From: Gemmataceae bacterium
GTDB lineage: Bacteria; Planctomycetota; Planctomycetia; Gemmatales; Gemmataceae
Length of the DNA stretch: 64,000 nucleotides
Assembly: GCA_901538445.1 (NCBI GenBank)
Contig: LR594584.1
Coordinates: forward strand, 4,371,006-4,435,005
Direction of reading: 5' to 3'
The translations under genes were made by a program, and so were the position numbers. Below the pieces are notes generated by a model, which was given only the letters and a program-made list of their open reading frames with translations, was not told the DNA's origin and did not search any database. Shown here in pieces: positions 1 to 64,000 of the stretch (positions are counted from its first letter, which is position 1; every line of letters begins with the position of its first letter).

Positions 1-1
1 C

Positions 2-1042
2 CGGCCGCTCGCGGGCGTCACGGTCACCCTCCGGGACGCGGGCGGGACGACCGTCGGCACCACCACGACGGCCGCCGACGGGACGTACTCGTTCACGAAC
101 CTGCCCGCCGGCGACTACACGCTGACCGAGACCCAGCCGACCGGGCACGGGAGCAGCGAGATCCCGACCAACGTCCGCTCCGTGTCGATGCCGGCGGCCG
201 GGTTCGTCACGAACCAGAACTTCGGCGACACCCTCGGGACGATCGCGGGCCGGGTGTACCGCGACTACAACCTGAACGGCACGTTCAACGGCACGGGGGC
301 GAACCCGGACACGGGCATCGGCGGCATCACCGTCCGGCTCCGGGACTCGAACGGGACCGTGGTCCGGACGGCGACGACCGCGGCCAACGGGACGTACCGG
401 TTCACCGACCTCACGCCGGACGCGTACACGGTCGAGGAGCAGCAACCGCCGCTGCCCACGACCCTGTTCAACGGGTTCTACGACGGGGCCGACAACCTCG
501 GCTCCCTCAACGGGACGCGGCCCACCAAGAACACGATGGGGGTGACGCTGGGCATCGACCCGACGACGCAGCTCAGCCAGAACGGGGTGAACTACAACTT
601 CGGGGAGCTGCCCCCGGCCGACCCGAACGGGTTCGTGTACGTGGACGCCAACCGCAACGGGGTCCGCGACGCGGGCGAGCGGGGGATCGCCGGGGTGGCG
701 ATCACGATCAGCGGGACCGCGTTCGCCGGCTCCCCGTTCGCGCGGCCCATCACCGGGGCCGACGTGCCCGGCGGCAGCCTGACGGTGTTCACCAACGCGA
801 ACGGGTTCTACGAGTTCAACCCGATCCCGCCGGGCGTGTACGCGATCCGCGAGACCCAACCGGCCGGGTTCCTGGACGGCCTGGAGTCGAACCGCGACCC
901 GTCCGGCCCGGCCCCGACGGTCGGCAACGACGTGTTCTCGAACATCCTCCTGAACCCGTTCCCGGTCCGCGGGCCGTTCGACTTCGGGGAGTTCCTGCCG
1001 GCGGCCCCGTCGAAGCGCAACCTGCTCGGCAGCGCGATGTGA
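2..1042 (+). CDS. SdrD-B-type repeat surface protein, C-terminal part (5' end outside window)
   Basis: The reading frame is already open at base 2, so this is the C-terminal fragment of a longer protein. It consists of successive SdrD-B/Cna-B-like beta-sandwich modules. Each has the pattern 'G-x-V-Y-x-D-x-N-x-x-G' (for example GFVYVDANRNGVRDAGERG), followed by 'ANGFYEFNPIPPGVY' and 'I-R-E-T-Q-P-A-G-(F/Y)-L-D-G'. At least three modules are visible, the first one partial. Such modules in planctomycetes occur in large secreted or cell-surface proteins and probably act as stalk or adhesion domains. The protein ends in a basic-hydrophobic tail, SKRNLLGSAM, that could be a sorting or retention tail, but this is inference. 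A strong hairpin follows the stop codon. Confidence 0.85.
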   Translation, partial: RPLAGVTVTLRDAGGTTVGTTTTAADGTYSFTNLPAGDYTLTETQPTGHGSSEIPTNVRSVSMPAAGFVTNQNFGDTLGTIAGRVYRDYNLNGTFNGTGANPDTGIGGITVRLRDSNGTVVRTATTAANGTYRFTDLTPDAYTVEEQQPPLPTTLFNGFYDGADNLGSLNGTRPTKNTMGVTLGIDPTTQLSQNGVNYNFGELPPADPNGFVYVDANRNGVRDAGERGIAGVAITISGTAFAGSPFARPITGADVPGGSLTVFTNANGFYEFNPIPPGVYAIRETQPAGFLDGLESNRDPSGPAPTVGNDVFSNILLNPFPVRGPFDFGEFLPAAPSKRNLLGSAM

Positions 1043-1073
1043 CCCCGTCCCGCTCCGGGCGCCCACCGGCCGG

Positions 1074-1129
1074 ACGGCGGAGCCCGCGGGACCGGCTCCT
1101 GGTGGGGCCGGTCCCGCGGGCTCCGCCGT
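1074..1129 (+). terminator. Intrinsic terminator after the SdrD-B protein
   Basis: A perfect 22-bp inverted repeat (arms 1074-1095 and 1108-1129, loop of 12) is followed directly by a run of four T. It lies 32 bases after the stop codon and before the next start at 1225. Confidence 0.8.
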
Positions 1130-1224
1130 TTTCCGGCCCCCGGCGCGGTGCACCGCCGGCGGACCTGGACGGCGAGAAAATCCCGCACTACGTTACTCGG
1201 TTCCCCCCTGGAGGTTTGTCGACG

Positions 1225-1731
1225 ATGGCGAAGGCGAAGAGCAAGAAACCGGTGATCGAGGACGAGGACGAGCTCCCGGAACCCGAGCCCGTTCGGTCGG
1301 CCCCGGTGCGCCGCCCCGAGGCCGACCTGGTGCTCGATCTGGAAGGGTACGGCGGCGAGGTGGCCAGCGCGCTGATCGTGAACGGGCTCCGCGCGTACCT
1401 GTCGGTGGTGAACAAGGGCGTGAACGTGGTCGCCGCCAACCGGGCGCACACCGCGTTCGTGCCGGTGCGGGTCGAGGCGTGTGTCGCGGGGCTGGACGTG
1501 AAGCGGGACGAGGCCAAGGCGCTGGTCGACGGGCACGGCGTGCTCGCGTTCCTGCTCGACGACGGCGACGAGCGGGTGCGGTACTTCATCCCCGTGTCCG
1601 AGTACCTCGAAATGGCCGAGGACCGCGGCGAGAGCGGCCTGCGGCTCGAGATCGAGGAGCACGCGAAGTGGCTGGAGAAGTACAAGGGGCACCCGGGGGT
1701 CCGCCGCGCGTTCGCGCCGCTGCTCGGGTGA
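1225..1731 (+). CDS. Hypothetical protein, 168 aa
   Basis: I do not recognise the family. The start at 1225 is chosen because a GGAGG site ends 10 bases upstream; the frame stays open further upstream across the terminator, which cannot be coding. The N-terminus (MAKAKSKKPVIEDEDELPEP) is charged and probably disordered. The rest looks like a compact alpha/beta domain with several beta-strand-like stretches (VASALIVNGLRAYLSVVN, ERVRYFIPVSEYLEMAE) and a helical C-terminus. There is no signal peptide or membrane segment, so it is probably cytoplasmic. It stands alone between a terminator and a repeat-filled gap. Confidence 0.6.
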   Translation: MAKAKSKKPVIEDEDELPEPEPVRSAPVRRPEADLVLDLEGYGGEVASALIVNGLRAYLSVVNKGVNVVAANRAHTAFVPVRVEACVAGLDVKRDEAKALVDGHGVLAFLLDDGDERVRYFIPVSEYLEMAEDRGESGLRLEIEEHAKWLEKYKGHPGVRRAFAPLLG

Positions 1732-1764
1732 CCGTGTCACACGGTTTCAAGGACTGAACTGCCG

Positions 1765-1830
1765 GGTTCGGTGGCACAGGCCGCTGGCCTGTGTCGGCGA
1801 TCTCAGGCCAGAGGCCTGTACCACCGAACC
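1765..1830. repeat. Nested palindrome with two inner hairpins
   Basis: An outer 10-bp inverted repeat (1765-1774 with 1821-1830) encloses two small hairpins. These are CACAGGCC-gct-GGCCTGTG (1775-1793) and AGGCC-aga-GGCCT (1805-1817). The structure could fold as a three-way junction in RNA or as a cruciform. It resembles dispersed REP-like intergenic palindromes; no T-run makes it a clear terminator. Confidence 0.6.
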
Positions 1831-1860
1831 ATCAGCCGGATTTTCTTTTTTGATGCGTAT

Positions 1861-2085
1861 GACATGGGTTAGGACCGCGCCGGACGGTACTGTGGGTTTG
1901 CGGGGTTGACGCGGTCTTTCGTCTGGCGAGCCTCGGTTTGGTTCTGGAGAGTTGGGCTTGGTTCTGGAGAGTTTCGCGTCTTTCTGGAGAGTTTCGCGTC
2001 TTTCTGGAGAGTTTTCGTTGGTTCTGGAGACCCCACCCCCCACTTCCCCCAGAACCATTTCGCACACCACCCCCGCACACGCACA
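1861..2085 (-). repeat. 20-bp ladder element, copy A
   Basis: On the plus strand the core gttctggagagtttcgcgtc is repeated with an exact 20-bp period: units begin at 1941, 1961, 1981, 2001 and 2021, with a degenerate unit at 1921. Every unit keeps (T/G)TTCTGGAGA, and the rest varies. Read on the minus strand, the array is preceded by the conserved block AATGGTTCTGGGGGAAGTGG and a G-run. TGGTTCTGG in that block can pair with CCAGAACCA in the first repeat around a 21-nt loop. The same arrangement recurs at 11418-11635 and 58300-58480. A 20-bp period is not a multiple of three, so it is not protein coding. It lies in the 636-bp gap between 1731 and 2368; the remainder of the gap shows nothing else I can support. 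Confidence 0.8.
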
Positions 2086-2367
2086 TCCGTAGAGCCGCGA
2101 GTCGCCACTTCTGGGCCCGCACGTGCCCATCGACACGCGACCGGGCGTCGGCACCTGCCGGATTCTCAATCGGGGCGGACCGCGCAGCCCGCCCCGGTCC
2201 CGCGAACCCCCACCGAACGACCTCCCCATTTCACCCAACCGGCGCATTCCTCGCAGGCGGGTCGCACTCACCCGTACCAGGCCCCAAGATTGTGCGGTCC
2301 GGCGCTCGGGTTGCTACTCCCAGTCCCGCCGCGGCCCACTCGGGCCGCCCTCACGGACAGCGGAGGA

Positions 2368-3144
2368 ATGAACGTGAATCGCACGCTACTCGGCACCGTC
2401 GCCCTGACGGCCCTCGCCTGCTCGACGGCGTCGGCGCAGCCCCGCGAGCGGCTCCGCGACCGCCTCGCGCCCCCGTCCACCCAGACCCTGGACTCGGCGA
2501 CAACGGTCCTCGCGGACCTGTCGAAGATCCCCGAGAAGGCGATCCCACCGGCCCTGCTGGCCGACGCGCAGGGGGTGATCGTGGTCCCGCGGGTCATCAA
2601 GGCCGGGTTCGTTATCGCGGGTGCCGGCGGCCACGGCGTCGCCCTCGCCCGGGACAAGGACGGGAAGTGGGGCGCGCCGGTGTTCGTCAACTTCGGCGGC
2701 GGGTCTGTCGGGTTCCAGGCCGGGGCCGAGGCGACCGACGTCGTGCTGGTGTTCCGCGACCGCAAGAGCCTCGACCGGTTGCTCGACGGCAAGGGGAAGC
2801 TCACGCTCGGGGCCGACGCCTCGGTCGCGGCGGGCCCGGTCGGGCGGAAGGCCGCCGCCGGGACCGACGCGAAGCTGGAGGCCGAGATCATCTCGTACTC
2901 CCGCAGCCGCGGGCTCTTCGCCGGGGTCTCGCTGGACGGGTCGGTGCTCCGGCCGGACCCGAACGTGAACGCGGCGTTCGCGGCGGACGGGCGGCCCGAA
3001 GTGGCCCGACAGGTCGCCGCACTCAAGGAGGTGCTCGACCTAATGAGTGCGACCACCCCGCCCGCCGATCCGGCGAAGGTCGCTCCGCCCCTCCCCGCAC
3101 CGCTCCCCCCGCCGGCACAACCGGTGGCCCCCGGTCGCCCGTGA
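2368..3144 (+). CDS. SYLF-domain (Ysc84-like) lipid-binding protein
   Basis: 258 aa with an N-terminal signal peptide (MNVNRTLLGTVALTALACSTASA) and then a SYLF/Ysc84 domain from about residue 40 to 225. Family features are the segment LLADAQGVIVVPRVIKAGFV, the glycine-rich GGGSVGFQAGAEATDVVLVF, and a late YSRSRGLFAGVSLDGSVL. SYLF proteins bind membranes or phosphoinositides in eukaryotes; in bacteria they are exported and of unclear role. The C-terminus is a Pro/Ala-rich tail. The ATG at 2368 has a GGAGG site six bases upstream; the longer upstream frame runs through the repeat element and is rejected. It is convergent with the next gene, with a hairpin between them. Confidence 0.85.
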   Translation: MNVNRTLLGTVALTALACSTASAQPRERLRDRLAPPSTQTLDSATTVLADLSKIPEKAIPPALLADAQGVIVVPRVIKAGFVIAGAGGHGVALARDKDGKWGAPVFVNFGGGSVGFQAGAEATDVVLVFRDRKSLDRLLDGKGKLTLGADASVAAGPVGRKAAAGTDAKLEAEIISYSRSRGLFAGVSLDGSVLRPDPNVNAAFAADGRPEVARQVAALKEVLDLMSATTPPADPAKVAPPLPAPLPPPAQPVAPGRP

Positions 3145-3179
3145 GCCGAGCGGCAAGCGGGTAAGCCGAATCTGATCAG

Positions 3180-3209
3180 CGCGGCCGCACCGACACCGGT
3201 GCGGCCGCG
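3180..3209. terminator. Hairpin between convergent genes
   Basis: A perfect 13-bp GC-rich stem (3180-3192 with 3197-3209, loop ACAC) occupies the space between the stops of the SYLF gene and the convergent phosphatase-family gene. It lacks a T-run but could stop transcription from either side. Confidence 0.5.
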
Positions 3210-4802
3210 TCACTTCGCGACGGGTTCGAGGACGACCAGGACCGGGCGGTGGTCGGAGGCGACCGGTTCGTCGATCACACTCGCGCTGACCACGCGGAAC
3301 CGCCCGGCCGGGCGGAACAGAACGTGGTCGATCTGCTCCGCCGGCCGGTCCACCGGGACCGTGAGGAGCCGCTTCCCGGCCGTGGCGTCCGTCCACTTCG
3401 CGGTGAGTGCGGTGAACGCCTTACTGTCGGGTGTGGTGTTCAAATCGCCGGCGAGGATCACCGGGCTCTCGGTGCCGGCGAACAGGTCGTTCAGTTTCGC
3501 CGCCTGCTGTTCGCGCTCCGCGGGGAGTTGGTGGTCGAGGTGCGTGGTCACGAACGCCAGCTCGCGGCCGTCGATCTTCACCCGCACCTCGAACGCCACG
3601 CGCGCCTCCTGCTTCGGCGCACCGGGCAGCGGGTGAACGGTTCTCGCGCCGAGCGGGAACCGGGACAGGATCCCCTGACCGTACCCGCCGCCCTGGAAGT
3701 CGATCGCCTTGCCGAACGCCCCGTGCAGGCCGGTGAGCCGGGCGAGTTCGGCCGCCTGATCGACCCCGCCGGTCCGCTTCGTCGTGTTGTCCAGTTCCTG
3801 GAGGGCGACGAGGTCCGGGTCGGCGGCGCGGATCACCCGCGCGATCCGGGGCAGGTCCAGCTTGCCGTCGGTCCCCTCGCAGTGGTGGACGTTGTAGCAC
3901 AGCACGCGGAGGGTGAGCTTTTGGTCCGGCGCGGCCGGGCGGAGGACCGCGGTGACCGGGAAGTGGTCCGACGGAACCCGCCCGTCGCGGGCCGTGCGGT
4001 CGATGCCGGCGAGACGCACGTCCCAGTCCCGCGAGCAACCGATCCAGTCGATGCGGTCCCCGCCGGTGGCCCCCGGGTCGAACCCGGTGAACGTGCCCTC
4101 GTTCTTCCCGCGTTCCGGGTGCGCCAGGCGGAACGTGTCCACGAGTGGCGACGGCTGGTCTTCGAACTTGCCGAACAGACCGGTGTAGGGCGCGCTCGCC
4201 TCGCCGGCGTTGAAGTCGCCGGTCACGACCACCCGGCACCCCTTCCCGAGTTCGGCGACCTTGGTCCGGATGAGCCGGGCGGATTCGAGCCGCGCCTTCT
4301 CGCCGCGGTGGTCGAGGTGGGCGTTGATGAACAGCACCGGCTTGTCGTCCGGCGCGGTCCGGTCCTTGAGTTTCACCCACGTCGCGACCCGCGGGAGCAC
4401 GGCGTCCCACCCCTTGCTGCCGGGCTTGTCGGGCGTCTCGCTGAACCAGAAGTGGCCGCCGTCGAGCTTCTCGAAGCGGTCCTTGCGGTAGAACACCGCG
4501 GCCATCTCGCCGGCGTCCCTGCCGTCGTCGCGACCGGCGGCGAGCGCCGCGTACCCGGTGAGCTTCTCGGCCAGGAAGTCCCGCTGTGCGGCCAGCGTTT
4601 CCTGCGTGCCCAGCAGGTCCGGGTCGAACGCGGCGACCGTCTCCCCGAGGAACCCCTTCCGCTTCTCCCAGGCGTTGTCGCCGTCCCGCGCGGTGCCGTA
4701 GCGGATGTTGAAGCTCATCACCCGGACCGGTGCAGCACCGAGAGCGGCCGCGGGTGACGCGACCGCGACAACTACCAGAAACGGCAGTGCGAGACGGATC
4801 AT
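3210..4802 (-). CDS. Exported protein with two endonuclease/exonuclease/phosphatase domains
   Basis: 530 aa. A signal peptide (MIRLALPFLVVVAVASPAAA) is followed by two tandem EEP (DNase I-like) domains, roughly residues 25-275 and 285-530. Both carry the family motifs. Domain 1 has SFNIRYG, TQE, INAHLDHRG, TGDFNAG, DRIDWIG and SDHFPV. Domain 2 has CYNVHH, LQELDN, THLDHQL, AGDLNTTPDS, IDHVL and SDHRPV. All metal-binding and catalytic Asp, Asn and His positions therefore look intact in both. EEP enzymes cleave phosphodiester or phosphomonoester bonds in nucleic acids, inositol phosphates or sphingolipids; the substrate cannot be told here. The start at 4802 has GGAG upstream and immediately precedes the signal peptide. 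It is divergent from the efflux operon. Confidence 0.85.
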   Translation of the reverse strand: MIRLALPFLVVVAVASPAAALGAAPVRVMSFNIRYGTARDGDNAWEKRKGFLGETVAAFDPDLLGTQETLAAQRDFLAEKLTGYAALAAGRDDGRDAGEMAAVFYRKDRFEKLDGGHFWFSETPDKPGSKGWDAVLPRVATWVKLKDRTAPDDKPVLFINAHLDHRGEKARLESARLIRTKVAELGKGCRVVVTGDFNAGEASAPYTGLFGKFEDQPSPLVDTFRLAHPERGKNEGTFTGFDPGATGGDRIDWIGCSRDWDVRLAGIDRTARDGRVPSDHFPVTAVLRPAAPDQKLTLRVLCYNVHHCEGTDGKLDLPRIARVIRAADPDLVALQELDNTTKRTGGVDQAAELARLTGLHGAFGKAIDFQGGGYGQGILSRFPLGARTVHPLPGAPKQEARVAFEVRVKIDGRELAFVTTHLDHQLPAEREQQAAKLNDLFAGTESPVILAGDLNTTPDSKAFTALTAKWTDATAGKRLLTVPVDRPAEQIDHVLFRPAGRFRVVSASVIDEPVASDHRPVLVVLEPVAK

Positions 4803-4972
4803 GTGGCAGCTCCGGGTGCGCTCGGGCCGCGTGGCCGCGAACTGCACACAACCGTGGAAATTACCGGCCGAGGTTCAGACCGGCCGCCCGGCGCACCGAT
4901 ACAACCGGTGCGCACCGCCGAGCGGTATCCGGCCGCGCGGACCTTTGGCCGGCGCTCCTGGGGGCCGACGTG

Positions 4973-6583
4973 GTGACCGGAATCAAGATTCGCCGGGCGG
5001 CTCGGTGCCTCGCCGGAGCGGGGGTGCTGGTGCTCCCGGCCTGCACGACGTTCGACCCCGCCGACGCGCTGCTCCCGCCGCCCGCCCGGTCGGTTGCTCT
5101 GGTAAGTGTACCGAACTCCGTCGCGCCGGCGGTCGTCTTGGTCGGACACACCGAACCCGCGGGCACCGAGCCGCCCCCGGCCCCGGCCGCGACCCTGCCG
5201 GCCGTTCCGCCGGCCGCGAACCAGGGAACGCCGCTCCCGATCACCCTGCCGACCGCGCTCTCCCTGGCGAGCGCCAGCCCGCTCGACATCCAGATCGCCG
5301 GGCAGCGGCTCCGGGCCGCCAGCGCCGCGCTCGACCGGGCGAAGGTGCTGTGGCTCCCGAACGTCGGCCTCGGGATCGACTACTTCCGCCACGACGGCCA
5401 GATCCAGGACGTGGGCGGGTTCGTGTTCTCGACCAACAAGACGTCGTTCTTCGTCGGGGGCGGCCCGACCGCGGTGTTCTCCCTCGGCGACGCACTGTAC
5501 GCCCCGCTCGCGGCCCGCCAGGTGGTCCGCTCGCGGCAGGCCGACGTGCAGACGGCGCGAAACGACACGGCGCTGGCCGTGGCCGAGGCGTACTTCACCG
5601 TTCAGCAGGCCCGCGGCGAGGTGGCCGGGTCGATCGACGCGCTCCGCCGCGCCGACGAGCTGGTGAAGCTCACGCAGAAGGTCGCGCCGGACCTCGTCCC
5701 GACCGTCGAGGTGAACCGGGCGAGGGCCGAGGCGGCCCGGCGGCGGCAAGCGGTGGAGGTCGCCTACGAGCGGTGGCAGGTCGCCAGCGCCGACCTCACC
5801 CGGTTGCTGCGGCTCCAGCCCGGCACCCTGGTCGAACCGGCCGAGGAGCCGTCGCTCACGGTCGAGTTGATCGACCCGGGCGCGGCCCCCGACGACCTCA
5901 TCCCGATCGCGCTGACCCACCGGCCGGAACTCGCGTCCGATCAGGCCGTGATCCAGGCGACCCTCGCCCGCGTCCGGCAGGAGAAGGTCCGGCCGTTCGT
6001 GCCGACGGTCGCGCTCCGGGGGGCCGGGGCGCAGGTCGCGGGCCTCGCCGGCGGGTACTTCGGCGGCGGGTTCAACGACGACATCGGCAAGTTCGGCGGG
6101 CGGTTCAGCTTCGAACTGCAGGCGATCTGGGAGGTCCAGAACCTCGGGTTCGGGAACCGCGCCACAGTCCGCGAGCGGGCCGCCGAGCAGCGGCAGGCGC
6201 TGCTCCAGTTGCTCCGGACCCAGGACCGCGTGACGGCCGAGGTGGTGCAGGCCCATGCCCGCGTGCGGCGGTCGGCGAACCGCCTGAAAGAGGCGACCGC
6301 CGGGGTAGCCGACGCGGTCGAGACGGCGGAGAAGAACCTGCGGGGCCTGGTCCCGGGCAAGCGGGTGGGGGACCAGCTCACGCTCGTGTTCCGGCCGCAA
6401 GAGGCGGTCGCCGCGGTCGCCGCGCTCGACCAGGCGTACCGGGACTACTACGCCGCCGTCGGCGACCAAAACCGGGCACAGTTCCAGCTCTACCGCGCGC
6501 TCGGGCACCCGGCCCAGTGCCTGATGAACGCGCCGACCGCAGCGGCCGCGCCCGCTCCCGTGCCGGCCGCGGACCCGAAGTGA
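4973..6583 (+). CDS. TolC-family outer-membrane efflux factor (lipoprotein)
   Basis: About 536 aa. The N-terminus from the GTG at 4973 gives a lipoprotein signal with lipobox LVLPAC; an alternative GTG lies at 4970, and GGGGG is at 4960-4964. The body has two long helical TolC-type repeats, including NDTALAVAEAYFTVQQARGE, QVVRSRQADVQTARND and DRVTAEVVQAHARVRRSANR. These would form the alpha-barrel of an outer-membrane channel. A Pro/Ala-rich linker separates the lipid anchor from the channel domain. It is the first gene of a three-gene operon with the pump and adaptor that follow, and would provide the exit duct. The ATG further upstream at 4730 would overlap the divergent gene and is rejected. 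Confidence 0.85.
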   Translation: MTGIKIRRAARCLAGAGVLVLPACTTFDPADALLPPPARSVALVSVPNSVAPAVVLVGHTEPAGTEPPPAPAATLPAVPPAANQGTPLPITLPTALSLASASPLDIQIAGQRLRAASAALDRAKVLWLPNVGLGIDYFRHDGQIQDVGGFVFSTNKTSFFVGGGPTAVFSLGDALYAPLAARQVVRSRQADVQTARNDTALAVAEAYFTVQQARGEVAGSIDALRRADELVKLTQKVAPDLVPTVEVNRARAEAARRRQAVEVAYERWQVASADLTRLLRLQPGTLVEPAEEPSLTVELIDPGAAPDDLIPIALTHRPELASDQAVIQATLARVRQEKVRPFVPTVALRGAGAQVAGLAGGYFGGGFNDDIGKFGGRFSFELQAIWEVQNLGFGNRATVRERAAEQRQALLQLLRTQDRVTAEVVQAHARVRRSANRLKEATAGVADAVETAEKNLRGLVPGKRVGDQLTLVFRPQEAVAAVAALDQAYRDYYAAVGDQNRAQFQLYRALGHPAQCLMNAPTAAAAPAPVPAADPK

Positions 6584-6655
6584 CCCGCGTATCCGTTCCC
6601 CCGGGCCGCCGGCGCGACTACCATTATCTGAACCCGTACCCGCGCGGACCCGTCG

Positions 6656-9600
6656 ATGAACCCGATCACCGCTGCGCTCAACCGCCCGGTCACCGTACTG
6701 GTGTTGGTGCTGGGGACCGTCTTCGCGGGCGCGCTGGCGTACACGCGGATGAAGGTGGACATCTTCCCGGCCCTCGACCTGCCCGTGATCTACGTTTGCC
6801 AGCCGTACGGCGGGATGGACCCGCAGCAGATGGAGGGGCTGATCGCCAACTACTACGAGTACCACTTCCTCTACATCAACGGCATCCACCACGTCGAGTC
6901 GAAGAACGTCCAGGGCATGTCGATCATGAAGTTGTACTTCCACCCCGGCACCGACATGGCCCAGGCCATGGGCGAGACGGTGGGGTACGTGAACCGCTCG
7001 CGGGCCTTCATGCCGCCGGGGACGGTCAACCCTTTCATCATGCGGTTCGACACCGGGAGCGTGCCCGTCGGCTACCTCGTGCTGTCGAGCGAGTCGCGGA
7101 CCATCGGCGACATCCAGGACAAGGCGCTGTTCAAGGTCCGGCCGATGTTCGCGGCGATCGAGGGGGTGAGCGCCCCGCCCCCGTTCGGCGGGAGCCAGCG
7201 CACGGTGGTGGTGCGGGCCGACCCGGACCGCCTCCAGGCGTACAAGGTGTCGGCCGACGACGTGGTGAAGAAGCTGACCGAGGGCAACACCATCGCCCCG
7301 TCCGGGCAGATCCGGGACGCGACCCGGATGCCGCTCGTGCCCAGCAACGCGATGGTGGTGCAGCCCGCCGAACTCGGCACCATCGAAGTGAAGCCGGGGG
7401 TGTTCCTCCGCGACGTGGTCCGGCGGAACCCGGTGACCGGCGCGCCGCTGATCGACGACGCGAGCGACGTGCCGACCGGGTACGCCCTGGTGAACGGCAA
7501 GCGGGCGGTGTACATCCTGGTGACCAAGCGGGCCAGCGCCTCGACCCTCGACGTGGTCGCGAAGGTCCGGGCGAACCTGCCGAAGATGCAGGCCGAACTG
7601 CCGGACGACATCCGGGTGAGCTTCGAGTTCGACCAGTCCCCGTACGTCACCAACTCGATGAAGGGGGTGGCGTTCGAGGGGCTGCTCGCGGCCGGGCTCG
7701 TCGGGCTCATGGTCCTCGTGTTCCTGCGGGACTGGCGCTCGGTGATCGTGGTCGTCCTGAACATCCCGTTCGCGCTGGTCGCCGCGCTGGTCGCCCTGTG
7801 GCTCACCGGCGAGTCGATCAACCTGATGACGCTGGGCGGGCTCGCCCTCGCGGTCGGCATCCTCGTGGACGAATCGACCGTCGTGGTCGAGAACGTCCAC
7901 GTGCAGATGGAGAGGACACCGTCCGTGGCGCTGGCGGTGTGGCGTGGGGTGACCGAGACGGCGGTGCCGCGGCTCCTCGCGATGCTGTGCATCCTGGCCG
8001 TGTTCATTCCGTCGTTCCTGCTGGAGGGGGCCGCCCGCGGGCTGTTCCGGCCCCTCGCGCTGGCGATCGGCTTCTCCATGATCGCCAGCTACGTCCTGTC
8101 CAGCACGTTCGTGCCGGTCCTCTGCGTCCTGCTGCTCAAGAACACGCACCAGCGAACCGCGGCGGCGGCGGCACCCGGCGCGTACGGCCGCGCGGTCGGC
8201 CGACTGGCCGCGGTGCGGTGGGTACTTGTCCCCGCGTACCTCGCGCTCACCGGCGCGACCGTGGCGCTGGTCGGGCCGCTCCTCGGCACCGAGATCTTCC
8301 CGCAGGTGGACGCGGGCTCGTTCCAGCTCCGGCTCCGCGCCCCGACCGGTACCCGGATTGAGGAGACCGAGGCGATCACGCAGGAAGCCCTTCGGTACAT
8401 CGGGGACGAGGTGCGAGCCGCCGGCGGCGAGGTCGAGATCAGCCTCGGGTACGTCGGGGTGGTGGCGTCCAGCTACCCGATCAACGCGGTCTACCTGTGG
8501 ATGGGCGGGCCGCACGAGTCGGCGGTCCGGGTCGCCCTGAAGCCCGGCCCGGTCCGCATCGACGAACTGAAGGCCCGCCTCCGCGAGAAACTCCCCGCCC
8601 ACCTCCAGAAGTGGACGGCGGCGCGGTGGCAGCAGCCGCCGTTCGCGCTGCCGGCCGACGTCGCCGACCGCCGGGCGAAGGAGCTCCGCCTGTCGTTCGA
8701 GCCGGCCGACATCGTCAACGAGGTCATGAGCTTCGGCTCCCCCACCCCGGTCGAGGTGCAGGTGTCCGGGTCGAACGTCGCGGCCAACCGCGCCCACGCG
8801 GAGAAGGTGCGGGCCGAACTCGCGAAGGTGCCGGCCCTGAAGGACCTCCAGTTCTCTCAGCCGCTCGACTACCCGACCGTGGAGGTGCAGGTGGACCGGG
8901 AGAAGCTCGCGGCTGCCGGGGGCACCGCCGCGGACGTGGCTCGGGCGGTCACCCCGTTCACGTCGTCCAGCCGGTTCACCGTGCCGAACTACTGGCGCGA
9001 CCCGGCCTCGGGGGTCGGCTACCAGGTGCAGGTCGAGGTGCCGTTCGTGCTGGTCAACTCGGCGAAGGACCTCGAACTCGTGCCGGTCGCCGCGAGCGGG
9101 GACGGCGCGGTGCTGGTGCGGGACGTGGGGGTGGTGAAGGAGGGCGTGATGCCCGGGGAGATCGACCGGTACAACATGCGGCGGGTGGTGACGCTCACGG
9201 CCAACATCCAGGGCGGCGACCTCGGCGACGTGTCCGGGGAAGTAGCAAAGGCGATCGCGGCCGCGGGCGACCCGCCGAAGGGGGTCTCGGTGGACGTCCG
9301 CGGGCAGGTCACGCCGTTCAACGAACTGTTCCGCGGGCTGGCGTTCGGCCTGGCCGTCGCGGTGGCCGTGATCGCCCTGATGCTGACCGCGTACTTCCAG
9401 TCGGTCCGGCTCGCGCTCGTCGCCGTGGCCCCGGTGCCGGCGGTTCTGGCGGGGGTGGCGGTGGCGCTGTTCGCGACCGGGTCCACCCTCAACCTCCAGT
9501 CGTTCATGGGGGCGATCATGGCCGTCGGGGTCGCGACCGCGAACGCGATCCTGCTCGTCACCTTCGCCGAGCGGGCGCGGGTTGACGGGACGGCCGCACG

Positions 9601-9913
9601 CGAGGCCGGCATCGAGGCCGCGCGGACCCGGGTCCGGCCGATCCTGATGACCAGTTGCGCCATGATCGCCGGCATGGTGCCGATGGCGCTCGGGCTCGGA
9701 GAGGGCGGCGACCAGACGGCCCCGCTCGGCCGGGCGGTGATCGGCGGGCTGGCCGCGGCCACGCTCACGACACTCGTGGTGCTGCCGGCCGTGTTCGCCG
9801 TCGTGATGGGCCGCGGGACCGCCCGGTCCGCGTCACTCAGTCCGTTCAACCCGGCCAGCCGCCACTTCGTCCCGGACGCGGCGACCTCCCCGGAGACCTC
9901 CCATGCCTCGTGA
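6656..9913 (+). CDS. RND efflux pump, inner-membrane permease
   Basis: 1085 aa, close to the usual 1020-1090 of HAE1/HME-type RND permeases. It has an N-terminal TM segment (NRPVTVLVLVLGTVFAGALA), a periplasmic porter region, and a second TM block whose TM4 carries GILVDESTVVVENVH, the proton-relay motif. The repeat unit has its own TM cluster with ANAILLVTF late in the protein. The relay pair reads Asp-Glu where many homologues have Asp-Asp, a conservative change. It pumps toxic compounds or lipids from membrane or periplasm using the proton gradient. It overlaps the adaptor gene by 11 bases, which implies translational coupling. The substrate is unknown. Confidence 0.92.
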   Translation: MNPITAALNRPVTVLVLVLGTVFAGALAYTRMKVDIFPALDLPVIYVCQPYGGMDPQQMEGLIANYYEYHFLYINGIHHVESKNVQGMSIMKLYFHPGTDMAQAMGETVGYVNRSRAFMPPGTVNPFIMRFDTGSVPVGYLVLSSESRTIGDIQDKALFKVRPMFAAIEGVSAPPPFGGSQRTVVVRADPDRLQAYKVSADDVVKKLTEGNTIAPSGQIRDATRMPLVPSNAMVVQPAELGTIEVKPGVFLRDVVRRNPVTGAPLIDDASDVPTGYALVNGKRAVYILVTKRASASTLDVVAKVRANLPKMQAELPDDIRVSFEFDQSPYVTNSMKGVAFEGLLAAGLVGLMVLVFLRDWRSVIVVVLNIPFALVAALVALWLTGESINLMTLGGLALAVGILVDESTVVVENVHVQMERTPSVALAVWRGVTETAVPRLLAMLCILAVFIPSFLLEGAARGLFRPLALAIGFSMIASYVLSSTFVPVLCVLLLKNTHQRTAAAAAPGAYGRAVGRLAAVRWVLVPAYLALTGATVALVGPLLGTEIFPQVDAGSFQLRLRAPTGTRIEETEAITQEALRYIGDEVRAAGGEVEISLGYVGVVASSYPINAVYLWMGGPHESAVRVALKPGPVRIDELKARLREKLPAHLQKWTAARWQQPPFALPADVADRRAKELRLSFEPADIVNEVMSFGSPTPVEVQVSGSNVAANRAHAEKVRAELAKVPALKDLQFSQPLDYPTVEVQVDREKLAAAGGTAADVARAVTPFTSSSRFTVPNYWRDPASGVGYQVQVEVPFVLVNSAKDLELVPVAASGDGAVLVRDVGVVKEGVMPGEIDRYNMRRVVTLTANIQGGDLGDVSGEVAKAIAAAGDPPKGVSVDVRGQVTPFNELFRGLAFGLAVAVAVIALMLTAYFQSVRLALVAVAPVPAVLAGVAVALFATGSTLNLQSFMGAIMAVGVATANAILLVTFAERARVDGTAAREAGIEAARTRVRPILMTSCAMIAGMVPMALGLGEGGDQTAPLGRAVIGGLAAATLTTLVVLPAVFAVVMGRGTARSASLSPFNPASRHFVPDAATSPETSHAS

Positions 9914-11282
9914 GTCCAGCCTGCTCCTCGCGGCCGTTCTGGCGTGGCCCGCGGCCGCCGGGTGCAACAAGAAGCCGGCCGCGACCGGTCCCGCCCCCGC
10001 GGCCGGCCCCCAGGTCACCGTGGTCAAGCCCGAGGTGCGCCCGGTCAAGCGGGTCGTCGAACAACCCGGGACGGTGCAGGCGTTCGAGGAGGCCGCGCTC
10101 TACGCCAACCTGACCGGGTACGTCGGGGCCGTGGCCGACGACCCGGAGAAGGTCGAGCGGATCGCCAAGAACACCGCCGCGAAGGAGTGGCCCGATCACG
10201 ACCGCTTCATCGACATCGGGAGCCGCGTCAAGAAGAACTGGGTGCTGGCCCGGTTGACCGTGCCCGAGCTCGACGAGGAGGTGAACCAGAAGGAGGCACT
10301 GGTCCGGCAGGCGGCCGCCGAGGTCGTGCAGGACGAGAAGGCGCTGGCGGCCGCGGCCGCGGCCGTCGCTGCCGCCTCCGCCGCGGTCGCCGAGGCCGAG
10401 GCCGGGGTGGACCGCGCCCAGGCGCTCCACGAGCGGTCCCAGAAGGAAGTGGACCGGGTCGCCAAGTTGCTCACCGGCGGCGTGGGCGACCTCCAGACAC
10501 GGGACGAGACGCTGAACCAGTTCCGGGCCGCCGAGGCCACCCGCAAGGAGGCGACCGCCCGCGTCCTCTCGGCCCGGGCCGCGGTGCGGAAGGCCGAGGC
10601 GGACGAAGCGAAGGCCGCCGCCGACGTGGCCGCGGCGAAGGCCCGGGCGGAGGTGGCGGCCGCTGGGGTCGCACGGGCCAAGGCGCTCCGCGGGTACACC
10701 GAGATCAAGGCTCCGTTCGACGGGGTGGTGACGCGCCGCGGGGTCCACCCCGGCAGCCTCGTCTCGGCCGGCGACAAGACCGCCGTGTTCGTGGTCGCCC
10801 GCATCGACCCGGTGCGGGTGGTGGTGCAGGTGCCGGAGGCGGACGCCGGACTGGTCGCGCCGGGCCTGGCCGTCCGGCTCTCGCTCCAGGGCGGGACCGG
10901 CGAGGCGGCGGGAACGGTGACCCGCACGTCGTGGTCGCTGGAACCGGGGTCGCGGACGCTGCGGGCCGAGGTCGACGTGCCCAACCCGAAGGGGCAGCTC
11001 CGCCCGGGGATGTACGCCTACGCCCGGCTGACGGCCGAACTGCCCCCAGCGTGGTCGGTGCCGACCGCGGCCGTCGGGAAGGTGAACGACGAGTCGGTGG
11101 TGTACCTGGTCGAGGGCGGGAAGGCGGTTCGGGTCCGGGTGGAGCTGCTCCGCGGCGACAGCCAGTTCACCCAGGTCCGCCGGTACAAGAAGCCGGGCGC
11201 GACCGACTGGACCGACGTGACCGGGAGCGAGTCGGTCGCCACCCCCGCGGCGGCCCTCACGGACGGTCAGACGGTGCCGTAG
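9903..11282 (+). CDS. RND periplasmic adaptor (HlyD/MFP family lipoprotein)
   Basis: 459 aa. A short lipoprotein signal ends in the lipobox AAAGC. Next come a split biotinyl-lipoyl-like domain (VVEQPGTVQAFEEAALYANL ... GYTEIKAPFDGVVTRRGVHP) and a long Ala/Glu/Lys-rich coiled-coil hairpin, roughly residues 110-255. A beta-barrel domain (DPVRVVVQVPEADAGLVAPG) and a membrane-proximal domain (SWSLEPGSRTLRAEVDVPNP) follow. It bridges the pump and the outer-membrane factor encoded upstream. The coiled coil is rich in Ala-Ala-Ala runs, as in other high-GC planctomycete adaptors. The start at 9903 overlaps the pump stop. Confidence 0.92.
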   Translation: MPRESSLLLAAVLAWPAAAGCNKKPAATGPAPAAGPQVTVVKPEVRPVKRVVEQPGTVQAFEEAALYANLTGYVGAVADDPEKVERIAKNTAAKEWPDHDRFIDIGSRVKKNWVLARLTVPELDEEVNQKEALVRQAAAEVVQDEKALAAAAAAVAAASAAVAEAEAGVDRAQALHERSQKEVDRVAKLLTGGVGDLQTRDETLNQFRAAEATRKEATARVLSARAAVRKAEADEAKAAADVAAAKARAEVAAAGVARAKALRGYTEIKAPFDGVVTRRGVHPGSLVSAGDKTAVFVVARIDPVRVVVQVPEADAGLVAPGLAVRLSLQGGTGEAAGTVTRTSWSLEPGSRTLRAEVDVPNPKGQLRPGMYAYARLTAELPPAWSVPTAAVGKVNDESVVYLVEGGKAVRVRVELLRGDSQFTQVRRYKKPGATDWTDVTGSESVATPAAALTDGQTVP

Positions 11283-11417
11283 GCCGGCCCCGCGTCGCGG
11301 TTCCGGAGCCGTGTGATACCGGATGACGTGGATCGGTTGCTTCCCGAGCCGATTGTGGGGACGCGGCCGCTCCCGGCCTCACACCGGACCGCAGCAGTGC
11401 TCGCGGCGTTTTGGTTA

Positions 11418-11635
11418 CGCGTGTGCGGGGGGGAGAAATGGTTCTGGGCGAAGTGGGGGGTGGGGTGTCCAGAACCAACGCAAACTCTCCAGAAAGACCC
11501 GAAACTCTCCAGAATCAACGAAAACTCTCCAGAACCAAGCCCAACTCTCCAGAACCAAACCGCCGCTCGCCAGAAGCAAAGCGTCCCGCACCCCACACCC
11601 ATCGTACCGCCCGGCGCAGCCCGGTGCCATGTCGG
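11418..11635 (+). repeat. 20-bp ladder element, copy B
   Basis: Five units with an exact 20-bp period begin with TCCAGAA at 11468, 11488, 11508, 11528 and 11548, with a degenerate sixth near 11569. The conserved leader AAATGGTTCTGGGCGAAGTG plus G-run lies directly before the first unit. TGGTTCTGG (11439-11447) can pair with CCAGAACCA (11469-11477). The flanks match copy A on both sides as far as GTACCG and CCGGCGC around 11605-11617. The element occupies most of the 558-bp gap between the adaptor gene and the convergent secreted-protein gene; I see no gene in the rest of the gap. Confidence 0.82.
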
Positions 11636-11840
11636 ATGCTTGGTCAGGAGTGCCGAGTGGCTTTGCAGGAGGACGGGACGCGACACCGGATCCGGTGGGT
11701 TACCCCGGCTCGCCGAACTCGGGAACCGTGGCCGGTTGGGTTGGGGTCGTTCCCACGTCCGACCCTAACCCGACCGGCCACACACCGGCCGGGTGCGGAA
11801 CGCAACCGATCGGCGAGATTCGGTACGACCTCGGGCCGGG

Positions 11841-13478
11841 TCACTCGTTCACTGCCTGCCGTGTGACGATGGGCACGTACCCGACCTCCAGCCCCTTGGG
11901 GGGCGTGACCAGGACCGCCGGGTCGAGGTCGGCGAGCGCGCCCACCGTCGGCGGGGGGAGGTAGTCCCGCTCCTTGGTCCACCCGCGGTGCAGCAACTCG
12001 ACGCGCTTTTGCAGGGCCTCCCGGTCCGCGTCGGTCAGGTCGGCGTTCAGCAGCGCGGGCTGGTCGGCGAATCGGTACCAGTAGTAGGTCGCGACGCTGC
12101 CGTCGCCCAGTTTCGCCCGGAACGGCCCGGCCGCCGGTCCGGGCCGCTTCCAGCTCGTGTCGGCCCCGTCGGGGGTGGTGTACGGCCTCTGGTCGGGCCC
12201 GCGCCGCCGCGGGAACTCCACGCGGGCCAGGCCGGTCTCGGCGGGAACGTCCTTCGGGCTGACAACGACCCAGCGCTCCTTGTCCTTCTTGTCCTTCTCC
12301 AGTCGGTAGAACTCGGGCAGGGTGACGACCCCGTCGTCAGACGCGACCGCGTCCTTCTGGAACTTGTAGCCGTAGGTGAATTCGTCCAGGGCGGCGGGCG
12401 TCGCGAACGAGTTCCACGCCAGCGGCACCTTCTTGTCGCGCGGCGTGTTCGGCGCGTAGATCTGCCACGTGGCCCCGCCCTTCCCGTCGAACGTGTGGAC
12501 CGCGGCGGCCCTCGGATCGACGGCACCAGTCGCGGGCTTGCCCCCCTTGAACCACGCGTCCACCCCGTCCCAGAGCGCCGCCCGGTTGTAGGCGGTGATC
12601 CGGTGGATGAGCGGGGCCCCACCGGCCCCCCGTGCCGGGAACCGGGTCGGGGCGACGCGGGCGTAGGTGTCGCCCTTCGCGTCCTTCGCCAGGTACGCGG
12701 GGATGTGCTGGGTCTCCATCTGCACGGCCTTGTTCGGGTCGGACGGCCGCGTGTCGAGGAACTGCCCGGCCAGTTCGGACCTTTCGACCGTCGGCTTCGA
12801 CCAGAAGTATGGCACGAAGAACGAGACCGGCCCCTTGAAGTTTCCGGTGTTGAGGAACAGGGCCCAGGACTGGTTCCCGGTCGGCACGTCCTTCCCGGAG
12901 GTCGTCTTCTTGGCGTCGATGAGCGGCAGCGGCAGGTACCCGTAGCCGAACAGTTCGCCGCTGGTGCCCTGCTTGAGGTTCAGGCCGTCCGGGGGCCACA
13001 GCACCCACGGGCTGAGCTGGGCGACGGCGTAGTGGCCCTTCGGTTTGTTCCAGTCCCGGCCCTTGCCGGCCCCGGGGCCGTTCGCCCACTCGACGAAGTT
13101 GAGCGCGACGCCGCCCATGATGAACTTGGGCGTCTCGGTGGCGAACCGCGTGTCCCGCCACCACCCGAGCCCGCCCTCGATGTCGGAGTACGCCTTCTCG
13201 GGCTTCGGCCCGTCGTACTGGGAGAACATCCAGGTGCCGAACAGCCCGCTCTGGAAGTCCTGGCCCGGGTAGTTCTTCAACAGCGGCCACGCGGCGACGT
13301 ACATCGAGAACCCGGCGTTGTACTTCGGGTCCACGCGGGCGTGGGGGACGAGGAGGTAGCCCGCCATCTCCGCCCTCTGGGGCGCGGCCGGGTCGGCCCC
13401 ACCCGCGGGCGGTGGCCACAGGAGAACCGGGAGCGCGAGGACAACTAACGTCGCGCAACCGAGCGTCCGATTCCGCAT
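11841..13478 (-). CDS. Secreted protein of unknown function, 545 aa
   Basis: I do not recognise this family. The start at 13478 is supported by GGAGG eight bases upstream and by the signal peptide (MRNRTLGCATLVVLALPVLL) that follows. The mature part is rich in Trp, Tyr, Gly and Pro (GGLGWWRDTRF, SPWVLWPPDGLNL, FFVPYFWSKPTVER). This pattern is typical of an extracellular beta-rich protein, perhaps carbohydrate related. A repetitive charged stretch (EKDKKDKERWVVVSPKD) occurs near the C-terminal third. It is downstream of, and on the same strand as, the sulfatase, with a 256-bp gap in which I see nothing, so co-transcription is uncertain. Confidence 0.6.
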   Translation of the reverse strand: MRNRTLGCATLVVLALPVLLWPPPAGGADPAAPQRAEMAGYLLVPHARVDPKYNAGFSMYVAAWPLLKNYPGQDFQSGLFGTWMFSQYDGPKPEKAYSDIEGGLGWWRDTRFATETPKFIMGGVALNFVEWANGPGAGKGRDWNKPKGHYAVAQLSPWVLWPPDGLNLKQGTSGELFGYGYLPLPLIDAKKTTSGKDVPTGNQSWALFLNTGNFKGPVSFFVPYFWSKPTVERSELAGQFLDTRPSDPNKAVQMETQHIPAYLAKDAKGDTYARVAPTRFPARGAGGAPLIHRITAYNRAALWDGVDAWFKGGKPATGAVDPRAAAVHTFDGKGGATWQIYAPNTPRDKKVPLAWNSFATPAALDEFTYGYKFQKDAVASDDGVVTLPEFYRLEKDKKDKERWVVVSPKDVPAETGLARVEFPRRRGPDQRPYTTPDGADTSWKRPGPAAGPFRAKLGDGSVATYYWYRFADQPALLNADLTDADREALQKRVELLHRGWTKERDYLPPPTVGALADLDPAVLVTPPKGLEVGYVPIVTRQAVNE

Positions 13479-13734
13479 CCAAGAACCTCCGAGAGCCACA
13501 GGTCGTCCGGCGCACGACGCGCCGTGTTCGGTAACGCGAGCGACCACCGGCTCCATCTGGAGCATGGCAAGGTTCTGGTTCAGGTGGTCGCCCAGGACCA
13601 ACCGCAGCGGCAGTTCCGTTGCACCCGGGGGCAGGACCTTCGCTGCTCTGACTCGTGTACCGACCGACACACACGGCTCGCCAGCACTCGTCGGCGGTTC
13701 ATTCCTGGGAGGCACCTCGCTCGCTGCACGTGCT

Positions 13735-15108
13735 CTACCTCTTCGAAAGCGCGGCCTCGAACGCCTTCGTTTGCGGGTCGTCGGTGCGCTTCATGTGCGC
13801 GAGCAACTTCTTGGCTAACTCCGCCACGTCGCCCGCGTACCTCGGGTCGTTGATGAGGTTCTTCCGCTCGCCTGGGTCGGCGGCGGTGTCGAACAGCATC
13901 AGCGGTTCGCCCTCCACGAGTTGCTTCACCCGTGCCCGGACCTGCTCGTCGGTCGAAGCGTTCATCGCGGCGAAGCTCAGGCCGCTCATCGCCTCGACGC
14001 GGAACCGGTCCGGCCCGCCGGCCCACCCGTGGAACACCAGCGCGCGGTCCCGGGTGCGGACGCACCGCTGCGCGAACGACTTCCCGCTGCTCACCGTGTT
14101 CACGTGCGTGACGACGAAGTCGCGGTCGGGTTGTGTCTCGCCCCGGAGGAGCGGCACCCACGAGCGCCCGTCCATCCCCGCCGGCGGCTTCACGCCCATC
14201 AGTTCCAGCAGCGCCGGCATCACGTCCACGCTGCTCACGAACTCCGCTCGCGTTTGCGGCTCCCTCATCCCGGGGACGCGGACCAGCACCGGCGACCACG
14301 TGCCGTTGTGGTACACGGTCGCCTTCGAGAACGGGAACGACATCCCGTGGTCCGACAGGAACACCACGACGGTGTCCGCGTCGCGGCCCGCCGCGGCGAG
14401 TTCCTTCATCACGAGGCCGAAGGCGACGTCGAACCGGCTCACGGTGGTGTAGTACTGCGCGACTTCTTCCCGCACCCGCGGGAGGTCTTCGAGGAACGCC
14501 GGGACCGTCACCTCGTCCGGCTTGTACACCCGAGCACCGTCGAGTTCGTCGGCCTTCGTCTTCGCGGTGATGAACGGCCGGTGCGGGTCGCAGATGTTCG
14601 CGTTGACGAAGAACGGCTTCTTCGCGGCCGCGGCGGCGGCGAGCACCCCGCGGACCGTCTCGGCGAACTTCGTCGGCTGCTTGCCGAGCGGCTGGTCCCC
14701 GACCGCGTCCCACGGGAACTTTTCTGCGGGGGCCATGTGGACCGCCTTGGCGATCGCCGCGGTGTAGTACCCGGTGTCGCGGAGGACCTCGACCAGCGTC
14801 GGGACGTCGCGGCGGATCGGGTTGAACCCGAGTGCGCCGTTGCGGTGCGGGACGCGGCCGGTCAGGAGCGCCGACCGGCTCGGCTGGCAGATCGGAACGG
14901 TGACGTGACTGTTCACGAACCGGTGCGCGGTCCTCGCGAACGCGTCGAGGTTCGGCGTCGCGCCGAGTTTGTTGCCGTTCCACCCGCCGGAGTCCGCGTT
15001 CAAGTCGTCCGCGGTGATCACGAGCAGGTTCAGGCGCTTCGGGGGGTCCGCGGCCGGTGCTCCGCCGGCGGAGAGCAACAGGGCGAGGGCAACGGCCGCG
15101 GTTCGCAT
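13735..15108 (-). CDS. Secreted sulfatase (iduronate-2-sulfatase-like)
   Basis: 457 aa. A signal peptide (MRTAAVALALLLSAGGAPAA) is followed by the alkaline-phosphatase-fold sulfatase core. Metal-binding ITADDLN is near residue 31. The activating motif is C74-Q-P-S-R with SALLTGR, in which Cys is converted to formylglycine. A second metal site is VFLSDHGMSFPFSKATVYHN. It hydrolyses sulfate esters, probably of algal or animal polysaccharides, in the periplasm or outside; planctomycetes carry large sets of such enzymes. It needs a formylglycine-generating enzyme, which is not in the window. GGAG precedes the start at 15108. It follows the DUF1552 and DUF1592 genes on the same strand with only 41 bases between. 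Confidence 0.9.
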   Translation of the reverse strand: MRTAAVALALLLSAGGAPAADPPKRLNLLVITADDLNADSGGWNGNKLGATPNLDAFARTAHRFVNSHVTVPICQPSRSALLTGRVPHRNGALGFNPIRRDVPTLVEVLRDTGYYTAAIAKAVHMAPAEKFPWDAVGDQPLGKQPTKFAETVRGVLAAAAAAKKPFFVNANICDPHRPFITAKTKADELDGARVYKPDEVTVPAFLEDLPRVREEVAQYYTTVSRFDVAFGLVMKELAAAGRDADTVVVFLSDHGMSFPFSKATVYHNGTWSPVLVRVPGMREPQTRAEFVSSVDVMPALLELMGVKPPAGMDGRSWVPLLRGETQPDRDFVVTHVNTVSSGKSFAQRCVRTRDRALVFHGWAGGPDRFRVEAMSGLSFAAMNASTDEQVRARVKQLVEGEPLMLFDTAADPGERKNLINDPRYAGDVAELAKKLLAHMKRTDDPQTKAFEAALSKR

Positions 15109-15149
15109 TCCAAAACTCCGGTGCGCGTGTCGCGAGGGCGGGACCGGCG

Positions 15150-16553
15150 TCACGCCATGAACTGCTTGATCGGACCGGTCTGGTCGTGACCGAACCGGTT
15201 CAGGCCGGGGTCCGGGTCGCCGTAGTGCTTGATCGGGTTGCCGTGGGCGTTCAGGAGCGTGGTGTACCAGTTCCCGAGCGTTTTGTGCCCGGCGTCGCCG
15301 TAGTTCGGCAAGCGGATGTACCGGCCGCGGATGTTCAGCCTGGCGTTCTTCCCGGAGAGAACCACGAAGGGGTACTCGGTGCCGACGGCGTGGTGCGTCT
15401 CGCCGCCGTCCGGGAAGTAGAAGATCATCGTGTTGTCGAAGACCGTGCCGTCACCTTCCGGGGCGTTCTTGAGCCGGGTGGCGATGGTGTCCACGATTGC
15501 CATGTGCTGGCGCTGGACGGCGAACCGGATCTCCTCGGCGGTGAGCTTGCCGAAGCCCTTGTTGTGCCCCACGTCGTGGAGGTTCACCTTCTCGGTTTCC
15601 AGGCCGGGCAACCCGGTGTACAGGTGACCGAGTTCGTCGAGGGTGAAGGCCGCGACGTTGGTGAGCCCGGAAATCAGGGCGGCCAGCAGCACTTCGGTGT
15701 GCCCGCGCTGGCGATCGACGGTCGTCATCTCGTCGGCCAGGTACTTGGCGTCCAGCTTGGGAACGTGCGGGCGGATGGCGTCGGCCATCGCGTCCACCTT
15801 GCGGTCGCGGGCGCGGACGGCGTCGAGGGAGTCGGCGTAGCTTTCCAGCTTCAGCCGCTCGCCGTCAGAAGCGCCCGCGGCGAGCTGCCGCTCCCGCCGG
15901 GCGGCGAAGTCCAGACCGGCCCGGCCGAGCAGGGCCTGCGACCGGAGGCTCTGGTCGGTGGACAGGGACTTGAACAGCTCCTGGGCCGCCACCCGCGGCG
16001 ACCCGAAGGCGTAGTTCGGCTGCTGCGGGCCGCGGGCCGAGAATCCGGTCGCAATCCCGTTCATGCTCCCGCGAGCGTTGCCCCCTTCGAGGGGGAAGCA
16101 TGCGAACTCGATGTGCTCCATCGGCGACGGGAACAGCTTCGCCAGCTCAAAATCGACGGTCGCCCACTTGATCGAACTGAGCCGCTCGGTCGCCTTGAAC
16201 ACGCCGAGGGCCGCGCACCAGTTGTGGTGAACCGAGGTACACATCTTCCCGGACAGGCCCTGGAGGATGGTCGTGTCGCGCTGGTGGGCGGCGATCGGCA
16301 GCATCCACTTGGGCAGCTCGTGCTTCATCAGGTCGAGGTCGAGCGCCCCCTTCTTCGCCTCGGTGGCGGCCTCGTCCTTGCTCAGCGTCGGCGGCACCAG
16401 GAACGAGGGGAACTGGCCGTTCCCCTTGTGCAGGAAGATGAACCGCACCGGCGGCTTGCCGCCGGCGGGCGCGGCCCACGCCGCGCGCGGAGCGAGGGCC
16501 AGCGCGGACGCCCCGAGGGCCGCGGTCGCCATGAAGTCCCGGCGGGTGGTCAT
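15150..16553 (-). CDS. DUF1552-domain exported protein
   Basis: 467 aa with a twin-arginine signal (TTRRDFMATAALGASALALA), then the DUF1552 domain. Recognisable elements are PPVRFIFLHKGNGQFPSFLV, MCTSVHHNWCAALGVF, NTMIFYFPDGGETHHAVG and GRYIRLPNYGDAGHKTLGNW. The fold is alkaline-phosphatase-like, related to DUF1501, and the biochemical activity is not known. In planctomycetes this gene nearly always sits next to a DUF1592/DUF1588 cytochrome gene, as here: its ATG is two bases after the DUF1592 stop, so the two are translationally linked. Probably exported folded through the Tat pathway. Confidence 0.88.
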   Translation of the reverse strand: MTTRRDFMATAALGASALALAPRAAWAAPAGGKPPVRFIFLHKGNGQFPSFLVPPTLSKDEAATEAKKGALDLDLMKHELPKWMLPIAAHQRDTTILQGLSGKMCTSVHHNWCAALGVFKATERLSSIKWATVDFELAKLFPSPMEHIEFACFPLEGGNARGSMNGIATGFSARGPQQPNYAFGSPRVAAQELFKSLSTDQSLRSQALLGRAGLDFAARRERQLAAGASDGERLKLESYADSLDAVRARDRKVDAMADAIRPHVPKLDAKYLADEMTTVDRQRGHTEVLLAALISGLTNVAAFTLDELGHLYTGLPGLETEKVNLHDVGHNKGFGKLTAEEIRFAVQRQHMAIVDTIATRLKNAPEGDGTVFDNTMIFYFPDGGETHHAVGTEYPFVVLSGKNARLNIRGRYIRLPNYGDAGHKTLGNWYTTLLNAHGNPIKHYGDPDPGLNRFGHDQTGPIKQFMA

Positions 16554-16555
16554 GT

Positions 16556-19123
16556 TCAGTTCCCCGGTCGCTTGCGGTAGATGAAGGAGTCGGACGTCAG
16601 GAGCGATTGCACCACGGCCTTGAAGCTGCCGCCGCTGGCGAGGTACGCCCGGTCGGCGTCGATCAGGGTCCGGGAATCGGAGGGCAGTTCGTTGCGGCCC
16701 AGGAAGAACCGGAACGCGTGGCGGATGATCGACTGCCGCACGCGGTCCGACTTCGCCAGCCGGTCGATGAGGTCGGAGGCGTCCTTGACCTCGCCGTCGA
16801 GGTTCGGGTCGTCCGTGCCGGACAGGAACCCGGTCGGGTCGATCGGCTTGGTCTTGTAGACGTCGAACGTCGTCTTGCCGTTGCCGGCCCGGACGAGGTT
16901 GTCCGGGTGCTCCAGGAGCTCCTGGGTGCGGAACCGGCCGAAGTCGTCGAACTGCTCGAGCGGGTACCCGAGGCCGTTCATCCGGGTGTGACACTTCGCG
17001 CACGCGGCCGACCGGGTCACGGCGTGGACCCGCTCCCGGAGGGACCGGTGCGGGTCGTCCGGCACCTTCGCATCGACGGTGATCGGCACGTCCGGCACGA
17101 CGCCGGCGAGGAGCTTCTCCCGGATCCACCGGCCGCGGCGAATGGGGTCCGTCGCGGAGTTCGCGGAGAACGCGATGAGCCACGCCGGGTGGGTCAGGAT
17201 CCCCTTGCGGTTCGGAACCCGGAACGGCTGTTCGACCGGGTAGTCCCAGAACTCCGGGGTGTCCTTGGGTTCCTTGAAGTTGGCGTTCTCGACGCCGAGG
17301 TAGCGGAATCGGTTCGGGGTCGGCGGGAGGCTGTAGCTGGGGGAGTGCTCGTAGTAGTAGCCGTGGGTGAACGGCCCGCGGGTGAACGGCGTGCGGCCCT
17401 GCCCGAAGGTGTCCCGGAACCAGTACATGTACGACAGGAACGACCGCTTCTCCCGCCACAGTTCCTTGGCCCGCGGGTCCACGATCTTGGCGGCCACGAG
17501 CAACTTCTGGTGCTCGGCCATCACCTCCTCGGGCCTGGTCCTCCAGGGGGTGTCCTTGAGCGTGTCCCACACCTTCTTCCAGTCCGCGATGAGCGCCCGG
17601 CCGGTCGCCGTGTCCATGTTGTGGTACACGAAGTACTCGTCCGACGTCAGCAACCGCTCGAACACCTTCTGGTCGCGTTCCACCTGGGTCAGCACGAACT
17701 CGTCGGCCTCGTGGACCAGCCAGCCCGGGGACCCCAGGTGCCCGCGGTCGGGGTTCTGGTAGTAGCCGCCGCTCCGGGGGACGTCCTTGAAGACCTTGGT
17801 CGCACCGGGGTAGCCGAAGAACTCGCGGAAGAACCGGACCAGCTTCGGGTGGGCGGTCGCGTGCGAGTTGATGTGCATCCCGTTGAGGGAGCGGTCCACC
17901 TGCCCGCGGAACGACGTCGTGTCGGCGAGGATCCGCCGGACCTCGCGCTCGTAGTCGGCCCGCGTCGCCAGTTTGCCACCCTCGGCCGCCGCGAGGAGGG
18001 CCCCGTCCGGCCCGCGGTCGCCGAGCGCGTAGGCGAGGGCGAACGCCGCCTCCCGCGGGGCGAGCGGCACCCGGCCGTACTCGTCCGGCTCCCCGGCCCC
18101 GAACTCGACGCGGTACACGAACTCCGATTCCAGCAAAACGGCCTTCAGCATCTCCCGGAGGCCGTCGGTGTTGCCGCCCACCTTGATCGCCTGCCGGGTG
18201 AGGTCGAGGTACTGCGCGAGTTCGGCCTCGGTCGGCGGCCGGCGCAGCGCGAGCCGGAACTGGGACCGAATCGCGGCTCGCACTTCCTCGTCCGACGGCG
18301 GGGTGGTCTTGAGGACGATCGCCTCAAGCGCCGCGGGCGTCTCCTTGGGGAACCACTTGTCCTTGGGGTCGGCCGCGACCGCCTTCGGGTCGCCCGCCTT
18401 CACCCGCGCGGCGTGCAGTTGCTTGGACGCGATCCACTCCGCGTTGCCGAGCATGGCGAGCAGGTGGCCCCCGTCGAGTCGGGTCAGGTCGTAGTACCGC
18501 ACCCCGGCGTGGTCGGGGAGCACGAACGGGTTCGTCACCCCGTAGAACCCGGACCGCCGAAACCTGTCCCGCTCCTGGCCCTCGAGCTGGAACACGTCCA
18601 GCACGCGCTCGTCAAAAATCTGCGGGCTGACGAGCCAGCGGCGGGCGGGCGTGTACGGCTTGTCCTTGTTCGACCCGTCGAACAAGGCGGCGTGGTCCAC
18701 GTAGTTGCCGGCGTCCGGGTACGGCAGCCGGTCGTCGAGCTTCGAGGCCTTGTGGGCTCGCAGCTCGCGGCGGACCCAGTCAGCGAGGGCCGCGTGTTCC
18801 TTCTGGGCAGGTTGCTCGGACGCGGCAGGCGGCATCATGCGGAAGAACAACTGGTCCTGCACCCTGTTCAGGACGTCGAGGCGCTCGTTGAGCTTGAGCT
18901 TCTCCAGGTCCTCCAGCCGCACGCCGCCCTTACCGGTGGCACCGTGGCAGTCCACGCAGTACGCTGCCAGCACGACCCGCACGTCGTTCGGCACCGCGAA
19001 CTCGCCCGGCGCGTCCGCGGCACGCGCCGCCGGACACGCGCTGCCCGTGAGCGCCAGCAGCGCCAGGAGGCGATTGAAGTACGCGGGGGCGGAACGCGAG
19101 GGGTGGCGGGCGCGGGTTCGCAT
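16556..19123 (-). CDS. Planctomycete multi-domain cytochrome (DUF1587/1595/1592/1588/1585)
   Basis: 855 aa. A signal peptide (residues 1-37) is followed by a haem-binding motif CVDCH in the N-terminal DUF1587-type domain. DUF1595, DUF1592 (VRFFREFFGYPGATKVFKDV region) and DUF1588 come next, with a second haem motif CAKCH near residue 700. It ends with DUF1585 (SGGSFKAVVQSLLTSDSFIY). The protein is expected to be a periplasmic c-type haem protein working with the DUF1552 partner in oxidation or degradation of an unknown, probably carbohydrate, substrate. The start at 19123 is the ATG just before the signal peptide; the upstream open frame overlaps the divergent regulator and is rejected. It is divergent from the XylR-like gene. 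Confidence 0.88.
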   Translation of the reverse strand: MRTRARHPSRSAPAYFNRLLALLALTGSACPAARAADAPGEFAVPNDVRVVLAAYCVDCHGATGKGGVRLEDLEKLKLNERLDVLNRVQDQLFFRMMPPAASEQPAQKEHAALADWVRRELRAHKASKLDDRLPYPDAGNYVDHAALFDGSNKDKPYTPARRWLVSPQIFDERVLDVFQLEGQERDRFRRSGFYGVTNPFVLPDHAGVRYYDLTRLDGGHLLAMLGNAEWIASKQLHAARVKAGDPKAVAADPKDKWFPKETPAALEAIVLKTTPPSDEEVRAAIRSQFRLALRRPPTEAELAQYLDLTRQAIKVGGNTDGLREMLKAVLLESEFVYRVEFGAGEPDEYGRVPLAPREAAFALAYALGDRGPDGALLAAAEGGKLATRADYEREVRRILADTTSFRGQVDRSLNGMHINSHATAHPKLVRFFREFFGYPGATKVFKDVPRSGGYYQNPDRGHLGSPGWLVHEADEFVLTQVERDQKVFERLLTSDEYFVYHNMDTATGRALIADWKKVWDTLKDTPWRTRPEEVMAEHQKLLVAAKIVDPRAKELWREKRSFLSYMYWFRDTFGQGRTPFTRGPFTHGYYYEHSPSYSLPPTPNRFRYLGVENANFKEPKDTPEFWDYPVEQPFRVPNRKGILTHPAWLIAFSANSATDPIRRGRWIREKLLAGVVPDVPITVDAKVPDDPHRSLRERVHAVTRSAACAKCHTRMNGLGYPLEQFDDFGRFRTQELLEHPDNLVRAGNGKTTFDVYKTKPIDPTGFLSGTDDPNLDGEVKDASDLIDRLAKSDRVRQSIIRHAFRFFLGRNELPSDSRTLIDADRAYLASGGSFKAVVQSLLTSDSFIYRKRPGN

Positions 19124-19181
19124 GGGTCTCTTTCGCTCGCGTACGGCACTCGACCGATCGGCGGGTCGGCGGGCGGGCCAC

Positions 19182-19210
19182 TTGCACGGGGCGGGGTCGG
19201 CACTCATAAT
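19182..19210 (+). promoter_or_regulatory. Candidate sigma-70-type promoter of the XylR-like gene
   Basis: TTGCAC (19182-19187) and CATAAT (19205-19210) are separated by 17 bp, and an A-run follows at about 19239. It sits in the 145-bp divergent region, 58 bases before the start at 19269. The call is by eye only. Confidence 0.4.
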
Positions 19211-19268
19211 GGTCCCAGGTCCGCGTGCCGATTGGTGGAAAAAAAGTAACGAACCCGGGAAGCGCCGT

Positions 19269-20444
19269 ATGGGCCGCAAGCCGCGCCGAGTCGCGCTGAT
19301 GCTCGACCTCCAGTGGCCGTACAAGCGGCACTCGGAGATCTTCGCCGGGATCCAGCGGTACGCGGGGGAGCACGGGTGGGCGTCGATCATCGACGAGTTC
19401 GCCCACGACACCCTCCGCCGGCCCCGGAGCGGGGCCGACCGGTACGACGGGATCGTGGCCCGGGTGAGCCACCCCCTCGCGCGGCTCGCGAAGAAGCGGG
19501 GCGTGCCGGTGGTGAACGTGTGGCCCAGCTCCCCGGCCCGGCACCTCGTGCCGGGCGTGTTTCCCGATTCGACGGCGAGCGGGCGGATCGTGGCCGAGCA
19601 CCTGCTGGCCCGCGGGTTCCGCGCGTTCGCCACGCTGACCTCGCCCCACAACGTGGACAACGACCTGGAGGTCCGGGAGTTCACGCGGTTGGTCCGCGAG
19701 GCCGGGTTCGGGTGCGCGTCCGCGCTGATCCCGCAGCACCCGCACCAGGACGTCGCGCACTGGCGGAAGACCGAGCGGCTCATCGAACGGGCGCTGAACT
19801 CGTGGGCGACGCCGATCGGCGTGTACGTCGGCCAGGAGACGTCCGGGCGGCTGGTGGTGCAGGCGAGCCACCGCCGGGGGTGGCGGATCCCGGAGGACGT
19901 GGCGATCGTCGCCGGGAAGAACGAGGTGACCCTGTGCGAGCAGCCCCGCCCCTCGCTCACCAGCATCGAGATCGGGTACGAGCGGATCGGGTACGCGGCC
20001 GCCGAACTGCTCGACCAACTGATGGACGGGCGCGAGCCGCCGGCCGAGCCGGTGCGGCTGGCCCCCGAGGGCCTGGTGGTGCGGGAGTCGACCGACTTCT
20101 TCGCCGTGGACAACGTGCTCGTGGCGGCCGCCCTGGCCCACATCGCGGCGCACAGCCACCGGCCCCTCGGCCCGGACGACGTCGCGCGGGCCGTCGGGGC
20201 CGAGACCCGGACGCTCCAGAACCACTTCCAGAGGACCCTCAAGCGGCCGGTCGCGGCGGAGATCCGCCGGGTCCGCATCGAGCGGGCGAAGCGCGAACTG
20301 GCGCAGAGCGACCGGGCCCTCGCGGTGATCGCCCGGGACGTGGGGTTCGGGACCATTCAGCGGCTCTACGAGGTGTTCCGCCGCGAGCTCGGCATGAGCC
20401 CGGGCGAGTACCGGTCGCAGCGCCAGTTGAAGAGCAACGCGTGA
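19269..20444 (+). CDS. XylR-like AraC-family regulator with periplasmic-binding-protein sensor
   Basis: 391 aa. Residues about 5-275 form a LacI/periplasmic-binding-protein-like sensor (RRVALMLDLQWPYKRHSEIF near the start, PSLTSIEIGYERIGYAAAEL near its end). Residues 290-385 form an AraC-type double helix-turn-helix (RTLQNHFQRTLKRPVAAEIR, then VGFGTIQRLYEVFRRELGMS). This is the layout of E. coli XylR and of its many planctomycete paralogues, which sense a sugar directly in the cytoplasm and activate neighbouring genes. The ATG at 19269 starts just before the first strand of the sensor. It is divergent from the DUF1592-DUF1552-sulfatase block and precedes the DUF1501 gene, so it may control both; the ligand is unknown. 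Confidence 0.88.
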   Translation: MGRKPRRVALMLDLQWPYKRHSEIFAGIQRYAGEHGWASIIDEFAHDTLRRPRSGADRYDGIVARVSHPLARLAKKRGVPVVNVWPSSPARHLVPGVFPDSTASGRIVAEHLLARGFRAFATLTSPHNVDNDLEVREFTRLVREAGFGCASALIPQHPHQDVAHWRKTERLIERALNSWATPIGVYVGQETSGRLVVQASHRRGWRIPEDVAIVAGKNEVTLCEQPRPSLTSIEIGYERIGYAAAELLDQLMDGREPPAEPVRLAPEGLVVRESTDFFAVDNVLVAAALAHIAAHSHRPLGPDDVARAVGAETRTLQNHFQRTLKRPVAAEIRRVRIERAKRELAQSDRALAVIARDVGFGTIQRLYEVFRRELGMSPGEYRSQRQLKSNA

Positions 20445-20460
20445 CGGGGGCGGATTTCCG

Positions 20461-20489
20461 TTCCCACGGCCGCACCGGGGCCTCATAAT
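20461..20489 (+). promoter_or_regulatory. Candidate promoter of the DUF1501 gene
   Basis: TTCCCA (20461-20466) and CATAAT (20484-20489) are 17 bp apart. The same CCTCATAAT/ACTCATAAT core and spacing is seen before the XylR-like gene. The -10 box ends 69 bases before the start at 20559. Confidence 0.4.
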
Positions 20490-20558
20490 CACGGGACCGA
20501 ACCGGGGACGCTGCCGCCCTCCCCTCCCGCCCCACCGACTCACTGCGAGGCTCCACGC

Positions 20559-21923
20559 ATGACCGGGTCGCACGCCGCCGTCTCCCGCCGGGCCGCCCTT
20601 CGCGTGGGCGGGGCCGGGCTGTTCGGCATGTCGTTCCCGCGGTTTCTCGAAGCCGCCGAGAAGCCGAAGGCCCGGCACAAGGCCAGCGCCAGGGCGGTCA
20701 TCTTCCTGCACCAGTGGGGCGGCCCCGGCCAGCAGGAGACGTTCGACCCCAAGCCGGACGCGCCGGACAACGTCCGCGGGTGGTACGGGGCCACGAAAAC
20801 CAAGATCCCCGGCGTGCTGTTCGGGGAGAAGATCCCGAAGCTCGCGGCGATGGCCGACCAGTTCACCGTCGTGCGGTGCCTCCAGCACAACATGAAGAAC
20901 CACAACTCGGCGGGGTACTACAGCCTCACCGGGGTGGCCCCGCCGACCGACGACCAGCGGCTCCGCGACTCGCTCGAACTGTACCCGGCCTACGGGAGCA
21001 TCGTCGACAAGCTCGCGCCCACGCCGAAGGGCACCTCCACGTTCGTGAGCTTCCCGCACGTCATCGCCGACGGGTCCATCACCCCCGGCCAGCACGCGAG
21101 CTTCCTCGGCAAGGGCCACAACCCGCTGTTCGTGAACCAGGACCCGAACAAGCCCGACTTCAAGCTCCCGGAACTCACGCTCCCGGCGAACCTGAACGTC
21201 GAGCGGCTCGAAAGCCGCCGCGACATCCTCAAGCTCATCGACGAGCAGGCCGAACTGCTCGAAACGTCGCTCGTCGCCCAGGGGCTCGACGAGAGCTACC
21301 AGAAGGCCGTCGCGATGCTGACGAGCCCGCGGTTCAAGCAAGCGTTCGACCTGACCCGCGAGGACAAGAAGACCCGCGACGCCTACGGCGACACCACCTA
21401 CGGCCAGAGCTGCCTGCTGGCCCGGCGGTGCGTCGAGGCGGGGGCGAAGTTCGTGAACGTGTACTTCTCGCGGGCGATCGGCGGCAAGGGCCAGGGCTGG
21501 GACTACCACGGGTTCAACAAGGAGAACGTCCCCGATCGGCTCAAAGAACTCCTGCCGATGACGGACCAGACGCTCCCGGCGCTGCTGACCGACCTGACCG
21601 ACCGCGGGATGATCGACGATGTGCTAGTGGTGTGGGTCGGCGAGTTCGGCCGCACGCCGCGGATCAGCTCCAACGGCGGCCGCGACCACTGGCCACAGTG
21701 CTACAGTGCGGTGCTGGCCGGGGGCGGCACCAAGAAGGGCTTCGTGTACGGGGCGAGCGACAAGATCGGCGCGTACGCGACGACCGGTCAGGCGCGGCCC
21801 GAGGACCTCGCCGCGACGATGTTCGCGGCGCTCGGGATCGACCCCGACACCGAGATCACCGACAAGCTGAACCGCCCGCTGCCGATCTCCCGCGGCGTCC
21901 CGCTCCGCGAGCTGTTCGCGTGA
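20559..21923 (+). CDS. DUF1501-domain exported protein
   Basis: 454 aa with a twin-arginine signal (VSRRAALRVGGAGLFGMSFP) and a full DUF1501 domain of the alkaline-phosphatase-like fold. Markers are AVIFLHQWGGPGQQETFDPK, DNVRGWYGATKTKIPGVLFG, MKNHNSAGYYSLTG, WDYHGFNKEN and VGEFGRTPRISSNGGRDHWP. DUF1501 proteins are Tat-exported and usually paired with a PSD1 or DUF1553 cytochrome gene; here the nearest cytochrome is the DUF1592 gene on the other side of the regulator. The enzymatic role is unknown; sulfatase-like chemistry is plausible from the fold. GAGG precedes the ATG. Confidence 0.9.
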   Translation: MTGSHAAVSRRAALRVGGAGLFGMSFPRFLEAAEKPKARHKASARAVIFLHQWGGPGQQETFDPKPDAPDNVRGWYGATKTKIPGVLFGEKIPKLAAMADQFTVVRCLQHNMKNHNSAGYYSLTGVAPPTDDQRLRDSLELYPAYGSIVDKLAPTPKGTSTFVSFPHVIADGSITPGQHASFLGKGHNPLFVNQDPNKPDFKLPELTLPANLNVERLESRRDILKLIDEQAELLETSLVAQGLDESYQKAVAMLTSPRFKQAFDLTREDKKTRDAYGDTTYGQSCLLARRCVEAGAKFVNVYFSRAIGGKGQGWDYHGFNKENVPDRLKELLPMTDQTLPALLTDLTDRGMIDDVLVVWVGEFGRTPRISSNGGRDHWPQCYSAVLAGGGTKKGFVYGASDKIGAYATTGQARPEDLAATMFAALGIDPDTEITDKLNRPLPISRGVPLRELFA

Positions 21924-22013
21924 CCGGGTGGCGTTTTGTACGGCCGGCTGTGCTGGCCGAGGTAAAGGCAGGAGGTACTGGGTCAGTTGATCGGTAGCCG
22001 CGGTGCGTTGGTA

Positions 22014-22146
22014 CCCTCTCCCCTTGCGGGAGAGGGTGCCGCGAGTCTGCGAGCGGCGGGTGAGGGGTGAAGGCCTCTGAAGGGTTGGGGCTGTACCCCT
22101 CACCCGGCCGCGAAGCGCGGCCACCCTCTCCCGCAAGGGGAGAGGG
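22014..22146. repeat. 133-bp palindromic REP-like element, intergenic copy
   Basis: The outer arms are 23-bp near-perfect inverted repeats of the type CCCTCTCC..GGGAGAGGG (22014-22036 with 22124-22146). An inner inverted repeat GGGTGAGGGGT/ACCCCTCACCC makes a long hairpin with a small internal loop. It fills the gap between the DUF1501 gene and the convergent gene ending at 22182. Other copies are at 47797-47932 (inside oleC) and 58571-58848 (interrupted). Confidence 0.85.
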
Positions 22147-22181
22147 ACAAGACCCGGGCGCCCGCTGTCCTCCGACCCACA

Positions 22182-22784
22182 TCACCCCTTCTGCAACAGC
22201 GCGTCGAGTACCCAGCACCCGCGGGCGTGGCGGGCCTTCTTCTGACGGCAGTGGTCGAGAACGAGTGCGTCGTCGCACCCGGCGTCTTGCAGCGCGTCGG
22301 CCAGGATCGGCATCCGGTCGAACGCGCGGTCCTCGTAGATCCCCTTCGCGAGCGCGACAACCGTTGACGTGAGCCACTCCGGGTCGGCGGTCGCGTCGCG
22401 GAACGGCCACGGGCCGAACAGCTCGCGCAAGAAGTGCGCGGCCGCACGGATCGCCGGCTTGCCGCGCACGCCCCACCCGGCCGGCGCACCGGCGGTGGCG
22501 GTCACGGCCTCCTTCGCGTCGGGGCCGAAGAACACGACGCGAGTGGCGGCGTAGATTTCGAGCGCCTCGGACGGTGCGGTTCCGTCGTCGCCCCAGCGCT
22601 CGATGAGCGCCGCGCGTGCGGCCAGCTCGGCGCGGCCGCCGGTCTGCCGGAGCCGCGGGGCCTGCCACGCCCAGAACGCGGCGAGGTACAGCCGCAGCAC
22701 CCGCTCGGTGGCCCGCGGCGAGGCGACCGCCAGGGCCGCCATCGCCTTCGGGTCGAACGACTCCCACCACTCGTCTTCGGTCAT
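22182..22784 (-). CDS. Gemmata-type small protein of unknown function, 200 aa
   Basis: It begins MTEDEWWESFDP and ends with the segment AFDRMPILADALQDAGCDDA followed by HCR and RGCWVLDALLQKG. This N-terminal/C-terminal pair recalls a large paralogous family in Gemmata genomes whose members share a conserved start and an 'AIYD-RAFDRLP-LADAL-DAGC' tail; no function is known. The middle is Ala-rich and helical. The start at 22784 is the only ATG that keeps the family N-terminus. It stands alone on the minus strand between a palindrome and the glycosyltransferase gene. Confidence 0.65.
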   Translation of the reverse strand: MTEDEWWESFDPKAMAALAVASPRATERVLRLYLAAFWAWQAPRLRQTGGRAELAARAALIERWGDDGTAPSEALEIYAATRVVFFGPDAKEAVTATAGAPAGWGVRGKPAIRAAAHFLRELFGPWPFRDATADPEWLTSTVVALAKGIYEDRAFDRMPILADALQDAGCDDALVLDHCRQKKARHARGCWVLDALLQKG

Positions 22785-22862
22785 GGTCTCGCCCGGTCGC
22801 GCGGGAACTCGCCCCCGACCGGATCATAGCAGACGTGCCGCGCCGCTCGCACCCGCACAAAA

Positions 22863-24566
22863 TTACCGCGCGGCCACATCGGGCGAGCGCTCGTTGGTCA
22901 CCACCAGCACGTCGCACCGCTTCAGGAAGTCGTACCGTCTGGCGACGACGCGGGCCGTCGGCACGTCGGCCGACAACTTCTCCCACGCGGCCCCGTGGAC
23001 GAACACGTACCCCGGGGTCGGAACCGCCAGGAACTCGGCGACCGCCGCGGGGGCGTCGAGCCGGGCCACCTCGCGGCCGGTGTAGAACACGACGCTCGGC
23101 TCGAACCACCCGAACGCCGCCACGCGCAGGTCGCGGGTCGGGTCGCCGAGGCCGGTCGTCGCGACGAGCGCTCGCGGGGCGCGCTTCTGGTCCAGGATCG
23201 CCGGCGTACAGGCCATCATCGGCGCGATGAACGCCACCGCGGCCACGGCCAGGCCCGCGACCGCCGCGTGCCGGTCGCCCTGCCGCACCTTCCAGCCGAA
23301 CCAAACGCCCGCAGCGATCGGGACGAGCCCGAGCGGTGCCCACGTCATTAGACCGGGGAACATGCGGTCGGCGAACAGCATCCCGCCGATGGTGACGGCC
23401 CCGATGACGAGCATCCCGGCGGCCCCGGCCGGCATGAGCCACCGCGGCACGGCCAGCGTGCCGTCGCGCCAGGCGATCAGGAACCGGGCGGTGAGGACCG
23501 CGAGCGCCGGGTACAGCGGGAACACGTAGTTCGGGAGCTTCGTCGCCGCCGCCGAGAAGAACACGAGGTACAGCCCGGCCCAGCAGACGAGGAACCTTGC
23601 CGCCCGAGTAGCAGGGGAGAGAGGGACAAGGGGACCTGGGGACAAGGAGACAAGCGGAGAAGACCCGGTGTCTTCCTCTCCTTGTCTCCCCGTCTCCTTG
23701 TCTCCTTGTCTTGCCGTAAAGCGCACGCCGTACCACACGGCCGCGAGGAGGAACGCGGACCACGGGCTGAACAGCACGGTGACCGTGAGCGGGTAGAACC
23801 ACACGCCGCCGCTGTGCCCCTCCATCGCGCTCCGGAACCGGTTCACGTTCTCGTTGCCGAAGAACGCCCAGAGCCACTCGCCGCGCGTCTCCGCGGCGAC
23901 CAGCCCGTACCACGGGATGCCGACCAGGATGAAGGTGCCCGCGGCCGCGAAGAACCGGCGGTCGAGGAGCCGGCCGAGTTCGCGGTTCCAGGCGAAGTAC
24001 GCGAGGATCACCGCCCCCGGCAGCGCGAGGCCGACCGGCCCTTTCGTGAGCATCGCCAGCCCGCACGCGGCCGCCGTCGGCACCCACCACCGCCGCGACC
24101 CGTTCTGGTGGAGCGTCCAGAACAGGTAGTACGTGAGCGTCGTGTACAGAAGCAGCGTGGCGTCGGGCGTGGCCGCGTGCGTGAGGATCGCGAAGTGGCT
24201 CACCGACGCGAGCACGACGCCGGCCAGCAGGCCGGTCGGGCGGCCGAACATGCTGCGGGCGAGTTCGTAGGTGAGCAGCACGATCACCCAGCCCGCGAGG
24301 ACCGACGGGAGCCGGGCCGACCACTCGCTGACGCCGAACGCGGCGTAGCTGGCGCGCTGGAGCCAGTACAGCATCACCGGCTTGGCGGTGCGGAGCTGGT
24401 AATTGAACGTGGGGATCACCCAGGTGTCGGCGTCGCGCATCTCGCGGGCGGCCTGCGAGTTCACCGCCTCGTCCATGTCCCACAGGCTGCCGGCCCCCAG
24501 GTTCGGGAGCGACAGGACGGCGCACGCCGCCAGCAACAGGGTGTAGTCTCGCAGCCGGTTCCGCAT
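22863..24566 (-). CDS. ArnT/PMT-like membrane glycosyltransferase (GT83-type)
   Basis: 567 aa. The first luminal loop has the catalytic acid signature LWDMDEAVNSQAAREM followed by YWLQRASYAAFG and WSARLPSVLAGWV, typical of dolichyl/undecaprenyl-phosphate glycosyltransferases of the ArnT/PMT superfamily. About ten to twelve hydrophobic segments follow, with KGPVGLALPGAVILAYFAWN and KLPNYVFPLYPALAVLTARF as family-typical TM stretches. A small soluble C-terminal domain completes the protein. It would transfer a sugar from a polyprenyl phosphate to lipid A-like or protein acceptors at the periplasmic side. The start at 24566 is the ATG before the first TM. Residues about 285-318 are a repeat-derived insert (RQGDKETGRQGEEDTGSS...). 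Confidence 0.82.
   Translation of the reverse strand: MRNRLRDYTLLLAACAVLSLPNLGAGSLWDMDEAVNSQAAREMRDADTWVIPTFNYQLRTAKPVMLYWLQRASYAAFGVSEWSARLPSVLAGWVIVLLTYELARSMFGRPTGLLAGVVLASVSHFAILTHAATPDATLLLYTTLTYYLFWTLHQNGSRRWWVPTAAACGLAMLTKGPVGLALPGAVILAYFAWNRELGRLLDRRFFAAAGTFILVGIPWYGLVAAETRGEWLWAFFGNENVNRFRSAMEGHSGGVWFYPLTVTVLFSPWSAFLLAAVWYGVRFTARQGDKETGRQGEEDTGSSPLVSLSPGPLVPLSPATRAARFLVCWAGLYLVFFSAAATKLPNYVFPLYPALAVLTARFLIAWRDGTLAVPRWLMPAGAAGMLVIGAVTIGGMLFADRMFPGLMTWAPLGLVPIAAGVWFGWKVRQGDRHAAVAGLAVAAVAFIAPMMACTPAILDQKRAPRALVATTGLGDPTRDLRVAAFGWFEPSVVFYTGREVARLDAPAAVAEFLAVPTPGYVFVHGAAWEKLSADVPTARVVARRYDFLKRCDVLVVTNERSPDVAAR
23614..23711. repeat. Palindromic low-complexity insert inside the glycosyltransferase gene
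   Basis: Runs of GACAAGGAGACAAG are mirrored by CTCCTTGTCTCCTTGTC downstream, giving an imperfect long inverted repeat about 98 bp long. It lies in frame between two membrane segments of the glycosyltransferase and encodes a hydrophilic peptide unrelated to the family. Confidence 0.7.
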
Positions 24567-24658
24567 GGCGAACTCCGTTTCGCGCGTACCTCGGGGCGGC
24601 GGATCATAGCCGGAACGAGTTTGCGTGGGGAGGGCAGGTTCGGAGTTGTGAAGGCGTG

Positions 24659-24780
24659 TTAACCACAGAGCCACAGAGAGCACAGCGAGGAAACCAAACA
24701 CCCAGGGGGAAACCGGGTAAAACCGCGGTTGCTCTCTGCCTTTTCTTCCGCCTCTGTGCTCTCTGTGACTCTGTGGTTAA
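24659..24780. repeat. Palindrome with TTAACCACAGAG ends
   Basis: The 27-nt arms at 24659-24685 and 24754-24780 are inverted repeats with one mismatch, both ending in TTAACCACAGAG / CTCTGTGGTTAA. They enclose about 68 bp. This is a known type of dispersed palindrome in many bacterial genomes. It lies in the 284-bp gap between the glycosyltransferase start and the gene at 24851. Confidence 0.85.
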
Positions 24781-24850
24781 CGCGGCTTGAGTTGGCCTTG
24801 CGGGGTCGGGGGCCGCGGGTATGGTCGTTGCGAACCACGGAGGGCGTGCG

Positions 24851-25168
24851 ATGAACCGGTTCCTGGCGGGTGCGGCGGTGTGGGGCTTCGTCGGCGGCGT
24901 CGCGTACTTCGCGCTCACGCGGTCGGACGCGACCGCGCCGGTCCCCGCCCAGCAGCCGGCCCCCCCGGTCGCCGCACCGGATGTCACCAGCGAGCACCAG
25001 GTGATGAAGCCGCCGGCGCTGCTCGCCGACGTGATCGAACTCACCGACCTCGACCCGCTCCTCGACCCGCCCGCCCGGCCGGTGGGCGGGGTGCCGTTCG
25101 ACGCCGAGCCGATCGTCCCGGTGCAGGCGGTCCAGGCTCCGGAGCGCATCCCGCTGTCGGTCGATTGA
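24851..25168 (+). CDS. Small membrane-anchored protein, 105 aa
   Basis: Not recognised. One N-terminal hydrophobic segment (FLAGAAVWGFVGGVAYFALT) is followed by a Pro/Ala/Val-rich periplasmic or cell-wall-facing tail (APVPAQQPAPPVAAPD) and an acidic region. It could be a small anchor or accessory protein. GGAGGG lies eight bases before the ATG. A promoter candidate for the next gene overlaps its 3' end. Confidence 0.55.
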   Translation: MNRFLAGAAVWGFVGGVAYFALTRSDATAPVPAQQPAPPVAAPDVTSEHQVMKPPALLADVIELTDLDPLLDPPARPVGGVPFDAEPIVPVQAVQAPERIPLSVD

Positions 25169-25192
25169 TCGACCCGGCCCGCCCCGTACAAT
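25165..25192 (+). promoter_or_regulatory. Candidate promoter of the gene at 25235
   Basis: TTGATC (25165-25170) and TACAAT (25187-25192) are 16 bp apart and overlap the stop codon of the upstream gene. The -10 box ends 42 bases before the next start. Confidence 0.45.
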
Positions 25193-25234
25193 GCGCCGGT
25201 GTCGGTCGTCACGCACCACACCGGAGTACGTCAC

Positions 25235-25798
25235 ATGCGAATGCTGGTCGCCGCGGCCCTCGTCGCCGCGCTCGGTTCCGCCACCGTTGCCGAGGACAAG
25301 AAGGGCACGCCCGTCGAACTCGGCGGCGTGAAGGCCACCACGCCCGGCGCGTGGAAGGAAGAGGCCCCGTCGAACAAGATGCGGATGGCACAGTTCAAGC
25401 TCCCCAAGGCCGAGGGCGACCCCGAGGACGCCGAACTCGCGCTGTTCAAGTCGCCCGGCGGCGGCTCCGTGCAGGCCAACCTGGAGCGCCAGGAGAAGAA
25501 GTTCGAGCTGCCGGCCGACAAGAAGGCCGCGGACGTCATCAAGACCGAGAAGCTCAAGTTCGGCGACAAGTACGACGGCGTGTACCAGGACATCCAGGGC
25601 ACGCTGCTCAAGAAGTTCCCGCCGTTCGACCCGAACGCCAAGGTCACGAAGGTGCCCGACTACCGGCAGATCTACGTCATCTTCGAGGCCAAGGACGGCG
25701 ACTCGACCGTCGTGTACTCGATGACGCTGCTCGGGCCGGCCAAGACCGTCGAGGCCCACAAGAAGGCGTTCGACGAGTGGGTGAAGAGCTTCAAGTGA
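25235..25798 (+). CDS. Secreted protein of unknown function, 187 aa
   Basis: A signal peptide (MRMLVAAALVAALGSATVAE) is followed by a domain beginning VELGGVKATTPGAWKEEAPS and ending TVEAHKKAFDEWVKSFK. The pattern of a short 'P-x-x-W' opening, alternating strands and a C-terminal amphipathic helix resembles small lipoprotein-like or PsbP/LpqN-like exported domains, but I cannot name the family. It is rich in Lys, Asp and Glu, so soluble after export. GGAG lies ahead of the ATG. It precedes queA with a palindrome between. Confidence 0.6.
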   Translation: MRMLVAAALVAALGSATVAEDKKGTPVELGGVKATTPGAWKEEAPSNKMRMAQFKLPKAEGDPEDAELALFKSPGGGSVQANLERQEKKFELPADKKAADVIKTEKLKFGDKYDGVYQDIQGTLLKKFPPFDPNAKVTKVPDYRQIYVIFEAKDGDSTVVYSMTLLGPAKTVEAHKKAFDEWVKSFK

Positions 25799-25804
25799 GC
25801 GGAG

Positions 25805-25889
25805 TAGTGGACAGTGGGGAGTGGGCAGTGGACGGCTAAACCGACAGAAGCGGGTTCTGTCTTCCCTGCCCACTCCCCACTGTCCACTA
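25805..25889. repeat. 24-bp perfect palindrome forming the queA leader
   Basis: The arms 25805-25828 and 25866-25889 are perfectly complementary over 24 bp with a 37-base loop. The last base of the right arm is the A of the queA ATG, so the start codon sits at the foot of the hairpin and no ribosome-binding site is visible. Confidence 0.85.
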
Positions 25890-26905
25890 TGCACTTCGAC
25901 TACCACCTCCCCGAGCACCTGATCGCACAGCACCCGGCGGCCCGGCGCGACGGGTCGCGGCTGCTCGTCGTCCGCCGCGCGACCGGCACTCTCGAGCACC
26001 GCACGTTCCGCGACCTCCCCGAGCTGCTCAGCCCCGGCGACCTCCTCGTGCTCAACGACACGAAGGTGCTGCCGGCGCGCGTCGTCGGCCGCCGCGAATC
26101 GACCGGCGGCAAGTGGGAGGGGCTGTTCCTCCGCGAGCGCGACGGCCTGTGGGAGATGCTCGCGCAGACGCGGAGCTACCCCGAACCCGGCAGCGCGTTC
26201 GTGACCGACACCGGCCTGCGGCTCACGCTCCGCGGCCGGACCGACGACCGCCACTGGCTCATGGAGCCGGACCCGCCCGGCCCCCCCGCCGAGGTGCTCG
26301 GCCGGTACGGGCGCATCCCGCTGCCGCCGTACATCCGCAAGGGCACCGCGGGCGACGCCGACGCCGAGCGGTACCAGACCGTGTACGCGGCGCACGCCGG
26401 CTCGGTCGCCGCGCCCACAGCGGGACTGCACTTCACGCAGGAGGTGTTCGACCGGCTCGCCGCGAGGGGCATCGGCACGGCCCGCGTGACTCTGCACGTC
26501 GGGCTCGGCACGTTCGCGCCGGTGAAGGCCGACGACCCGGCGAAGCACGCGATCCACCGCGAATGGTGCGAGGTGACGCAGGGGACGGTTGACGCGATCG
26601 CCGCAACGAAGGCCCGCGGCGGCCGGGTGGTCGCGGTGGGAACGACGACGACGCGGACCCTGGAGAGCGCTGCCCGAGAAGGCGAATTGAAGACGTTCAG
26701 CGGTGAGACCGATCTGTACATCCTGCCGGGGTTCGCGTTCCGGGTGGTGGACGCGCTCGTGACAAACTTCCACCTGCCGCGAACGACGCTCCTGCTGCTC
26801 GTCGGCGCACTGGCCGGCACCGACCTGCTCGGTACGGCCTACGCCGAGGCCGTGGCCCGCGAGTACCGCTTCTACAGCTACGGCGACGCGATGCTGGTGC
26901 TGTGA
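25889..26905 (+). CDS. queA: S-adenosylmethionine:tRNA ribosyltransferase-isomerase
   Basis: 338 aa, the usual QueA length. It transfers and rearranges the ribosyl part of SAM onto preQ1-tRNA to form epoxyqueuosine at the wobble base of GUN anticodons. Conserved blocks include FDYHLPEHLIAQHPA, LLVLNDTKVLPARV, GRIPLPPYIRK, RYQTVYAAHAGSVAAPTAGL with HFT, TLHVGLGTFAPV, VVAVGTTTTRTLESA, TDLYILPGFAFRVVDALVTN and FHLPRTTLLLLV. Start: the family N-terminus begins at this ATG, which abuts a palindrome. No other queuosine genes are in the window. It is probably expressed from the promoter before the preceding gene. Confidence 0.97.
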   Translation: MHFDYHLPEHLIAQHPAARRDGSRLLVVRRATGTLEHRTFRDLPELLSPGDLLVLNDTKVLPARVVGRRESTGGKWEGLFLRERDGLWEMLAQTRSYPEPGSAFVTDTGLRLTLRGRTDDRHWLMEPDPPGPPAEVLGRYGRIPLPPYIRKGTAGDADAERYQTVYAAHAGSVAAPTAGLHFTQEVFDRLAARGIGTARVTLHVGLGTFAPVKADDPAKHAIHREWCEVTQGTVDAIAATKARGGRVVAVGTTTTRTLESAAREGELKTFSGETDLYILPGFAFRVVDALVTNFHLPRTTLLLLVGALAGTDLLGTAYAEAVAREYRFYSYGDAMLVL

Positions 26906-26932
26906 TTCCCTCACCGCGTGCAAGGAGCCGAC

Positions 26933-27667
26933 ATGACGCCCGACCCCGAGCGGCTCGCGTTCCTTCGCGCAATCGCCGCCGCCCCGGACGACAACACCCC
27001 GCGGGTGGTCTACGCCGACTGGCTCGACGAGCAGGCTGCGACCGACGCCGACCGGGCACGGGCCGAGTTCCTCCGCATAGCGTGCAAGGTCGCAAACAAG
27101 GCCCGGATCACCAAAGTCGAGCAGGTGTGGCTCGCCGCGAACTGGAAGCGGATGCTGCCGACAGTCAGCGAGAAGTTCGTCGAACTCGGCGGGAAGCCGG
27201 GTGGCGTCGAGTGGGTTGGCCGGAACCTGAAGCTGTGGGCCGCCGGTCGGAAACCGAGCGGGTGGGTGCAAGTCGAACTTGAGGTGTGGCGCGGGTTCGT
27301 GCGGCGGGTCGTGTACCACTCGGGGTACATCGGTGTGGCCGCAGCGGTGGCGGCTGACGAGCCGCTCGCCCGCCACGAACTCTTCCCCGAGTTGCTGCCG
27401 TACCCGCGACCGCTGTCCGGCGGCCGGTTCCGGGTCGGTGTGGCCCCGGCGGAGTGCTTCGGCCCGGAGGTGTGGGACCGCGTCACCGGCCACGCGACCG
27501 TCTCGACCACGTCGCGGGGCGAAGTGAAGATGTTCGATGCCGCGGAGGCCGGCCCGCTCACCCGCGTCGAGCTGCACCGCACGGCCCTCGACGCCATTTC
27601 GAAGGCCATGACCGCACACGCTCGCACCGCCGCCGGCTTGCCCGACGACCTCCCGACGCTAGTGTGA
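26933..27667 (+). CDS. TIGR02996-domain protein, 244 aa
   Basis: The N-terminus FLRAIAAAPDDNTPRVVYAD with WLDEQ is the TIGR02996 'repeat-companion' domain, a helical module highly expanded in Gemmata. The rest of the protein (WLAANWKRMLPTVSEKF, WRGFVRRVVYHSGYI) looks like the degenerate repeat region that usually follows it. The function is unknown; such genes occur in large paralogous families. AAGGAG is well placed before the ATG at 26933, and the gene starts 27 bases after queA. Confidence 0.85.
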   Translation: MTPDPERLAFLRAIAAAPDDNTPRVVYADWLDEQAATDADRARAEFLRIACKVANKARITKVEQVWLAANWKRMLPTVSEKFVELGGKPGGVEWVGRNLKLWAAGRKPSGWVQVELEVWRGFVRRVVYHSGYIGVAAAVAADEPLARHELFPELLPYPRPLSGGRFRVGVAPAECFGPEVWDRVTGHATVSTTSRGEVKMFDAAEAGPLTRVELHRTALDAISKAMTAHARTAAGLPDDLPTLV

Positions 27668-27731
27668 CGACGCCTTCCGCCGCCTCCGTGCCCGAGGTAT
27701 GATGAGGCACCACTCCACCCCGGAACTCAAC

Positions 27732-28022
27732 ATGGCCGACGACCCGATTCTCGCGATCTGGGACCGCCTCTTGAGCGCCCCGCACCCGCTGCCGACCGGG
27801 CTGGCGAGTTACGTCCTGCGGCTCGGGTTCCCGGACAGCGACCGGGACCGCATGGGCGACCTGTCGGAGAGGGCCCAAACCGGCTCACTCAGCGACGACG
27901 AGCGGGGCGAGTTGGAGGCGTACTGCCACGCGGCCGCGTTCCTGAGCATGCTGCAATCGAAGGCCCGGGTGGCGCTGCGAACCGTTCCCGCGGCGGCCGG
28001 CAATGGCGCACCCGCGGCATGA
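27732..28022 (+). CDS. Small helical protein paired with HNH nuclease, 96 aa
   Basis: Short all-helical protein (ILAIWDRLLSAPHPLPTGLA, SLSDDERGELEAYCHAAAFL). Such small proteins often directly precede a gene for a small HNH nuclease, as here, where the two genes overlap by 20 bases. The pairing suggests a functional module, perhaps an accessory or antitoxin-like partner; this is inference. A TATGAT box lies at 27698-27703 but without a good -35. It has no membrane segment or signal. Confidence 0.6.
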   Translation: MADDPILAIWDRLLSAPHPLPTGLASYVLRLGFPDSDRDRMGDLSERAQTGSLSDDERGELEAYCHAAAFLSMLQSKARVALRTVPAAAGNGAPAA

Positions 28023-28416
28023 ATTCGTCCGGGCGCGTGCGGGAAGTGCGTGCGAGTACTGCCGCATCCCGGCGGCCGTGTACGCGGGTCCGCTTACCAC
28101 CGAGCACATCATCGCCCGCCGACACGGCGGGTCCGACCGGGACGACAACCTCGCCTTCGCGTGCGCCCGGTGCAACCTGCACAAGGGGCCGAACATCGCC
28201 GGACTCGACCCCGAGACCGGCGAGCTGACTCGCCTGTTCAACCCAAGGATCGACACCTGGGGCGATCACTTCGAATGGTCCGGGCACATCCTCGTAGGGC
28301 GCACCCCAATTGGCAGGACGACCGCCCGAGTCCTCGCGATGAACGAACCGGCCATTCGGGTGGTGAGAGCCGCCCTGTTGCTCGAAGGCGTGTTCCCGCC
28401 GATCGAACCGAGTTAG
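28003..28416 (+). CDS. HNH endonuclease, 137 aa
   Basis: Compact HNH nuclease: CEYC near residue 17, then [20 protein letters not shown], then CARCNLHKG. The four Cys would bind structural zinc, while His, Asn and His form the metal-dependent active site. The C-terminus ([20 protein letters not shown] ... [13 protein letters not shown]) is the tail usual in the small HNH family. It probably cuts DNA; its biological role is not known. Its stop codon overlaps the stop codon of the convergent proS gene (28413-28416). Confidence 0.9.
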
Positions 28417-29954
28417 TACGCCCGTGCGAAGACGACGCGCTTCGCTGACGGCTTGCCGGTGAAGATGCACGCGCCGGCGTCGGCCGGGCCGTCGAACGGG
28501 ACGCACCGGATCGTCGCCTTGAACTCCTTCTGCACCCGGTCCTCGGTCTCGCGGGTGCCGTCCCAGTGGGCGTACACGAACTTGAGCCCGCTGCCGACGC
28601 CCTCGTCGCCGTCCTTGTCGAGCGGGAACAGCGCCTTGAACTCGTCCAGCGTGTTCGCGGTCACCGTCGCCTTGTCGCGGTAGGCCTTGGCGCGGTCGAA
28701 GAGCGCCTTCTGGATGTCGCGGAGCAGCGCCGAGATGTGCTCGGCCGCGCCGGCGAGCGGGACGCCGAACTGCTTCCCCTCCTTGCCCGGCACGTCGCGG
28801 CGGGCCACGGCGCACGCGCTCTTCTCGATGTCTTTTGGGCCGATCTCGACCCGCACCGGCACCCCGCGGACCTCGTACTCCGCGTACCGGAACCCGGGCT
28901 GCTTGTCGAACGTCGTGTCGATCTTCACGCTGATCGGCTCGTACCCGAAGAAGTCGTCGCGGGGCAAGGCCTTCAATTCCGCCGCGAGCTTCTCGGCCGC
29001 GGCGATGCTCGGCCCGCGTTCCGCGTCGTTGCGGCCGAGCGGGACGATGACGACGTGGAGCGGCGCGAGCCGCGGCGGCACCACGAGCCCGTTGTCGTCG
29101 GAGTGCGTCATGATGAGCCCGCCGATGAGCCGGGTGCTCACGCCCCAGCTCGTCGCCCACGCGAACTCTTCCTTGTTGCTCTGGTCCTTGAACGTGACGT
29201 CGAACGCCTTCGCGAAGTTCTGCCCCAGGAAGTGCGACGTGCCGGCCTGGAGCGCCTTGCCATCCTGCATCATCGCCTCGATGCACAGCGTGTACACCGC
29301 ACCGGGGAACTTCTGGCCGTCGGTCTTCGGGCCGACGAGCACCGGCATCGCCATGAACTCCTCAGCGAACTTCTGGTACACCCGCACCATCTGGAGCGTC
29401 TCTTCCTCGGCCTCCTTTGCTGTGGCGTGGGCGGTGTGGCCCTCCTGCCACAGGAACTCGGCGGTGCGCAGGAACAGCCGGGTCCGCATCTCCCACCGCA
29501 CCACGTTCGCCCACTGGTTGATGAGCAGCGGCAGGTCGCGGTAGCTCTGCACCCACTTCTTGTAGGTGTTCCAGATGATCGTCTCGGACGTGGGCCGGAT
29601 GATGAGCGGCTCTTCGAGTTCGGCCGCGGGGTCGACGTGCAGCGGGACGCCCTTGTCGGCCTTGAGCCGGTAGTGCGTGACGACGGCGCACTCCTTGGCG
29701 AACCCCTCCGCCATCTGCTCCTCTTTCGCGAGGTAGCTCATCGGGATGAACAGCGGGAAGTAGGCGTTGACGTGGCCGGTCGCCTTGAACATGCCGTCGA
29801 GGCCCCGCTGCATCTTCTCCCACAGCGCGTACCCGGTCGGCTTGATGACCATGCACCCGCGGACGTCGGAGTTGTCGGCGAGCCCGGCCTCCTTGACGAC
29901 GTCGAGGTACCACTGGGGGTAGTTCTTCGCGCGGGCGGTGATCGCATCGGCCAT
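28413..29954 (-). CDS. proS: Prolyl-tRNA synthetase, eukaryote/archaea-like type
   Basis: 513 aa. Class II synthetase that charges tRNA-Pro. Motif 2 region [20 protein letters not shown], motif 1 region [20 protein letters not shown], and motif 3 region [20 protein letters not shown] are intact. The anticodon-binding domain follows ([16 protein letters not shown]). The protein ends FARAY; a C-terminal Tyr and the lack of the roughly 180-residue bacterial editing insert identify the short ProS type 3. The start at 29954 ([20 protein letters not shown]) matches the family start and has GGAG upstream. A GC-rich hairpin lies in its 5' leader. Confidence 0.96.
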
Positions 29955-29980
29955 TGACGGGCTCCTTGAACACGAGACGA

Positions 29981-30008
29981 GAGCCCACCCGTTGCGACGG
30001 GTGGGCTC
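29981..30008 (-). promoter_or_regulatory. Hairpin in the proS leader
   Basis: An 11-bp perfect stem (29981-29991 with 29998-30008, loop TTGCGA) lies 27 bases upstream of the proS start, in the region divergent from the serine hydrolase gene. No T-run follows on either strand, so it could be a leader control structure rather than a terminator. Confidence 0.35.
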
Positions 30009-30091
30009 GTGGCCGTGATTATAGGTACGGACACCGGCGCGGCTCCGAGGTGACCGCGGCGGGGTGGCCCGGTGCGGCGGAATCGTGTTCA

Positions 30092-31627
30092 ATGAAGCAC
30101 GCGCTCCGGTGGCGGGCGGGTCGAAGGGGGTCGGTCGTGTCGAGCATTCTCCGAGCGGTGCTGCTGGCGGTCGTCCCGGTGTGGTGCGCTTCGCCAGCGT
30201 GCGCTGCCGAGCCCGATCCCGCGGCCGCCGAGAAGATCGTCGCCGACTCGCTGAAGGCGTGGAACGTTCCCGGTGCGGCCGTGGTCGTCGTCCGCGGCGA
30301 CGAGACGCTTCTGCTGGAAGGCTTCGGCGTCCGCGAGATCGGAAAGCCCGAGAAGGTTACGCCCGACACCGTGTTCCCGCTCGCGTCGTGCTCGAAGGCG
30401 TTCACGTCGGCGCTGGTCGCGATGCTCGTTGATGACGAGGCGCTCGCCTGGGACGACCGGGTGAGCAAGCACCTCCCCGGGTTCGCGCTCTCGGACCCGA
30501 ACGCGAACGCGCTCCTCACCGTGCGCGACCTGCTCAGCCACCGCACCGGCATCGGCGGCCACGACCTGCTGTGGTACCGCGCGCCGTGGTGCATCGACGA
30601 GACGCTGAGGCGCGCGAAGGCGCTGCCGCCCGACTACCCGTTCCGCAGCGGCTTCGCGTACACGAGCATTCCGGTCCTCGCGGCCGGGCGGTACGCCGAG
30701 AAGCGCACCGGTAAGAAGTGGGAAGACCTGCTCGCGGCGCGCGTCTGCAACCCGCTCGGCATGACCGGCGTGTCGTTCACCACGAAGGGCATCCCGAAGG
30801 ACGCGGAGCGGTCGGCCGGTCACAAACTCGCACAGGACGGCAAGCCGGCGGTGGTGCCGTGGTACGAGATCGCCGAGCCGAACCCGGCCGGGTCGGTGAA
30901 CGCGACCGCCCGCGATCTCGCCGCGTGGCTCAAGTTCCACCTGTCCGACGGGCTCGATCCGAACGGCACCCGCATCGTCTCGATCAAGAACCTCGACGAG
31001 ACGAAGGCCCCGCACACGCCGGTCCGCCTCGACGGGCTCGCGAAGGCGCTGAACCCCGACACCGCACAACTGAGCTATTGCATGGGCTGGCTGTGCTACG
31101 ACCACCGCGGCAAGAAGGTGCTGTCGCACGGCGGGATGATCGACGGGTTCCGCGTGCAGGTCACGCTGCTACCAGGCGAGAACCTCGGTGTCGCGGTGCT
31201 GGCGAACCTGCAAGAGACTCGCATGAACGCGGCCGTCACGAACTCGCTCCTCGACCTGTACTGCGGCCTGGAGGCCCGCGGCTGGAATGCCTTCTTCCGC
31301 AAGGTGGTCGATCAGGAGGCCGCCGACCGCACGGCCGCGCGCGACGCCCGCGACGCGGCCCGCAAGCCCGACGCGAAGCCCTCGCTGCCGCTCGCACGTT
31401 ACGCCGGCGAGTACGCGCACCCGGCCTACGGCTCGCTCACGGTGTCGTGCGCCGGGGGCAAACTCGCACTGGCGTGGAGCAACTTCGCGTGCCCGCTCGA
31501 GCACTTCGAGGCCGACACGTTCCGCGTCACGCACGGCTTCTTCGACGACAAGCTGGTGACGTTCACCGCCGCCACGGGGACCGCGACCGGGGTGCGGTTC
31601 GCGGACCAGGAGTTCAAGAAGAAGTAG
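30092..31627 (+). CDS. Exported serine hydrolase, beta-lactamase/PBP class C family
   Basis: 511 aa. A signal peptide ends near residue 39 (VWCASPACA). The serine-beta-lactamase-like domain has the catalytic S99-x-x-K102 in [17 protein letters not shown], the Tyr motif in [16 protein letters not shown], and the third motif [10 protein letters not shown] (in place of KTG). A C-terminal beta domain of the DUF3471 type ([20 protein letters not shown]) follows, with a charged Arg/Ala/Asp linker between. Such enzymes hydrolyse esters, peptides or D-amino-acid substrates; true beta-lactam resistance is not implied. It is divergent from proS. A GTG at 30137 is a possible internal start. Confidence 0.88.
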
Positions 31628-31675
31628 CCGCGGCCGACGGTTCGGTCACCCCGCATCACGACGAAGGACGAAGCG

Positions 31676-33055
31676 ATGAGCAACGCCGCAGCGAACGCCG
31701 AACTGATTGCGGGCCTCACGCGGTTGCACGGGGTCGTGCAGCAGTGGCTCGTCGCCGACCTCACCGGCCCCGGCCGCGACCCGACACGCGCCTACGCCGA
31801 CATGATGTTCGCGTTCGCCTTCGTCCGCCTCGGCGCGGCCGCCGACGCGCAGCGCCTCCGCGCTGCGGCCGACGCGGTGCTGCGTGCCGACGAGGAGTAC
31901 GCGAGCCGGCCGTTCGAGGAAGGGAGCGACCGGGATCGGTGGGTCACTGCCAACACGCATCGGTCCGGCGCGACAATGTTCGGCTACCGAGCCGAGGAGG
32001 CGCTGGCGGGACCACTCGCCCGATCAATACTCCCGGTCGGCACCATCTACCGCCCACCGGAGGACGTCGGGGACATCGCTCCTGAGAAGCGTGTCGGATA
32101 CACAACCACGCAACTGCGGGCACACTCGCGGATCTTGGAGCCGGCCGGTTTCGTTGACCCCTACGTGCAGTGGACCAAGGAACACAGTGCGTCCGCGGGT
32201 GAGATCGCACGGTTCCACATGACGCCCGAACCCGACGCGGGGCAACTCCGCAAGCTGGTCGAAGTTGCCGAGGGCGGTGAGCGGGGTTACCAACTCCGGG
32301 CGTGGCGCACGGTTCTCGCGCTCGCGGGCACGGTCGACCCGCAGTGGCTCTCGGTGCTGCTGTTGAAGGTCAGCGGCGTCGTGACTGCACACTGCGCCGA
32401 AGCGGTCGCTCCAACCACCGAGGACACTCCCGGCACGCTCCTCCAGCTCAGGGAGTTGCTCGTTCAGGCCGTCGGCCAGGTGGCGACGATGCCCGACGGA
32501 GAGCTGTTCCCGCCGCTGGTCGATGCCGTGGTGCGGACGCTCACGATGATTGCCGGTAAAGGATTGCTATCGCAGGGCACCGTGCTCGCCGATCTCGGGT
32601 GGGCGTGCCTGTGCTGGTTCCAGCGGCTCGGCGACCGCGAGGCGGCCGAGAAGTTCCTGTACGACACACGCGACCTGTGGCCTGAGACGGTGGAAGGTGC
32701 AACAGTCCACGAGGTCTGTGCGGTCGCGATTCGCGCCGGGTTCCTGGCCTTCCTGCGACACGAACAAGCCACGGCCGCCGAGTTGGACGCGGTGCTCGGC
32801 CGCCTCCAGGGGCACCAAGCGGCTCCGAGGCCGCAGGACCGTTGGCAGCCGAAGGACGTGGTACAGGTGGCCACAGCGTACATTCGCGGGGCCGCGTGCG
32901 GGCCGGTCGCGGGCGCAGTCGAGCGCGTCGCGAACCTGTTCCCGGCGCTGCCGCGCATCCCGAACACATGGACGACCGCGCAATACTTCTCGCGGTTCCA
33001 CTTCGTGCTGGTCGAGGCGCTGGTGCTGGCGTTCCCGGCGGTGCGCGGGGCGTGA
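31676..33055 (+). CDS. Hypothetical helical protein, 459 aa
   Basis: I do not recognise this family. The sequence is almost entirely helical, with Ala/Leu-rich repeats reminiscent of TPR- or HEAT-like solenoids (RAYADMMFAFAFVRLGAAAD, LGWACLCWFQRLGDREAAEK). No signal peptide or clear membrane segment is present. The stretch RWVTANTHRSGATMFGYRAE is less repetitive and may be a separate element. It starts 48 bases after the serine hydrolase with AAGGA upstream, so the two may form a pair. Codon use matches its neighbours. Confidence 0.65.
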   Translation: MSNAAANAELIAGLTRLHGVVQQWLVADLTGPGRDPTRAYADMMFAFAFVRLGAAADAQRLRAAADAVLRADEEYASRPFEEGSDRDRWVTANTHRSGATMFGYRAEEALAGPLARSILPVGTIYRPPEDVGDIAPEKRVGYTTTQLRAHSRILEPAGFVDPYVQWTKEHSASAGEIARFHMTPEPDAGQLRKLVEVAEGGERGYQLRAWRTVLALAGTVDPQWLSVLLLKVSGVVTAHCAEAVAPTTEDTPGTLLQLRELLVQAVGQVATMPDGELFPPLVDAVVRTLTMIAGKGLLSQGTVLADLGWACLCWFQRLGDREAAEKFLYDTRDLWPETVEGATVHEVCAVAIRAGFLAFLRHEQATAAELDAVLGRLQGHQAAPRPQDRWQPKDVVQVATAYIRGAACGPVAGAVERVANLFPALPRIPNTWTTAQYFSRFHFVLVEALVLAFPAVRGA

Positions 33056-33102
33056 GCAGTCGGCTCCGCCGACTGGTCGCGTCGCGGGGCGTAGGGGCGG
33101 GG

Positions 33103-33411
33103 TCAGTTCTCGCTGAAGTCGAAGCGGGTGGCGGCGTCGCGGCTGAGGGGGTCTTTCGCGAACTTGCGGTAGCAGCCGAGGCACAGGTCGAACCGCATCT
33201 TGGAGCAGGACGGGAGTTCTTCAGGGGCGGGGCGGTCGCCGTTCTCGATGTCGTTCAGGAGCTGGGCCATCTCCTCGACGTGGTCGGTGTCCAGGTCGTC
33301 GTCGGTGATCTCCGCCGGGTTCGTGGCCGCGAAGGCTTCCATCTTCACGACATATCGGGCGGCTTCCTCGGGCAGATCCTTGCCGCAGACGTCGCAAGAG
33401 AAGTGCAGCAT
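33103..33411 (-). CDS. Small zinc-ribbon-like protein, 102 aa
   Basis: The start is the ATG at 33411 (MLHFSCDVCGKDLPEEAARY). Two Cys pairs, CDVC and CLGC, about 60 residues apart, probably hold one zinc ion. Between them is an acidic helical stretch (ITDDDLDTDHVEEMAQLLND). The function is unknown; similar small CxxC...CxxC proteins are common in planctomycetes. It is convergent with the hypothetical gene ending at 33055. Confidence 0.65.
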   Translation of the reverse strand: MLHFSCDVCGKDLPEEAARYVVKMEAFAATNPAEITDDDLDTDHVEEMAQLLNDIENGDRPAPEELPSCSKMRFDLCLGCYRKFAKDPLSRDAATRFDFSEN

Positions 33412-34050
33412 GGCCGTGGGTTCCTCCAGGCGTGTCGGGGCCGCCGCGGGCGATGAGAGAATCACCCGGGCGGTGCGGTCGGGGGTGCGAGTCGAGGAGC
33501 GAGAGCCCGACCGCCGCAATCAATCCGATACATTCCACAGATCACAGGTTTCGCGTTGCCTGTCAAGCGGAATCCCACTTCCCAACTCACGCAGTTGACC
33601 CAGTTGTGGGCAGGTCGGCAAAGTCGCCAGGCGGAATGTAAAAATTCCCTGGACATTCTTTCCGCCCGGTCCGGCGACGGGGTGTCGCGAACTCCGCCAG
33701 CGAGTGCGGCCCGCACCGGGGTCGAGTCCCGGCGCAAGGTGTTGGCGGCGTTAGGGGAAGCTGTGATTTGCGGGCCGCGGATCGGCGGCGTGAGGCGCGA
33801 GCTGCGGGCGATTTCGCGGGGCGTTACAGGCGTTGGCACGGCCGGTGCAATACACTCTCTCGCCTTCGAACGGCGGCCGGTGGCGAAACAAGACCGACCC
33901 CCGCTCGACGGCTCGCATCCCACATACGTTCCCCCCGGCGACCCGGGTCCGCCCCCGGATCGAGCACACCCCCACTCTCGTCCCCGATACACGTTCCCGC
34001 GGCCGGCGACTCTCACGAGTCCGCCGGCTCGCATCGTTTATGGGGCTGCG
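33412..34050. other. Long intergenic region with no supported gene
   Basis: 639 bp between the zinc-ribbon gene and the methyltransferase stop. Open frames here are short, lack ribosome-binding sites and have no recognisable product. The region 33530-33665 is relatively AT-rich for this genome (around TGTAAAAATTCCCTGG) and could hold a promoter or small RNA, but I cannot support one. Confidence 0.4.
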
Positions 34051-35157
34051 TCACCCCGGCTTGTTCCACACGCTCATTACGCACAACTGGCCGAGGAGGC
34101 GCACGCGGAGCGAGCGGGCCGGGGACCACCCCTTCTCCAGCAGGATGCGCTTCAGCCCCTCCTGCTCCATCGCCAGCAGCACGGCGCGGCCGCCGGGGCG
34201 CAGCACGCGGTCCCACTCGGCCGCCGTCGCCTCGTACAGCGGCATCACCTGCTCCAGCGACGAGAGCTGCTTGCCGAACGGCGGGTTCGAGATGATGCGG
34301 TCCACCGAGTTCGATTCGAGCGGCAGCGCTCGCGCGTCCCACCGGGCGAGGTCGGCCTGGCCGAGCTTCTCCAGGTTCTGCGAGGTGACGAACACGGCGT
34401 TCGGGTCGATGTCGCCGCCGATGACGCGGATGCGGCCGGCCTTGCTCCGCTGGTTCGCGACGTGCAGCGCCTCGGCCAGGATGGTGCCGGCCCCGCACAT
34501 CGGGTCGAGGATCGTCATGCCGGGGCCGATGCCGGCGAACCGCACCATCGCGGCCGCGACCGTAGGCCGCAGCGACGCGGCGACGTGGTCGAGCTTGTAC
34601 GTGCGGTGCCGCATCGTGCGGTCCGAGAGCCGCACCCCGCACACCGCCGTCTTGCTGTAGATGGTGAGCCAGATTTCGAGCCAGGCGTTCTCGTTGCTGT
34701 ACTGCCACCCGTGCGGGATCTTGCCGCCGAGGCCGGCGATGAACGCGGCCCGCGCGTCGGCGCGGCGGAACCCGTGCTCGCCCTGCATCTGGCAGACGAT
34801 GTGGTACGTCGGCCGGCCCTTGGTCTTCGGCCGCACCTTGTGGTGCAGCTTGAACAGGTGGTCCCAGTCCGGCTTGCGGGCGGTCCACGTCTGGATCGTT
34901 TCGAGGTCCGCGGACGTGTACGTGAGCGAGTCGGACCCCCACGCGAGCAGGAACACGTCCTCGGTGGTCTGCAACTTGACCACGGCGTCGGTGAGCTGGT
35001 TGACGCGGAACACGACGAGGCCGCGGGCCGTCTTCTTGACCTCGCCGCCCAGGTCGCGGGTGATCTCGTCGGCGGCCACGGCCTCGATCCCGCCGTGGGT
35101 CATGGCGTACAGGGGCGGGAGCGGCTTGTCGTCGGTCGGTCGGCCGGAGCGGGACAT
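34051..35157 (-). CDS. THUMP-domain RNA methyltransferase (RlmL N2-guanine/TrmG10 type)
   Basis: 368 aa. Residues about 10-165 form a ferredoxin-like/THUMP RNA-binding region (YAMTHGGIEAVAADEITRDL at the start). The SAM-dependent methyltransferase domain (UPF0020 type) follows with RPTVAAAMVRFAGIGPGMTI, then LDPMCGAGTILAEAL (SAM-binding loop) and the catalytic SNPPFGKQL of N-methyltransferases. It would methylate the exocyclic N2 of guanosine in rRNA or tRNA; which RNA cannot be told. The C-terminus ends like RlmL/Trm14 enzymes (LGQLCVMSVWNK). The start at 35157 lies just after GGAGCGGG. Confidence 0.9.
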   Translation of the reverse strand: MSRSGRPTDDKPLPPLYAMTHGGIEAVAADEITRDLGGEVKKTARGLVVFRVNQLTDAVVKLQTTEDVFLLAWGSDSLTYTSADLETIQTWTARKPDWDHLFKLHHKVRPKTKGRPTYHIVCQMQGEHGFRRADARAAFIAGLGGKIPHGWQYSNENAWLEIWLTIYSKTAVCGVRLSDRTMRHRTYKLDHVAASLRPTVAAAMVRFAGIGPGMTILDPMCGAGTILAEALHVANQRSKAGRIRVIGGDIDPNAVFVTSQNLEKLGQADLARWDARALPLESNSVDRIISNPPFGKQLSSLEQVMPLYEATAAEWDRVLRPGGRAVLLAMEQEGLKRILLEKGWSPARSLRVRLLGQLCVMSVWNKPG

Positions 35158-35247
35158 CGTGCGTCTCGGGTGCGATCGCGGGGCAATCGGCTTATCATAC
35201 GCCCCGCCCGCCCCGCCGACCCGCCCGCGCCCCGTGGTGAACCGCGA

Positions 35248-36249
35248 TCAGTTCGCGTCGCGGCCGCCCCAGTACGCCTTCAGCCGGGCGTGGATCATCC
35301 CGAGGGGCCGGTCGTAGTAGTCGTGGATCAGGAAGTTCCCACCGGCGATCACGAGCCGGATGCCGGGCGACGCCCCGGCCGAGGTGACGCCCCAGAACGA
35401 CGTCGCCGACGCCGGGTACTGGATGTCGCGGAGTTCCTCCCACCGCATCTTCCCGCGGAGGTCGCCCTGCGACATCGCGACGCCCCCGGGGCTGATGACG
35501 AGGCACGCGGACCGCCAGTTCTTCGGCCGGCCGGCGGTCGATTGCCGGGCGAACGCGAACGCGAACAGCAGCCCGAAGAAGAGCGCCAGCACCCCGACCG
35601 CGATCCAGCCCCCGCCGGACGTGTCGCGGCCCGGCGGGTTGTTGAGCGCCGCGATGAGCGCGCCGCCGGCCGCCGCCCAGATCAGGCCGGTGACCGCCAC
35701 CGCCCGCGAGTACGCGACCTGCCGGCCGTGGGACGCCGCGGGCGGGAACCCCCGGGCGCGGTACGTGAACACCTTGTCCGCCCCGAACCGCTCGACCTGG
35801 TCCTCGACGAACCCCCGCATCGCCCCGGGCACCGCCTCGGGGTCACCCGCGGTCGGCCGCGGGAGCCGCGCCAGGACGTGGCGGTACAGCTCGCGGGACG
35901 ACACGTCGATCCCGGGCGGGATGCGGACGACGCCGTCCGGGTGGTACACCTGCATGCCGAACCGCGACTGCTTCGCCTGCCCCTGGGCCGTCAGCCCCTC
36001 AATCTCCTCGTACCGGACGAACACCCGCTCGGGCAGTTCGAACGAGAGCCCCTCCTCGGTGACCTCGAACAGCACCTCGGGGTCCCGCGACAGCCACGCC
36101 GCGGCCGCCAGGCACGCGGGGAGCACCGCGAACACGAGCCAGTGAACGGTCTGGGCCAGCACGCCCGCCGCGACCGCCGCCGCCGCGAGGAGCGCGAACA
36201 CCACCGCCGCGCCCCCACCCGGCCGGGACCGCACCACCGTTTCCGTCAT
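35248..36249 (-). CDS. Membrane protein of unknown function, 333 aa
   Basis: Two hydrophobic hairpins are visible. An N-terminal pair (AAVVFALLAAAAVAAGVLAQ ... WLVFAVLPACLAAAAWLS) and a second pair near residues 195-250 (AVTGLIWAAAGGALIAALNN ... WIAVGVLALFFGLLFAFAF) flank a soluble PH-like beta domain (ERVFVRYEEIEGLTAQGQAK). The C-terminal part again looks like a small beta domain. The family is not recognised. Its ATG overlaps the stop of the CPBP gene (ATGA), indicating translational coupling with that protease. Confidence 0.65.
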   Translation of the reverse strand: MTETVVRSRPGGGAAVVFALLAAAAVAAGVLAQTVHWLVFAVLPACLAAAAWLSRDPEVLFEVTEEGLSFELPERVFVRYEEIEGLTAQGQAKQSRFGMQVYHPDGVVRIPPGIDVSSRELYRHVLARLPRPTAGDPEAVPGAMRGFVEDQVERFGADKVFTYRARGFPPAASHGRQVAYSRAVAVTGLIWAAAGGALIAALNNPPGRDTSGGGWIAVGVLALFFGLLFAFAFARQSTAGRPKNWRSACLVISPGGVAMSQGDLRGKMRWEELRDIQYPASATSFWGVTSAGASPGIRLVIAGGNFLIHDYYDRPLGMIHARLKAYWGGRDAN

Positions 36250-37277
36250 TGGACCCCCTGGAGCGCGAGCACCGCGAGGTTGTGAACGAAGTGCATGGCG
36301 ACCGTCAGGGCCAGCCCGCCCCCGGCCCGGGCGTACCCCAGGGCGACCCCGACCACGAACAGGTACGGCATGCCGAGCGGGTTGTACAGGTGCGCCGCGG
36401 CGAACATCACCGCCGTCACCCACACCGCCGCGTGCAGCCCGGTCGCCCGGTACAGGACGCCGAACGCGACGTACCGGAAGAACAGCTCCTCGACGACCGC
36501 CGGCTGGACGCACACCAGCAGCACGTTGGCCGCGTCGATCGGCAGCGCCGGGGGGGCACCGCCGCCGAAGCGGAGCAGTTCGCGGATCGCCGCGGTGTAC
36601 GCGACGTTGAGCACGAGCAGCGCGGCCAGCCCCGGCACCGAGACCGCCCAGGTGAGCGCGGTCGTCTCGGACCGCCGCGCCGGCAGCGCCACCCGCCCGG
36701 CGACCACCAGGCCGATCACCGCGAGGAGCGTGTCCGCGACCTCCACGAAGATCGTCCCGCGGCGCAGGTCGTCCTCCGCCAACTTCCCCTGCGAGGAGAG
36801 CAGCACCCAGCCCCACACGACCGACGTGAGCAGCATGAGCGCGAAGACGACCACGACCGGGATGACCGGGTGCTCCTCGTGCGGCCCCCGGGCGGGGGCG
36901 GCCCGGAACGGCTCGCGGCGCGTGCGGCGCTGCCGCCGGCGGGGCTCGGCGACCCGGGCATCGCACTTGCGGCACCGGCCCTCGATGCTCGGCGGCGCGA
37001 CGTGGTCGCACCGCCAGCAATCGACGGCGTCGCCCTCATCGGCAGCGTCCACGTCGCCCACGACCTCGTAGGGCGGCACGGCCTGGTCCACGACTTCGTA
37101 GAGCGGTGCCACGGGGGGGCCGGGGTCCACGACCTCCGCTTCCAGGAGGTCGTCGTCGCCCCGGTCCGTGTCGATCCAGTCGCCGTGCGCGACGGGGTCG
37201 ACCGGTTCGACGCGGTAGTCGTCGTCCGGCCACTTGGGGGCCGGGTCGCCGGGTGGGGCGTCATCGTTCGCGGGCAT
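36246..37277 (-). CDS. CPBP-family intramembrane metalloprotease with N-terminal zinc ribbon
   Basis: 343 aa. The N-terminal 130 residues are acidic and Pro-rich with a zinc-ribbon CWRC...CRKC, followed by a basic patch RRRQRRTRR. The C-terminal half has about six membrane segments and the three CPBP (CAAX protease and bacteriocin-processing) motifs: EELFFR (Glu-Glu-x3-Arg), HLYNPLG and HFVHN. It would cleave or process a membrane peptide or prenylated protein. It lies between two membrane-protein genes of unknown function, four bases after one stop and overlapping the next start, so the three form an operon. Confidence 0.88.
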   Translation of the reverse strand: MPANDDAPPGDPAPKWPDDDYRVEPVDPVAHGDWIDTDRGDDDLLEAEVVDPGPPVAPLYEVVDQAVPPYEVVGDVDAADEGDAVDCWRCDHVAPPSIEGRCRKCDARVAEPRRRQRRTRREPFRAAPARGPHEEHPVIPVVVVFALMLLTSVVWGWVLLSSQGKLAEDDLRRGTIFVEVADTLLAVIGLVVAGRVALPARRSETTALTWAVSVPGLAALLVLNVAYTAAIRELLRFGGGAPPALPIDAANVLLVCVQPAVVEELFFRYVAFGVLYRATGLHAAVWVTAVMFAAAHLYNPLGMPYLFVVGVALGYARAGGGLALTVAMHFVHNLAVLALQGVQ

Positions 37278-37280
37278 GGG

Positions 37281-37898
37281 TCACCGCCGCTCGGGGCCGT
37301 CGCCGAAGCCGGGGAACTCGGCCGGGTGGCGGTCGTCCGCGGCGTCCTCCTCGGCCTCCTCGCGCTCGCGGCGTGCGGCCGCCTCTTCCTTCCGCTCCCG
37401 CTCGTAGGCCACGGCGGCCTGCACCGCTTTCACGAGCCCGACGAAGAAGATGATCTTCAGGATGAAGCCGCGGATGATGTTCGTTGGGTCGGCCAGGGCG
37501 GCGAGCGCGTTGAGCCCCAGGAACATGACGAGCCCGGCGACGGTACACGGGACCGGGGCCTTCTTGACCGCGACCCCGAGCCCGATGAACACGACCCCGG
37601 CCGCGATCACGCCCAGGTAGATGAACCGCGCGATCCGCGCGAGTTCGTCCTGCGCCTCCTTCACCTTGACCGGGTCGAACTGCACGAACGGCCCGGCCTG
37701 CTTCTTCTCCTGCTCGATCACCTGCGCGGCCTCGCGGTCCGCGTTGAAGTAGAAGAACACGGCCCCGAGGCCGTTGAGGATGCCGATGGCGATCAGGATG
37801 GTCCGGGCGCTGGAGAGGTTGGACTTGCGGGCGCTCTGGGCCAGGCTCCCGAGGTCGTCCGACCTCGACTTCGAGTTCCACGGCTGCTCGTCGCTCAC
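37281..37898 (-). CDS. Membrane protein of unknown function, 205 aa
   Basis: The start is taken as GTG 37898, with GAGG upstream; the longer frame lacks a ribosome site. Several hydrophobic segments (ILIAIGILNGLGAVFFYF, FIYLGVIAAGVVFIGLGVAV, VAGLVMFLGLNALAALA, IIFFVGLVKAVQAAVAY) are followed by a charged coiled-coil-like tail (ERERKEEAAARREREEAEED). Not recognised. It is the first gene of the set with the CPBP protease; its stop lies four bases before the protease start. Confidence 0.65.
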   Translation of the reverse strand: MSDEQPWNSKSRSDDLGSLAQSARKSNLSSARTILIAIGILNGLGAVFFYFNADREAAQVIEQEKKQAGPFVQFDPVKVKEAQDELARIARFIYLGVIAAGVVFIGLGVAVKKAPVPCTVAGLVMFLGLNALAALADPTNIIRGFILKIIFFVGLVKAVQAAVAYERERKEEAAARREREEAEEDAADDRHPAEFPGFGDGPERR

Positions 37899-38093
37899 GG
37901 GCGGTCCTCGTGCGGTTGGTGTCTCGCGGGCCGCACTCAGTATCCCGGCACCCGCGCCCGCGAACAAGACCGTACCCGTTCAAAAATCGCACGCCCGTCT
38001 GACACGCGAACGGGCGGCAGAGCGACGCCCCGGCGGGTCACCCGGCACGGGCCGCATGGTGCGCCACCGCGGGGTTCAAACGGACGCCGCGGC

Positions 38094-38594
38094 TCACTTC
38101 GTCGCCACCTTGGCGGTGAGCGCGTCCCTCACCGGGTCGGCCAGGAACTTCGACAGGTCGCCGCCCAGCACCGCGATCTGCCGCAGGAGCGAGCTGCTGA
38201 CGTGCGAGAACTCCTCCTTCGCCATCAGGAACACCGTCTCGATCCCGGGGTCGAGGTGCAGGTTCATGAGCGACATGGTGAACTCGTACTCCATGTCGGA
38301 CAGCGTGCGGAGCCCGCGGAGCAGGATCCGCGCCCCGGCCTTCCGCACGAACTGCACCGCGAGCCCGTGGAACGCCTCCACCTCGACGTTGCCGTACTGC
38401 GCCGTCACCTCGCGGATCAACCGCACCCGCTCCTCGATCGAGAACAGCGTGGACTTGTCCGGGTTGATGCCGACCCCGACGATGAGCCGGTCGAACAGCC
38501 CGCTCCCGCGGCGGATCACGTCGAGGTGCCCGAGGTGGATCGGGTCGAACGTGCCGGTGTACACGGCGACGCGGGGGCTGAGCGGATCGGACAT
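38094..38594 (-). CDS. coaD: Pantetheine-phosphate adenylyltransferase
   Basis: 166 aa, the usual CoaD length. It adds AMP from ATP to 4'-phosphopantetheine, the penultimate step of coenzyme A synthesis. Nucleotidyltransferase motifs are intact: YTGTFDPIHLGHLDVIRR (T/HxGH) near the start, LLRGLRTLSDMEYEFTMSLM, and the closing SHVSSSLLRQIAVLGGD. GAGGTGACC precedes the ATG at 38594. It follows the aminotransferase by two bases and is probably in its operon. The coenzyme A product also supplies the 4'-phosphopantetheine of acyl carrier proteins such as that of the nearby synthase. Confidence 0.97.
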   Translation of the reverse strand: MSDPLSPRVAVYTGTFDPIHLGHLDVIRRGSGLFDRLIVGVGINPDKSTLFSIEERVRLIREVTAQYGNVEVEAFHGLAVQFVRKAGARILLRGLRTLSDMEYEFTMSLMNLHLDPGIETVFLMAKEEFSHVSSSLLRQIAVLGGDLSKFLADPVRDALTAKVATK

Positions 38595-38596
38595 GG

Positions 38597-39715
38597 TCAC
38601 CTCGCGGCGTCGAGAAAGCGGTCGATCTCGGCCTCGGTGTTGTACGCATGGGGGCTCACGCGGACCCGGTTCGCCCGGTTGTTCACCACGACGCCCGCGG
38701 CCCGGCACCGGGCCATCACCTCGGCCGAAGACCGAGTCGGGTGCGTCAGCGAGACGATCCCCGAGCGGTCGGCCCCGGCCCGGCTGCTGAACACCGCCCA
38801 CCCCTGCGACAGTGCATTGTCACACAAGTAGTCCGTGAGCGCCAGCACGCGGCGCTCGATCTCGGGGACGCCGGCCGCGAGCAGCAGTTCCAGGCTCGCG
38901 CCGAACGCGGTGACGCCGGGGACGTTCGGCGCCCCGCCCTCCCACCGGCCGGCGTGCGGCTTGAGCGTGAAGTCGATGGTGGTGAACTCCAGCGGCCGCA
39001 CCACGCTGAACGCGCCGACGCCGATCGGGTGCAGCCGCTCGACCCACTCGCGGCGAATGTAGCCGAACCCGGCCCCCTCCGGCCCGAGCATCCACTTGTG
39101 CCCGTCGGCCGCGAGTGCGTCGATCGGCGTCTTCTGCACGTCGAGCGGGAACGCGCCGAGCGACTGGATCGCGTCCACGAAGAAGAACACGTTCTTCTCG
39201 CGGCAGAGCGCGCCGAGCGCGTCGAGGTCGTTGCGGAACCCGCTCGCGAACTCGACCGACGACACCGTCAGCACGCGGGTGCGGTCGGTCATCGCGTCGC
39301 GCACGTCGTCGATGTGCAACCGGCTCCCGCGGCTCGCGACGGTCCGCACCTCGACCCCGCGGTGCGCGAGGTTCATCCACGGGTACTGGTTCGCGGGGTA
39401 CTCCTCGGCCGCGAGCACGACGTTGTCGCCGGCCCGCCACGGGAACCCCTCGGCGACCACGCCGATGCCGTGCGTGGTGCTCGGCACGAAGTACACGTCA
39501 TCGACGCTCGGGGAGTTGATGAGCCGGGCCGCGAGCGAGCGCACGTGCGCGACGCGGTCCATCCACGTCTTCACGGCCGCGATGCCGTTGTGCGACAGGC
39601 TGTCGGCGTAGGCGTGCAGCGCCGCGACAGCGGGGGCCGGCAGCGGCGACACCGCGGCGTGATCGAGGAACGCCCACCGCTCGGTGACCGGGAACTGCTC
39701 GCGGGGGAGTGTCAT
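38597..39715 (-). CDS. Class V aminotransferase / cysteine desulfurase-like enzyme
   Basis: 372 aa PLP enzyme of fold type I. The Schiff-base lysine lies in AADGHKWMLGPEGAGFGYIR. Other class V features are FLDHAAVSPLP at the start, FVPSTTHGIGVVAEGF, and DAIQSLGAFPLDV before the lysine. No catalytic-loop Cys typical of NifS/SufS is evident, so an isopenicillin N epimerase-like or kynureninase-like activity is as likely as sulfur transfer; the substrate is unknown. The N-terminus is at the only well-placed ATG. It is divergent from the M50 protease across a palindrome-containing gap. Confidence 0.85.
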   Translation of the reverse strand: MTLPREQFPVTERWAFLDHAAVSPLPAPAVAALHAYADSLSHNGIAAVKTWMDRVAHVRSLAARLINSPSVDDVYFVPSTTHGIGVVAEGFPWRAGDNVVLAAEEYPANQYPWMNLAHRGVEVRTVASRGSRLHIDDVRDAMTDRTRVLTVSSVEFASGFRNDLDALGALCREKNVFFFVDAIQSLGAFPLDVQKTPIDALAADGHKWMLGPEGAGFGYIRREWVERLHPIGVGAFSVVRPLEFTTIDFTLKPHAGRWEGGAPNVPGVTAFGASLELLLAAGVPEIERRVLALTDYLCDNALSQGWAVFSSRAGADRSGIVSLTHPTRSSAEVMARCRAAGVVVNNRANRVRVSPHAYNTEAEIDRFLDAAR

Positions 39716-39811
39716 GGTGTTGGGAACCCAGAACGGAAAGGCAGTTGATCCGCAGGTTACGCAGATGGACGCAGATTTTCAGACTGCGGAGCAGAAGAGA
39801 GTTATCCACAG

Positions 39812-39920
39812 ATTACGCAGAAGACACAGATTTCAGAGACAAGAAACCTGAGGGCAGCAGTCGGATTCCGGCAGGATGCTGCTCTGTCCTCTGTCTGCAA
39901 ATCTGTGTCTTCTGTGTAAT
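39812..39920. repeat. Palindrome of the ACGCAGA/ACACAGATTT family
   Basis: The 22-nt arms (39812-39833 with 39899-39920) pair with one mismatch. Further complementary ACGCAGA and GCAGAAGAG stretches lie just outside, from about 39740 to 39955. A related palindrome is at 45777-45887. It fills most of the 318-bp gap between the aminotransferase and M50 genes. Confidence 0.8.
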
Positions 39921-39963
39921 TTGCGCTTCAGACTCTGCTCTTCGTTGCTGCCACCTCAGGCGA

Positions 39964-39992
39964 TTGTGGCCCGTCGCGGCGGGTCGTACAAT
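39964..39992 (+). promoter_or_regulatory. Candidate promoter of the M50 protease gene
   Basis: TTGTGG (39964-39969) and TACAAT (39987-39992) are 17 bp apart. The -10 box ends 41 bases before the GTG start at 40034. It begins directly after the palindrome. Confidence 0.45.
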
Positions 39993-40033
39993 CCCAGGGC
40001 TTTCCCTCTCGCGAACTTCTCACGGAGCTTCCC

Positions 40034-40810
40034 GTGCTGGCCGAACCCGACCGCACGAACTACGACCTGAACTTCCGCCTCTTCGGGTTCCGGGTCCGCG
40101 TCCACCCGCTGTTCTGGCTCGGGGCGGCCCTGCTCGGCGCGAGTTACCTCGACCTCGGTCTCGAGTACCTGCTCATCTGGGTCGCCGTCGTCTTCGTCTC
40201 GATCCTGGTCCACGAACTCGGTCACGCGGTCGCGTTCCGGCGGTTCGGGAGCGACGCGCACATCGTCCTCTGGATGCTCGGCGGGCTCGCGGTGCCGTAC
40301 TCGGGCGTCGCCGGCCGCGGGCGGCGGATCGCCGTCGCCCTCGCCGGCCCGGCCGCCGGGTTCGTCCTGTGCGGGCTCGTGTACGCCACGAACCAGGCAA
40401 CGGGCTGGGCGTCCGGCAACGGCATCCCCGTCGCGTACCTCTACCTCTCGCTCATCGGCGTGAACCTGTACTGGGGCATCTTGAACCTGCTCCCGGTGTT
40501 CCCGCTCGACGGCGGCCAGGTGTCGCGCGAACTGTGCGTTGCCAAGTGGCCGGGCCGCGGCGTGGTCACGTCGCTGAAGATCTCCGTCGGAGTCGCGGCC
40601 ACCGTCGCGGTCTACTGCCTGTTCTGCGCGGTGGACGCGCGCTCGGCGAACGGCGTGCTCGACTTCCTCCCGTGGTGGTTCCCGCGGGGCAGCGTGTTCA
40701 CCGCGATCCTGTTCGGGCTGCTCGCGTACCAGAGCTACCAGTTGCTACAGTTCCACACCGGCGGGTACCACTACGAGCCGGCCGACGACCGCGTGCCGTG
40801 GGAGCGGTAG
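40034..40810 (+). CDS. Site-2-protease-family (M50) intramembrane metalloprotease
   Basis: 258 aa starting at GTG 40034, with GGAG ten bases upstream. The zinc site is H60-E-L-G-H64 within IWVAVVFVSILVHELGHAVA, and the second ligand lies in NLLPVFPLDGGQ. About six membrane segments are present. The family cuts membrane-embedded substrates, often anti-sigma factors or signal-peptide remnants. There is no PDZ or CBS domain, so it is a minimal short form. The gene stands alone between a palindrome-rich gap and a secreted-protein gene; the substrate is unknown. Confidence 0.9.
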   Translation: MLAEPDRTNYDLNFRLFGFRVRVHPLFWLGAALLGASYLDLGLEYLLIWVAVVFVSILVHELGHAVAFRRFGSDAHIVLWMLGGLAVPYSGVAGRGRRIAVALAGPAAGFVLCGLVYATNQATGWASGNGIPVAYLYLSLIGVNLYWGILNLLPVFPLDGGQVSRELCVAKWPGRGVVTSLKISVGVAATVAVYCLFCAVDARSANGVLDFLPWWFPRGSVFTAILFGLLAYQSYQLLQFHTGGYHYEPADDRVPWER

Positions 40811-40886
40811 CGCCCGAGGTGGCCCCCGCACGCGGGAACCGTATCCCAGAACCAGAACCCCACTCGTTCGCCCCGGAGACTCGCCA

Positions 40887-41705
40887 ATGCACGGCCGCAC
40901 GCTCGCCGCCACGCTCCTCGCCGCCCTTTCGCTGGGCACGGCCGCCGCGGCCGACGGCCCGAAGCTCCCCGAGGTCGCGGCGTTCGACAAGCTCGTCGTG
41001 GACGCGCTGCGGGACGTCCACAACCGCGGGGCCGACCTGTACAACACGGCGCGCGACTTCGAGGGCTCGTACCGCATGTACCAGGGCGGGTTGCTCGCGG
41101 TGAAGCCGCTGCTCGCCCACCGCCCCGCGGCGCAGAAGCTCATTGACGAGGGGGTCGAGGCCGCCGACAAGGAGCCGACCCCGGCCCGCCGCGCGTTCAA
41201 GCTGCACGAGACGATCGAGGCCGTCCGCAAGTCGATCAAGGACGCGAACGAGCCGAACATCAAGACGATCGAGCCCGAGCCCAAGCCGAAGGAGAAGGCC
41301 CCCGAGCCGAAACCGAAGCCGATCGACCCGATCGTGGACCCGAAGCCGACCGAGAAGACCCCGAAGGACACCGAGCCGAAGAAAACTCCGGAGGTGAAGA
41401 AGACCAAGGAGAAGGACGCCGAGCCGAAGAAGGGCACCGGGCCGAGCGGCACCGTGACGCTGAAGGGCAAGCCAGTGGCCGCGGCCGAGATCACGCTCGT
41501 CTCGCTCGGGTCCGGGAAGCCGCGCGTGTTCACCGCGACCGTGGACGACGGGAAGTACCAGTTCGCCGAGGCGGTGCCGGCCGGGAAGTACGCGGTCGTC
41601 GTCGCCGGCAAGGGCGTCCCGGACAAGTTCCAGACGACCGCAACCACCTCGCTCGTGATGGACCTCAAAGCCGCCGCCGGCACCTTCGACTTCTCGCTGG
41701 AGTGA
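40887..41705 (+). CDS. Secreted Lys/Pro/Glu-rich protein with C-terminal beta domain
   Basis: 272 aa. A signal peptide (MHGRTLAATLLAALSLGTAA) is followed by a helical domain (residues 25-125). A disordered linker made of repeated EPKPKEK and TEKTPK-type units spans about residues 128-185. The C-terminal beta-sandwich resembles a carboxypeptidase-regulatory/transthyretin-like domain (GTVTLKGKPVAAAEITLVSL, YQFAEAVPAGKYAVVV). The function is unknown; the layout suggests a cell-surface or periplasmic protein with a spacer. It is followed by the DinB-like gene after 68 bases. Confidence 0.7.
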   Translation: MHGRTLAATLLAALSLGTAAAADGPKLPEVAAFDKLVVDALRDVHNRGADLYNTARDFEGSYRMYQGGLLAVKPLLAHRPAAQKLIDEGVEAADKEPTPARRAFKLHETIEAVRKSIKDANEPNIKTIEPEPKPKEKAPEPKPKPIDPIVDPKPTEKTPKDTEPKKTPEVKKTKEKDAEPKKGTGPSGTVTLKGKPVAAAEITLVSLGSGKPRVFTATVDDGKYQFAEAVPAGKYAVVVAGKGVPDKFQTTATTSLVMDLKAAAGTFDFSLE

Positions 41706-41773
41706 CCCGCCCAGCGCGGACCCTGGCGAGCCGCGACCGCAAGGGAGCGGGAACTACCTCCCCGGAGTGCTCC

Positions 41774-42277
41774 ATGACCGTGACCGATCTGGCAGGCCTC
41801 TTCGAGTACGCCCGGAGCCGCACGCAGCAACTCATCGACGCGGTCGCTTCGCTGCCGGACCCGCAACAGGCGCTCGGCTGGCGGCCGGGTCCGGGCCGGG
41901 CGCACGTCGCGTGGCAACTGATGCACCTCGGCGCGACCGACGACCGGCACCTGAACGTCCGCATGAAGGGCCGTGAGGCGCACTCGCCGGACCTGGTGCG
42001 GCGGTTCGCGGGCGGCAGCACGCCCGATGACGACATCCCGCCGCTGGCCGACATCGTGAAGTACGTGACCGACCGCCGCGCCGACATGCTCGCCCACCTG
42101 CGGTCGCTGACCGACGCGGACCTGAAGGGCAAGCCGAACGACGCGGCCCCGATGGTGTACGAGGAGTGGTTCCGGCTGCTCGCGTGGCACGAGGGGCACC
42201 ACCACGGCCAGGCGCACCTCACGCTCAACCTCTACCGCGCGACCCAGACCGCGGCCGCGGCGAAGCCGGGGCAGTGA
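41774..42277 (+). CDS. DinB-family putative metal-dependent protein
   Basis: 167 aa four-helix-bundle protein. Probable metal ligands are His in QLMHLGATDDRHL and the cluster HEGHHHGQAHLTL near the C-terminus, the usual DinB/YfiT arrangement. Members include thiol-dependent transferases and hydrolases for bacillithiol- or mycothiol-like cofactors, and damage-inducible proteins; the substrate here is unknown. GGAG precedes the ATG at 41774. It has no signal peptide, so cytoplasmic. Confidence 0.8.
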   Translation: MTVTDLAGLFEYARSRTQQLIDAVASLPDPQQALGWRPGPGRAHVAWQLMHLGATDDRHLNVRMKGREAHSPDLVRRFAGGSTPDDDIPPLADIVKYVTDRRADMLAHLRSLTDADLKGKPNDAAPMVYEEWFRLLAWHEGHHHGQAHLTLNLYRATQTAAAAKPGQ

Positions 42278-42366
42278 GCGGCGCCGGGCATATGAGCACC
42301 CTACCAGGCGGGCGGTGGTGAGAAAGCTCAAGGGCATGCGCCCGAGATCCCACGCGGGGCTTTGAA

Positions 42367-42822
42367 ATGCCTCAGACGCTCGTCTTTTCTCCGCCGGACG
42401 CAGCCTCGATTGACAACGCCCGAATCGAGGTCATCCTCGACCGCATCATGAACGGAGATGCCGCCTACTGGAGGGCCGGGGCGGCGCACGCCGCCGTGTA
42501 CTACGGAGAGCAGGGTGGAGAGTCGCCTTCGTTCGTGTTGATGCTGACAAAGTACGGCTTCTACGTGGAGGCGATATTTGTTGAAACGGTCAAGGGTCGG
42601 AAACGGCCTGTCGCCTATGTCCCGGACGCTAAACTCGGGCGCGTGGAGGTGGATCAGCCGTGGGCCGGACAGAATCCAATGCGGATTCCCCGCGACTTCT
42701 GCCTGACCCGGGAACAATGCGCCGAAGCAGTGCAGTACTTCTGCGAAACGGGCGAGCGCGACCCGCGTGTCAACTGGGTGAACTCCCGTCACACCGGTTG
42801 GGACACCAACGCCGACGCGTGA
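42367..42822 (+). CDS. Imm1-like protein, possible orphan immunity protein, 151 aa
   Basis: The pattern of a strand-rich middle (AAVYYGEQGGESPSFVLMLT, YGFYVEAIF) and the C-terminal tag FCLTREQCAEAVQYFCETGE followed by a Trp resembles the Imm1 immunity family of polymorphic toxin systems, where 'A-x-x-F-x-E-T-G-E' is typical. No toxin gene lies next to it. Its base composition is a little less GC-rich than its neighbours, which would fit transfer. The call rests on motif memory only. Confidence 0.4.
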   Translation: MPQTLVFSPPDAASIDNARIEVILDRIMNGDAAYWRAGAAHAAVYYGEQGGESPSFVLMLTKYGFYVEAIFVETVKGRKRPVAYVPDAKLGRVEVDQPWAGQNPMRIPRDFCLTREQCAEAVQYFCETGERDPRVNWVNSRHTGWDTNADA

Positions 42823-43033
42823 CCGGCAGTCACCCTGCAAGGCGTTGGGAGTTGGGTCGCAATCGACCGAGCCGCGACCGCGGATCGTTCCAATTCTGCG
42901 GGTGGTGACTTGCGCGCCGGACGATCCACGATCCCTACTTCGCGCCGGCCAGCAAGTTCCGAAAAACGTTAGTCTTTGCGAACTCACCCGATCGATCTAC
43001 TCGCGTCATGCTTCCCCAGCCAGCGGGTGAGTG

Positions 43034-44422
43034 ATGCCGATTTCCGTGCGGTGCCCGACGTGCGACCGTGGACACAAGGCCCCGGACCGCGCCGCGGGTC
43101 ACACCCTAAAGTGTCTGGCGTGCGGTCACCCGATGGCCGTGCCCGAACTCGACCCCGCGGACATCCTCCTGAATGAGGAGCAAACGGAACCTGCGCCGGC
43201 ACCGCCGCCGAGCGACGAGGAGGACGACACGACGCCGCTGCCGTTCGAAGCGCCGTCCACGGCGGATGAACCGCCGCGGAGGCCGAAGCCGCGGAAGCCG
43301 AAATCGAAGCCGGACCTCGCGACTCTGCCGCCGCTGACCACGAACGACCCGCCCCTGTGGCGGCGCCACCTCCACTGGCTGCTCGTCTTCGCGATGCTGC
43401 CGCTCGTCGTCTCGCTGCTCGCGAAGGGCAACGACGCCGACCTGCTCCAGCGCCTCGCCGAGTCGCTCCGCGACGCGCCGCCGGACGTGCAGGTCCGGTT
43501 CGAGAGCGCAATCGAGTCGAAGGACGGGGTCGAGCTCGACGACATCATCAACATCTTCCCCGGGCACCGGCTCAAGGGGGCGTGGCTGTCGCGGGACACG
43601 CACGCGCACTGGGTGATGGCCCTGGCCGCGACGGCCGCCTACCTCGTGTTCTTCATGTTCCTCGCGTCCGACGGCTCGGCGAAGCCGACCGACGTGCTGG
43701 CCGTCGGGCTCTTCACCGCAACCGTGGGCATCGGGGTCCTGCTGCTCGTGCAGTTCATCGCCTCGGCCACCGGCGGGCGGTTCTTTGTCGGCAAGGGGCT
43801 GTTGATCCTCCTCCTCGCCGTCTTCAAGTTCATCGCCTTCTCCTACAACGCGGCGATGGACCCTGAGAACGGGTTCCTCCTCAGCTTCGTCGGCTTCACG
43901 CTCGGGGTCGGGCTCTGCGAGGAGCTGGTCAAGGCGACGCCCTTGTTCCGCCACCGCTCGACCGACGAGGGCAAGACGTGGCGCGGGCTGTTCATCTGGG
44001 GGCTCGCTTCGGGTGCGGGGTTCGGCATCGCCGAGGGGATCCTGTACTCCGGCCGGTACTACAACGGCGTCAGCGGCCCCGGCATCTATTTCGTTCGGTT
44101 CGTCTCGTGCGTCGCGCTGCACGCCGTATGGTCCGGGTCGGTCGCCATCACGCTGTACCTCTGCCGCGGCCTGTTCGACCGGGCCGAGCACTGGCGCGAC
44201 TGGATCGTGCCCGTGCTGGTCGTGATCGGGGTTCCGATGGTGCTCCACGGGCTGTACGACACGAGCTTGAAGCGCGACATGAACTGGCTGGCGGTGGTCG
44301 TGGCCGCGGCGAGCTTCGGCTGGCTCGCGTTCCTCAGCAGCCGACTGTACTCAGGCGACGACGCACAGGCCCACCAGGAGATGCTCGCGGAGTACGCCCG
44401 CCGCCGGAAGGCCATGCGGTGA
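43034..44422 (+). CDS. PrsW-family intramembrane protease with N-terminal zinc ribbon
   Basis: 462 aa. It begins with a zinc ribbon VRCPTCDRGHKAPDRAAGHT then CLAC, followed by a disordered Pro/Glu linker to residue 115. Eight or so membrane segments follow. PrsW family motifs are present in order: CEELVKATPLF (Glu-Glu), GAGFGIAEGILYSG, ALHAVWSGSVAITLYL and HGLYDT. PrsW in Bacillus cleaves an anti-sigma factor; here the target is unknown. GTG 43031 directly ahead is an alternative start. It is convergent with the RNA ligase gene across a strong terminator hairpin. Confidence 0.88.
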   Translation: MPISVRCPTCDRGHKAPDRAAGHTLKCLACGHPMAVPELDPADILLNEEQTEPAPAPPPSDEEDDTTPLPFEAPSTADEPPRRPKPRKPKSKPDLATLPPLTTNDPPLWRRHLHWLLVFAMLPLVVSLLAKGNDADLLQRLAESLRDAPPDVQVRFESAIESKDGVELDDIINIFPGHRLKGAWLSRDTHAHWVMALAATAAYLVFFMFLASDGSAKPTDVLAVGLFTATVGIGVLLLVQFIASATGGRFFVGKGLLILLLAVFKFIAFSYNAAMDPENGFLLSFVGFTLGVGLCEELVKATPLFRHRSTDEGKTWRGLFIWGLASGAGFGIAEGILYSGRYYNGVSGPGIYFVRFVSCVALHAVWSGSVAITLYLCRGLFDRAEHWRDWIVPVLVVIGVPMVLHGLYDTSLKRDMNWLAVVVAAASFGWLAFLSSRLYSGDDAQAHQEMLAEYARRRKAMR

Positions 44423-44424
44423 CC

Positions 44425-44469
44425 GCGGAGGGCTCGGCGTGGGCACGATGCCCACGCCGAGCCCTCCGC
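44425..44469. terminator. Bidirectional terminator between convergent genes
   Basis: A perfect 21-bp inverted repeat (44425-44445 with 44449-44469, three-base loop) fits exactly between the PrsW stop and the RNA ligase stop. No T-run is present on either side, but position and strength suggest termination from both directions. Confidence 0.65.
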
Positions 44470-44474
44470 TGGCA

Positions 44475-45752
44475 TCACCCGCGGATCTTCGCCACCGCCT
44501 CGCGGGCCTCGTTCGGGTTCGCGGCGATCTTGCGGACGGCGGCCAGGTCGAGCGCGTTGTCGAACGCCGCGAACAGCAATGGCCGGAGCGGGAACTTCAC
44601 CGCACGCGCCGCGAAGCACTTCCGCAGCACACGCGGGTCGGCACCGGCTCCCGCCTCGGCCTTCGCATCGGCGAGCAAGCGCGAAGCAATCTCCAGTCCC
44701 CACTCGCGGAGCACTTCGCAGTCGGCGAGGTACGCGGCGTGTGCGTCGAAGTGCTCGCGGTAGAACTCCAGCACCTCCTCGGGCACCTGCTCCCGGCCGA
44801 GGCCGCGGAGGTGCGCCTCGAAGTTCGCCCAGTCGCGGAACCGCGGGTCGGCGTCGATCAGTTCGGCCGTTCGCGGGTAGGTGCAGGTGACGACAAGCTT
44901 CAGCACCCGCAGGTAGTCCGGCGACTTCACCTTCACCCGGTACACGACCCGGTGCCCGTGCTCGATGGTGATGACCGTCCCCTCGTGGTCGGTCCCGGCC
45001 AGCGACGCGAGCAGCGCGTCGATCTGCTCGCCCAGCGCCGCGCCCGGCGGCGCGAACTCGTCCACGACCGCCAGGCCGAGCGCCGCCGCGAGTTCGCGCA
45101 CCTCGCGGTACGTGCGGTAGCGGAAGTCGCGGCGGTCGAAGCACGCGAGCAGCACGAGGTCTTCGCGGTCGCCGTAGTTCGTGATGACCCGCGTCTCGGG
45201 GTGCAGGAACTCGAACACCAGCGTGACGCCGTCGAGGTCCGGCCGCGGCTCGCACAGCGCCGGGTAGCACTGCGCCGCGAGCCGGCGGGCCGTACCGAGG
45301 AAGTCGAAGTTCCGCGCGCGTTCGGGCGCGTCCTCGTCCTGCGCGCCGAACCGCGGGCCGCCCTCGATCATCCCGCGGGTGGTGAACACCACGCGGCCGT
45401 CGAACTGGAACCGCTGGACCAGCGTGCCGTCGAGCTTGTGGAGGAAGTGCAGCCGGGCGTCGGGCTCGGCCGCGATCCCGGCGAGGTCCGCGACCGACAC
45501 GGACTTCTCGCCGAGGTTGTAGATCTTCACGAGCGGCAGCGACACGACCTCGAACGGGTCGCGGCGGTACACGAGCCCTTTCGCGAAGAGCTGGTGCGGT
45601 TCCTGCGGCGTGAACAACCCCGCGGCGGCATTGGCGAGCACGAGCGGCCCGGCCTGGCGGCGGACGAGCAGCGGGTCGGCGTCGATCGCCGCGAGGAGTT
45701 CGGCGGTGCGGGTGCGGAGGTCGTCGAGGAGGTGGTCGAGCCGGAGGTTCAT
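44475..45752 (-). CDS. T4 Rnl1-type RNA ligase
   Basis: 425 aa. Covalent nucleotidyltransferase motifs are readable in order. The adenylated lysine is in motif I, K106-L-D-G within FLHKLDGTLVQRF. FTTRGMIEG follows. Motif III is TLVFEFLHPETRVI, motif IV is HEGTVIT, and motif V is YRVKVKSPDYL. The layout and spacing match bacteriophage T4 Rnl1 and its bacterial relatives, which rejoin cleaved RNA ends using ATP. In phage the job is repair of tRNA cut by host anticodon nucleases; in a planctomycete the target is unknown. The start at 45752 has GGAG upstream; the longer frame runs into a palindrome. Its gene points the same way as the ole genes but is separated from them by that palindrome. Confidence 0.82.
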   Translation of the reverse strand: MNLRLDHLLDDLRTRTAELLAAIDADPLLVRRQAGPLVLANAAAGLFTPQEPHQLFAKGLVYRRDPFEVVSLPLVKIYNLGEKSVSVADLAGIAAEPDARLHFLHKLDGTLVQRFQFDGRVVFTTRGMIEGGPRFGAQDEDAPERARNFDFLGTARRLAAQCYPALCEPRPDLDGVTLVFEFLHPETRVITNYGDREDLVLLACFDRRDFRYRTYREVRELAAALGLAVVDEFAPPGAALGEQIDALLASLAGTDHEGTVITIEHGHRVVYRVKVKSPDYLRVLKLVVTCTYPRTAELIDADPRFRDWANFEAHLRGLGREQVPEEVLEFYREHFDAHAAYLADCEVLREWGLEIASRLLADAKAEAGAGADPRVLRKCFAARAVKFPLRPLLFAAFDNALDLAAVRKIAANPNEAREAVAKIRG

Positions 45753-45776
45753 GTGCGGTCCGAGCAGAAGACAGAG

Positions 45777-45887
45777 TGATCCGCAGATTACGCAGAGGGG
45801 CACAGATTTGAAGACAGAACAGGTTCGATCCGAACTCTGCTGCGTCTGGTATTTCAATCTGTGTCCATCTGCGTAGCCTGCGGATCA
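45777..45887. repeat. Palindrome of the ACGCAGA/CACAGATTT family
   Basis: Imperfect inverted repeat of about 32 nt (45777-45809 with 45856-45887), reading TGATCCGCAGATTACGCAGA from the left and its near-complement on the right. It is the same family as 39812-39920. It lies between the oleD stop and the RNA ligase start. Confidence 0.82.
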
Positions 45888-45928
45888 GCACTCTTCTTTG
45901 GACCCCGCGGGCGGCAAAGAGGTTCGCG

Positions 45929-46924
45929 TCAGGTGCCGCCGGCGCGCAGGCGCTCGCCGAGGCGCTTCAGCCCCTCGTCCACCGACACAACCGGGACGTA
46001 CCCGAGGTCGCGCCGCGCCGCGGAGATGTCGTACCAGTGCGAGGTTGAGAGTTGCGAGGCGACGAACCGCGTCATCGGCGGCTCGGCCGACAGCCGGAAC
46101 AGCCAGTACAGTCGCTCGAAGAAGCGCCCGGCGAACCGGGCCTTCCACGCGCTCACGGTGCGCGTCACCGGCGGCAGCCCGGCCTCGGCGAGGACGCGGT
46201 CGATGAACCCCCACAGGTCCACAGGCTCGCCGTTCGAGAGGAAGTACGCCTTGCCCGCGACTGGCGAGCCCGGTTCGAGGCGCTCGGCGGCGTTCAGGTG
46301 CGCCTGCGCCGCGTTGTCGATGTACGTGACGTCCACCATGAGCGGCCGTTTGCCGATGCGGCGCAACTTACCCGCACGGGCACGAGCGATGATGCGCGGC
46401 ACGAGGTGCGGGTCGCCGGGGCCGAAGATGAGGTGCGGCCGCAGCGCGACGGTGGCGAGGTCCGGGCCGTTCGCGGCGAGCACGGCCTTCTCGGCGACGG
46501 CCTTCGACTCGGGGTAGTGCGCCTCGAACCGTTTTGGATAAGGCAGCGACTCGTCGGCCCCCTCGTTGTCGCCGCCGGAGTGGACGACGCTCGGCGTGCT
46601 GGTGTACACGAGCCGCCGCACGCCGTGCTTCTTGCACGCGGCGATCACGTTCTCGGTGCCGGTGACGTTCGTGCCGAAGAAGTCGGCGTACCGGCCCCAG
46701 GCCCCGGCCTTCGCGGCAACGTGGAACACGACGTCGCACCCCGCGACCGCCCGCTCGACGTCGGCCGCGTTCTCCAGGTTGCCGAGGACTTGCTCGACGC
46801 CGAGTTCATCGAGCCACGGGTACGCCGACCGCGTGAACGACCGCACCTCGTCGCCGCGCTGCCGCAGCAACCGAACGATCTCGCCGCCGAGGAACCCGCC
46901 GCCGCCGGTGACCAGGGCTTTCAT
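45929..46924 (-). CDS. oleD: OleD-like NAD(P)H-dependent 2-alkyl-3-oxoacid reductase
   Basis: 331 aa short-chain dehydrogenase of the extended/3-beta-HSD type. The nucleotide-binding loop is TGGGGFLGGEIVRLLRQRG; the catalytic Tyr-x3-Lys is in HYPESKAVAEKAV, and an upstream Ser lies in YTSTPSVVHSGG. RPHLIFGPGDPHLVPRIIAR is the family block that follows. OleD reduces the beta-keto acid from OleA to the beta-hydroxy acid in head-to-head hydrocarbon synthesis. The gene is last in the ole set and its ATG overlaps the oleC stop (ATGA), so it is translationally coupled. Identity as OleD rests mainly on context; the fold alone would also fit a sterol or sugar epimerase. Confidence 0.88.
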   Translation of the reverse strand: MKALVTGGGGFLGGEIVRLLRQRGDEVRSFTRSAYPWLDELGVEQVLGNLENAADVERAVAGCDVVFHVAAKAGAWGRYADFFGTNVTGTENVIAACKKHGVRRLVYTSTPSVVHSGGDNEGADESLPYPKRFEAHYPESKAVAEKAVLAANGPDLATVALRPHLIFGPGDPHLVPRIIARARAGKLRRIGKRPLMVDVTYIDNAAQAHLNAAERLEPGSPVAGKAYFLSNGEPVDLWGFIDRVLAEAGLPPVTRTVSAWKARFAGRFFERLYWLFRLSAEPPMTRFVASQLSTSHWYDISAARRDLGYVPVVSVDEGLKRLGERLRAGGT

Positions 46925-48783
46925 GCAGGGGACTCCACGGGCACCTGCAGCTTCCAGTTCGGACCGAGCTTCTTATCCGCCCACACCGCCAACTTCTCGC
47001 GGAAAATCTTCGAGTTGTGCCGCACATCCACGGGGAATGTGTCGGGGTGAATGAGGAACGTCGTGATCTGCTCTGTGTGGAAGGTCGCCCCGGCCCGCAG
47101 GCGAAGGCACTCTTCGATCACTTCGCGAGTGAGACCCTTAGATTTCGGATACGGCCAGTTCGGTTTCTCGACACATAGAACCGGGTACGTAATGCCACTC
47201 CGGGTCACTCCGACGAGAGCCGTTCGACCGATGTACTTCCCGAAGTTGAACACAGGCTCCACCATGTCGGTGAACAACGTGCCGTGCGGGGTGACGACGC
47301 GGTGCGACTTGCGGCCGCAGAACCACAGGCGGCCGGTGTCGTCGATGTAGCCGACGTCGCCCATGCGGTGCAGCACCTCGCCCGTTCGCGGATCGCGGAT
47401 CTTTGCAATCGCCGTCGCCTCGGGCCGGTTGAAGTAGCGGCGTGTCACCACCGGCCCGCGGACGACGAACTCGCCGATCTCGCCGGGCGGCAACTTCAGA
47501 GCGTCGGACCACTCCGCGATCGGCTCGTCGGAGATCGCGATGACGCTGACCTCCATCCCCGGCACCGGCCGACCGACGCACACGCCCTTGCCCTGGTCGG
47601 TGAGGTGCCGCGTCTCGGCGAGGATCTCGCGGCTGCCGATGTTTGCCACCGGTAGCGCTTCGGTCGCGCCGTACGGAGTGAACACCTGCGCCGACTCGGG
47701 GAGCAGCCTCACGAACCGCTCCAGCGACGCGGCCGACGCCGGCGCACCGGCCGAGATCACACGGCGGAGCTTGGCGAGTTGCACCGCAGGGTTCTTGCCC
47801 TCTCCCCTTGCGGGAGAGGGTGGCGGCGCTTCGCCGCCGGGTGAGGGGTGAGCGATAGCACGGGGTGTTGCTTCACCCCTCACCCGGCCGCTCGAAGACT
47901 CGCGGCCACCCTCTCCCGCAAGGGGAGAGGGCGAAGACGCCCAGTCACCGAGGCGCCGGATCACCGCGGGCGAGCCGAACATGTTCGTCACGCCGAACTG
48001 CCGGATCTGCGCCACGGCTTTTCGCGGGTCGATCTGTGCCGGCCGCGTCGGGTTCATGTCGGGGATCACGCACGTCATCCCGAGCGCCGGGCCGAACAGC
48101 GCGAACAGCGGGAACGTGCAGAGGTCGATCTCGCCCGGCTCGATGCCGTACACCGCCTTCAGCGCCTCGACCTGCGCCGCGAAGATGCCGTGCGTGTACT
48201 CGGCCCCCTTCGCCACGCCGGTGCTGCCGCTCGTGAACAGGATGGCCGCCGGCTCGTCCCGCGTCACGTCGGGAATGTGGTAAGGGCCGCGCGACTTGCC
48301 GTACCTCCGCAACCCGGCGAGCGAGCGGTCGCACAGGAACCGCCACCGGCCGACGTTCACCGTCGTGCGAAGCGTCTTCTTGCCCCACCGCAGGACGCGA
48401 CGCGCGGCGTGCGCCTTCGGGATGCCGACGAACGCCTCGGGCTCGGCGTCGGCGAGGCACCGGCCGAGGTTCTTCACGCCCATGCCGGGGTCGATGAGCA
48501 CCGGCACCGCGGCGACCTTGAACAGCGCAAACGTCAGCGCGAAGAAGTCCGGCGACGGCGGCACCATGAGCGCCGTGCGGGTGCCGCGGACGATGCCGGC
48601 GTCAACCAGACCGTGCGCGATCGCGTCGGCATCGGAGTTCAACTCGGCGAACGTGACCGAGAGGTGTTCCGACGCGCCCTCGGGCTTCACGCCGCGGCGC
48701 GGGAAGTGGACGGCGACCTGCGCCGGGTGGTCGGCCGCCATCCGGGCGAGGTGCGAGGCGACGTTGAGAGAGGCATCACGCAC
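46921..48783 (-). CDS. oleC: OleC-like beta-lactone synthetase (AMP-dependent ligase)
   Basis: 620 aa from GTG 48783. An adenylate-forming enzyme with the ATP loop LFTSGSTGVAKGAEYTHG, the core RRVISAGAPASAASLERF, TPYGATEALPVANIGSREI, and the hinge region YIDDTGRLWFCGRKSHRVVT. OleC converts 2-alkyl-3-hydroxy acids to beta-lactones. Residues about 284-329 (SPSPLAGEGGRESSSGRV...) are foreign to the family and come from an in-frame palindromic repeat at 47797-47932, placed just before the RRVISAGAP core. The enzyme without this insert would be about 575 aa, the usual OleC length. It ends in the ATGA overlap with oleD. Confidence 0.92.
   Translation of the reverse strand: MRDASLNVASHLARMAADHPAQVAVHFPRRGVKPEGASEHLSVTFAELNSDADAIAHGLVDAGIVRGTRTALMVPPSPDFFALTFALFKVAAVPVLIDPGMGVKNLGRCLADAEPEAFVGIPKAHAARRVLRWGKKTLRTTVNVGRWRFLCDRSLAGLRRYGKSRGPYHIPDVTRDEPAAILFTSGSTGVAKGAEYTHGIFAAQVEALKAVYGIEPGEIDLCTFPLFALFGPALGMTCVIPDMNPTRPAQIDPRKAVAQIRQFGVTNMFGSPAVIRRLGDWASSPSPLAGEGGRESSSGRVRGEATPRAIAHPSPGGEAPPPSPARGEGKNPAVQLAKLRRVISAGAPASAASLERFVRLLPESAQVFTPYGATEALPVANIGSREILAETRHLTDQGKGVCVGRPVPGMEVSVIAISDEPIAEWSDALKLPPGEIGEFVVRGPVVTRRYFNRPEATAIAKIRDPRTGEVLHRMGDVGYIDDTGRLWFCGRKSHRVVTPHGTLFTDMVEPVFNFGKYIGRTALVGVTRSGITYPVLCVEKPNWPYPKSKGLTREVIEECLRLRAGATFHTEQITTFLIHPDTFPVDVRHNSKIFREKLAVWADKKLGPNWKLQVPVESPA
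47797..47932. repeat. 133-bp palindromic element in frame inside oleC
   Basis: The outer arms 47797-47824 and 47905-47932 form a perfect 28-bp inverted repeat. An inner perfect 15-bp inverted repeat begins CCGGGTGAGGGGTGA. It is the same element as at 22014-22146 and 58571-58848. The reading frame of oleC runs through without a stop. Confidence 0.9.
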
Positions 48784-48795
48784 GCGAACGTCCCC

Positions 48796-49083
48796 TCACT
48801 CCGACTTCTGCTGAGCTGCACGACGCCGTAGTGCAGGGGTTGGCGTGAACCGAATCGCCCCTTTCGCAGGGATCGTGATTCGCGCTCCAGTTCGCGGGTT
48901 ACGACCACGCTTCTCTCGTCGCGTGTAGACCTCAAACGTCGCGAAGTCGGCTACGGATACCGGTGCGCCAGAGAGAATCGTCTCGGCGATCGCACCGAAC
49001 ACTTGCTGGATCAGTTCAGCCGCCCGATCTTCAGTCGTGCCCGAGGCTCGGGCCACAGCCGCAACGAGTTCGGGTGAGGTCAT
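48796..49083 (-). CDS. HU/IHF-family DNA-binding protein
   Basis: 95 aa from ATG 49083. A GTG at 49092 overlaps the oleB stop as GTGA and is an alternative start, giving 98 aa. The HU arm is clear: VSVADFATFEVYTRREKRGR then NPRTGARITIPAKGAIRFTP. The dimerisation helices precede it (AAVARASGTTEDRAAELIQQ). HU bends DNA and organises the nucleoid. Its place between oleB and oleC in a lipid gene set is unusual; whether it serves that operon or is simply carried along is not known. The C-terminus is basic (RRRAAQQKSE). Confidence 0.9.
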   Translation of the reverse strand: MTSPELVAAVARASGTTEDRAAELIQQVFGAIAETILSGAPVSVADFATFEVYTRREKRGRNPRTGARITIPAKGAIRFTPTPALRRRAAQQKSE

Positions 49084-49088
49084 GTCCG

Positions 49089-50063
49089 TCACCGAATCGG
49101 GTGCCTGGCGAGGAACTCGCGGACGAGCGGGATCACCTCGTCGCCGGCGTCTTCGAGCAGGTAGTGCCCGCAGTCGGGCCAGGTGCGGGTCTCAGCGTGC
49201 GGGAAGTACCGCTGCCAGTCGGCCAGGAAGTGCCGGTCGAACACGAAGTCGCGCATGCCCCACAGGAGCAGCGTCGGCACGTTCGCGAACTTCGACAGTG
49301 ACAGCGCGGTGTCGCGGACGATGTCGTACCCCGGGTCGCGCTCGCCCAGCGGGATCGTCTGCACGAACTTGAGCACCGCGACGCGGTGCTCGGGCGAGTC
49401 GTACGGCTTCAGGTACATCTGGCGCACGTCGACCGGGAGCGGCCTGCGGGTGACGCACCACTTCGCGGCGACGCGGCAAAAGGCGTTCTTCTGGAGGATG
49501 AGCCACGCGCCGAGCCGGGTGTTGCGGCCGAGCCACAGCGACCACGGGAACGGCTTCGACTTCGGCAGCGGGAACGCGCCGGTGTTCGTCGCGACGATCC
49601 GCTTCACGCGCTCGGGGTGCCGGGCCGCGAACGCCATCCCGATCATCCCGCCCCAGTCCTGCACCACGAGCGTGAGGTTCTCGCGCAGGCCGAGGTGGTC
49701 GAGCAGCGCTTCGAGGTCGTCGACCCGCGACTTCAGCGCATAGTCGTAGGCAGTGACCGGCGGCTTGTCGGAGAGCCCGCAGCCGATGTGGTCCGGCGCG
49801 ACGCAGCGGTGCGTGTCGCGCAGCGCGAGGACGAGGTTGCGGTAGTAGTAGCTCCACGTCGGGTTGCCGTGGACCATGACGATCGGGTCGCCCGAGCCCT
49901 GGTCGAGGTAACTCATCGCGCCGGCCGGCCGCGGGAAGCGGTGGGGCGTGAAGGGGTACGCGGCCGAATTCGGAGTTCGGAGTTCGGAGTTCGGAATCAC
50001 AGCGACGCCACGGTCCAAGGTTTCATTCCGCATTCCGCGTTCCGCACTCCGAATTGATGTCAC
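49089..50063 (-). CDS. oleB: OleB-like beta-lactone decarboxylase (haloalkane dehalogenase fold)
   Basis: Alpha/beta hydrolase of the haloalkane-dehalogenase subfamily: MVHGNPTWSYYYRNLV (oxyanion/halide-type loop), VVQDWGGMIGMAFAARHPER with the nucleophile Asp, and the late His in DCGHYLLED. OleB opens the OleC-made beta-lactone with loss of CO2 to give the cis-olefin. The family-like part begins at AYPFTPHRFPRPAGAMSYLD; the 35 or so residues before it are encoded by a palindrome. GTG 50063 overlaps the oleA stop (GTGA), the most likely start by coupling; ATG 50033 is an alternative inside the repeat. Confidence 0.88.
   Translation of the reverse strand: MTSIRSAERGMRNETLDRGVAVIPNSELRTPNSAAYPFTPHRFPRPAGAMSYLDQGSGDPIVMVHGNPTWSYYYRNLVLALRDTHRCVAPDHIGCGLSDKPPVTAYDYALKSRVDDLEALLDHLGLRENLTLVVQDWGGMIGMAFAARHPERVKRIVATNTGAFPLPKSKPFPWSLWLGRNTRLGAWLILQKNAFCRVAAKWCVTRRPLPVDVRQMYLKPYDSPEHRVAVLKFVQTIPLGERDPGYDIVRDTALSLSKFANVPTLLLWGMRDFVFDRHFLADWQRYFPHAETRTWPDCGHYLLEDAGDEVIPLVREFLARHPIR
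49967..50055. repeat. Palindrome at the oleA/oleB junction, read as the OleB N-terminus
   Basis: The 31-nt imperfect arms 49967-49997 (repeated TTCGGAG) and 50025-50055 (repeated ATTCCGC/ACTCCG) flank a 27-base centre. It starts four bases inside the oleA stop region and lies in frame with oleB. Confidence 0.8.
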
Positions 50064-51226
50064 CACTCGATCCCGAGCATGAGGCAGTTGAGCCCGCTAC
50101 CGATGCCGAGGAACCCGACGGTGTCGCCGGGCTTGAGGAACTCGCGCTCCTCGGCCAGCGCCGCGGTCAGCGGCAGCGACACCGTGCCCATGTTGCCGAG
50201 GAACTCGAACGTGCTGAAGGTCTTCTCGGCCGGGATGGCGAACGCCTTGAGCATTGCGGCCTGGTGCCCGGCCCCGACCTGGTGGCAGATCACCTTGTCG
50301 AGGTGGTCGTTCTGCCACGCGAACTTGGTGAGGAACTTCTTCCACGTCCGCAGGCCGACGTCCACGCCGTACTTGAGCACCTCGCCGGCGTGCGTCTCCA
50401 TGAACGGCACCATGACGTGCCGCAGGCCGAGGTCGATGCCCTTCTGGCCGAGGTCGATGCCCTTCTGGCCGAGGTCGATGCCCCGCTGGACGAGCGACTT
50501 CGCCTGGTGCCCGAACACCCGCTCGACCGCGCTCACGGCGGTCGGCATCAGCGACTTCACGCCCCACCGGCACAGCGAGTGGTGCTCGGGGGCGTTCTGC
50601 GTCACCCCGCCGAGCAGCTTCCGCCGCTTCTCGCGGGAGAACTCCTCGCCCACCACCAGCACCGCCACCGCCCCGGACCCGCCGGTGAGCGTGGCGATCG
50701 ACTCGCGGAAGAACTCGACCGACTTCGACCGCACCATCTGGTCGATGACGTTCTCGTTGATCTCGCGGGCCGTCTCGGCCGACACCACCAGCCCCGCACG
50801 GGCCTGCCCGAGTTCTATCCGGTTGGCGACCTCGACGATGCCGTTGAGGACGCCCAGGCAGGCGTTGCTCAGGTCGTAGATCGCGGCGTCCGGGTTGATC
50901 TTCAACTCGTGGGCGACGGCGCACGCGGTCGCCGGCTCGTACTGCTCGCGGCACACGCCGGCGTAGATGAGCACGTCCACGTCGGCGGGCGAGAAGTCGG
51001 CGGCGGCGAGCGCCTTCTTCGCGGCGGCCGCGGCCCCCTGCGACACCGGATATCCCGGCTCCCACCACCGCCGCTCGCTGATGCCCGTGAGCAACTCCAA
51101 CTGCCCCGGGCTCATGTTCAGCGCCTGGTACACCGGCGCGATGCGGGACTCGAGTTCGGAGGTCGAGACGACCACGGGGGCGAGTTCGTAGCCGATCGCT
51201 TCGAGGTGGACCCGGTTGTACTTCAT
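50060..51226 (-). CDS. oleA: OleA-like thiolase-superfamily acyl-CoA condensing enzyme
   Basis: 388 aa. Thiolase/KASIII fold with catalytic Cys123 in YDLSNACLGVLNGIVE, His in VICHQVGAGH, and Asn in GIGSGLNCLMLG. The early block SPGQLELLTGISERRWWEPG and ALAAADFSPADVDVLIYAGV is typical of OleA rather than FabH. OleA joins two fatty acyl-CoAs head to head to give a 2-alkyl-3-keto acid, the first step of long-chain olefin synthesis. Residues about 246-267 hold three copies of the heptad GIDLGQK. ATG 51226 is used. It lies just downstream of the PUFA-type synthase, separated by a small hairpin. Confidence 0.92.
   Translation of the reverse strand: MKYNRVHLEAIGYELAPVVVSTSELESRIAPVYQALNMSPGQLELLTGISERRWWEPGYPVSQGAAAAAKKALAAADFSPADVDVLIYAGVCREQYEPATACAVAHELKINPDAAIYDLSNACLGVLNGIVEVANRIELGQARAGLVVSAETAREINENVIDQMVRSKSVEFFRESIATLTGGSGAVAVLVVGEEFSREKRRKLLGGVTQNAPEHHSLCRWGVKSLMPTAVSAVERVFGHQAKSLVQRGIDLGQKGIDLGQKGIDLGLRHVMVPFMETHAGEVLKYGVDVGLRTWKKFLTKFAWQNDHLDKVICHQVGAGHQAAMLKAFAIPAEKTFSTFEFLGNMGTVSLPLTAALAEEREFLKPGDTVGFLGIGSGLNCLMLGIEW
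50425..50487. repeat. Three tandem 21-bp units inside oleA
   Basis: Units of GGCCGAGGTCGATGCCCTTC plus one base repeat at 50425, 50446 and 50467, the third with two changes. They encode a repeated seven-residue peptide and keep the frame. Confidence 0.9.
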
Positions 51227-51260
51227 GCCAGTCCTGCGCGTCGGTAACCGCGGGGCTTGG

Positions 51261-51283
51261 GGGACACGGGCCTCCGGCCCGTG
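51261..51283. repeat. Small hairpin between the synthase gene and oleA
   Basis: Perfect 10-bp stem GACACGGGCC/GGCCCGTGTC with a three-base loop, in the 98-bp gap between the synthase stop (51325) and the oleA start. It could be an attenuator, an mRNA-processing site or an intergenic palindrome. Confidence 0.5.
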
Positions 51284-51324
51284 TCGGGCGTGCCCGGGAC
51301 CATCAGGATACGGATTCGGCGGCC

Positions 51325-54300
51325 CTACTCTAGCGTAAAGTCGGTCATCTGGTAGATGACGCGGCCGTCCACAGTCAAGAACCCGTTGGCGGTGATGCGC
51401 CGGCGGTCGTCGTCCACCGCGGTCACCTCCAGCACGACCGTCACTTCCCGGTCGGTCGGCAGCACCTGCCCGCGGTACACCCACGAGTGCGGCCGGTTCA
51501 CCCCGACCGTCTGGAACCCGTCCGGCGGCACGATCTGCCACCGCCGCCACGCGACGTACTTGAGCAGTTGGAGGAACGACTCCAGCCCCAGCGACCCGGG
51601 CCACACCGGGTCCTGGTAGAAGTGGGCCTTGAAGAACCAGAACCCCGGGTCAACGGTGATCTTGCCGACGATCAGCCCGAGCCCGGCGGCCCCGCCCTTG
51701 GGGAGGTACGCCTCGATCCGGTCCACCATGCGGAGCATCGCGCCCGGGAACGGCGCGGTACCGGGGAGGCGGTCGGTCTCGGCGTGCGCCAACTCGCTTT
51801 CTGTCGGGAACGGCACCTTCGCGTCGCGGATGCCGACCTGGTTCGCGAGCGCCGCCTTCGTGAAGAACCCGAAGTACGTCGTCCCCTCGTACACCACCCC
51901 GGCCGCGTCCCGCACCTTCATGTCGTAGTGCTGGATCACCATCCCCGCCGACCGCGACACGCTCGTCATCTTCACGTTCATCGTCAGCAGGCCGGTCCGC
52001 GGCGTGACCGCCCGGTGCTGCACGGCCTTGCCGCCGAGGTTGCGGAACGACAGGTCGTCCGGGCTGGTGAGGGCGGACCCGCAGTACGCCGCGAGCCACC
52101 CGCACGGCTGGAGGGCTATCTCCAACAGGACGGCGAACGGCATCCGCTCGCCGCGGTTCTCGCGGAAGTACCACGCGTCGGCCGGCACCCGGTACTCGGT
52201 CTCGCACGCGGCCCCGGCCTTCATCTCGAACGGCGCGCCGGTGACCTCCGTCACACAGTCGAGGAACTGGAACGGCGGGCCGGGGAGCCGGGCGATCACG
52301 CGGCCCGTCCCCTCATCGAACACCCTGTACGGCTCGCCGAACCCCTCCGACGGGTTGCCGTTCGAGTACGCGAGGATCTTCGCGCGGTCGTAGATGGGCG
52401 GCTTACGGCGCGCCTGGGGCGCGACCACCTTGGAGTCGCGGCGGCCGGACCAGCACCGCTCCAGCTTCTCACGGGTCAGCCCCGACATGCGGAGCGTCAT
52501 GTTCGTGATCTCAACGATCGGCTTGCCGTCGGCGTACATCAGCGCGTCGGCGATGCAGAACGGCGCGCCGGAGCCGTCGGCGTAGCCGAGTTCTTTCACC
52601 ATCACCTCGTAGGTCACGGTCTTCGTCGACGCGAGCACCTGCCCGCGGCACTTGAGCCGGCTGTCCACGCCCGGCACCGGCTCGCACACCACCTCGCCGG
52701 CCTCGCCGACCCACCCGGCCCGCATCAGCAGGACGCGCAGCGTGTGCAGGCAGCACTCGTACATGAGTGTGCCGGGCATCACCATGTCGTCCACGAAGTG
52801 GCAGGTGAGGAACCAGTCGTCGGGGTGGATGTCGAACTCGGCCCGCACGAACCCGATCCCAAACCGTCCCCCCGCGGGGTCGATCAGCGGCACGCGGTCC
52901 ACGAGCCGGAGCATGCCGCCCGGGAGCGTCGCCGGGGTGCGGAGCGGCAGGTGCGCGAACTCGGGGCCGAACGCGGTCGCGAGGTCGCCGGCCCTGAGCG
53001 CGTCCACCTGAGCGGCCGACAGCGAGCACTCGCGCTGCGGCACGAGGTCGCGCCAGTCGCCCGGCCGCTTGCCGGGGAGGCGCTTCTTGTCGAGCGCCGT
53101 CTGCACGATGCCCCTGCCGGCCGCGAGCGCCGCGGCGGTGAAGAACCCGGCCACCCCGTTCCGCATCCGGATGAACGGCTCGCCGTTGATGGTGCCGTCG
53201 AACCGGAACCGGAAGATCCACGAGTCGCCCTGCTTGACGAACTCGTCGATGTGGATGTCGTACACCACCGTTTCGCCGAGTTGCGGCAGCCCGCGCTGGA
53301 AGCTGACGACCGCGTCGAGGAGGCGGTACACGGCGAGCCCGCGGGTCTGGAAGTCGATGCCGAGGTAGCCCGAGAGGAACAGGTCGGCCTGCCCGGCCTC
53401 GACCGAGATGGCGGTCGGGATGCGGCCGGCTTCGAGGTACCACCGGTCGGCCCGAACGGCGTGCTCCGTGACCACGCGGCCGCGGGTCATCGACAGCGGC
53501 TCGCCCTCGATCAGCGGGATGCGGTCCACGAGTTGGAGCGGCCCGTCGGGGAGCCGCACGCGGGTGGGGAACGTGTCCACCTCGGCGAACCTCGGCCCGA
53601 GCGCGTCGGCGACCTTGCCCGCGGCGAAGGCGCAGCACTGCTCGTAAGTGAGCGCCCGCGGGACGCCGTCTCCGGTCGGCGGAACCGGGGCGCGTGGAGC
53701 GGGTGGGGGTGCCGCTGGCGCAACGGGCGCGAACGCAACGCGCCCCAGTTGCCCGGAGCGGGCGAGGGCCTCGGCGAGTTGCACCTGCATCTGCACGATG
53801 CGGCCGGCGGTCTCGATGAACCCACGGTTCACGCGGAGGAACGCCTCCTGCGCCTGCATCGCGAGCGTCTGCACGTTCGCGGCCGCCTCGGCGAGCCCCA
53901 CGGGTACGGGCCGCGCCGCGACCGGTGCGGGCAATGGAACCGACGCGGTCAGCGTCACCCGTTGCGACGCCGGGGCGTGATGGATGGTCGCCGCCGGCAG
54001 GTGGACCGCGACGGGCGGCGACGGCGGGGCCGCCGGGACCGCGTCGGGTGCCCGGAACCGCGTCGGCGGCGTGACCGCGAGCGGGTCGATGTCGGACCGG
54101 ACCGTCGGGTCGTAGATGGGCATCGGGGCCGGCGTCGAGACGAACACCGGCTGCGGGGTGGGCACGATGATCGGCGTCGGCATCGGCGTCGAGATCGTGC
54201 TCGGGTCCAGATCGGGCGGCACCGGCGGCGGGGGCGGGACCGCGGCCCACGCGCCGCCGACCGGGACGACGAGTTCCTTGCGCGCGAGGGCCGCGGGGTC

Positions 54301-57300
54301 CTGGTGCCCGGCGCAGAGCGACTCCTGACCGTACAGCGCCCCGAGGTTCACCGGGAACCGCTCGGCGGCGAGGTGCGCGACGAGCCGCAGCACCTGCGAC
54401 GCGGCGTCCTGCCGGGCGGCGTGGGCGGCCCGCGCGAGGTGCGGGCGGTCGCCCAGGACCGCGTCGATCATCCGCACGCACGAGTTCCCCGGCCCGACCT
54501 CGACGAACGCCCGCACCCCGTCGCGGTACGCCGCGTTCACGACCGCGGGCACGTCGATGGTGGCGAGCAGCCCCGCGGTGATCGAGTCGGCGCACGCCCT
54601 CTCGGTCGGCTTGTACGCCCGGCCCCAGGCCCCACTGTAAATGGCGACGCCGGCCGGCGGGGTGACCGGCAGCGTGTGCAGCTCGCGGTACGGGATCTCG
54701 ACGGTGCGGCCGGCCTCGCAGTGCGCCAGCGTGACGCCCCGGAGCGCGGTCACCGACTTGCCGAGGACGACCGCGAGCTTCTCGACGTCGGCCCGCACCC
54801 CCCCGATCACGCACTCGGCGGGCGTGTTGACGATGAGCAGGTACGCCCGGAGCCCGGGGCGGAGCACCGCGAGCACGTCGTCGGCCGGCACCCCCACAAC
54901 GCCGATCACCCAGTCCACGTCCTCGTCGGCCGGCACGGCCCAGTACCGGCGGGCCGCGTCGTAGGGCGGCGCGAGGTCCGACGCGAACAGCGTGGACTGC
55001 TGCATCCGCCGGAACATCAGGTCGCGGCCCTGCCACGCCCGGACCCCGAACAGCCCGGCCGATTCGCCCAGGCTCAGGCCGACCATCGCGTCGCACCGCA
55101 CGCCCAGTGACGCCACGATGTCGCTCACGAGCGAACCGACCGTGACCTGCCCGAACATCAGCTCGCGGGCCGGGGCCTCCAGCGCCCGGCCGGTCCAGAA
55201 GTGGTCCGGCGCGAACTGACTGCGGAGGCACTCGTTCTCGGCCTGCTGGCGGCGGAGCGCCGCGGGCCACTGCGCGGAGAGGTCGCGGCCCATGCCGTCG
55301 AACTGGTTCCCGGACCCGGGGAACACGAGCGCGACCTTCCCCTTCGGGCCGAGCGGCTGCGGGGCGTAGAACACGCGGTCCCGGAGCGCCGGCTTCGCGG
55401 TCGCGGGGAACGGCGCGTCCGGGTCCGCGGCCAGGGCCTCGCGGGCGAACGCGAGCTGCTCGTGCAGCTCGCCCGTCGAGCGGGCGACGAGGGCGACCGC
55501 GAGCGGCCGGACCCGGTTCGGGGGCGACTCGCGGAACCACTCGCGGGCCACCGCCTCGACGTTCCGCGGGGGCCGGGGCGGCCCGGTCATGGTCAGCGGC
55601 GTGTCGAGCGAGGAGCGGGCGACGGCGGCCGGCGACGCCTCCGGGGCGACCCGCGCCACGAAATCGGCGAGGCGGGCCAGGCCCGCGGCGAGCGCCGGCG
55701 GCGTGTCGCCGTCCACGACGAACACCCCCTCGTTCCGCGCGCCGAGCGGCTGCGCGTACTCGGGGCCGGTTGCGAGGTCGGCCGGCTTCTTCGCGTGCTC
55801 TTCGAGCAGGATGGCGAAGTGGGTGCCGTCGGCCCCGGACGCCGTCACGAGCGCCCGCCGCGGCTTCTCGTCGCGGTCCCGCAGCCAGTACCGGGCCGGG
55901 GCGGTGAGGATCTCCTGGTTGAGCGCGACGCACGCTTTGGCCAGCGACGCCGCGGCCGTCGCCGCGCCGGCCTCGCCCACGTCGCGGGCCGCGTCGAACC
56001 GGACCGCGGTGTCGAACGGCTCGCCGGCGTCGCGCTCGGCGCGGGCGCGGGCCGCCTTCGCATCGGCCGCGACGCCGACCCCGCGGACCACCGCATACAC
56101 GCGGTCCCCGTCCCGCTTCGCGTCGTCGAGCCGCTTCAGCACGAACGCGGCCGCGCCCTCGCCGGGGCTCTTCACCTTCCCGGGGAGCACCGTGCGCGGG
56201 TCGCACGCGAGGTCCACGCCGCCGACGATCGCCCGGTCGAGTTCGCCGCACTGGAGGGCGCGGACGCCGAGTTCCAGCGCCCGCGCCGCCGAGCCCTCCT
56301 CGCTGCACACGGTGTGGCTCGGGCCGCCGACGTGGAACGTCCGCGCGATCCGGCTCGCGGCGATGCTCCCGAGTGCGCCCATCACGCGGTTCGCGGACAG
56401 CGGCGGCGACGCGGCGGCCGGCGAGCCCTCGGGGTTCGACAGCGCCGCCCACCGGAGGTGGTAGTTCGTGGTGTTCGGGTCGAGCCCGAGGCCGACGAAC
56501 ACGCCGGTCGTCGGCGCGTCGCCGGCGTTGAGCTTTACCCCGGTGCGGCAGTCGTCCAGAGCCGCGGCCGCGACCTGGAGCATGAGCAACTGCTGCGGCA
56601 GCGTCTCCTCGAGTTCCTTCGGCGGGATGCGGAACCGGTCGATCGGCACGGCCAGCGACTCGATGCCGAACCCGGGCGGCGACACGGCGCTCGCGAGCCG
56701 CCACCCGTTGAGCTTGGGCACCTGCTGTGGTGCGTCGCCCGACAGGGCGCGCTCCTGGAACGCCCGCAGGGTGTCCGACGGGCCGAAGTGCGCGCCGATG
56801 CCGACGACGGCCACCGGCACCGCCGCGGCCGGTTGCCCCGGCGGCTTCCACTTCGCTTCGTGGACCCGCAGGGCCTTCGGGGCGACCGCGAACTGCTTCG
56901 GCTTCGGGGCCGGCGCGCCGGTCCACTCCTCGACGAGCAGGTGCGCGTTCACGCCGCCGAAGCCGAACCCGCTGACCGCCGCGCGGCGCGGGTCGCCGCC
57001 GGCGCGCCGCTCCCACTTCTCGGCGTTGCCGAGGACGCGGAACGGGCCGCCCTTGTACTTCAGGCCGGCCGCCGGGGTGCCGAAGTTCGCCTGCGGCGGG
57101 AGCGTCTCGTTCTTGATCGCGAGCAGCACCTTCGCGAGCGCCGCGGCCCCGGCCCCGGTGAGCAGGTGCCCGACGGTGGACTTCACCGAGCCGATCGTGC
57201 ACTGCCCGGCCTTCCAGCCGGTGTCGCCCCACAACTCCCGGAGGCTGTCGAACTCGATGGCGTCGCCGACGGGCGTGCCGGTCGCGTGGCACTCGATGAG

Positions 57301-58236
57301 GTCGGCGTGCGTCGGGTCCCACTCGGCCGTCTCGTACGCCCGCCGCATCGCCCGGAGTTGCCCCTCCTTGGCCGGCGCGAGGAGGTTGCCGTGCATGTCG
57401 TTCGACAGGCCGACGCCGGCGATCGTCGCGAGGATTGTGTCGCCGTGCTTGAGCGCGTCGCTCAGCCGCTTCAGCACGAAGACGCCCGCCCCCTCGCCGA
57501 CCATGAGGCCGTCGGCCCCGGCATCGAACGGGCGGCACCGGCCGCCGGCCGACAGCGCCCGGAGCTGCGCGAACCCCATCTGCGTGTACTGGCAGTCGGG
57601 CCGCGAGCACCCGCCGGCGAGCATCGCGTCGGCCCGGCCGGCCATGAGTTCGTCCGCCGCGAGCTTGATCGCGTACAGCGACGACGCGCACGCCGCGTCG
57701 AGGGTGTAGCTGCCGAGACCGAGCCGCAGGCCGCGGGCGAGCAGCCCGGCGGGCAGCCCGGCGACGTACCGGTTCAGCGGGTGCGTCGCGGCCCCCGGCG
57801 GGAGCCCGACCTTCGGGCCGAGGACCTCGCGGCACAGGTCCGACGAGCCGTCGGTCGGCAGGCAGATGTTGCCGAGGACGACGCCGACGCGGGACCGGTC
57901 GAGCTTCTCGGTGCGGGCGTCGCGGAACGCGCGGTTGCCGACGTCGAGCACGAGCTGGAACAGCGGGTCGAGCTGGCCGACGAGCGCGAGGTCGAGGTCG
58001 AGGTCCGCGAGGTCGGGCGCGAACGGGTCGAGGTAGTACCCGCGGGTGGAGTACACCGCGTCGGGGTGCGGCACCCGCGGGTCGGTGCAGCGGCCGGCCG
58101 GGAGCACCCACCGGTCGGCGGGCACCTCGCGGGAGCAGTCCTCCGCCGCGGCGACGCCGGCCCAGAACCGGCCGAGGTCGGCCCCGCTCCCCGGGAACCG
58201 GCCCGCGACGGACACGATGGCAATGCGGTCAGTCAT
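51325..58236 (-). CDS. Polyunsaturated-fatty-acid-type synthase, KS-CLF-AT-DH array
   Basis: 2303 aa. KS domain at residues 3-440 (active Cys near 182 in DAACASSLYAIK; ECHATGT; GHLLTGAGAAA; GFGFGGVNAHLLVEE). A second KS-like domain of chain-length-factor type spans about 470-810 and lacks the standard Cys context (SHTVCSEEGSAA). An acyltransferase follows at about 965-1305 (FPGSGNQFDG; GLSLGES near 1054). After a Pro/Ala linker come four hot-dog DH/FabA-like repeats (about 1530-2300) with HFVDDMVMPGTLMYECCLH and HFYQDPVWPGSLGLESFLQ. This is the PfaC layout (KS-CLF-DH-DH) with an AT inserted after the CLF as in PUFA synthase subunit B; the usual ER is missing. It would extend and dehydrate an acyl chain carried on the ACP of the neighbouring subunit. 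Confidence 0.92.
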   Translation of the reverse strand: MTDRIAIVSVAGRFPGSGADLGRFWAGVAAAEDCSREVPADRWVLPAGRCTDPRVPHPDAVYSTRGYYLDPFAPDLADLDLDLALVGQLDPLFQLVLDVGNRAFRDARTEKLDRSRVGVVLGNICLPTDGSSDLCREVLGPKVGLPPGAATHPLNRYVAGLPAGLLARGLRLGLGSYTLDAACASSLYAIKLAADELMAGRADAMLAGGCSRPDCQYTQMGFAQLRALSAGGRCRPFDAGADGLMVGEGAGVFVLKRLSDALKHGDTILATIAGVGLSNDMHGNLLAPAKEGQLRAMRRAYETAEWDPTHADLIECHATGTPVGDAIEFDSLRELWGDTGWKAGQCTIGSVKSTVGHLLTGAGAAALAKVLLAIKNETLPPQANFGTPAAGLKYKGGPFRVLGNAEKWERRAGGDPRRAAVSGFGFGGVNAHLLVEEWTGAPAPKPKQFAVAPKALRVHEAKWKPPGQPAAAVPVAVVGIGAHFGPSDTLRAFQERALSGDAPQQVPKLNGWRLASAVSPPGFGIESLAVPIDRFRIPPKELEETLPQQLLMLQVAAAALDDCRTGVKLNAGDAPTTGVFVGLGLDPNTTNYHLRWAALSNPEGSPAAASPPLSANRVMGALGSIAASRIARTFHVGGPSHTVCSEEGSAARALELGVRALQCGELDRAIVGGVDLACDPRTVLPGKVKSPGEGAAAFVLKRLDDAKRDGDRVYAVVRGVGVAADAKAARARAERDAGEPFDTAVRFDAARDVGEAGAATAAASLAKACVALNQEILTAPARYWLRDRDEKPRRALVTASGADGTHFAILLEEHAKKPADLATGPEYAQPLGARNEGVFVVDGDTPPALAAGLARLADFVARVAPEASPAAVARSSLDTPLTMTGPPRPPRNVEAVAREWFRESPPNRVRPLAVALVARSTGELHEQLAFAREALAADPDAPFPATAKPALRDRVFYAPQPLGPKGKVALVFPGSGNQFDGMGRDLSAQWPAALRRQQAENECLRSQFAPDHFWTGRALEAPARELMFGQVTVGSLVSDIVASLGVRCDAMVGLSLGESAGLFGVRAWQGRDLMFRRMQQSTLFASDLAPPYDAARRYWAVPADEDVDWVIGVVGVPADDVLAVLRPGLRAYLLIVNTPAECVIGGVRADVEKLAVVLGKSVTALRGVTLAHCEAGRTVEIPYRELHTLPVTPPAGVAIYSGAWGRAYKPTERACADSITAGLLATIDVPAVVNAAYRDGVRAFVEVGPGNSCVRMIDAVLGDRPHLARAAHAARQDAASQVLRLVAHLAAERFPVNLGALYGQESLCAGHQDPAALARKELVVPVGGAWAAVPPPPPVPPDLDPSTISTPMPTPIIVPTPQPVFVSTPAPMPIYDPTVRSDIDPLAVTPPTRFRAPDAVPAAPPSPPVAVHLPAATIHHAPASQRVTLTASVPLPAPVAARPVPVGLAEAAANVQTLAMQAQEAFLRVNRGFIETAGRIVQMQVQLAEALARSGQLGRVAFAPVAPAAPPPAPRAPVPPTGDGVPRALTYEQCCAFAAGKVADALGPRFAEVDTFPTRVRLPDGPLQLVDRIPLIEGEPLSMTRGRVVTEHAVRADRWYLEAGRIPTAISVEAGQADLFLSGYLGIDFQTRGLAVYRLLDAVVSFQRGLPQLGETVVYDIHIDEFVKQGDSWIFRFRFDGTINGEPFIRMRNGVAGFFTAAALAAGRGIVQTALDKKRLPGKRPGDWRDLVPQRECSLSAAQVDALRAGDLATAFGPEFAHLPLRTPATLPGGMLRLVDRVPLIDPAGGRFGIGFVRAEFDIHPDDWFLTCHFVDDMVMPGTLMYECCLHTLRVLLMRAGWVGEAGEVVCEPVPGVDSRLKCRGQVLASTKTVTYEVMVKELGYADGSGAPFCIADALMYADGKPIVEITNMTLRMSGLTREKLERCWSGRRDSKVVAPQARRKPPIYDRAKILAYSNGNPSEGFGEPYRVFDEGTGRVIARLPGPPFQFLDCVTEVTGAPFEMKAGAACETEYRVPADAWYFRENRGERMPFAVLLEIALQPCGWLAAYCGSALTSPDDLSFRNLGGKAVQHRAVTPRTGLLTMNVKMTSVSRSAGMVIQHYDMKVRDAAGVVYEGTTYFGFFTKAALANQVGIRDAKVPFPTESELAHAETDRLPGTAPFPGAMLRMVDRIEAYLPKGGAAGLGLIVGKITVDPGFWFFKAHFYQDPVWPGSLGLESFLQLLKYVAWRRWQIVPPDGFQTVGVNRPHSWVYRGQVLPTDREVTVVLEVTAVDDDRRRITANGFLTVDGRVIYQMTDFTLE

Positions 58237-58299
58237 TCGAAGAGTGCTTAGTGTTTAGTGTTTCGAGGTGGCTGGCCGCCGGAGTGTGGTAGAATTGTC

Positions 58300-58480
58300 G
58301 CGGGAGAATGGTTCTGGCGCGGACGGGGGGAGGGGTCTCCAGAATCATCCAGAGGCACCAGAACCATCGCCAACTCCCCAGAACCACCACCAACTCTCCA
58401 GAACCACCACCAACTCTCCAGAACCATCGCCGACGTTCCAGAACCATCCTTCCGTTGACGCAACGTTCGCCGCCCGTACC
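58300..58480 (+). repeat. 20-bp ladder element, copy C
   Basis: Four exact 20-bp units GAACCATCGCCAACTCCCCA and variants start at 58361, 58381, 58401 and 58421, preceded by two less regular ones. The conserved leader GAATGGTTCTGG plus GGACGGGGGGAGGGG lies ahead, and a TAGAAT box is at 58290-58295. It lies between the two synthase genes, oriented opposite to them. Confidence 0.8.
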
Positions 58481-58570
58481 TCCCTCAAACCACCTCGTCA
58501 CATCCGCTCTGCGGTGGGACGAGGGGTGATGGGCGACGCATCTTCGGGCGCCCCGCGACCTCTCGTCTTG

Positions 58571-58848
58571 CCCTCTCCGCTTGCGGGAGAGGGTGGCCGT
58601 GCTTCGCGGCGGGTGAGGGGTACGGCCCCATCGCGCTCAAGATAAGACCGGGGGCCCCCCTGGGACCGCGGGCGTCCCGCCCGCTCTGTGGTGTTCCCAA
58701 GCAGCGGGCGGGACGCCCGCGGTCCCAGGGTGCGACTGGTCCCCCCTAACTTGAGTGCTATGGGGGTACGGCCCCCGCACCTCATCAGGTTCTACCCCTC
58801 ACCCGCCGCTCGAAGACTCGCGGCACCCTCTCCCGCTAAGGGAGAGGG
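58571..58848. repeat. Third copy of the ~133-bp palindromic element, split by an insertion
   Basis: The outer arms 58571-58593 and 58826-58848 match those at 22014-22146 and 47797-47932. The inner part is interrupted by 146 bp (58630-58775); subtracting it leaves 132 bp, the size of the intact copies. It lies in the 650-bp gap between the two synthase genes. Confidence 0.82.
58630..58765. mobile_element. MITE-like inverted-repeat insertion
   Basis: About 136 bp. A perfect 28-bp inverted repeat (58658-58685 with 58703-58730) forms the centre. The outer ends, ATCGCGCTCAAGATA and the reverse of TAACTTGAGTGCTAT, are near-matched terminal repeats. A 10-bp direct repeat GTACGGCCCC flanks it (58620-58629 and 58766-58775), as a target duplication would. 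No coding sequence is inside, so mobility would need a transposase elsewhere. Confidence 0.6.
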
Positions 58849-58886
58849 GAAAAACTCCCGCGCCGCTCGCCGCACGCGATCCGGTG

Positions 58887-61800
58887 TCACGCCCGCGCGA
58901 GCTGGTTCTTGCGGAACGCCTCGTTGAGCGTCTTCTCCATGACGCACTCGTAGTCCTGCATCTGGGCGATCACGCGGCCGTCGGCGTCGAGGTAGTCGAT
59001 GTCGGCGCGGGCGAACGTGCCGTCGTCGCGGCGGACCCGGATGACCACCCGCACCGGGCCGGCCGGGAACGCCTTGCGGAACTGCCGGTACCGGCCCGCG
59101 AAGCACGGGAGCGACGCCACGTCGTGCCGGGCCTGCGTCCACAGGATCATCATCTGGAAGCTCGCGTCGAGCACCAGCGGCTCCGCGATCCACGACGACC
59201 GGAGCGGCGACAGGAACCAGTCGGCCGGGGTCGGGGCGGTGCCCGCGGTGCCGATGAACGCCGCGTCGGCCACGCCCTCGATCCGCTCGATGCCGCGGAG
59301 CGCCTGCCCGTGGAACAGCATCTCCCGGTACGCCTGGGCGACCGAGAACCCGACCGGCTGCACCGGGGGCGGGGCGTCGGCCGGCGGGGCGGCCGGCAGC
59401 GCGGCGGTCAGCACGATCTCGGCCCGCGAGTGGATCACGTCGCGGCCGTCCCGCTTCTTGCCCCGGAGCTGGACCGGCACCACCAGTGTCTTGTCCTGCT
59501 TCACCGCCTTGCCGGCGAACGCCCGGAGCGCGGCCGTTTGGCCCAGGTCGAGTTGCACCCCGCTGGTCACCCGCAGGTCGTTGAACCCGTGGAACTGCAT
59601 GCCGGGGTTCCCGTGGATCGCGGCGTGCGCGAGCCACTCCAGGTGCATTGCCATCGGGAGCACGGCCCGGCCGTCGATCACGTGGGCCTTCAGGATCGGG
59701 TGGGTGACCGCGTCCACGGTCCGCTCGAACGCGAGGGCCATCTCCTGCGGGGACGACCCGCTCGACACGCCCGGCCCGCCGCGGCCCGGGGTCGGGGCCG
59801 AGACGAGCGGCGGCAGCGAGATCACGCCCGAACTCCCCGGGGCCGCCGACCGGCCCAGCGCGACCACCTCGACCGCCTTACCGGCGCTGAGTTCCTGCAC
59901 CAGGAACACGGCCCCTTCGAGCAGCGGGACCAGGCCGACGCCCTCGGACTCGAACACCTTGCGGAGGCCGGGCGTGACCATGCCGCCCTCCCACGGCCCC
60001 CAGTTGATCGCCACGACGCGGCAGTTCGGCCGGCGGCGCGACTCGACCTGGGCCGTCTTGTTCAGCACCTCGTTGGCGACGGCGTAGGCCGCCTGCCCGA
60101 CGCGGCCGAGCCGGGCGGTGGTGGAGCTGAACAGCACCAGCGCCTTGAGGTCGTCGCCCCCGACCGCGGCGAGGACGTTCCGCAGCCCGTCCACCTTGGT
60201 GGCGTAGACCCGGTCGAACTGCTCGGGGGCGAGGTCGTCGATCCGCTTGTCGGCCAGCACCCCGGCCCCGTGGACCACGACGGAGACCGGCCCGAACTCG
60301 GCCCGGACCCGGTCGAGCAGCCCGGCGACCGCGGCGGCGTCGGTGACGTTGACGGGGTAGTAGGCGACCTTCGCGCCGGTCTGGGCGACGCGGTGCAGCG
60401 TCTCGCGGACCTCGCGGGCCGCGGTCAGCTTCGCGTAGAACTCGCCGACCGCCCGCGGCCCGCCCTCGGCCCCGGCGAACGCCGCGATCGCCCGCTTCAG
60501 GTCGGCCTCCTCGGTGAGCCCGACGGCCCACTCGGGCTCCGGGCCGGGCGTCGGGGTGCGGCCGGTGAGGACGAGCGTGGCCCCGTAGGTCTCGGCCAGC
60601 GACACCGCGACCTCGGCCGTCACGCCCCGGGCCCCGCCGGTGACCAGGATCACGTCCTTGCGGCCGAGCTTGATGAGCTGCCCGGCCGGCCGCCGGGCGG
60701 CGACCGCGAGGTCGAGCGAGCACCGGTGGGTCGCCGCGACCCCCACCTCGGTCGGGCCGAACAGCAGCGCCTCCTCGACGACCGCGGCGGCCCCCTGGGC
60801 GACCGACACCTCGGGCGACAGGTCGATGACCTTGCACGCCACCTCGGGCCACTCGTGCCGGGCCGTCTTGACCAGGCCGGCGAGCCCGCCCGCGGTCGGG
60901 TCGGCGTCGGGGGACAGGTTCGCGAGGCCGAACGCGCCGTCGAGCCGCGCGACCGCGACGAGCACGGCCGCCCCGGTGCCGGGCCGGGCCGAGTGCCGGA
61001 GCCGCGGGCCGGCCAGCTTCACCCACTCGAACGCCCGCCGGTTCAGCCCCGCGTCGGGGGACACCGGGGCGAGGAGCAGCAGGCCGACGAGCCGGTCGGG
61101 CCGCTCGGCCGGGAGCGGGTCGGCCCACGCGAAGGCGTGCGGGGCCAGGCCGCGGGCGGCGAGCCCGGCGGCCACCGTCTCGGTCAGCGCGTCGGGGTCG
61201 CCGACCACCCACACCTCGCCGCCGGCCGCGAGCGCCACGGCCTTCCGCGGGGCGGCCGGGTCCAGGTCCACCGGCTGGAGGATGCTCCGGTCGACGCGGT
61301 CGGCCCCGACGATCCCGATCGACTGCGGCACGTTGCGGGGCACCGGGTTCTTGGTCACGTCGGTCCGCTTCTTAGCCGCCGGGCCGGGATCGACCGGGTC
61401 GACCTTCACGGTGCGGAGCCGCTCGTCCTCGGCCAGGGTGGCCGGGGCCGGCTGCGGGGCCGCCGCGGGCATCGCGGCCATCTCCCGCGAGTCGGACAGC
61501 ACCGCCGCGCCGTTGGCGGGGCCGGCGATGAAGGTGGCGACGTCCTTGAGGGTGTGGAGGGTCCCGAGGTGCTCGGGCCGGACCACCGGCGCGTCCGGGA
61601 GCCGCTCCTGGAGCGCCGACAGGATCTCCACCCGCTTGATCGAGTCCACCCCCAGGTCCCCGTCCAGCGACAGCGACAGGTCCAGGCTCTCCACCGGGTA
61701 GCCGGTCTTTTCCGACACCACCGAAAGCAGCGTCGCGGCGATCCGGTCGTCGGCCTTCGGTTTCGGTGCGGGGGCCGGTTGGGGCGCGGGCTTCGGTGCA

Positions 61801-64000
61801 GGGGCCGGCGGGGGCGGTGCGACCGCGGCGGGCGGCTGCGCCTGGACCGGGGCCGGCGGGGGCGCGTACACCGGCGGGGGCGGGGCGTAAGCCGGCACCG
61901 GCGCGGGGGCCGGGGCGGGGAACGGCACCGGCACGGGCGCGCCGCCGAGCCCCGAGAGCAGCATCGCCTGCTGCTGCTCGACGAGCACCTGGAGGGTCCG
62001 CTGGGCGGCGTCCTGGGCGTCGAGGAACTGCTTGTGGAGCGCGGCCGTCTGCTCCTGCATCCGCTGGAGCGAGGCCAGGCTCTGCTGGGTCACCAGGAGC
62101 GCCTGCGCCAGCGCGTTCGGGTCGGCGTCGTTCATACCAGTCCCCCTGACGGCGAAGGTCGGGCGCGGAGCGTGAGTCGTGTGGGTCGGGGCGTGGGTCG
62201 TGGCGAGGGCGGCGAGCGGCGGGCGGGCGGCCCGCGGGGCGACGTAGTTGGCCCCGGTCAGGGGCACGGTCATCCCCGGCTTCGCGGCCCCCTGGCGCGG
62301 CGGGCGGCACCGGCTCCCGGCCTCCCAGGCCGCCAGTTCGACGTGGTGCCCGCGGGCCGCGAGCCGGGCGAGTGCCCGCCCCAGGTCGAGCACCCCGGGC
62401 TGCTTCCCCCCGGAGGCGTCCACCGCCACCGCGGCGACGCCCGGCGCCGCGGCCTCCTCGGCGGTCGCCTCGGCGAGCTTCGTCAGCACCGTGCCGGGGC
62501 CGACCTCGAGGAACGTCCGCACGCCGGCCGCGATCATGTTGCGGATTTGATCGGCGAACGCGACCGGCTTCGCCAGTTGCTCGGCGAGCAGCGTCCGGGC
62601 CTCGCGGGGGTCGGCCGGGTACGGCTCGGCCGTCGTGTTCGCGTACACCGGCACCGTGCCCCGGCCGAACTCGACGCCCTCCAGCGCGGCGAGGAACGGG
62701 GCGGCCGCGTCGGCGACGAGCGGGCTGTGGAACGCGGCCGCGACCGGGAGCCGGACCGACTTCATCCGGGCCGCGGCGAACGCCTGCTGGGCGCGGTCGA
62801 CCTCGGGCGTCGCCCCCGACACGACCGACTGCTTCGGCCCGTTCCGGTTGGCGACCACGACGTCGAGCTTGTGCTCGGCGATGACCCCCTCGATGGCGGC
62901 CAGCGGCGCGAGGACCGCGAGCATGGTGCCGGGGTCGCCGGGCCGCCGCTCGCCCATGAGCCGCCCGCGGAGCCGGGACAGGTGGAACAGGTCGGCCGGG
63001 GCGAACCGGTCGGCGGCGGCCAGGGCGACGAGTTCGCCGTAGCTGTGGCCCGCGAACGCCGTCGCCCGGACCCCGAACCGCTCGCACAGCACCCGCCACG
63101 CGCCGAAGCTCACCGCCCCCAGCGCCGGCTGGGCGTTGGCGGTGTCGCGGAGGTCCGCGTCGTGCCACTTGCGGGCCTCGGGGTCGAAGCGGGTGGGCGG
63201 GTAGATGCGGTCGGACAGCCGGCGGGTGTCGGTGTCGTCCTGGGCCTGGGCGGCGACGGCCCGGTCGGCCTCGGCCAGGCTGTCGAGCACCTCCGGGAAC
63301 AGGCACGCGAGGTCGCGGAGCATCCCGACCGCCTGCGACCCCTGCCCGGGGAACAGCACCGCGAGCGCCCCGGCCTCGGGGCCGCGGCCGTAGAACGCGC
63401 CCTCGGGGGTGTGCCACTCGGCCGCGTCCGGGTCGGCCAGGAGCCGGGCCTTCGCGCCGGCGACCAGCTTCGCCACGTCGGTGAGCGACCGGTGCGCCGC
63501 GAACGCGAGCCGGCACGGGGCCAGCGCGTCGAACGCCGAGCGGGACCGCTCCGCGAACCGGGCCAGGGCCGCCCAGTCGGTCCGCGCCGCCGGACCCTCG
63601 ACCGGCTGCGGCGACGGGTGGACCTTGGCCGCGAACCTGTCCAGTTCGGCGGCGAGTTGCTGCGGGGAGTCGGCGCCGAGCGCCACGATCTCGACCGAGC
63701 CGTCCCAGTCGAGGTCCGTCTTGGCCGGGGCGTACTCCTCCAGGACCGCGTGGAAGTTGCTCCCGCCGAACCCGAACGCGGACATCGCCGCGCGGCGCGG
63801 GTGCCCGGCCCGCGGGAGCCACGGCCGCATCACGGTGTTCACGTAGAACGGGGAGTCCGGGGCCGACAGCGGATCGACCGGCCGCTCGACCTTGATCGTC
63901 GGCGGGAGCACCTTGTAGTTGAGCGCCAGCGCCACCTTGATGAGCGACGCCGCCCCGGCGGCCGCCTTCGTGTGCCCGATCTGCGACTTCACGGACCCGA
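58887..64000 (-). CDS. Polyunsaturated-fatty-acid-type synthase, KS-MAT-ACP-KR-DH (5' end outside window)
   Basis: At least 1704 aa; the frame is open to the window edge. From the N-terminal side it has the C-terminal part of a KS (GSVKSQIGHTKAAAGAASLI; SAFGFGGSNFHAVLEEY, 63720-64000). A malonyl-CoA acyltransferase follows (PGQGSQAVGM; FAGHSYGELVALAA; about 62480-63400), then an Ala/Pro-rich linker. Next is a single ACP (LGVDSIKRVEIL, Ser near 61646), then a ketoreductase (VTGGARGVTAEVAVSL; LFSSTTARLGRVGQAAYAVA; 60000-60660). It ends with a polyketide-type DH (HPILKAHVIDGRAVLPMAMH; 58900-59720). This is the PfaA order KS-MAT-ACP-KR-DH but with only one ACP in place of the four to nine of EPA/DHA synthases. 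It is upstream of the other synthase gene, with a 650-bp repeat-filled gap between. Confidence 0.9.
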   Translation of the reverse strand, partial: GSVKSQIGHTKAAAGAASLIKVALALNYKVLPPTIKVERPVDPLSAPDSPFYVNTVMRPWLPRAGHPRRAAMSAFGFGGSNFHAVLEEYAPAKTDLDWDGSVEIVALGADSPQQLAAELDRFAAKVHPSPQPVEGPAARTDWAALARFAERSRSAFDALAPCRLAFAAHRSLTDVAKLVAGAKARLLADPDAAEWHTPEGAFYGRGPEAGALAVLFPGQGSQAVGMLRDLACLFPEVLDSLAEADRAVAAQAQDDTDTRRLSDRIYPPTRFDPEARKWHDADLRDTANAQPALGAVSFGAWRVLCERFGVRATAFAGHSYGELVALAAADRFAPADLFHLSRLRGRLMGERRPGDPGTMLAVLAPLAAIEGVIAEHKLDVVVANRNGPKQSVVSGATPEVDRAQQAFAAARMKSVRLPVAAAFHSPLVADAAAPFLAALEGVEFGRGTVPVYANTTAEPYPADPREARTLLAEQLAKPVAFADQIRNMIAAGVRTFLEVGPGTVLTKLAEATAEEAAAPGVAAVAVDASGGKQPGVLDLGRALARLAARGHHVELAAWEAGSRCRPPRQGAAKPGMTVPLTGANYVAPRAARPPLAALATTHAPTHTTHAPRPTFAVRGTGMNDADPNALAQALLVTQQSLASLQRMQEQTAALHKQFLDAQDAAQRTLQVLVEQQQAMLLSGLGGAPVPVPFPAPAPAPVPAYAPPPPVYAPPPAPVQAQPPAAVAPPPPAPAPKPAPQPAPAPKPKADDRIAATLLSVVSEKTGYPVESLDLSLSLDGDLGVDSIKRVEILSALQERLPDAPVVRPEHLGTLHTLKDVATFIAGPANGAAVLSDSREMAAMPAAAPQPAPATLAEDERLRTVKVDPVDPGPAAKKRTDVTKNPVPRNVPQSIGIVGADRVDRSILQPVDLDPAAPRKAVALAAGGEVWVVGDPDALTETVAAGLAARGLAPHAFAWADPLPAERPDRLVGLLLLAPVSPDAGLNRRAFEWVKLAGPRLRHSARPGTGAAVLVAVARLDGAFGLANLSPDADPTAGGLAGLVKTARHEWPEVACKVIDLSPEVSVAQGAAAVVEEALLFGPTEVGVAATHRCSLDLAVAARRPAGQLIKLGRKDVILVTGGARGVTAEVAVSLAETYGATLVLTGRTPTPGPEPEWAVGLTEEADLKRAIAAFAGAEGGPRAVGEFYAKLTAAREVRETLHRVAQTGAKVAYYPVNVTDAAAVAGLLDRVRAEFGPVSVVVHGAGVLADKRIDDLAPEQFDRVYATKVDGLRNVLAAVGGDDLKALVLFSSTTARLGRVGQAAYAVANEVLNKTAQVESRRRPNCRVVAINWGPWEGGMVTPGLRKVFESEGVGLVPLLEGAVFLVQELSAGKAVEVVALGRSAAPGSSGVISLPPLVSAPTPGRGGPGVSSGSSPQEMALAFERTVDAVTHPILKAHVIDGRAVLPMAMHLEWLAHAAIHGNPGMQFHGFNDLRVTSGVQLDLGQTAALRAFAGKAVKQDKTLVVPVQLRGKKRDGRDVIHSRAEIVLTAALPAAPPADAPPPVQPVGFSVAQAYREMLFHGQALRGIERIEGVADAAFIGTAGTAPTPADWFLSPLRSSWIAEPLVLDASFQMMILWTQARHDVASLPCFAGRYRQFRKAFPAGPVRVVIRVRRDDGTFARADIDYLDADGRVIAQMQDYECVMEKTLNEAFRKNQLARA

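What the first reader, a model, noticed from the sequence alone, without database searches (positions are those of the whole stretch)
51325..58236. Unusual synthase architecture: KS-CLF-AT followed by four hot-dog DH domains, no ER
The protein merges the AT of PfaB/subunit B with the KS-CLF-DH-DH of PfaC in one 2303-residue chain and shows two FabA-like pairs. No enoyl reductase is present in either synthase gene within the window. A missing or separate ER would favour highly unsaturated products, in keeping with a polyene hydrocarbon.
Basis: partly seen in the sequence, partly recalled or inferred. Interest (0 to 1): 0.6.

Follow-up and report, generated by a model that had tools for sequence, protein, structure and literature searches.

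The report
Fused PfaBC subunit of polyunsaturated-lipid synthase
This is one large subunit of a bacterial polyunsaturated-lipid synthase whose 'missing' enoyl reductase lies just past the edge of the window, next to genes that probably turn such chains into a long polyene hydrocarbon; the arrangement was described in 2011 and is common.

Summary
Catalytic residues are intact and conserved in relatives.
The lack of an enoyl reductase is a window-edge effect. A PfaD-type reductase (636 bits, over the family cut-off; 559 bits to a solved PfaD) lies at window-equivalent 65451-67091, 1.45 kb past the window, upstream of pfaA on the same strand. The gene run is pfaD-pfaA-pfaBC-oleA-oleB-oleC-oleD.
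The fusion is not unusual. Shulse and Allen (2011) describe pfaBC [KS-CLF-AT-DH2] in Types C and D and a pfaBC fusion in Type I, which includes Gemmata obscuriglobus, and suggest that Type I feeds olefin synthesis. 147 of 150 pattern-matched stretches in public genomes encode relatives. Of 41 genomes searched, 25 have the PfaBC dehydratase part, and these 25 have a PfaD match, 3 of them only fragments.
Most likely this is a complete PUFA-type synthase feeding OleABCD to make a C31-like polyene. It is a new member of a known kind.

The parts
51325..58236 (-). pfaBC gene: KS-CLF-AT-DH-DH subunit, 2303 aa
56893..58230 (-). KS domain, aa 3-448; C183, H317, H357
   Evidence: each catalytic residue in 58 of 58 sequences
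55777..56817 (-). chain-length factor, about aa 474-820; the KS Cys position is Glu here, and C644 lies beside it
   Evidence: KS against CLF halves of 30 of the 58 sequences: acid in 27, Ala in 3; limits approximate
54433..55344 (-). PfaB-type AT domain, about aa 965-1268; S1055 in GLSLG, H1172
   Evidence: TIGR02816 below cut-off; S and H in 56 of 58, the other 2 gapped
53119..53658 (-). hot-dog 1 (half of DH1 without the catalytic His), E1613
   Evidence: limits from the model
52477..53028 (-). hot-dog 2 (catalytic half of DH1), H1813
51859..52386 (-). hot-dog 3 (half of DH2 without the catalytic His), E2039
51328..51801 (-). hot-dog 4 (catalytic half of DH2), H2205
58887..64000 (-). pfaA gene (KS-MAT-ACP-KR-DH), cut by the window edge; full gene to window-equivalent 65234 (2115 aa, one ACP). 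pfaD (ER, 546 aa) lies beyond it at window-equivalent 65451-67091, same strand
   Evidence: TIGR02813 1242.5 bits, over cut-off, for the first 2079 aa
50060..51226 (-). oleA, 388 aa; C123, H315, N345
49089..50066 (-). oleB (alpha/beta hydrolase)
46921..48783 (-). oleC (AMP-ligase-like olefin beta-lactone synthetase)
   Evidence: NF006754 fatty acid CoA ligase family over cut-off; NF045786 olefin beta-lactone synthetase 649 bits, below its cut-off of 900
45929..46924 (-). oleD (2-alkyl-3-oxoalkanoate reductase-like)
   Evidence: NF042422, 442 bits, below its cut-off of 580

Best explanation
The gene is pfaBC, the fused second large subunit of a 'secondary lipid' (PUFA-type) synthase of the kind Shulse and Allen call Type I. 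PfaA (KS-MAT-ACP-KR-DH), PfaBC (KS-CLF-AT-DH-DH) and the separate PfaD enoyl reductase extend a chain iteratively on the ACP. The two FabA-like dehydratase/isomerase sites set cis double bonds in some cycles, and PfaD reduces the enoyl in others. OleA, encoded directly downstream, condenses two of the polyunsaturated chains head to head; OleD, OleC and OleB reduce, form the beta-lactone and decarboxylate it to a long polyene, probably near hentriacontanonaene (C31:9). Shown here: gene order, domains, conserved catalytic residues, presence of PfaD. Inferred: activity, chain length, number of double bonds, and transfer from the Pfa ACP to OleA.
For: Domains and residues. PfaD 1.45 kb beyond the window, 559 bits to solved PfaD 6lkc. 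PfaA over the TIGR02813 cut-off. OleA aligned with solved OleA 3fk5/3row (that these are OleA is recalled), with C, H and N in 54 of 54 rows. Linkage: OleA on the same strand in 35 of 39 loci with PfaBC from 40 regions that I chose in relatives, PfaD in 28 of the 33 with at least 8.5 kb upstream; among 45 genome-contig loci with at least 6.5 kb downstream, OleA 28, OleB 28, OleC 27, OleD 26, all four 22. Print: Type I suggested to feed olefins, and Geobacter bemidjiensis makes C31H46 (PMC3098273, section read); co-expression of pfaA-E and oleA from Shewanella pealeana in E. coli gives the 31:8 ketone (PMC6463001, passages incl. part of the abstract).
Against: No product is known for this genome. 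Ole linkage is not universal: 17 of 45 genome-contig loci show no OleA nearby, though 4 of these 17 (L051, L093, L101, L102) have OleB-D directly downstream; the synthase may serve other ends. OleB, OleC and OleD score below the olefin-named or best NCBIfam cut-offs. OleC carries a 50-aa repeat-derived insertion that could impair it. PfaA has one ACP where characterised marine Type A has 4-6. The AT has Leu where a Tyr was shown to matter in Moritella PfaB. 12 of 32 genome-contig loci with at least 9.5 kb upstream show no PfaA or PfaD there.
Confidence: 0.78

Rival explanations
1. The synthase really works without an enoyl reductase and makes an unusually unsaturated chain.
For: No ER domain in either large protein.
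Against: A full-length PfaD on the same strand directly upstream of pfaA; PfaD matches in the 25 of 41 searched genomes that have the PfaBC dehydratase part, 3 of them fragments.
Confidence: 0.02
2. The cluster makes a membrane polyunsaturated fatty acid (EPA/DHA-like) as its main product, and the ole genes are a side branch or act on ordinary fatty acids.
For: Same domain content as Type D, whose member Psychroflexus makes arachidonic acid and EPA; 17 of 45 fused-PfaBC loci show no OleA nearby.
Against: Gene order with ole genes in most of the chosen planctomycete loci (35 of 39 with OleA) and in 28 of 45 genome-contig loci (the two sets overlap); OleA drew on the Pfa synthase in a reconstituted Shewanella system.
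Confidence: 0.15
3. The pathway stops before the olefin (ketone or beta-lactone precursor) because the OleC insertion disables it.
For: 50-aa in-frame insertion in OleC from a genome-wide palindromic element.
Against: The frame is kept, both flanking OleC parts are conserved, and 6 of 38 relatives, all in planctomycete-labelled MAGs, also carry inserts at the same place, so it looks like a tolerated loop.
Confidence: 0.05

Closest known systems
Type I secondary lipid synthase (Shulse and Allen 2011), incl. Gemmata obscuriglobus and Geobacter
   Same: pfaBC fusion; suggested link to olefin synthesis
   Different: Membership by KS tree not tested (no named Type I sequence to hand); gene order and ACP number of the published members are in a figure I could not see
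Type C (Desulfatibacillum) and Type D (Psychroflexus) pfaBC [KS-CLF-AT-DH2]
   Same: same domain content in one fused pfaBC
   Different: Type D has a split pfaA with five ACPs and makes AA/EPA; Type C has pfaD at the 3' end
Myxobacterial Pfa3 (Aetherobacter, Minicystis)
   Same: KS-CLF-AT plus FabA-like DH and pseudo-DH' in one chain
   Different: carries an AGPAT domain; none was found here
Shewanella pfaABCDE + oleABCD
   Same: same enzyme set and OleA link
   Different: pfaB and pfaC separate; 4-6 ACPs

Membership tests
PUFA-type (Pfa) secondary lipid synthase | PfaA: KS-MAT-ACP-KR | tested here: met
   TIGR02813 1242.5 bits, cut-off 1010.1; MAT with GHSYG and one DSIKR ACP motif
PUFA-type (Pfa) secondary lipid synthase | PfaC: KS-CLF plus two FabA-like DH | tested here: met
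PUFA-type (Pfa) secondary lipid synthase | separate PfaD enoyl reductase | tested here: met
   outside the window
PUFA-type (Pfa) secondary lipid synthase | several tandem ACPs (called distinguishing in PMC3098273, whose authors did not exclude single-ACP clusters) | tested here: not met
   one ACP by HMM; 6 of 26 full-length relatives in genome contigs also have one
PUFA-type (Pfa) secondary lipid synthase | phosphopantetheinyl transferase | tested here: inconclusive
   two PF01648 matches elsewhere in the genome; which one serves Pfa is unknown
Type I of Shulse and Allen | pfaBC fusion | tested here: met
Type I of Shulse and Allen | PfaA KS groups with the Type I clade | not tested
   no named Type I KS sequence fetched
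oleABCD head-to-head hydrocarbon pathway | OleA thiolase with catalytic Cys, His, Asn (His and Asn roles recalled; Cys in PMC6463001) | tested here: met
   NF006720 460.6 bits, cut-off 285; C123, H315, N345 in 54 of 54 rows, one row (L006) being the window's own gene again
oleABCD head-to-head hydrocarbon pathway | OleC and OleD over the olefin-named NCBIfam cut-offs; OleB over its best model | tested here: not met
   OleC 649 of 900, OleD 442 of 580, OleB's best hit haloalkane dehalogenase 182 of 241. Gene order still supports them
oleABCD head-to-head hydrocarbon pathway | polyene or olefin product | not testable with these tools
   needs lipid chemistry

The most novel reading that the evidence does not exclude
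In this planctomycete group the synthase has become a dedicated polyene-hydrocarbon factory rather than a membrane-PUFA maker: short ACP array (one or two in the six full-length same-genus PfaA seen), a PfaBC acyltransferase with the eukaryotic-type Leu beside its nucleophile, and an OleA with a long extra loop that docks on the synthase. Against it: ACP number did not follow ole linkage in the larger set, and long OleA loops also occur in loci labelled otherwise (L060, L066, L068).
Probability: 0.1. Interest if true: 0.45.

Novelty: new member of a known kind. Interest (0 to 1): 0.15.

Why it matters
It settles an apparent oddity: the synthase has its full enzyme set and is of a published type. 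Its modest value is as a clean, conserved example (pfaD-pfaA-pfaBC-oleABCD in one run) for testing whether planctomycetes make C31-type polyene hydrocarbons, a role suggested in 2011. I saw no report of that product for this group in the listings (20 of 693 papers listed); subscription journals are mostly not held.

Tried and rejected
Missing ER: rejected by PfaD beyond the window.

CLF retaining an active Cys: C644 looks like a nucleophile, but the KS Cys falls on Glu in the window's CLF; over the KS and CLF halves of 30 of the 58 sequences that position is Glu or Asp in 27 and Ala in 3. At C644 itself 12 of 58 rows have Cys and 44 Ser.

Fewer ACPs in ole-linked clusters: suggested by 24 of the 26 genome-contig loci with full-length PfaA (2, L069 and L084, dropped for short downstream flank; 15 linked, 9 not; means 2.07 against 3.67, Mann-Whitney p 0.023). 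Not repeated in 31 planctomycete loci (28 linked, only 3 not; p 0.70), so dropped.

Rows dropped: of the 80 loci kept, 57 had a single-ORF full-length PfaBC and were used for residue counts; for the fold, 54 of these 57 plus the window (3 too short) were aligned. The 40 regions were my choice: 28 of the 52 genomes with a match and 12 of the 25, taken for a long match and room on the contig; one (L141) had no PfaBC match over 400 bits and was left out.

Literature: searches returned no paper; in the listings PMC3098273 is the only one I recognised as bearing on a planctomycete pfa/ole cluster. Passages were checked in PMC7064751 (no planctomycete hit) and PMC11837533 (PfaA-KS sequences assigned to Gemmata in compost; activity and product described as still open, the sentence being cut in the passage shown).

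Full report
Observation. The ORF 51325-58236 (-) encodes 2303 aa. Pfam finds an N-terminal KS, a second ketoacyl-synthase stretch (position not shown) and three FabA stretches; NCBIfam adds a PfaB-family AT stretch below its cut-off. The best solved relative by sequence is 6riw (recorded as ORF10; a PUFA-synthase KS-CLF by recall), aligned over aa 3-678. Residues 1527-2303 were modelled with 55 aligned sequences (mean pLDDT 91.4, pTM 0.57, so the units are well modelled but their mutual placement less so). I read the order of helices and strands as four hot-dog units; Foldseek's first hit is a chain of two FabA-like units and the next are single FabA chains.

Catalytic residues. In 58 sequences (57 of the 80 kept loci, plus the window) KS C183, H317 and H357 are invariant. 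AT S1055 and H1172 are present in the 56 that have the region. DH1 H1813 is in 58 of 58, and DH2 H2205 in the 55 that have the region. The other half of each DH has no histidine at that motif in the window protein but an invariant Glu: E1613 in 58 of 58, E2039 in the 56 that have the region (other histidines exist elsewhere in these halves). Alignment places H2205 at FabA's histidine and E2219 at its aspartate (residue roles in FabA recalled; alignment). I infer two double-hot-dog active sites, each with the histidine from one half and the acid from the other; I did not measure distances in the model. The CLF has Glu where the KS has its Cys.

Enoyl reductase. The window ends inside pfaA. The genome holds one PfaD-family match, 636.1 bits against a cut-off of 449.25, at C3:4436549-4437847 (-). 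Read through, the gene is 546 aa at window-equivalent 65451-67091, and pfaA is 2115 aa at 58887-65234. PfaD aligns with solved PfaD chains 6lkc (E 1e-166) and 4yx6 over aa 46 to about 530. Among 41 genomes (own plus 40 relatives), 25 have the PfaBC dehydratase part, and each of these 25 has a PfaD match, 3 of them (G007, G010, G030) only in pieces below the cut-off; two further genomes (G023, G039) have PfaD without that part. In this search the family also rang in 3 of 14 control genomes, one over the cut-off, so a PfaD match alone is not specific; the position beside pfaA is what counts. The absence was an edge effect.

Surroundings. Downstream on the same strand lie oleA (50060-51226), oleB, oleC and oleD. 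In genome contigs, 147 of 150 pattern-matched stretches encode a relative, of which the best 80 were kept, from many phyla by record title. Of 45 loci with full PfaBC and at least 6.5 kb downstream, OleA is present in 28, OleB 28, OleC 27, OleD 26, and all four in 22; of 32 with at least 9.5 kb upstream, PfaA and PfaD are each present in 20. In 40 regions chosen from relatives, 39 with PfaBC, OleA is on the same strand in 35, OleB in 33, and PfaD in 28 of the 33 with enough upstream sequence. Across the phylum, 52 of 294 sampled genomes (the window's own among them) match the dehydratase part at E 0.001, some only weakly.

ACP number. PfaA here has one ACP; full-length relatives have one to seven (6 with one, 7 with two, 7 with three, 3 with four, 1 with six, 2 with seven, of 26). 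PMC3098273 says that more ACPs raise throughput and that single-ACP clusters were not excluded.

What is in print. PMC3098273 (abstract, section 5 parts 1-2 of 3, section 10 and passages): pfaBC [KS-CLF-AT-DH2] in Types C and D; a pfaBC fusion in Type I, with Gemmata obscuriglobus as its planctomycete; Type I suggested to supply olefin precursors; Geobacter bemidjiensis makes C31H46. PMC8436480 (passages): myxobacterial Pfa3 has KS, CLF, AT, DH, DH' and AGPAT. PMC6463001 (passages): OleA takes chains from the Pfa synthase. [quoted passage not shown] a Tyr beside its Ser is conserved in bacterial PfaB and replaced by Leu in eukaryotic ones; Tyr-to-Leu lowered activity in Moritella PfaB. Here Leu occurs in the window and 9 planctomycete-labelled loci, Gln in 2, Tyr in 44, with 2 gapped. 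PMC13291983 (passages): pfaBC fusions also occur in hybrid lipid clusters.

Mechanism. Most likely an ordinary complete Pfa synthase whose chains go to OleA and end as a long polyene hydrocarbon. Gene content and residues are shown; activity and product are inferred. The unsaturation is expected from the two FabA-like dehydratase/isomerase sites (established knowledge of Pfa synthases), not from lack of a reductase.

Verdict. It is a new member of a known kind, of low interest.

Noticed in passing
window 47793-47937 (inside oleC, aa about 284-333): A palindromic element of about 145 bp is inserted in frame in oleC. The search with it returned 89 matches in the genome, many being both strands of one place, with 40 of 231 candidates scored. 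In the window there is a further near-full copy at 22014-22155 and partial copies at 58566-58621 and 58794-58859. 32 of 38 relatives have at most 8 aa at this place; 6 have inserts of 11-48 aa, one (L027) of the same kind.
   Followed up: partly
window 50060-51226, OleA aa 228-283: OleA has a 56-aa loop with a seven-residue tandem repeat (GQKGIDL) where 19 of 53 compared ORFs have 14-15 aa; the planctomycete loci nearest to the window have 39-66 aa, and L060, L066 and L068 have 55-68 aa too.
   Followed up: partly
window-equivalent 58887-65234: PfaA has a single ACP, low for the family.
   Followed up: yes
L047, L051, L093, L101, L102: In these loci fused PfaBC is followed by OleB-OleC-OleD with no OleA hit in the locus; where their OleA lies was not looked for.
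   Followed up: no
window 44475-45857 (-): ORF beside oleD with a weak RNA_ligase match (PF09414, 23.7 bits, below cut-off 27).
   Followed up: no
L030: A contig labelled Bacteroidales MAG carries the whole cluster at 57% PfaBC identity, closer than several planctomycete-labelled loci; mis-binning or transfer.
   Followed up: no
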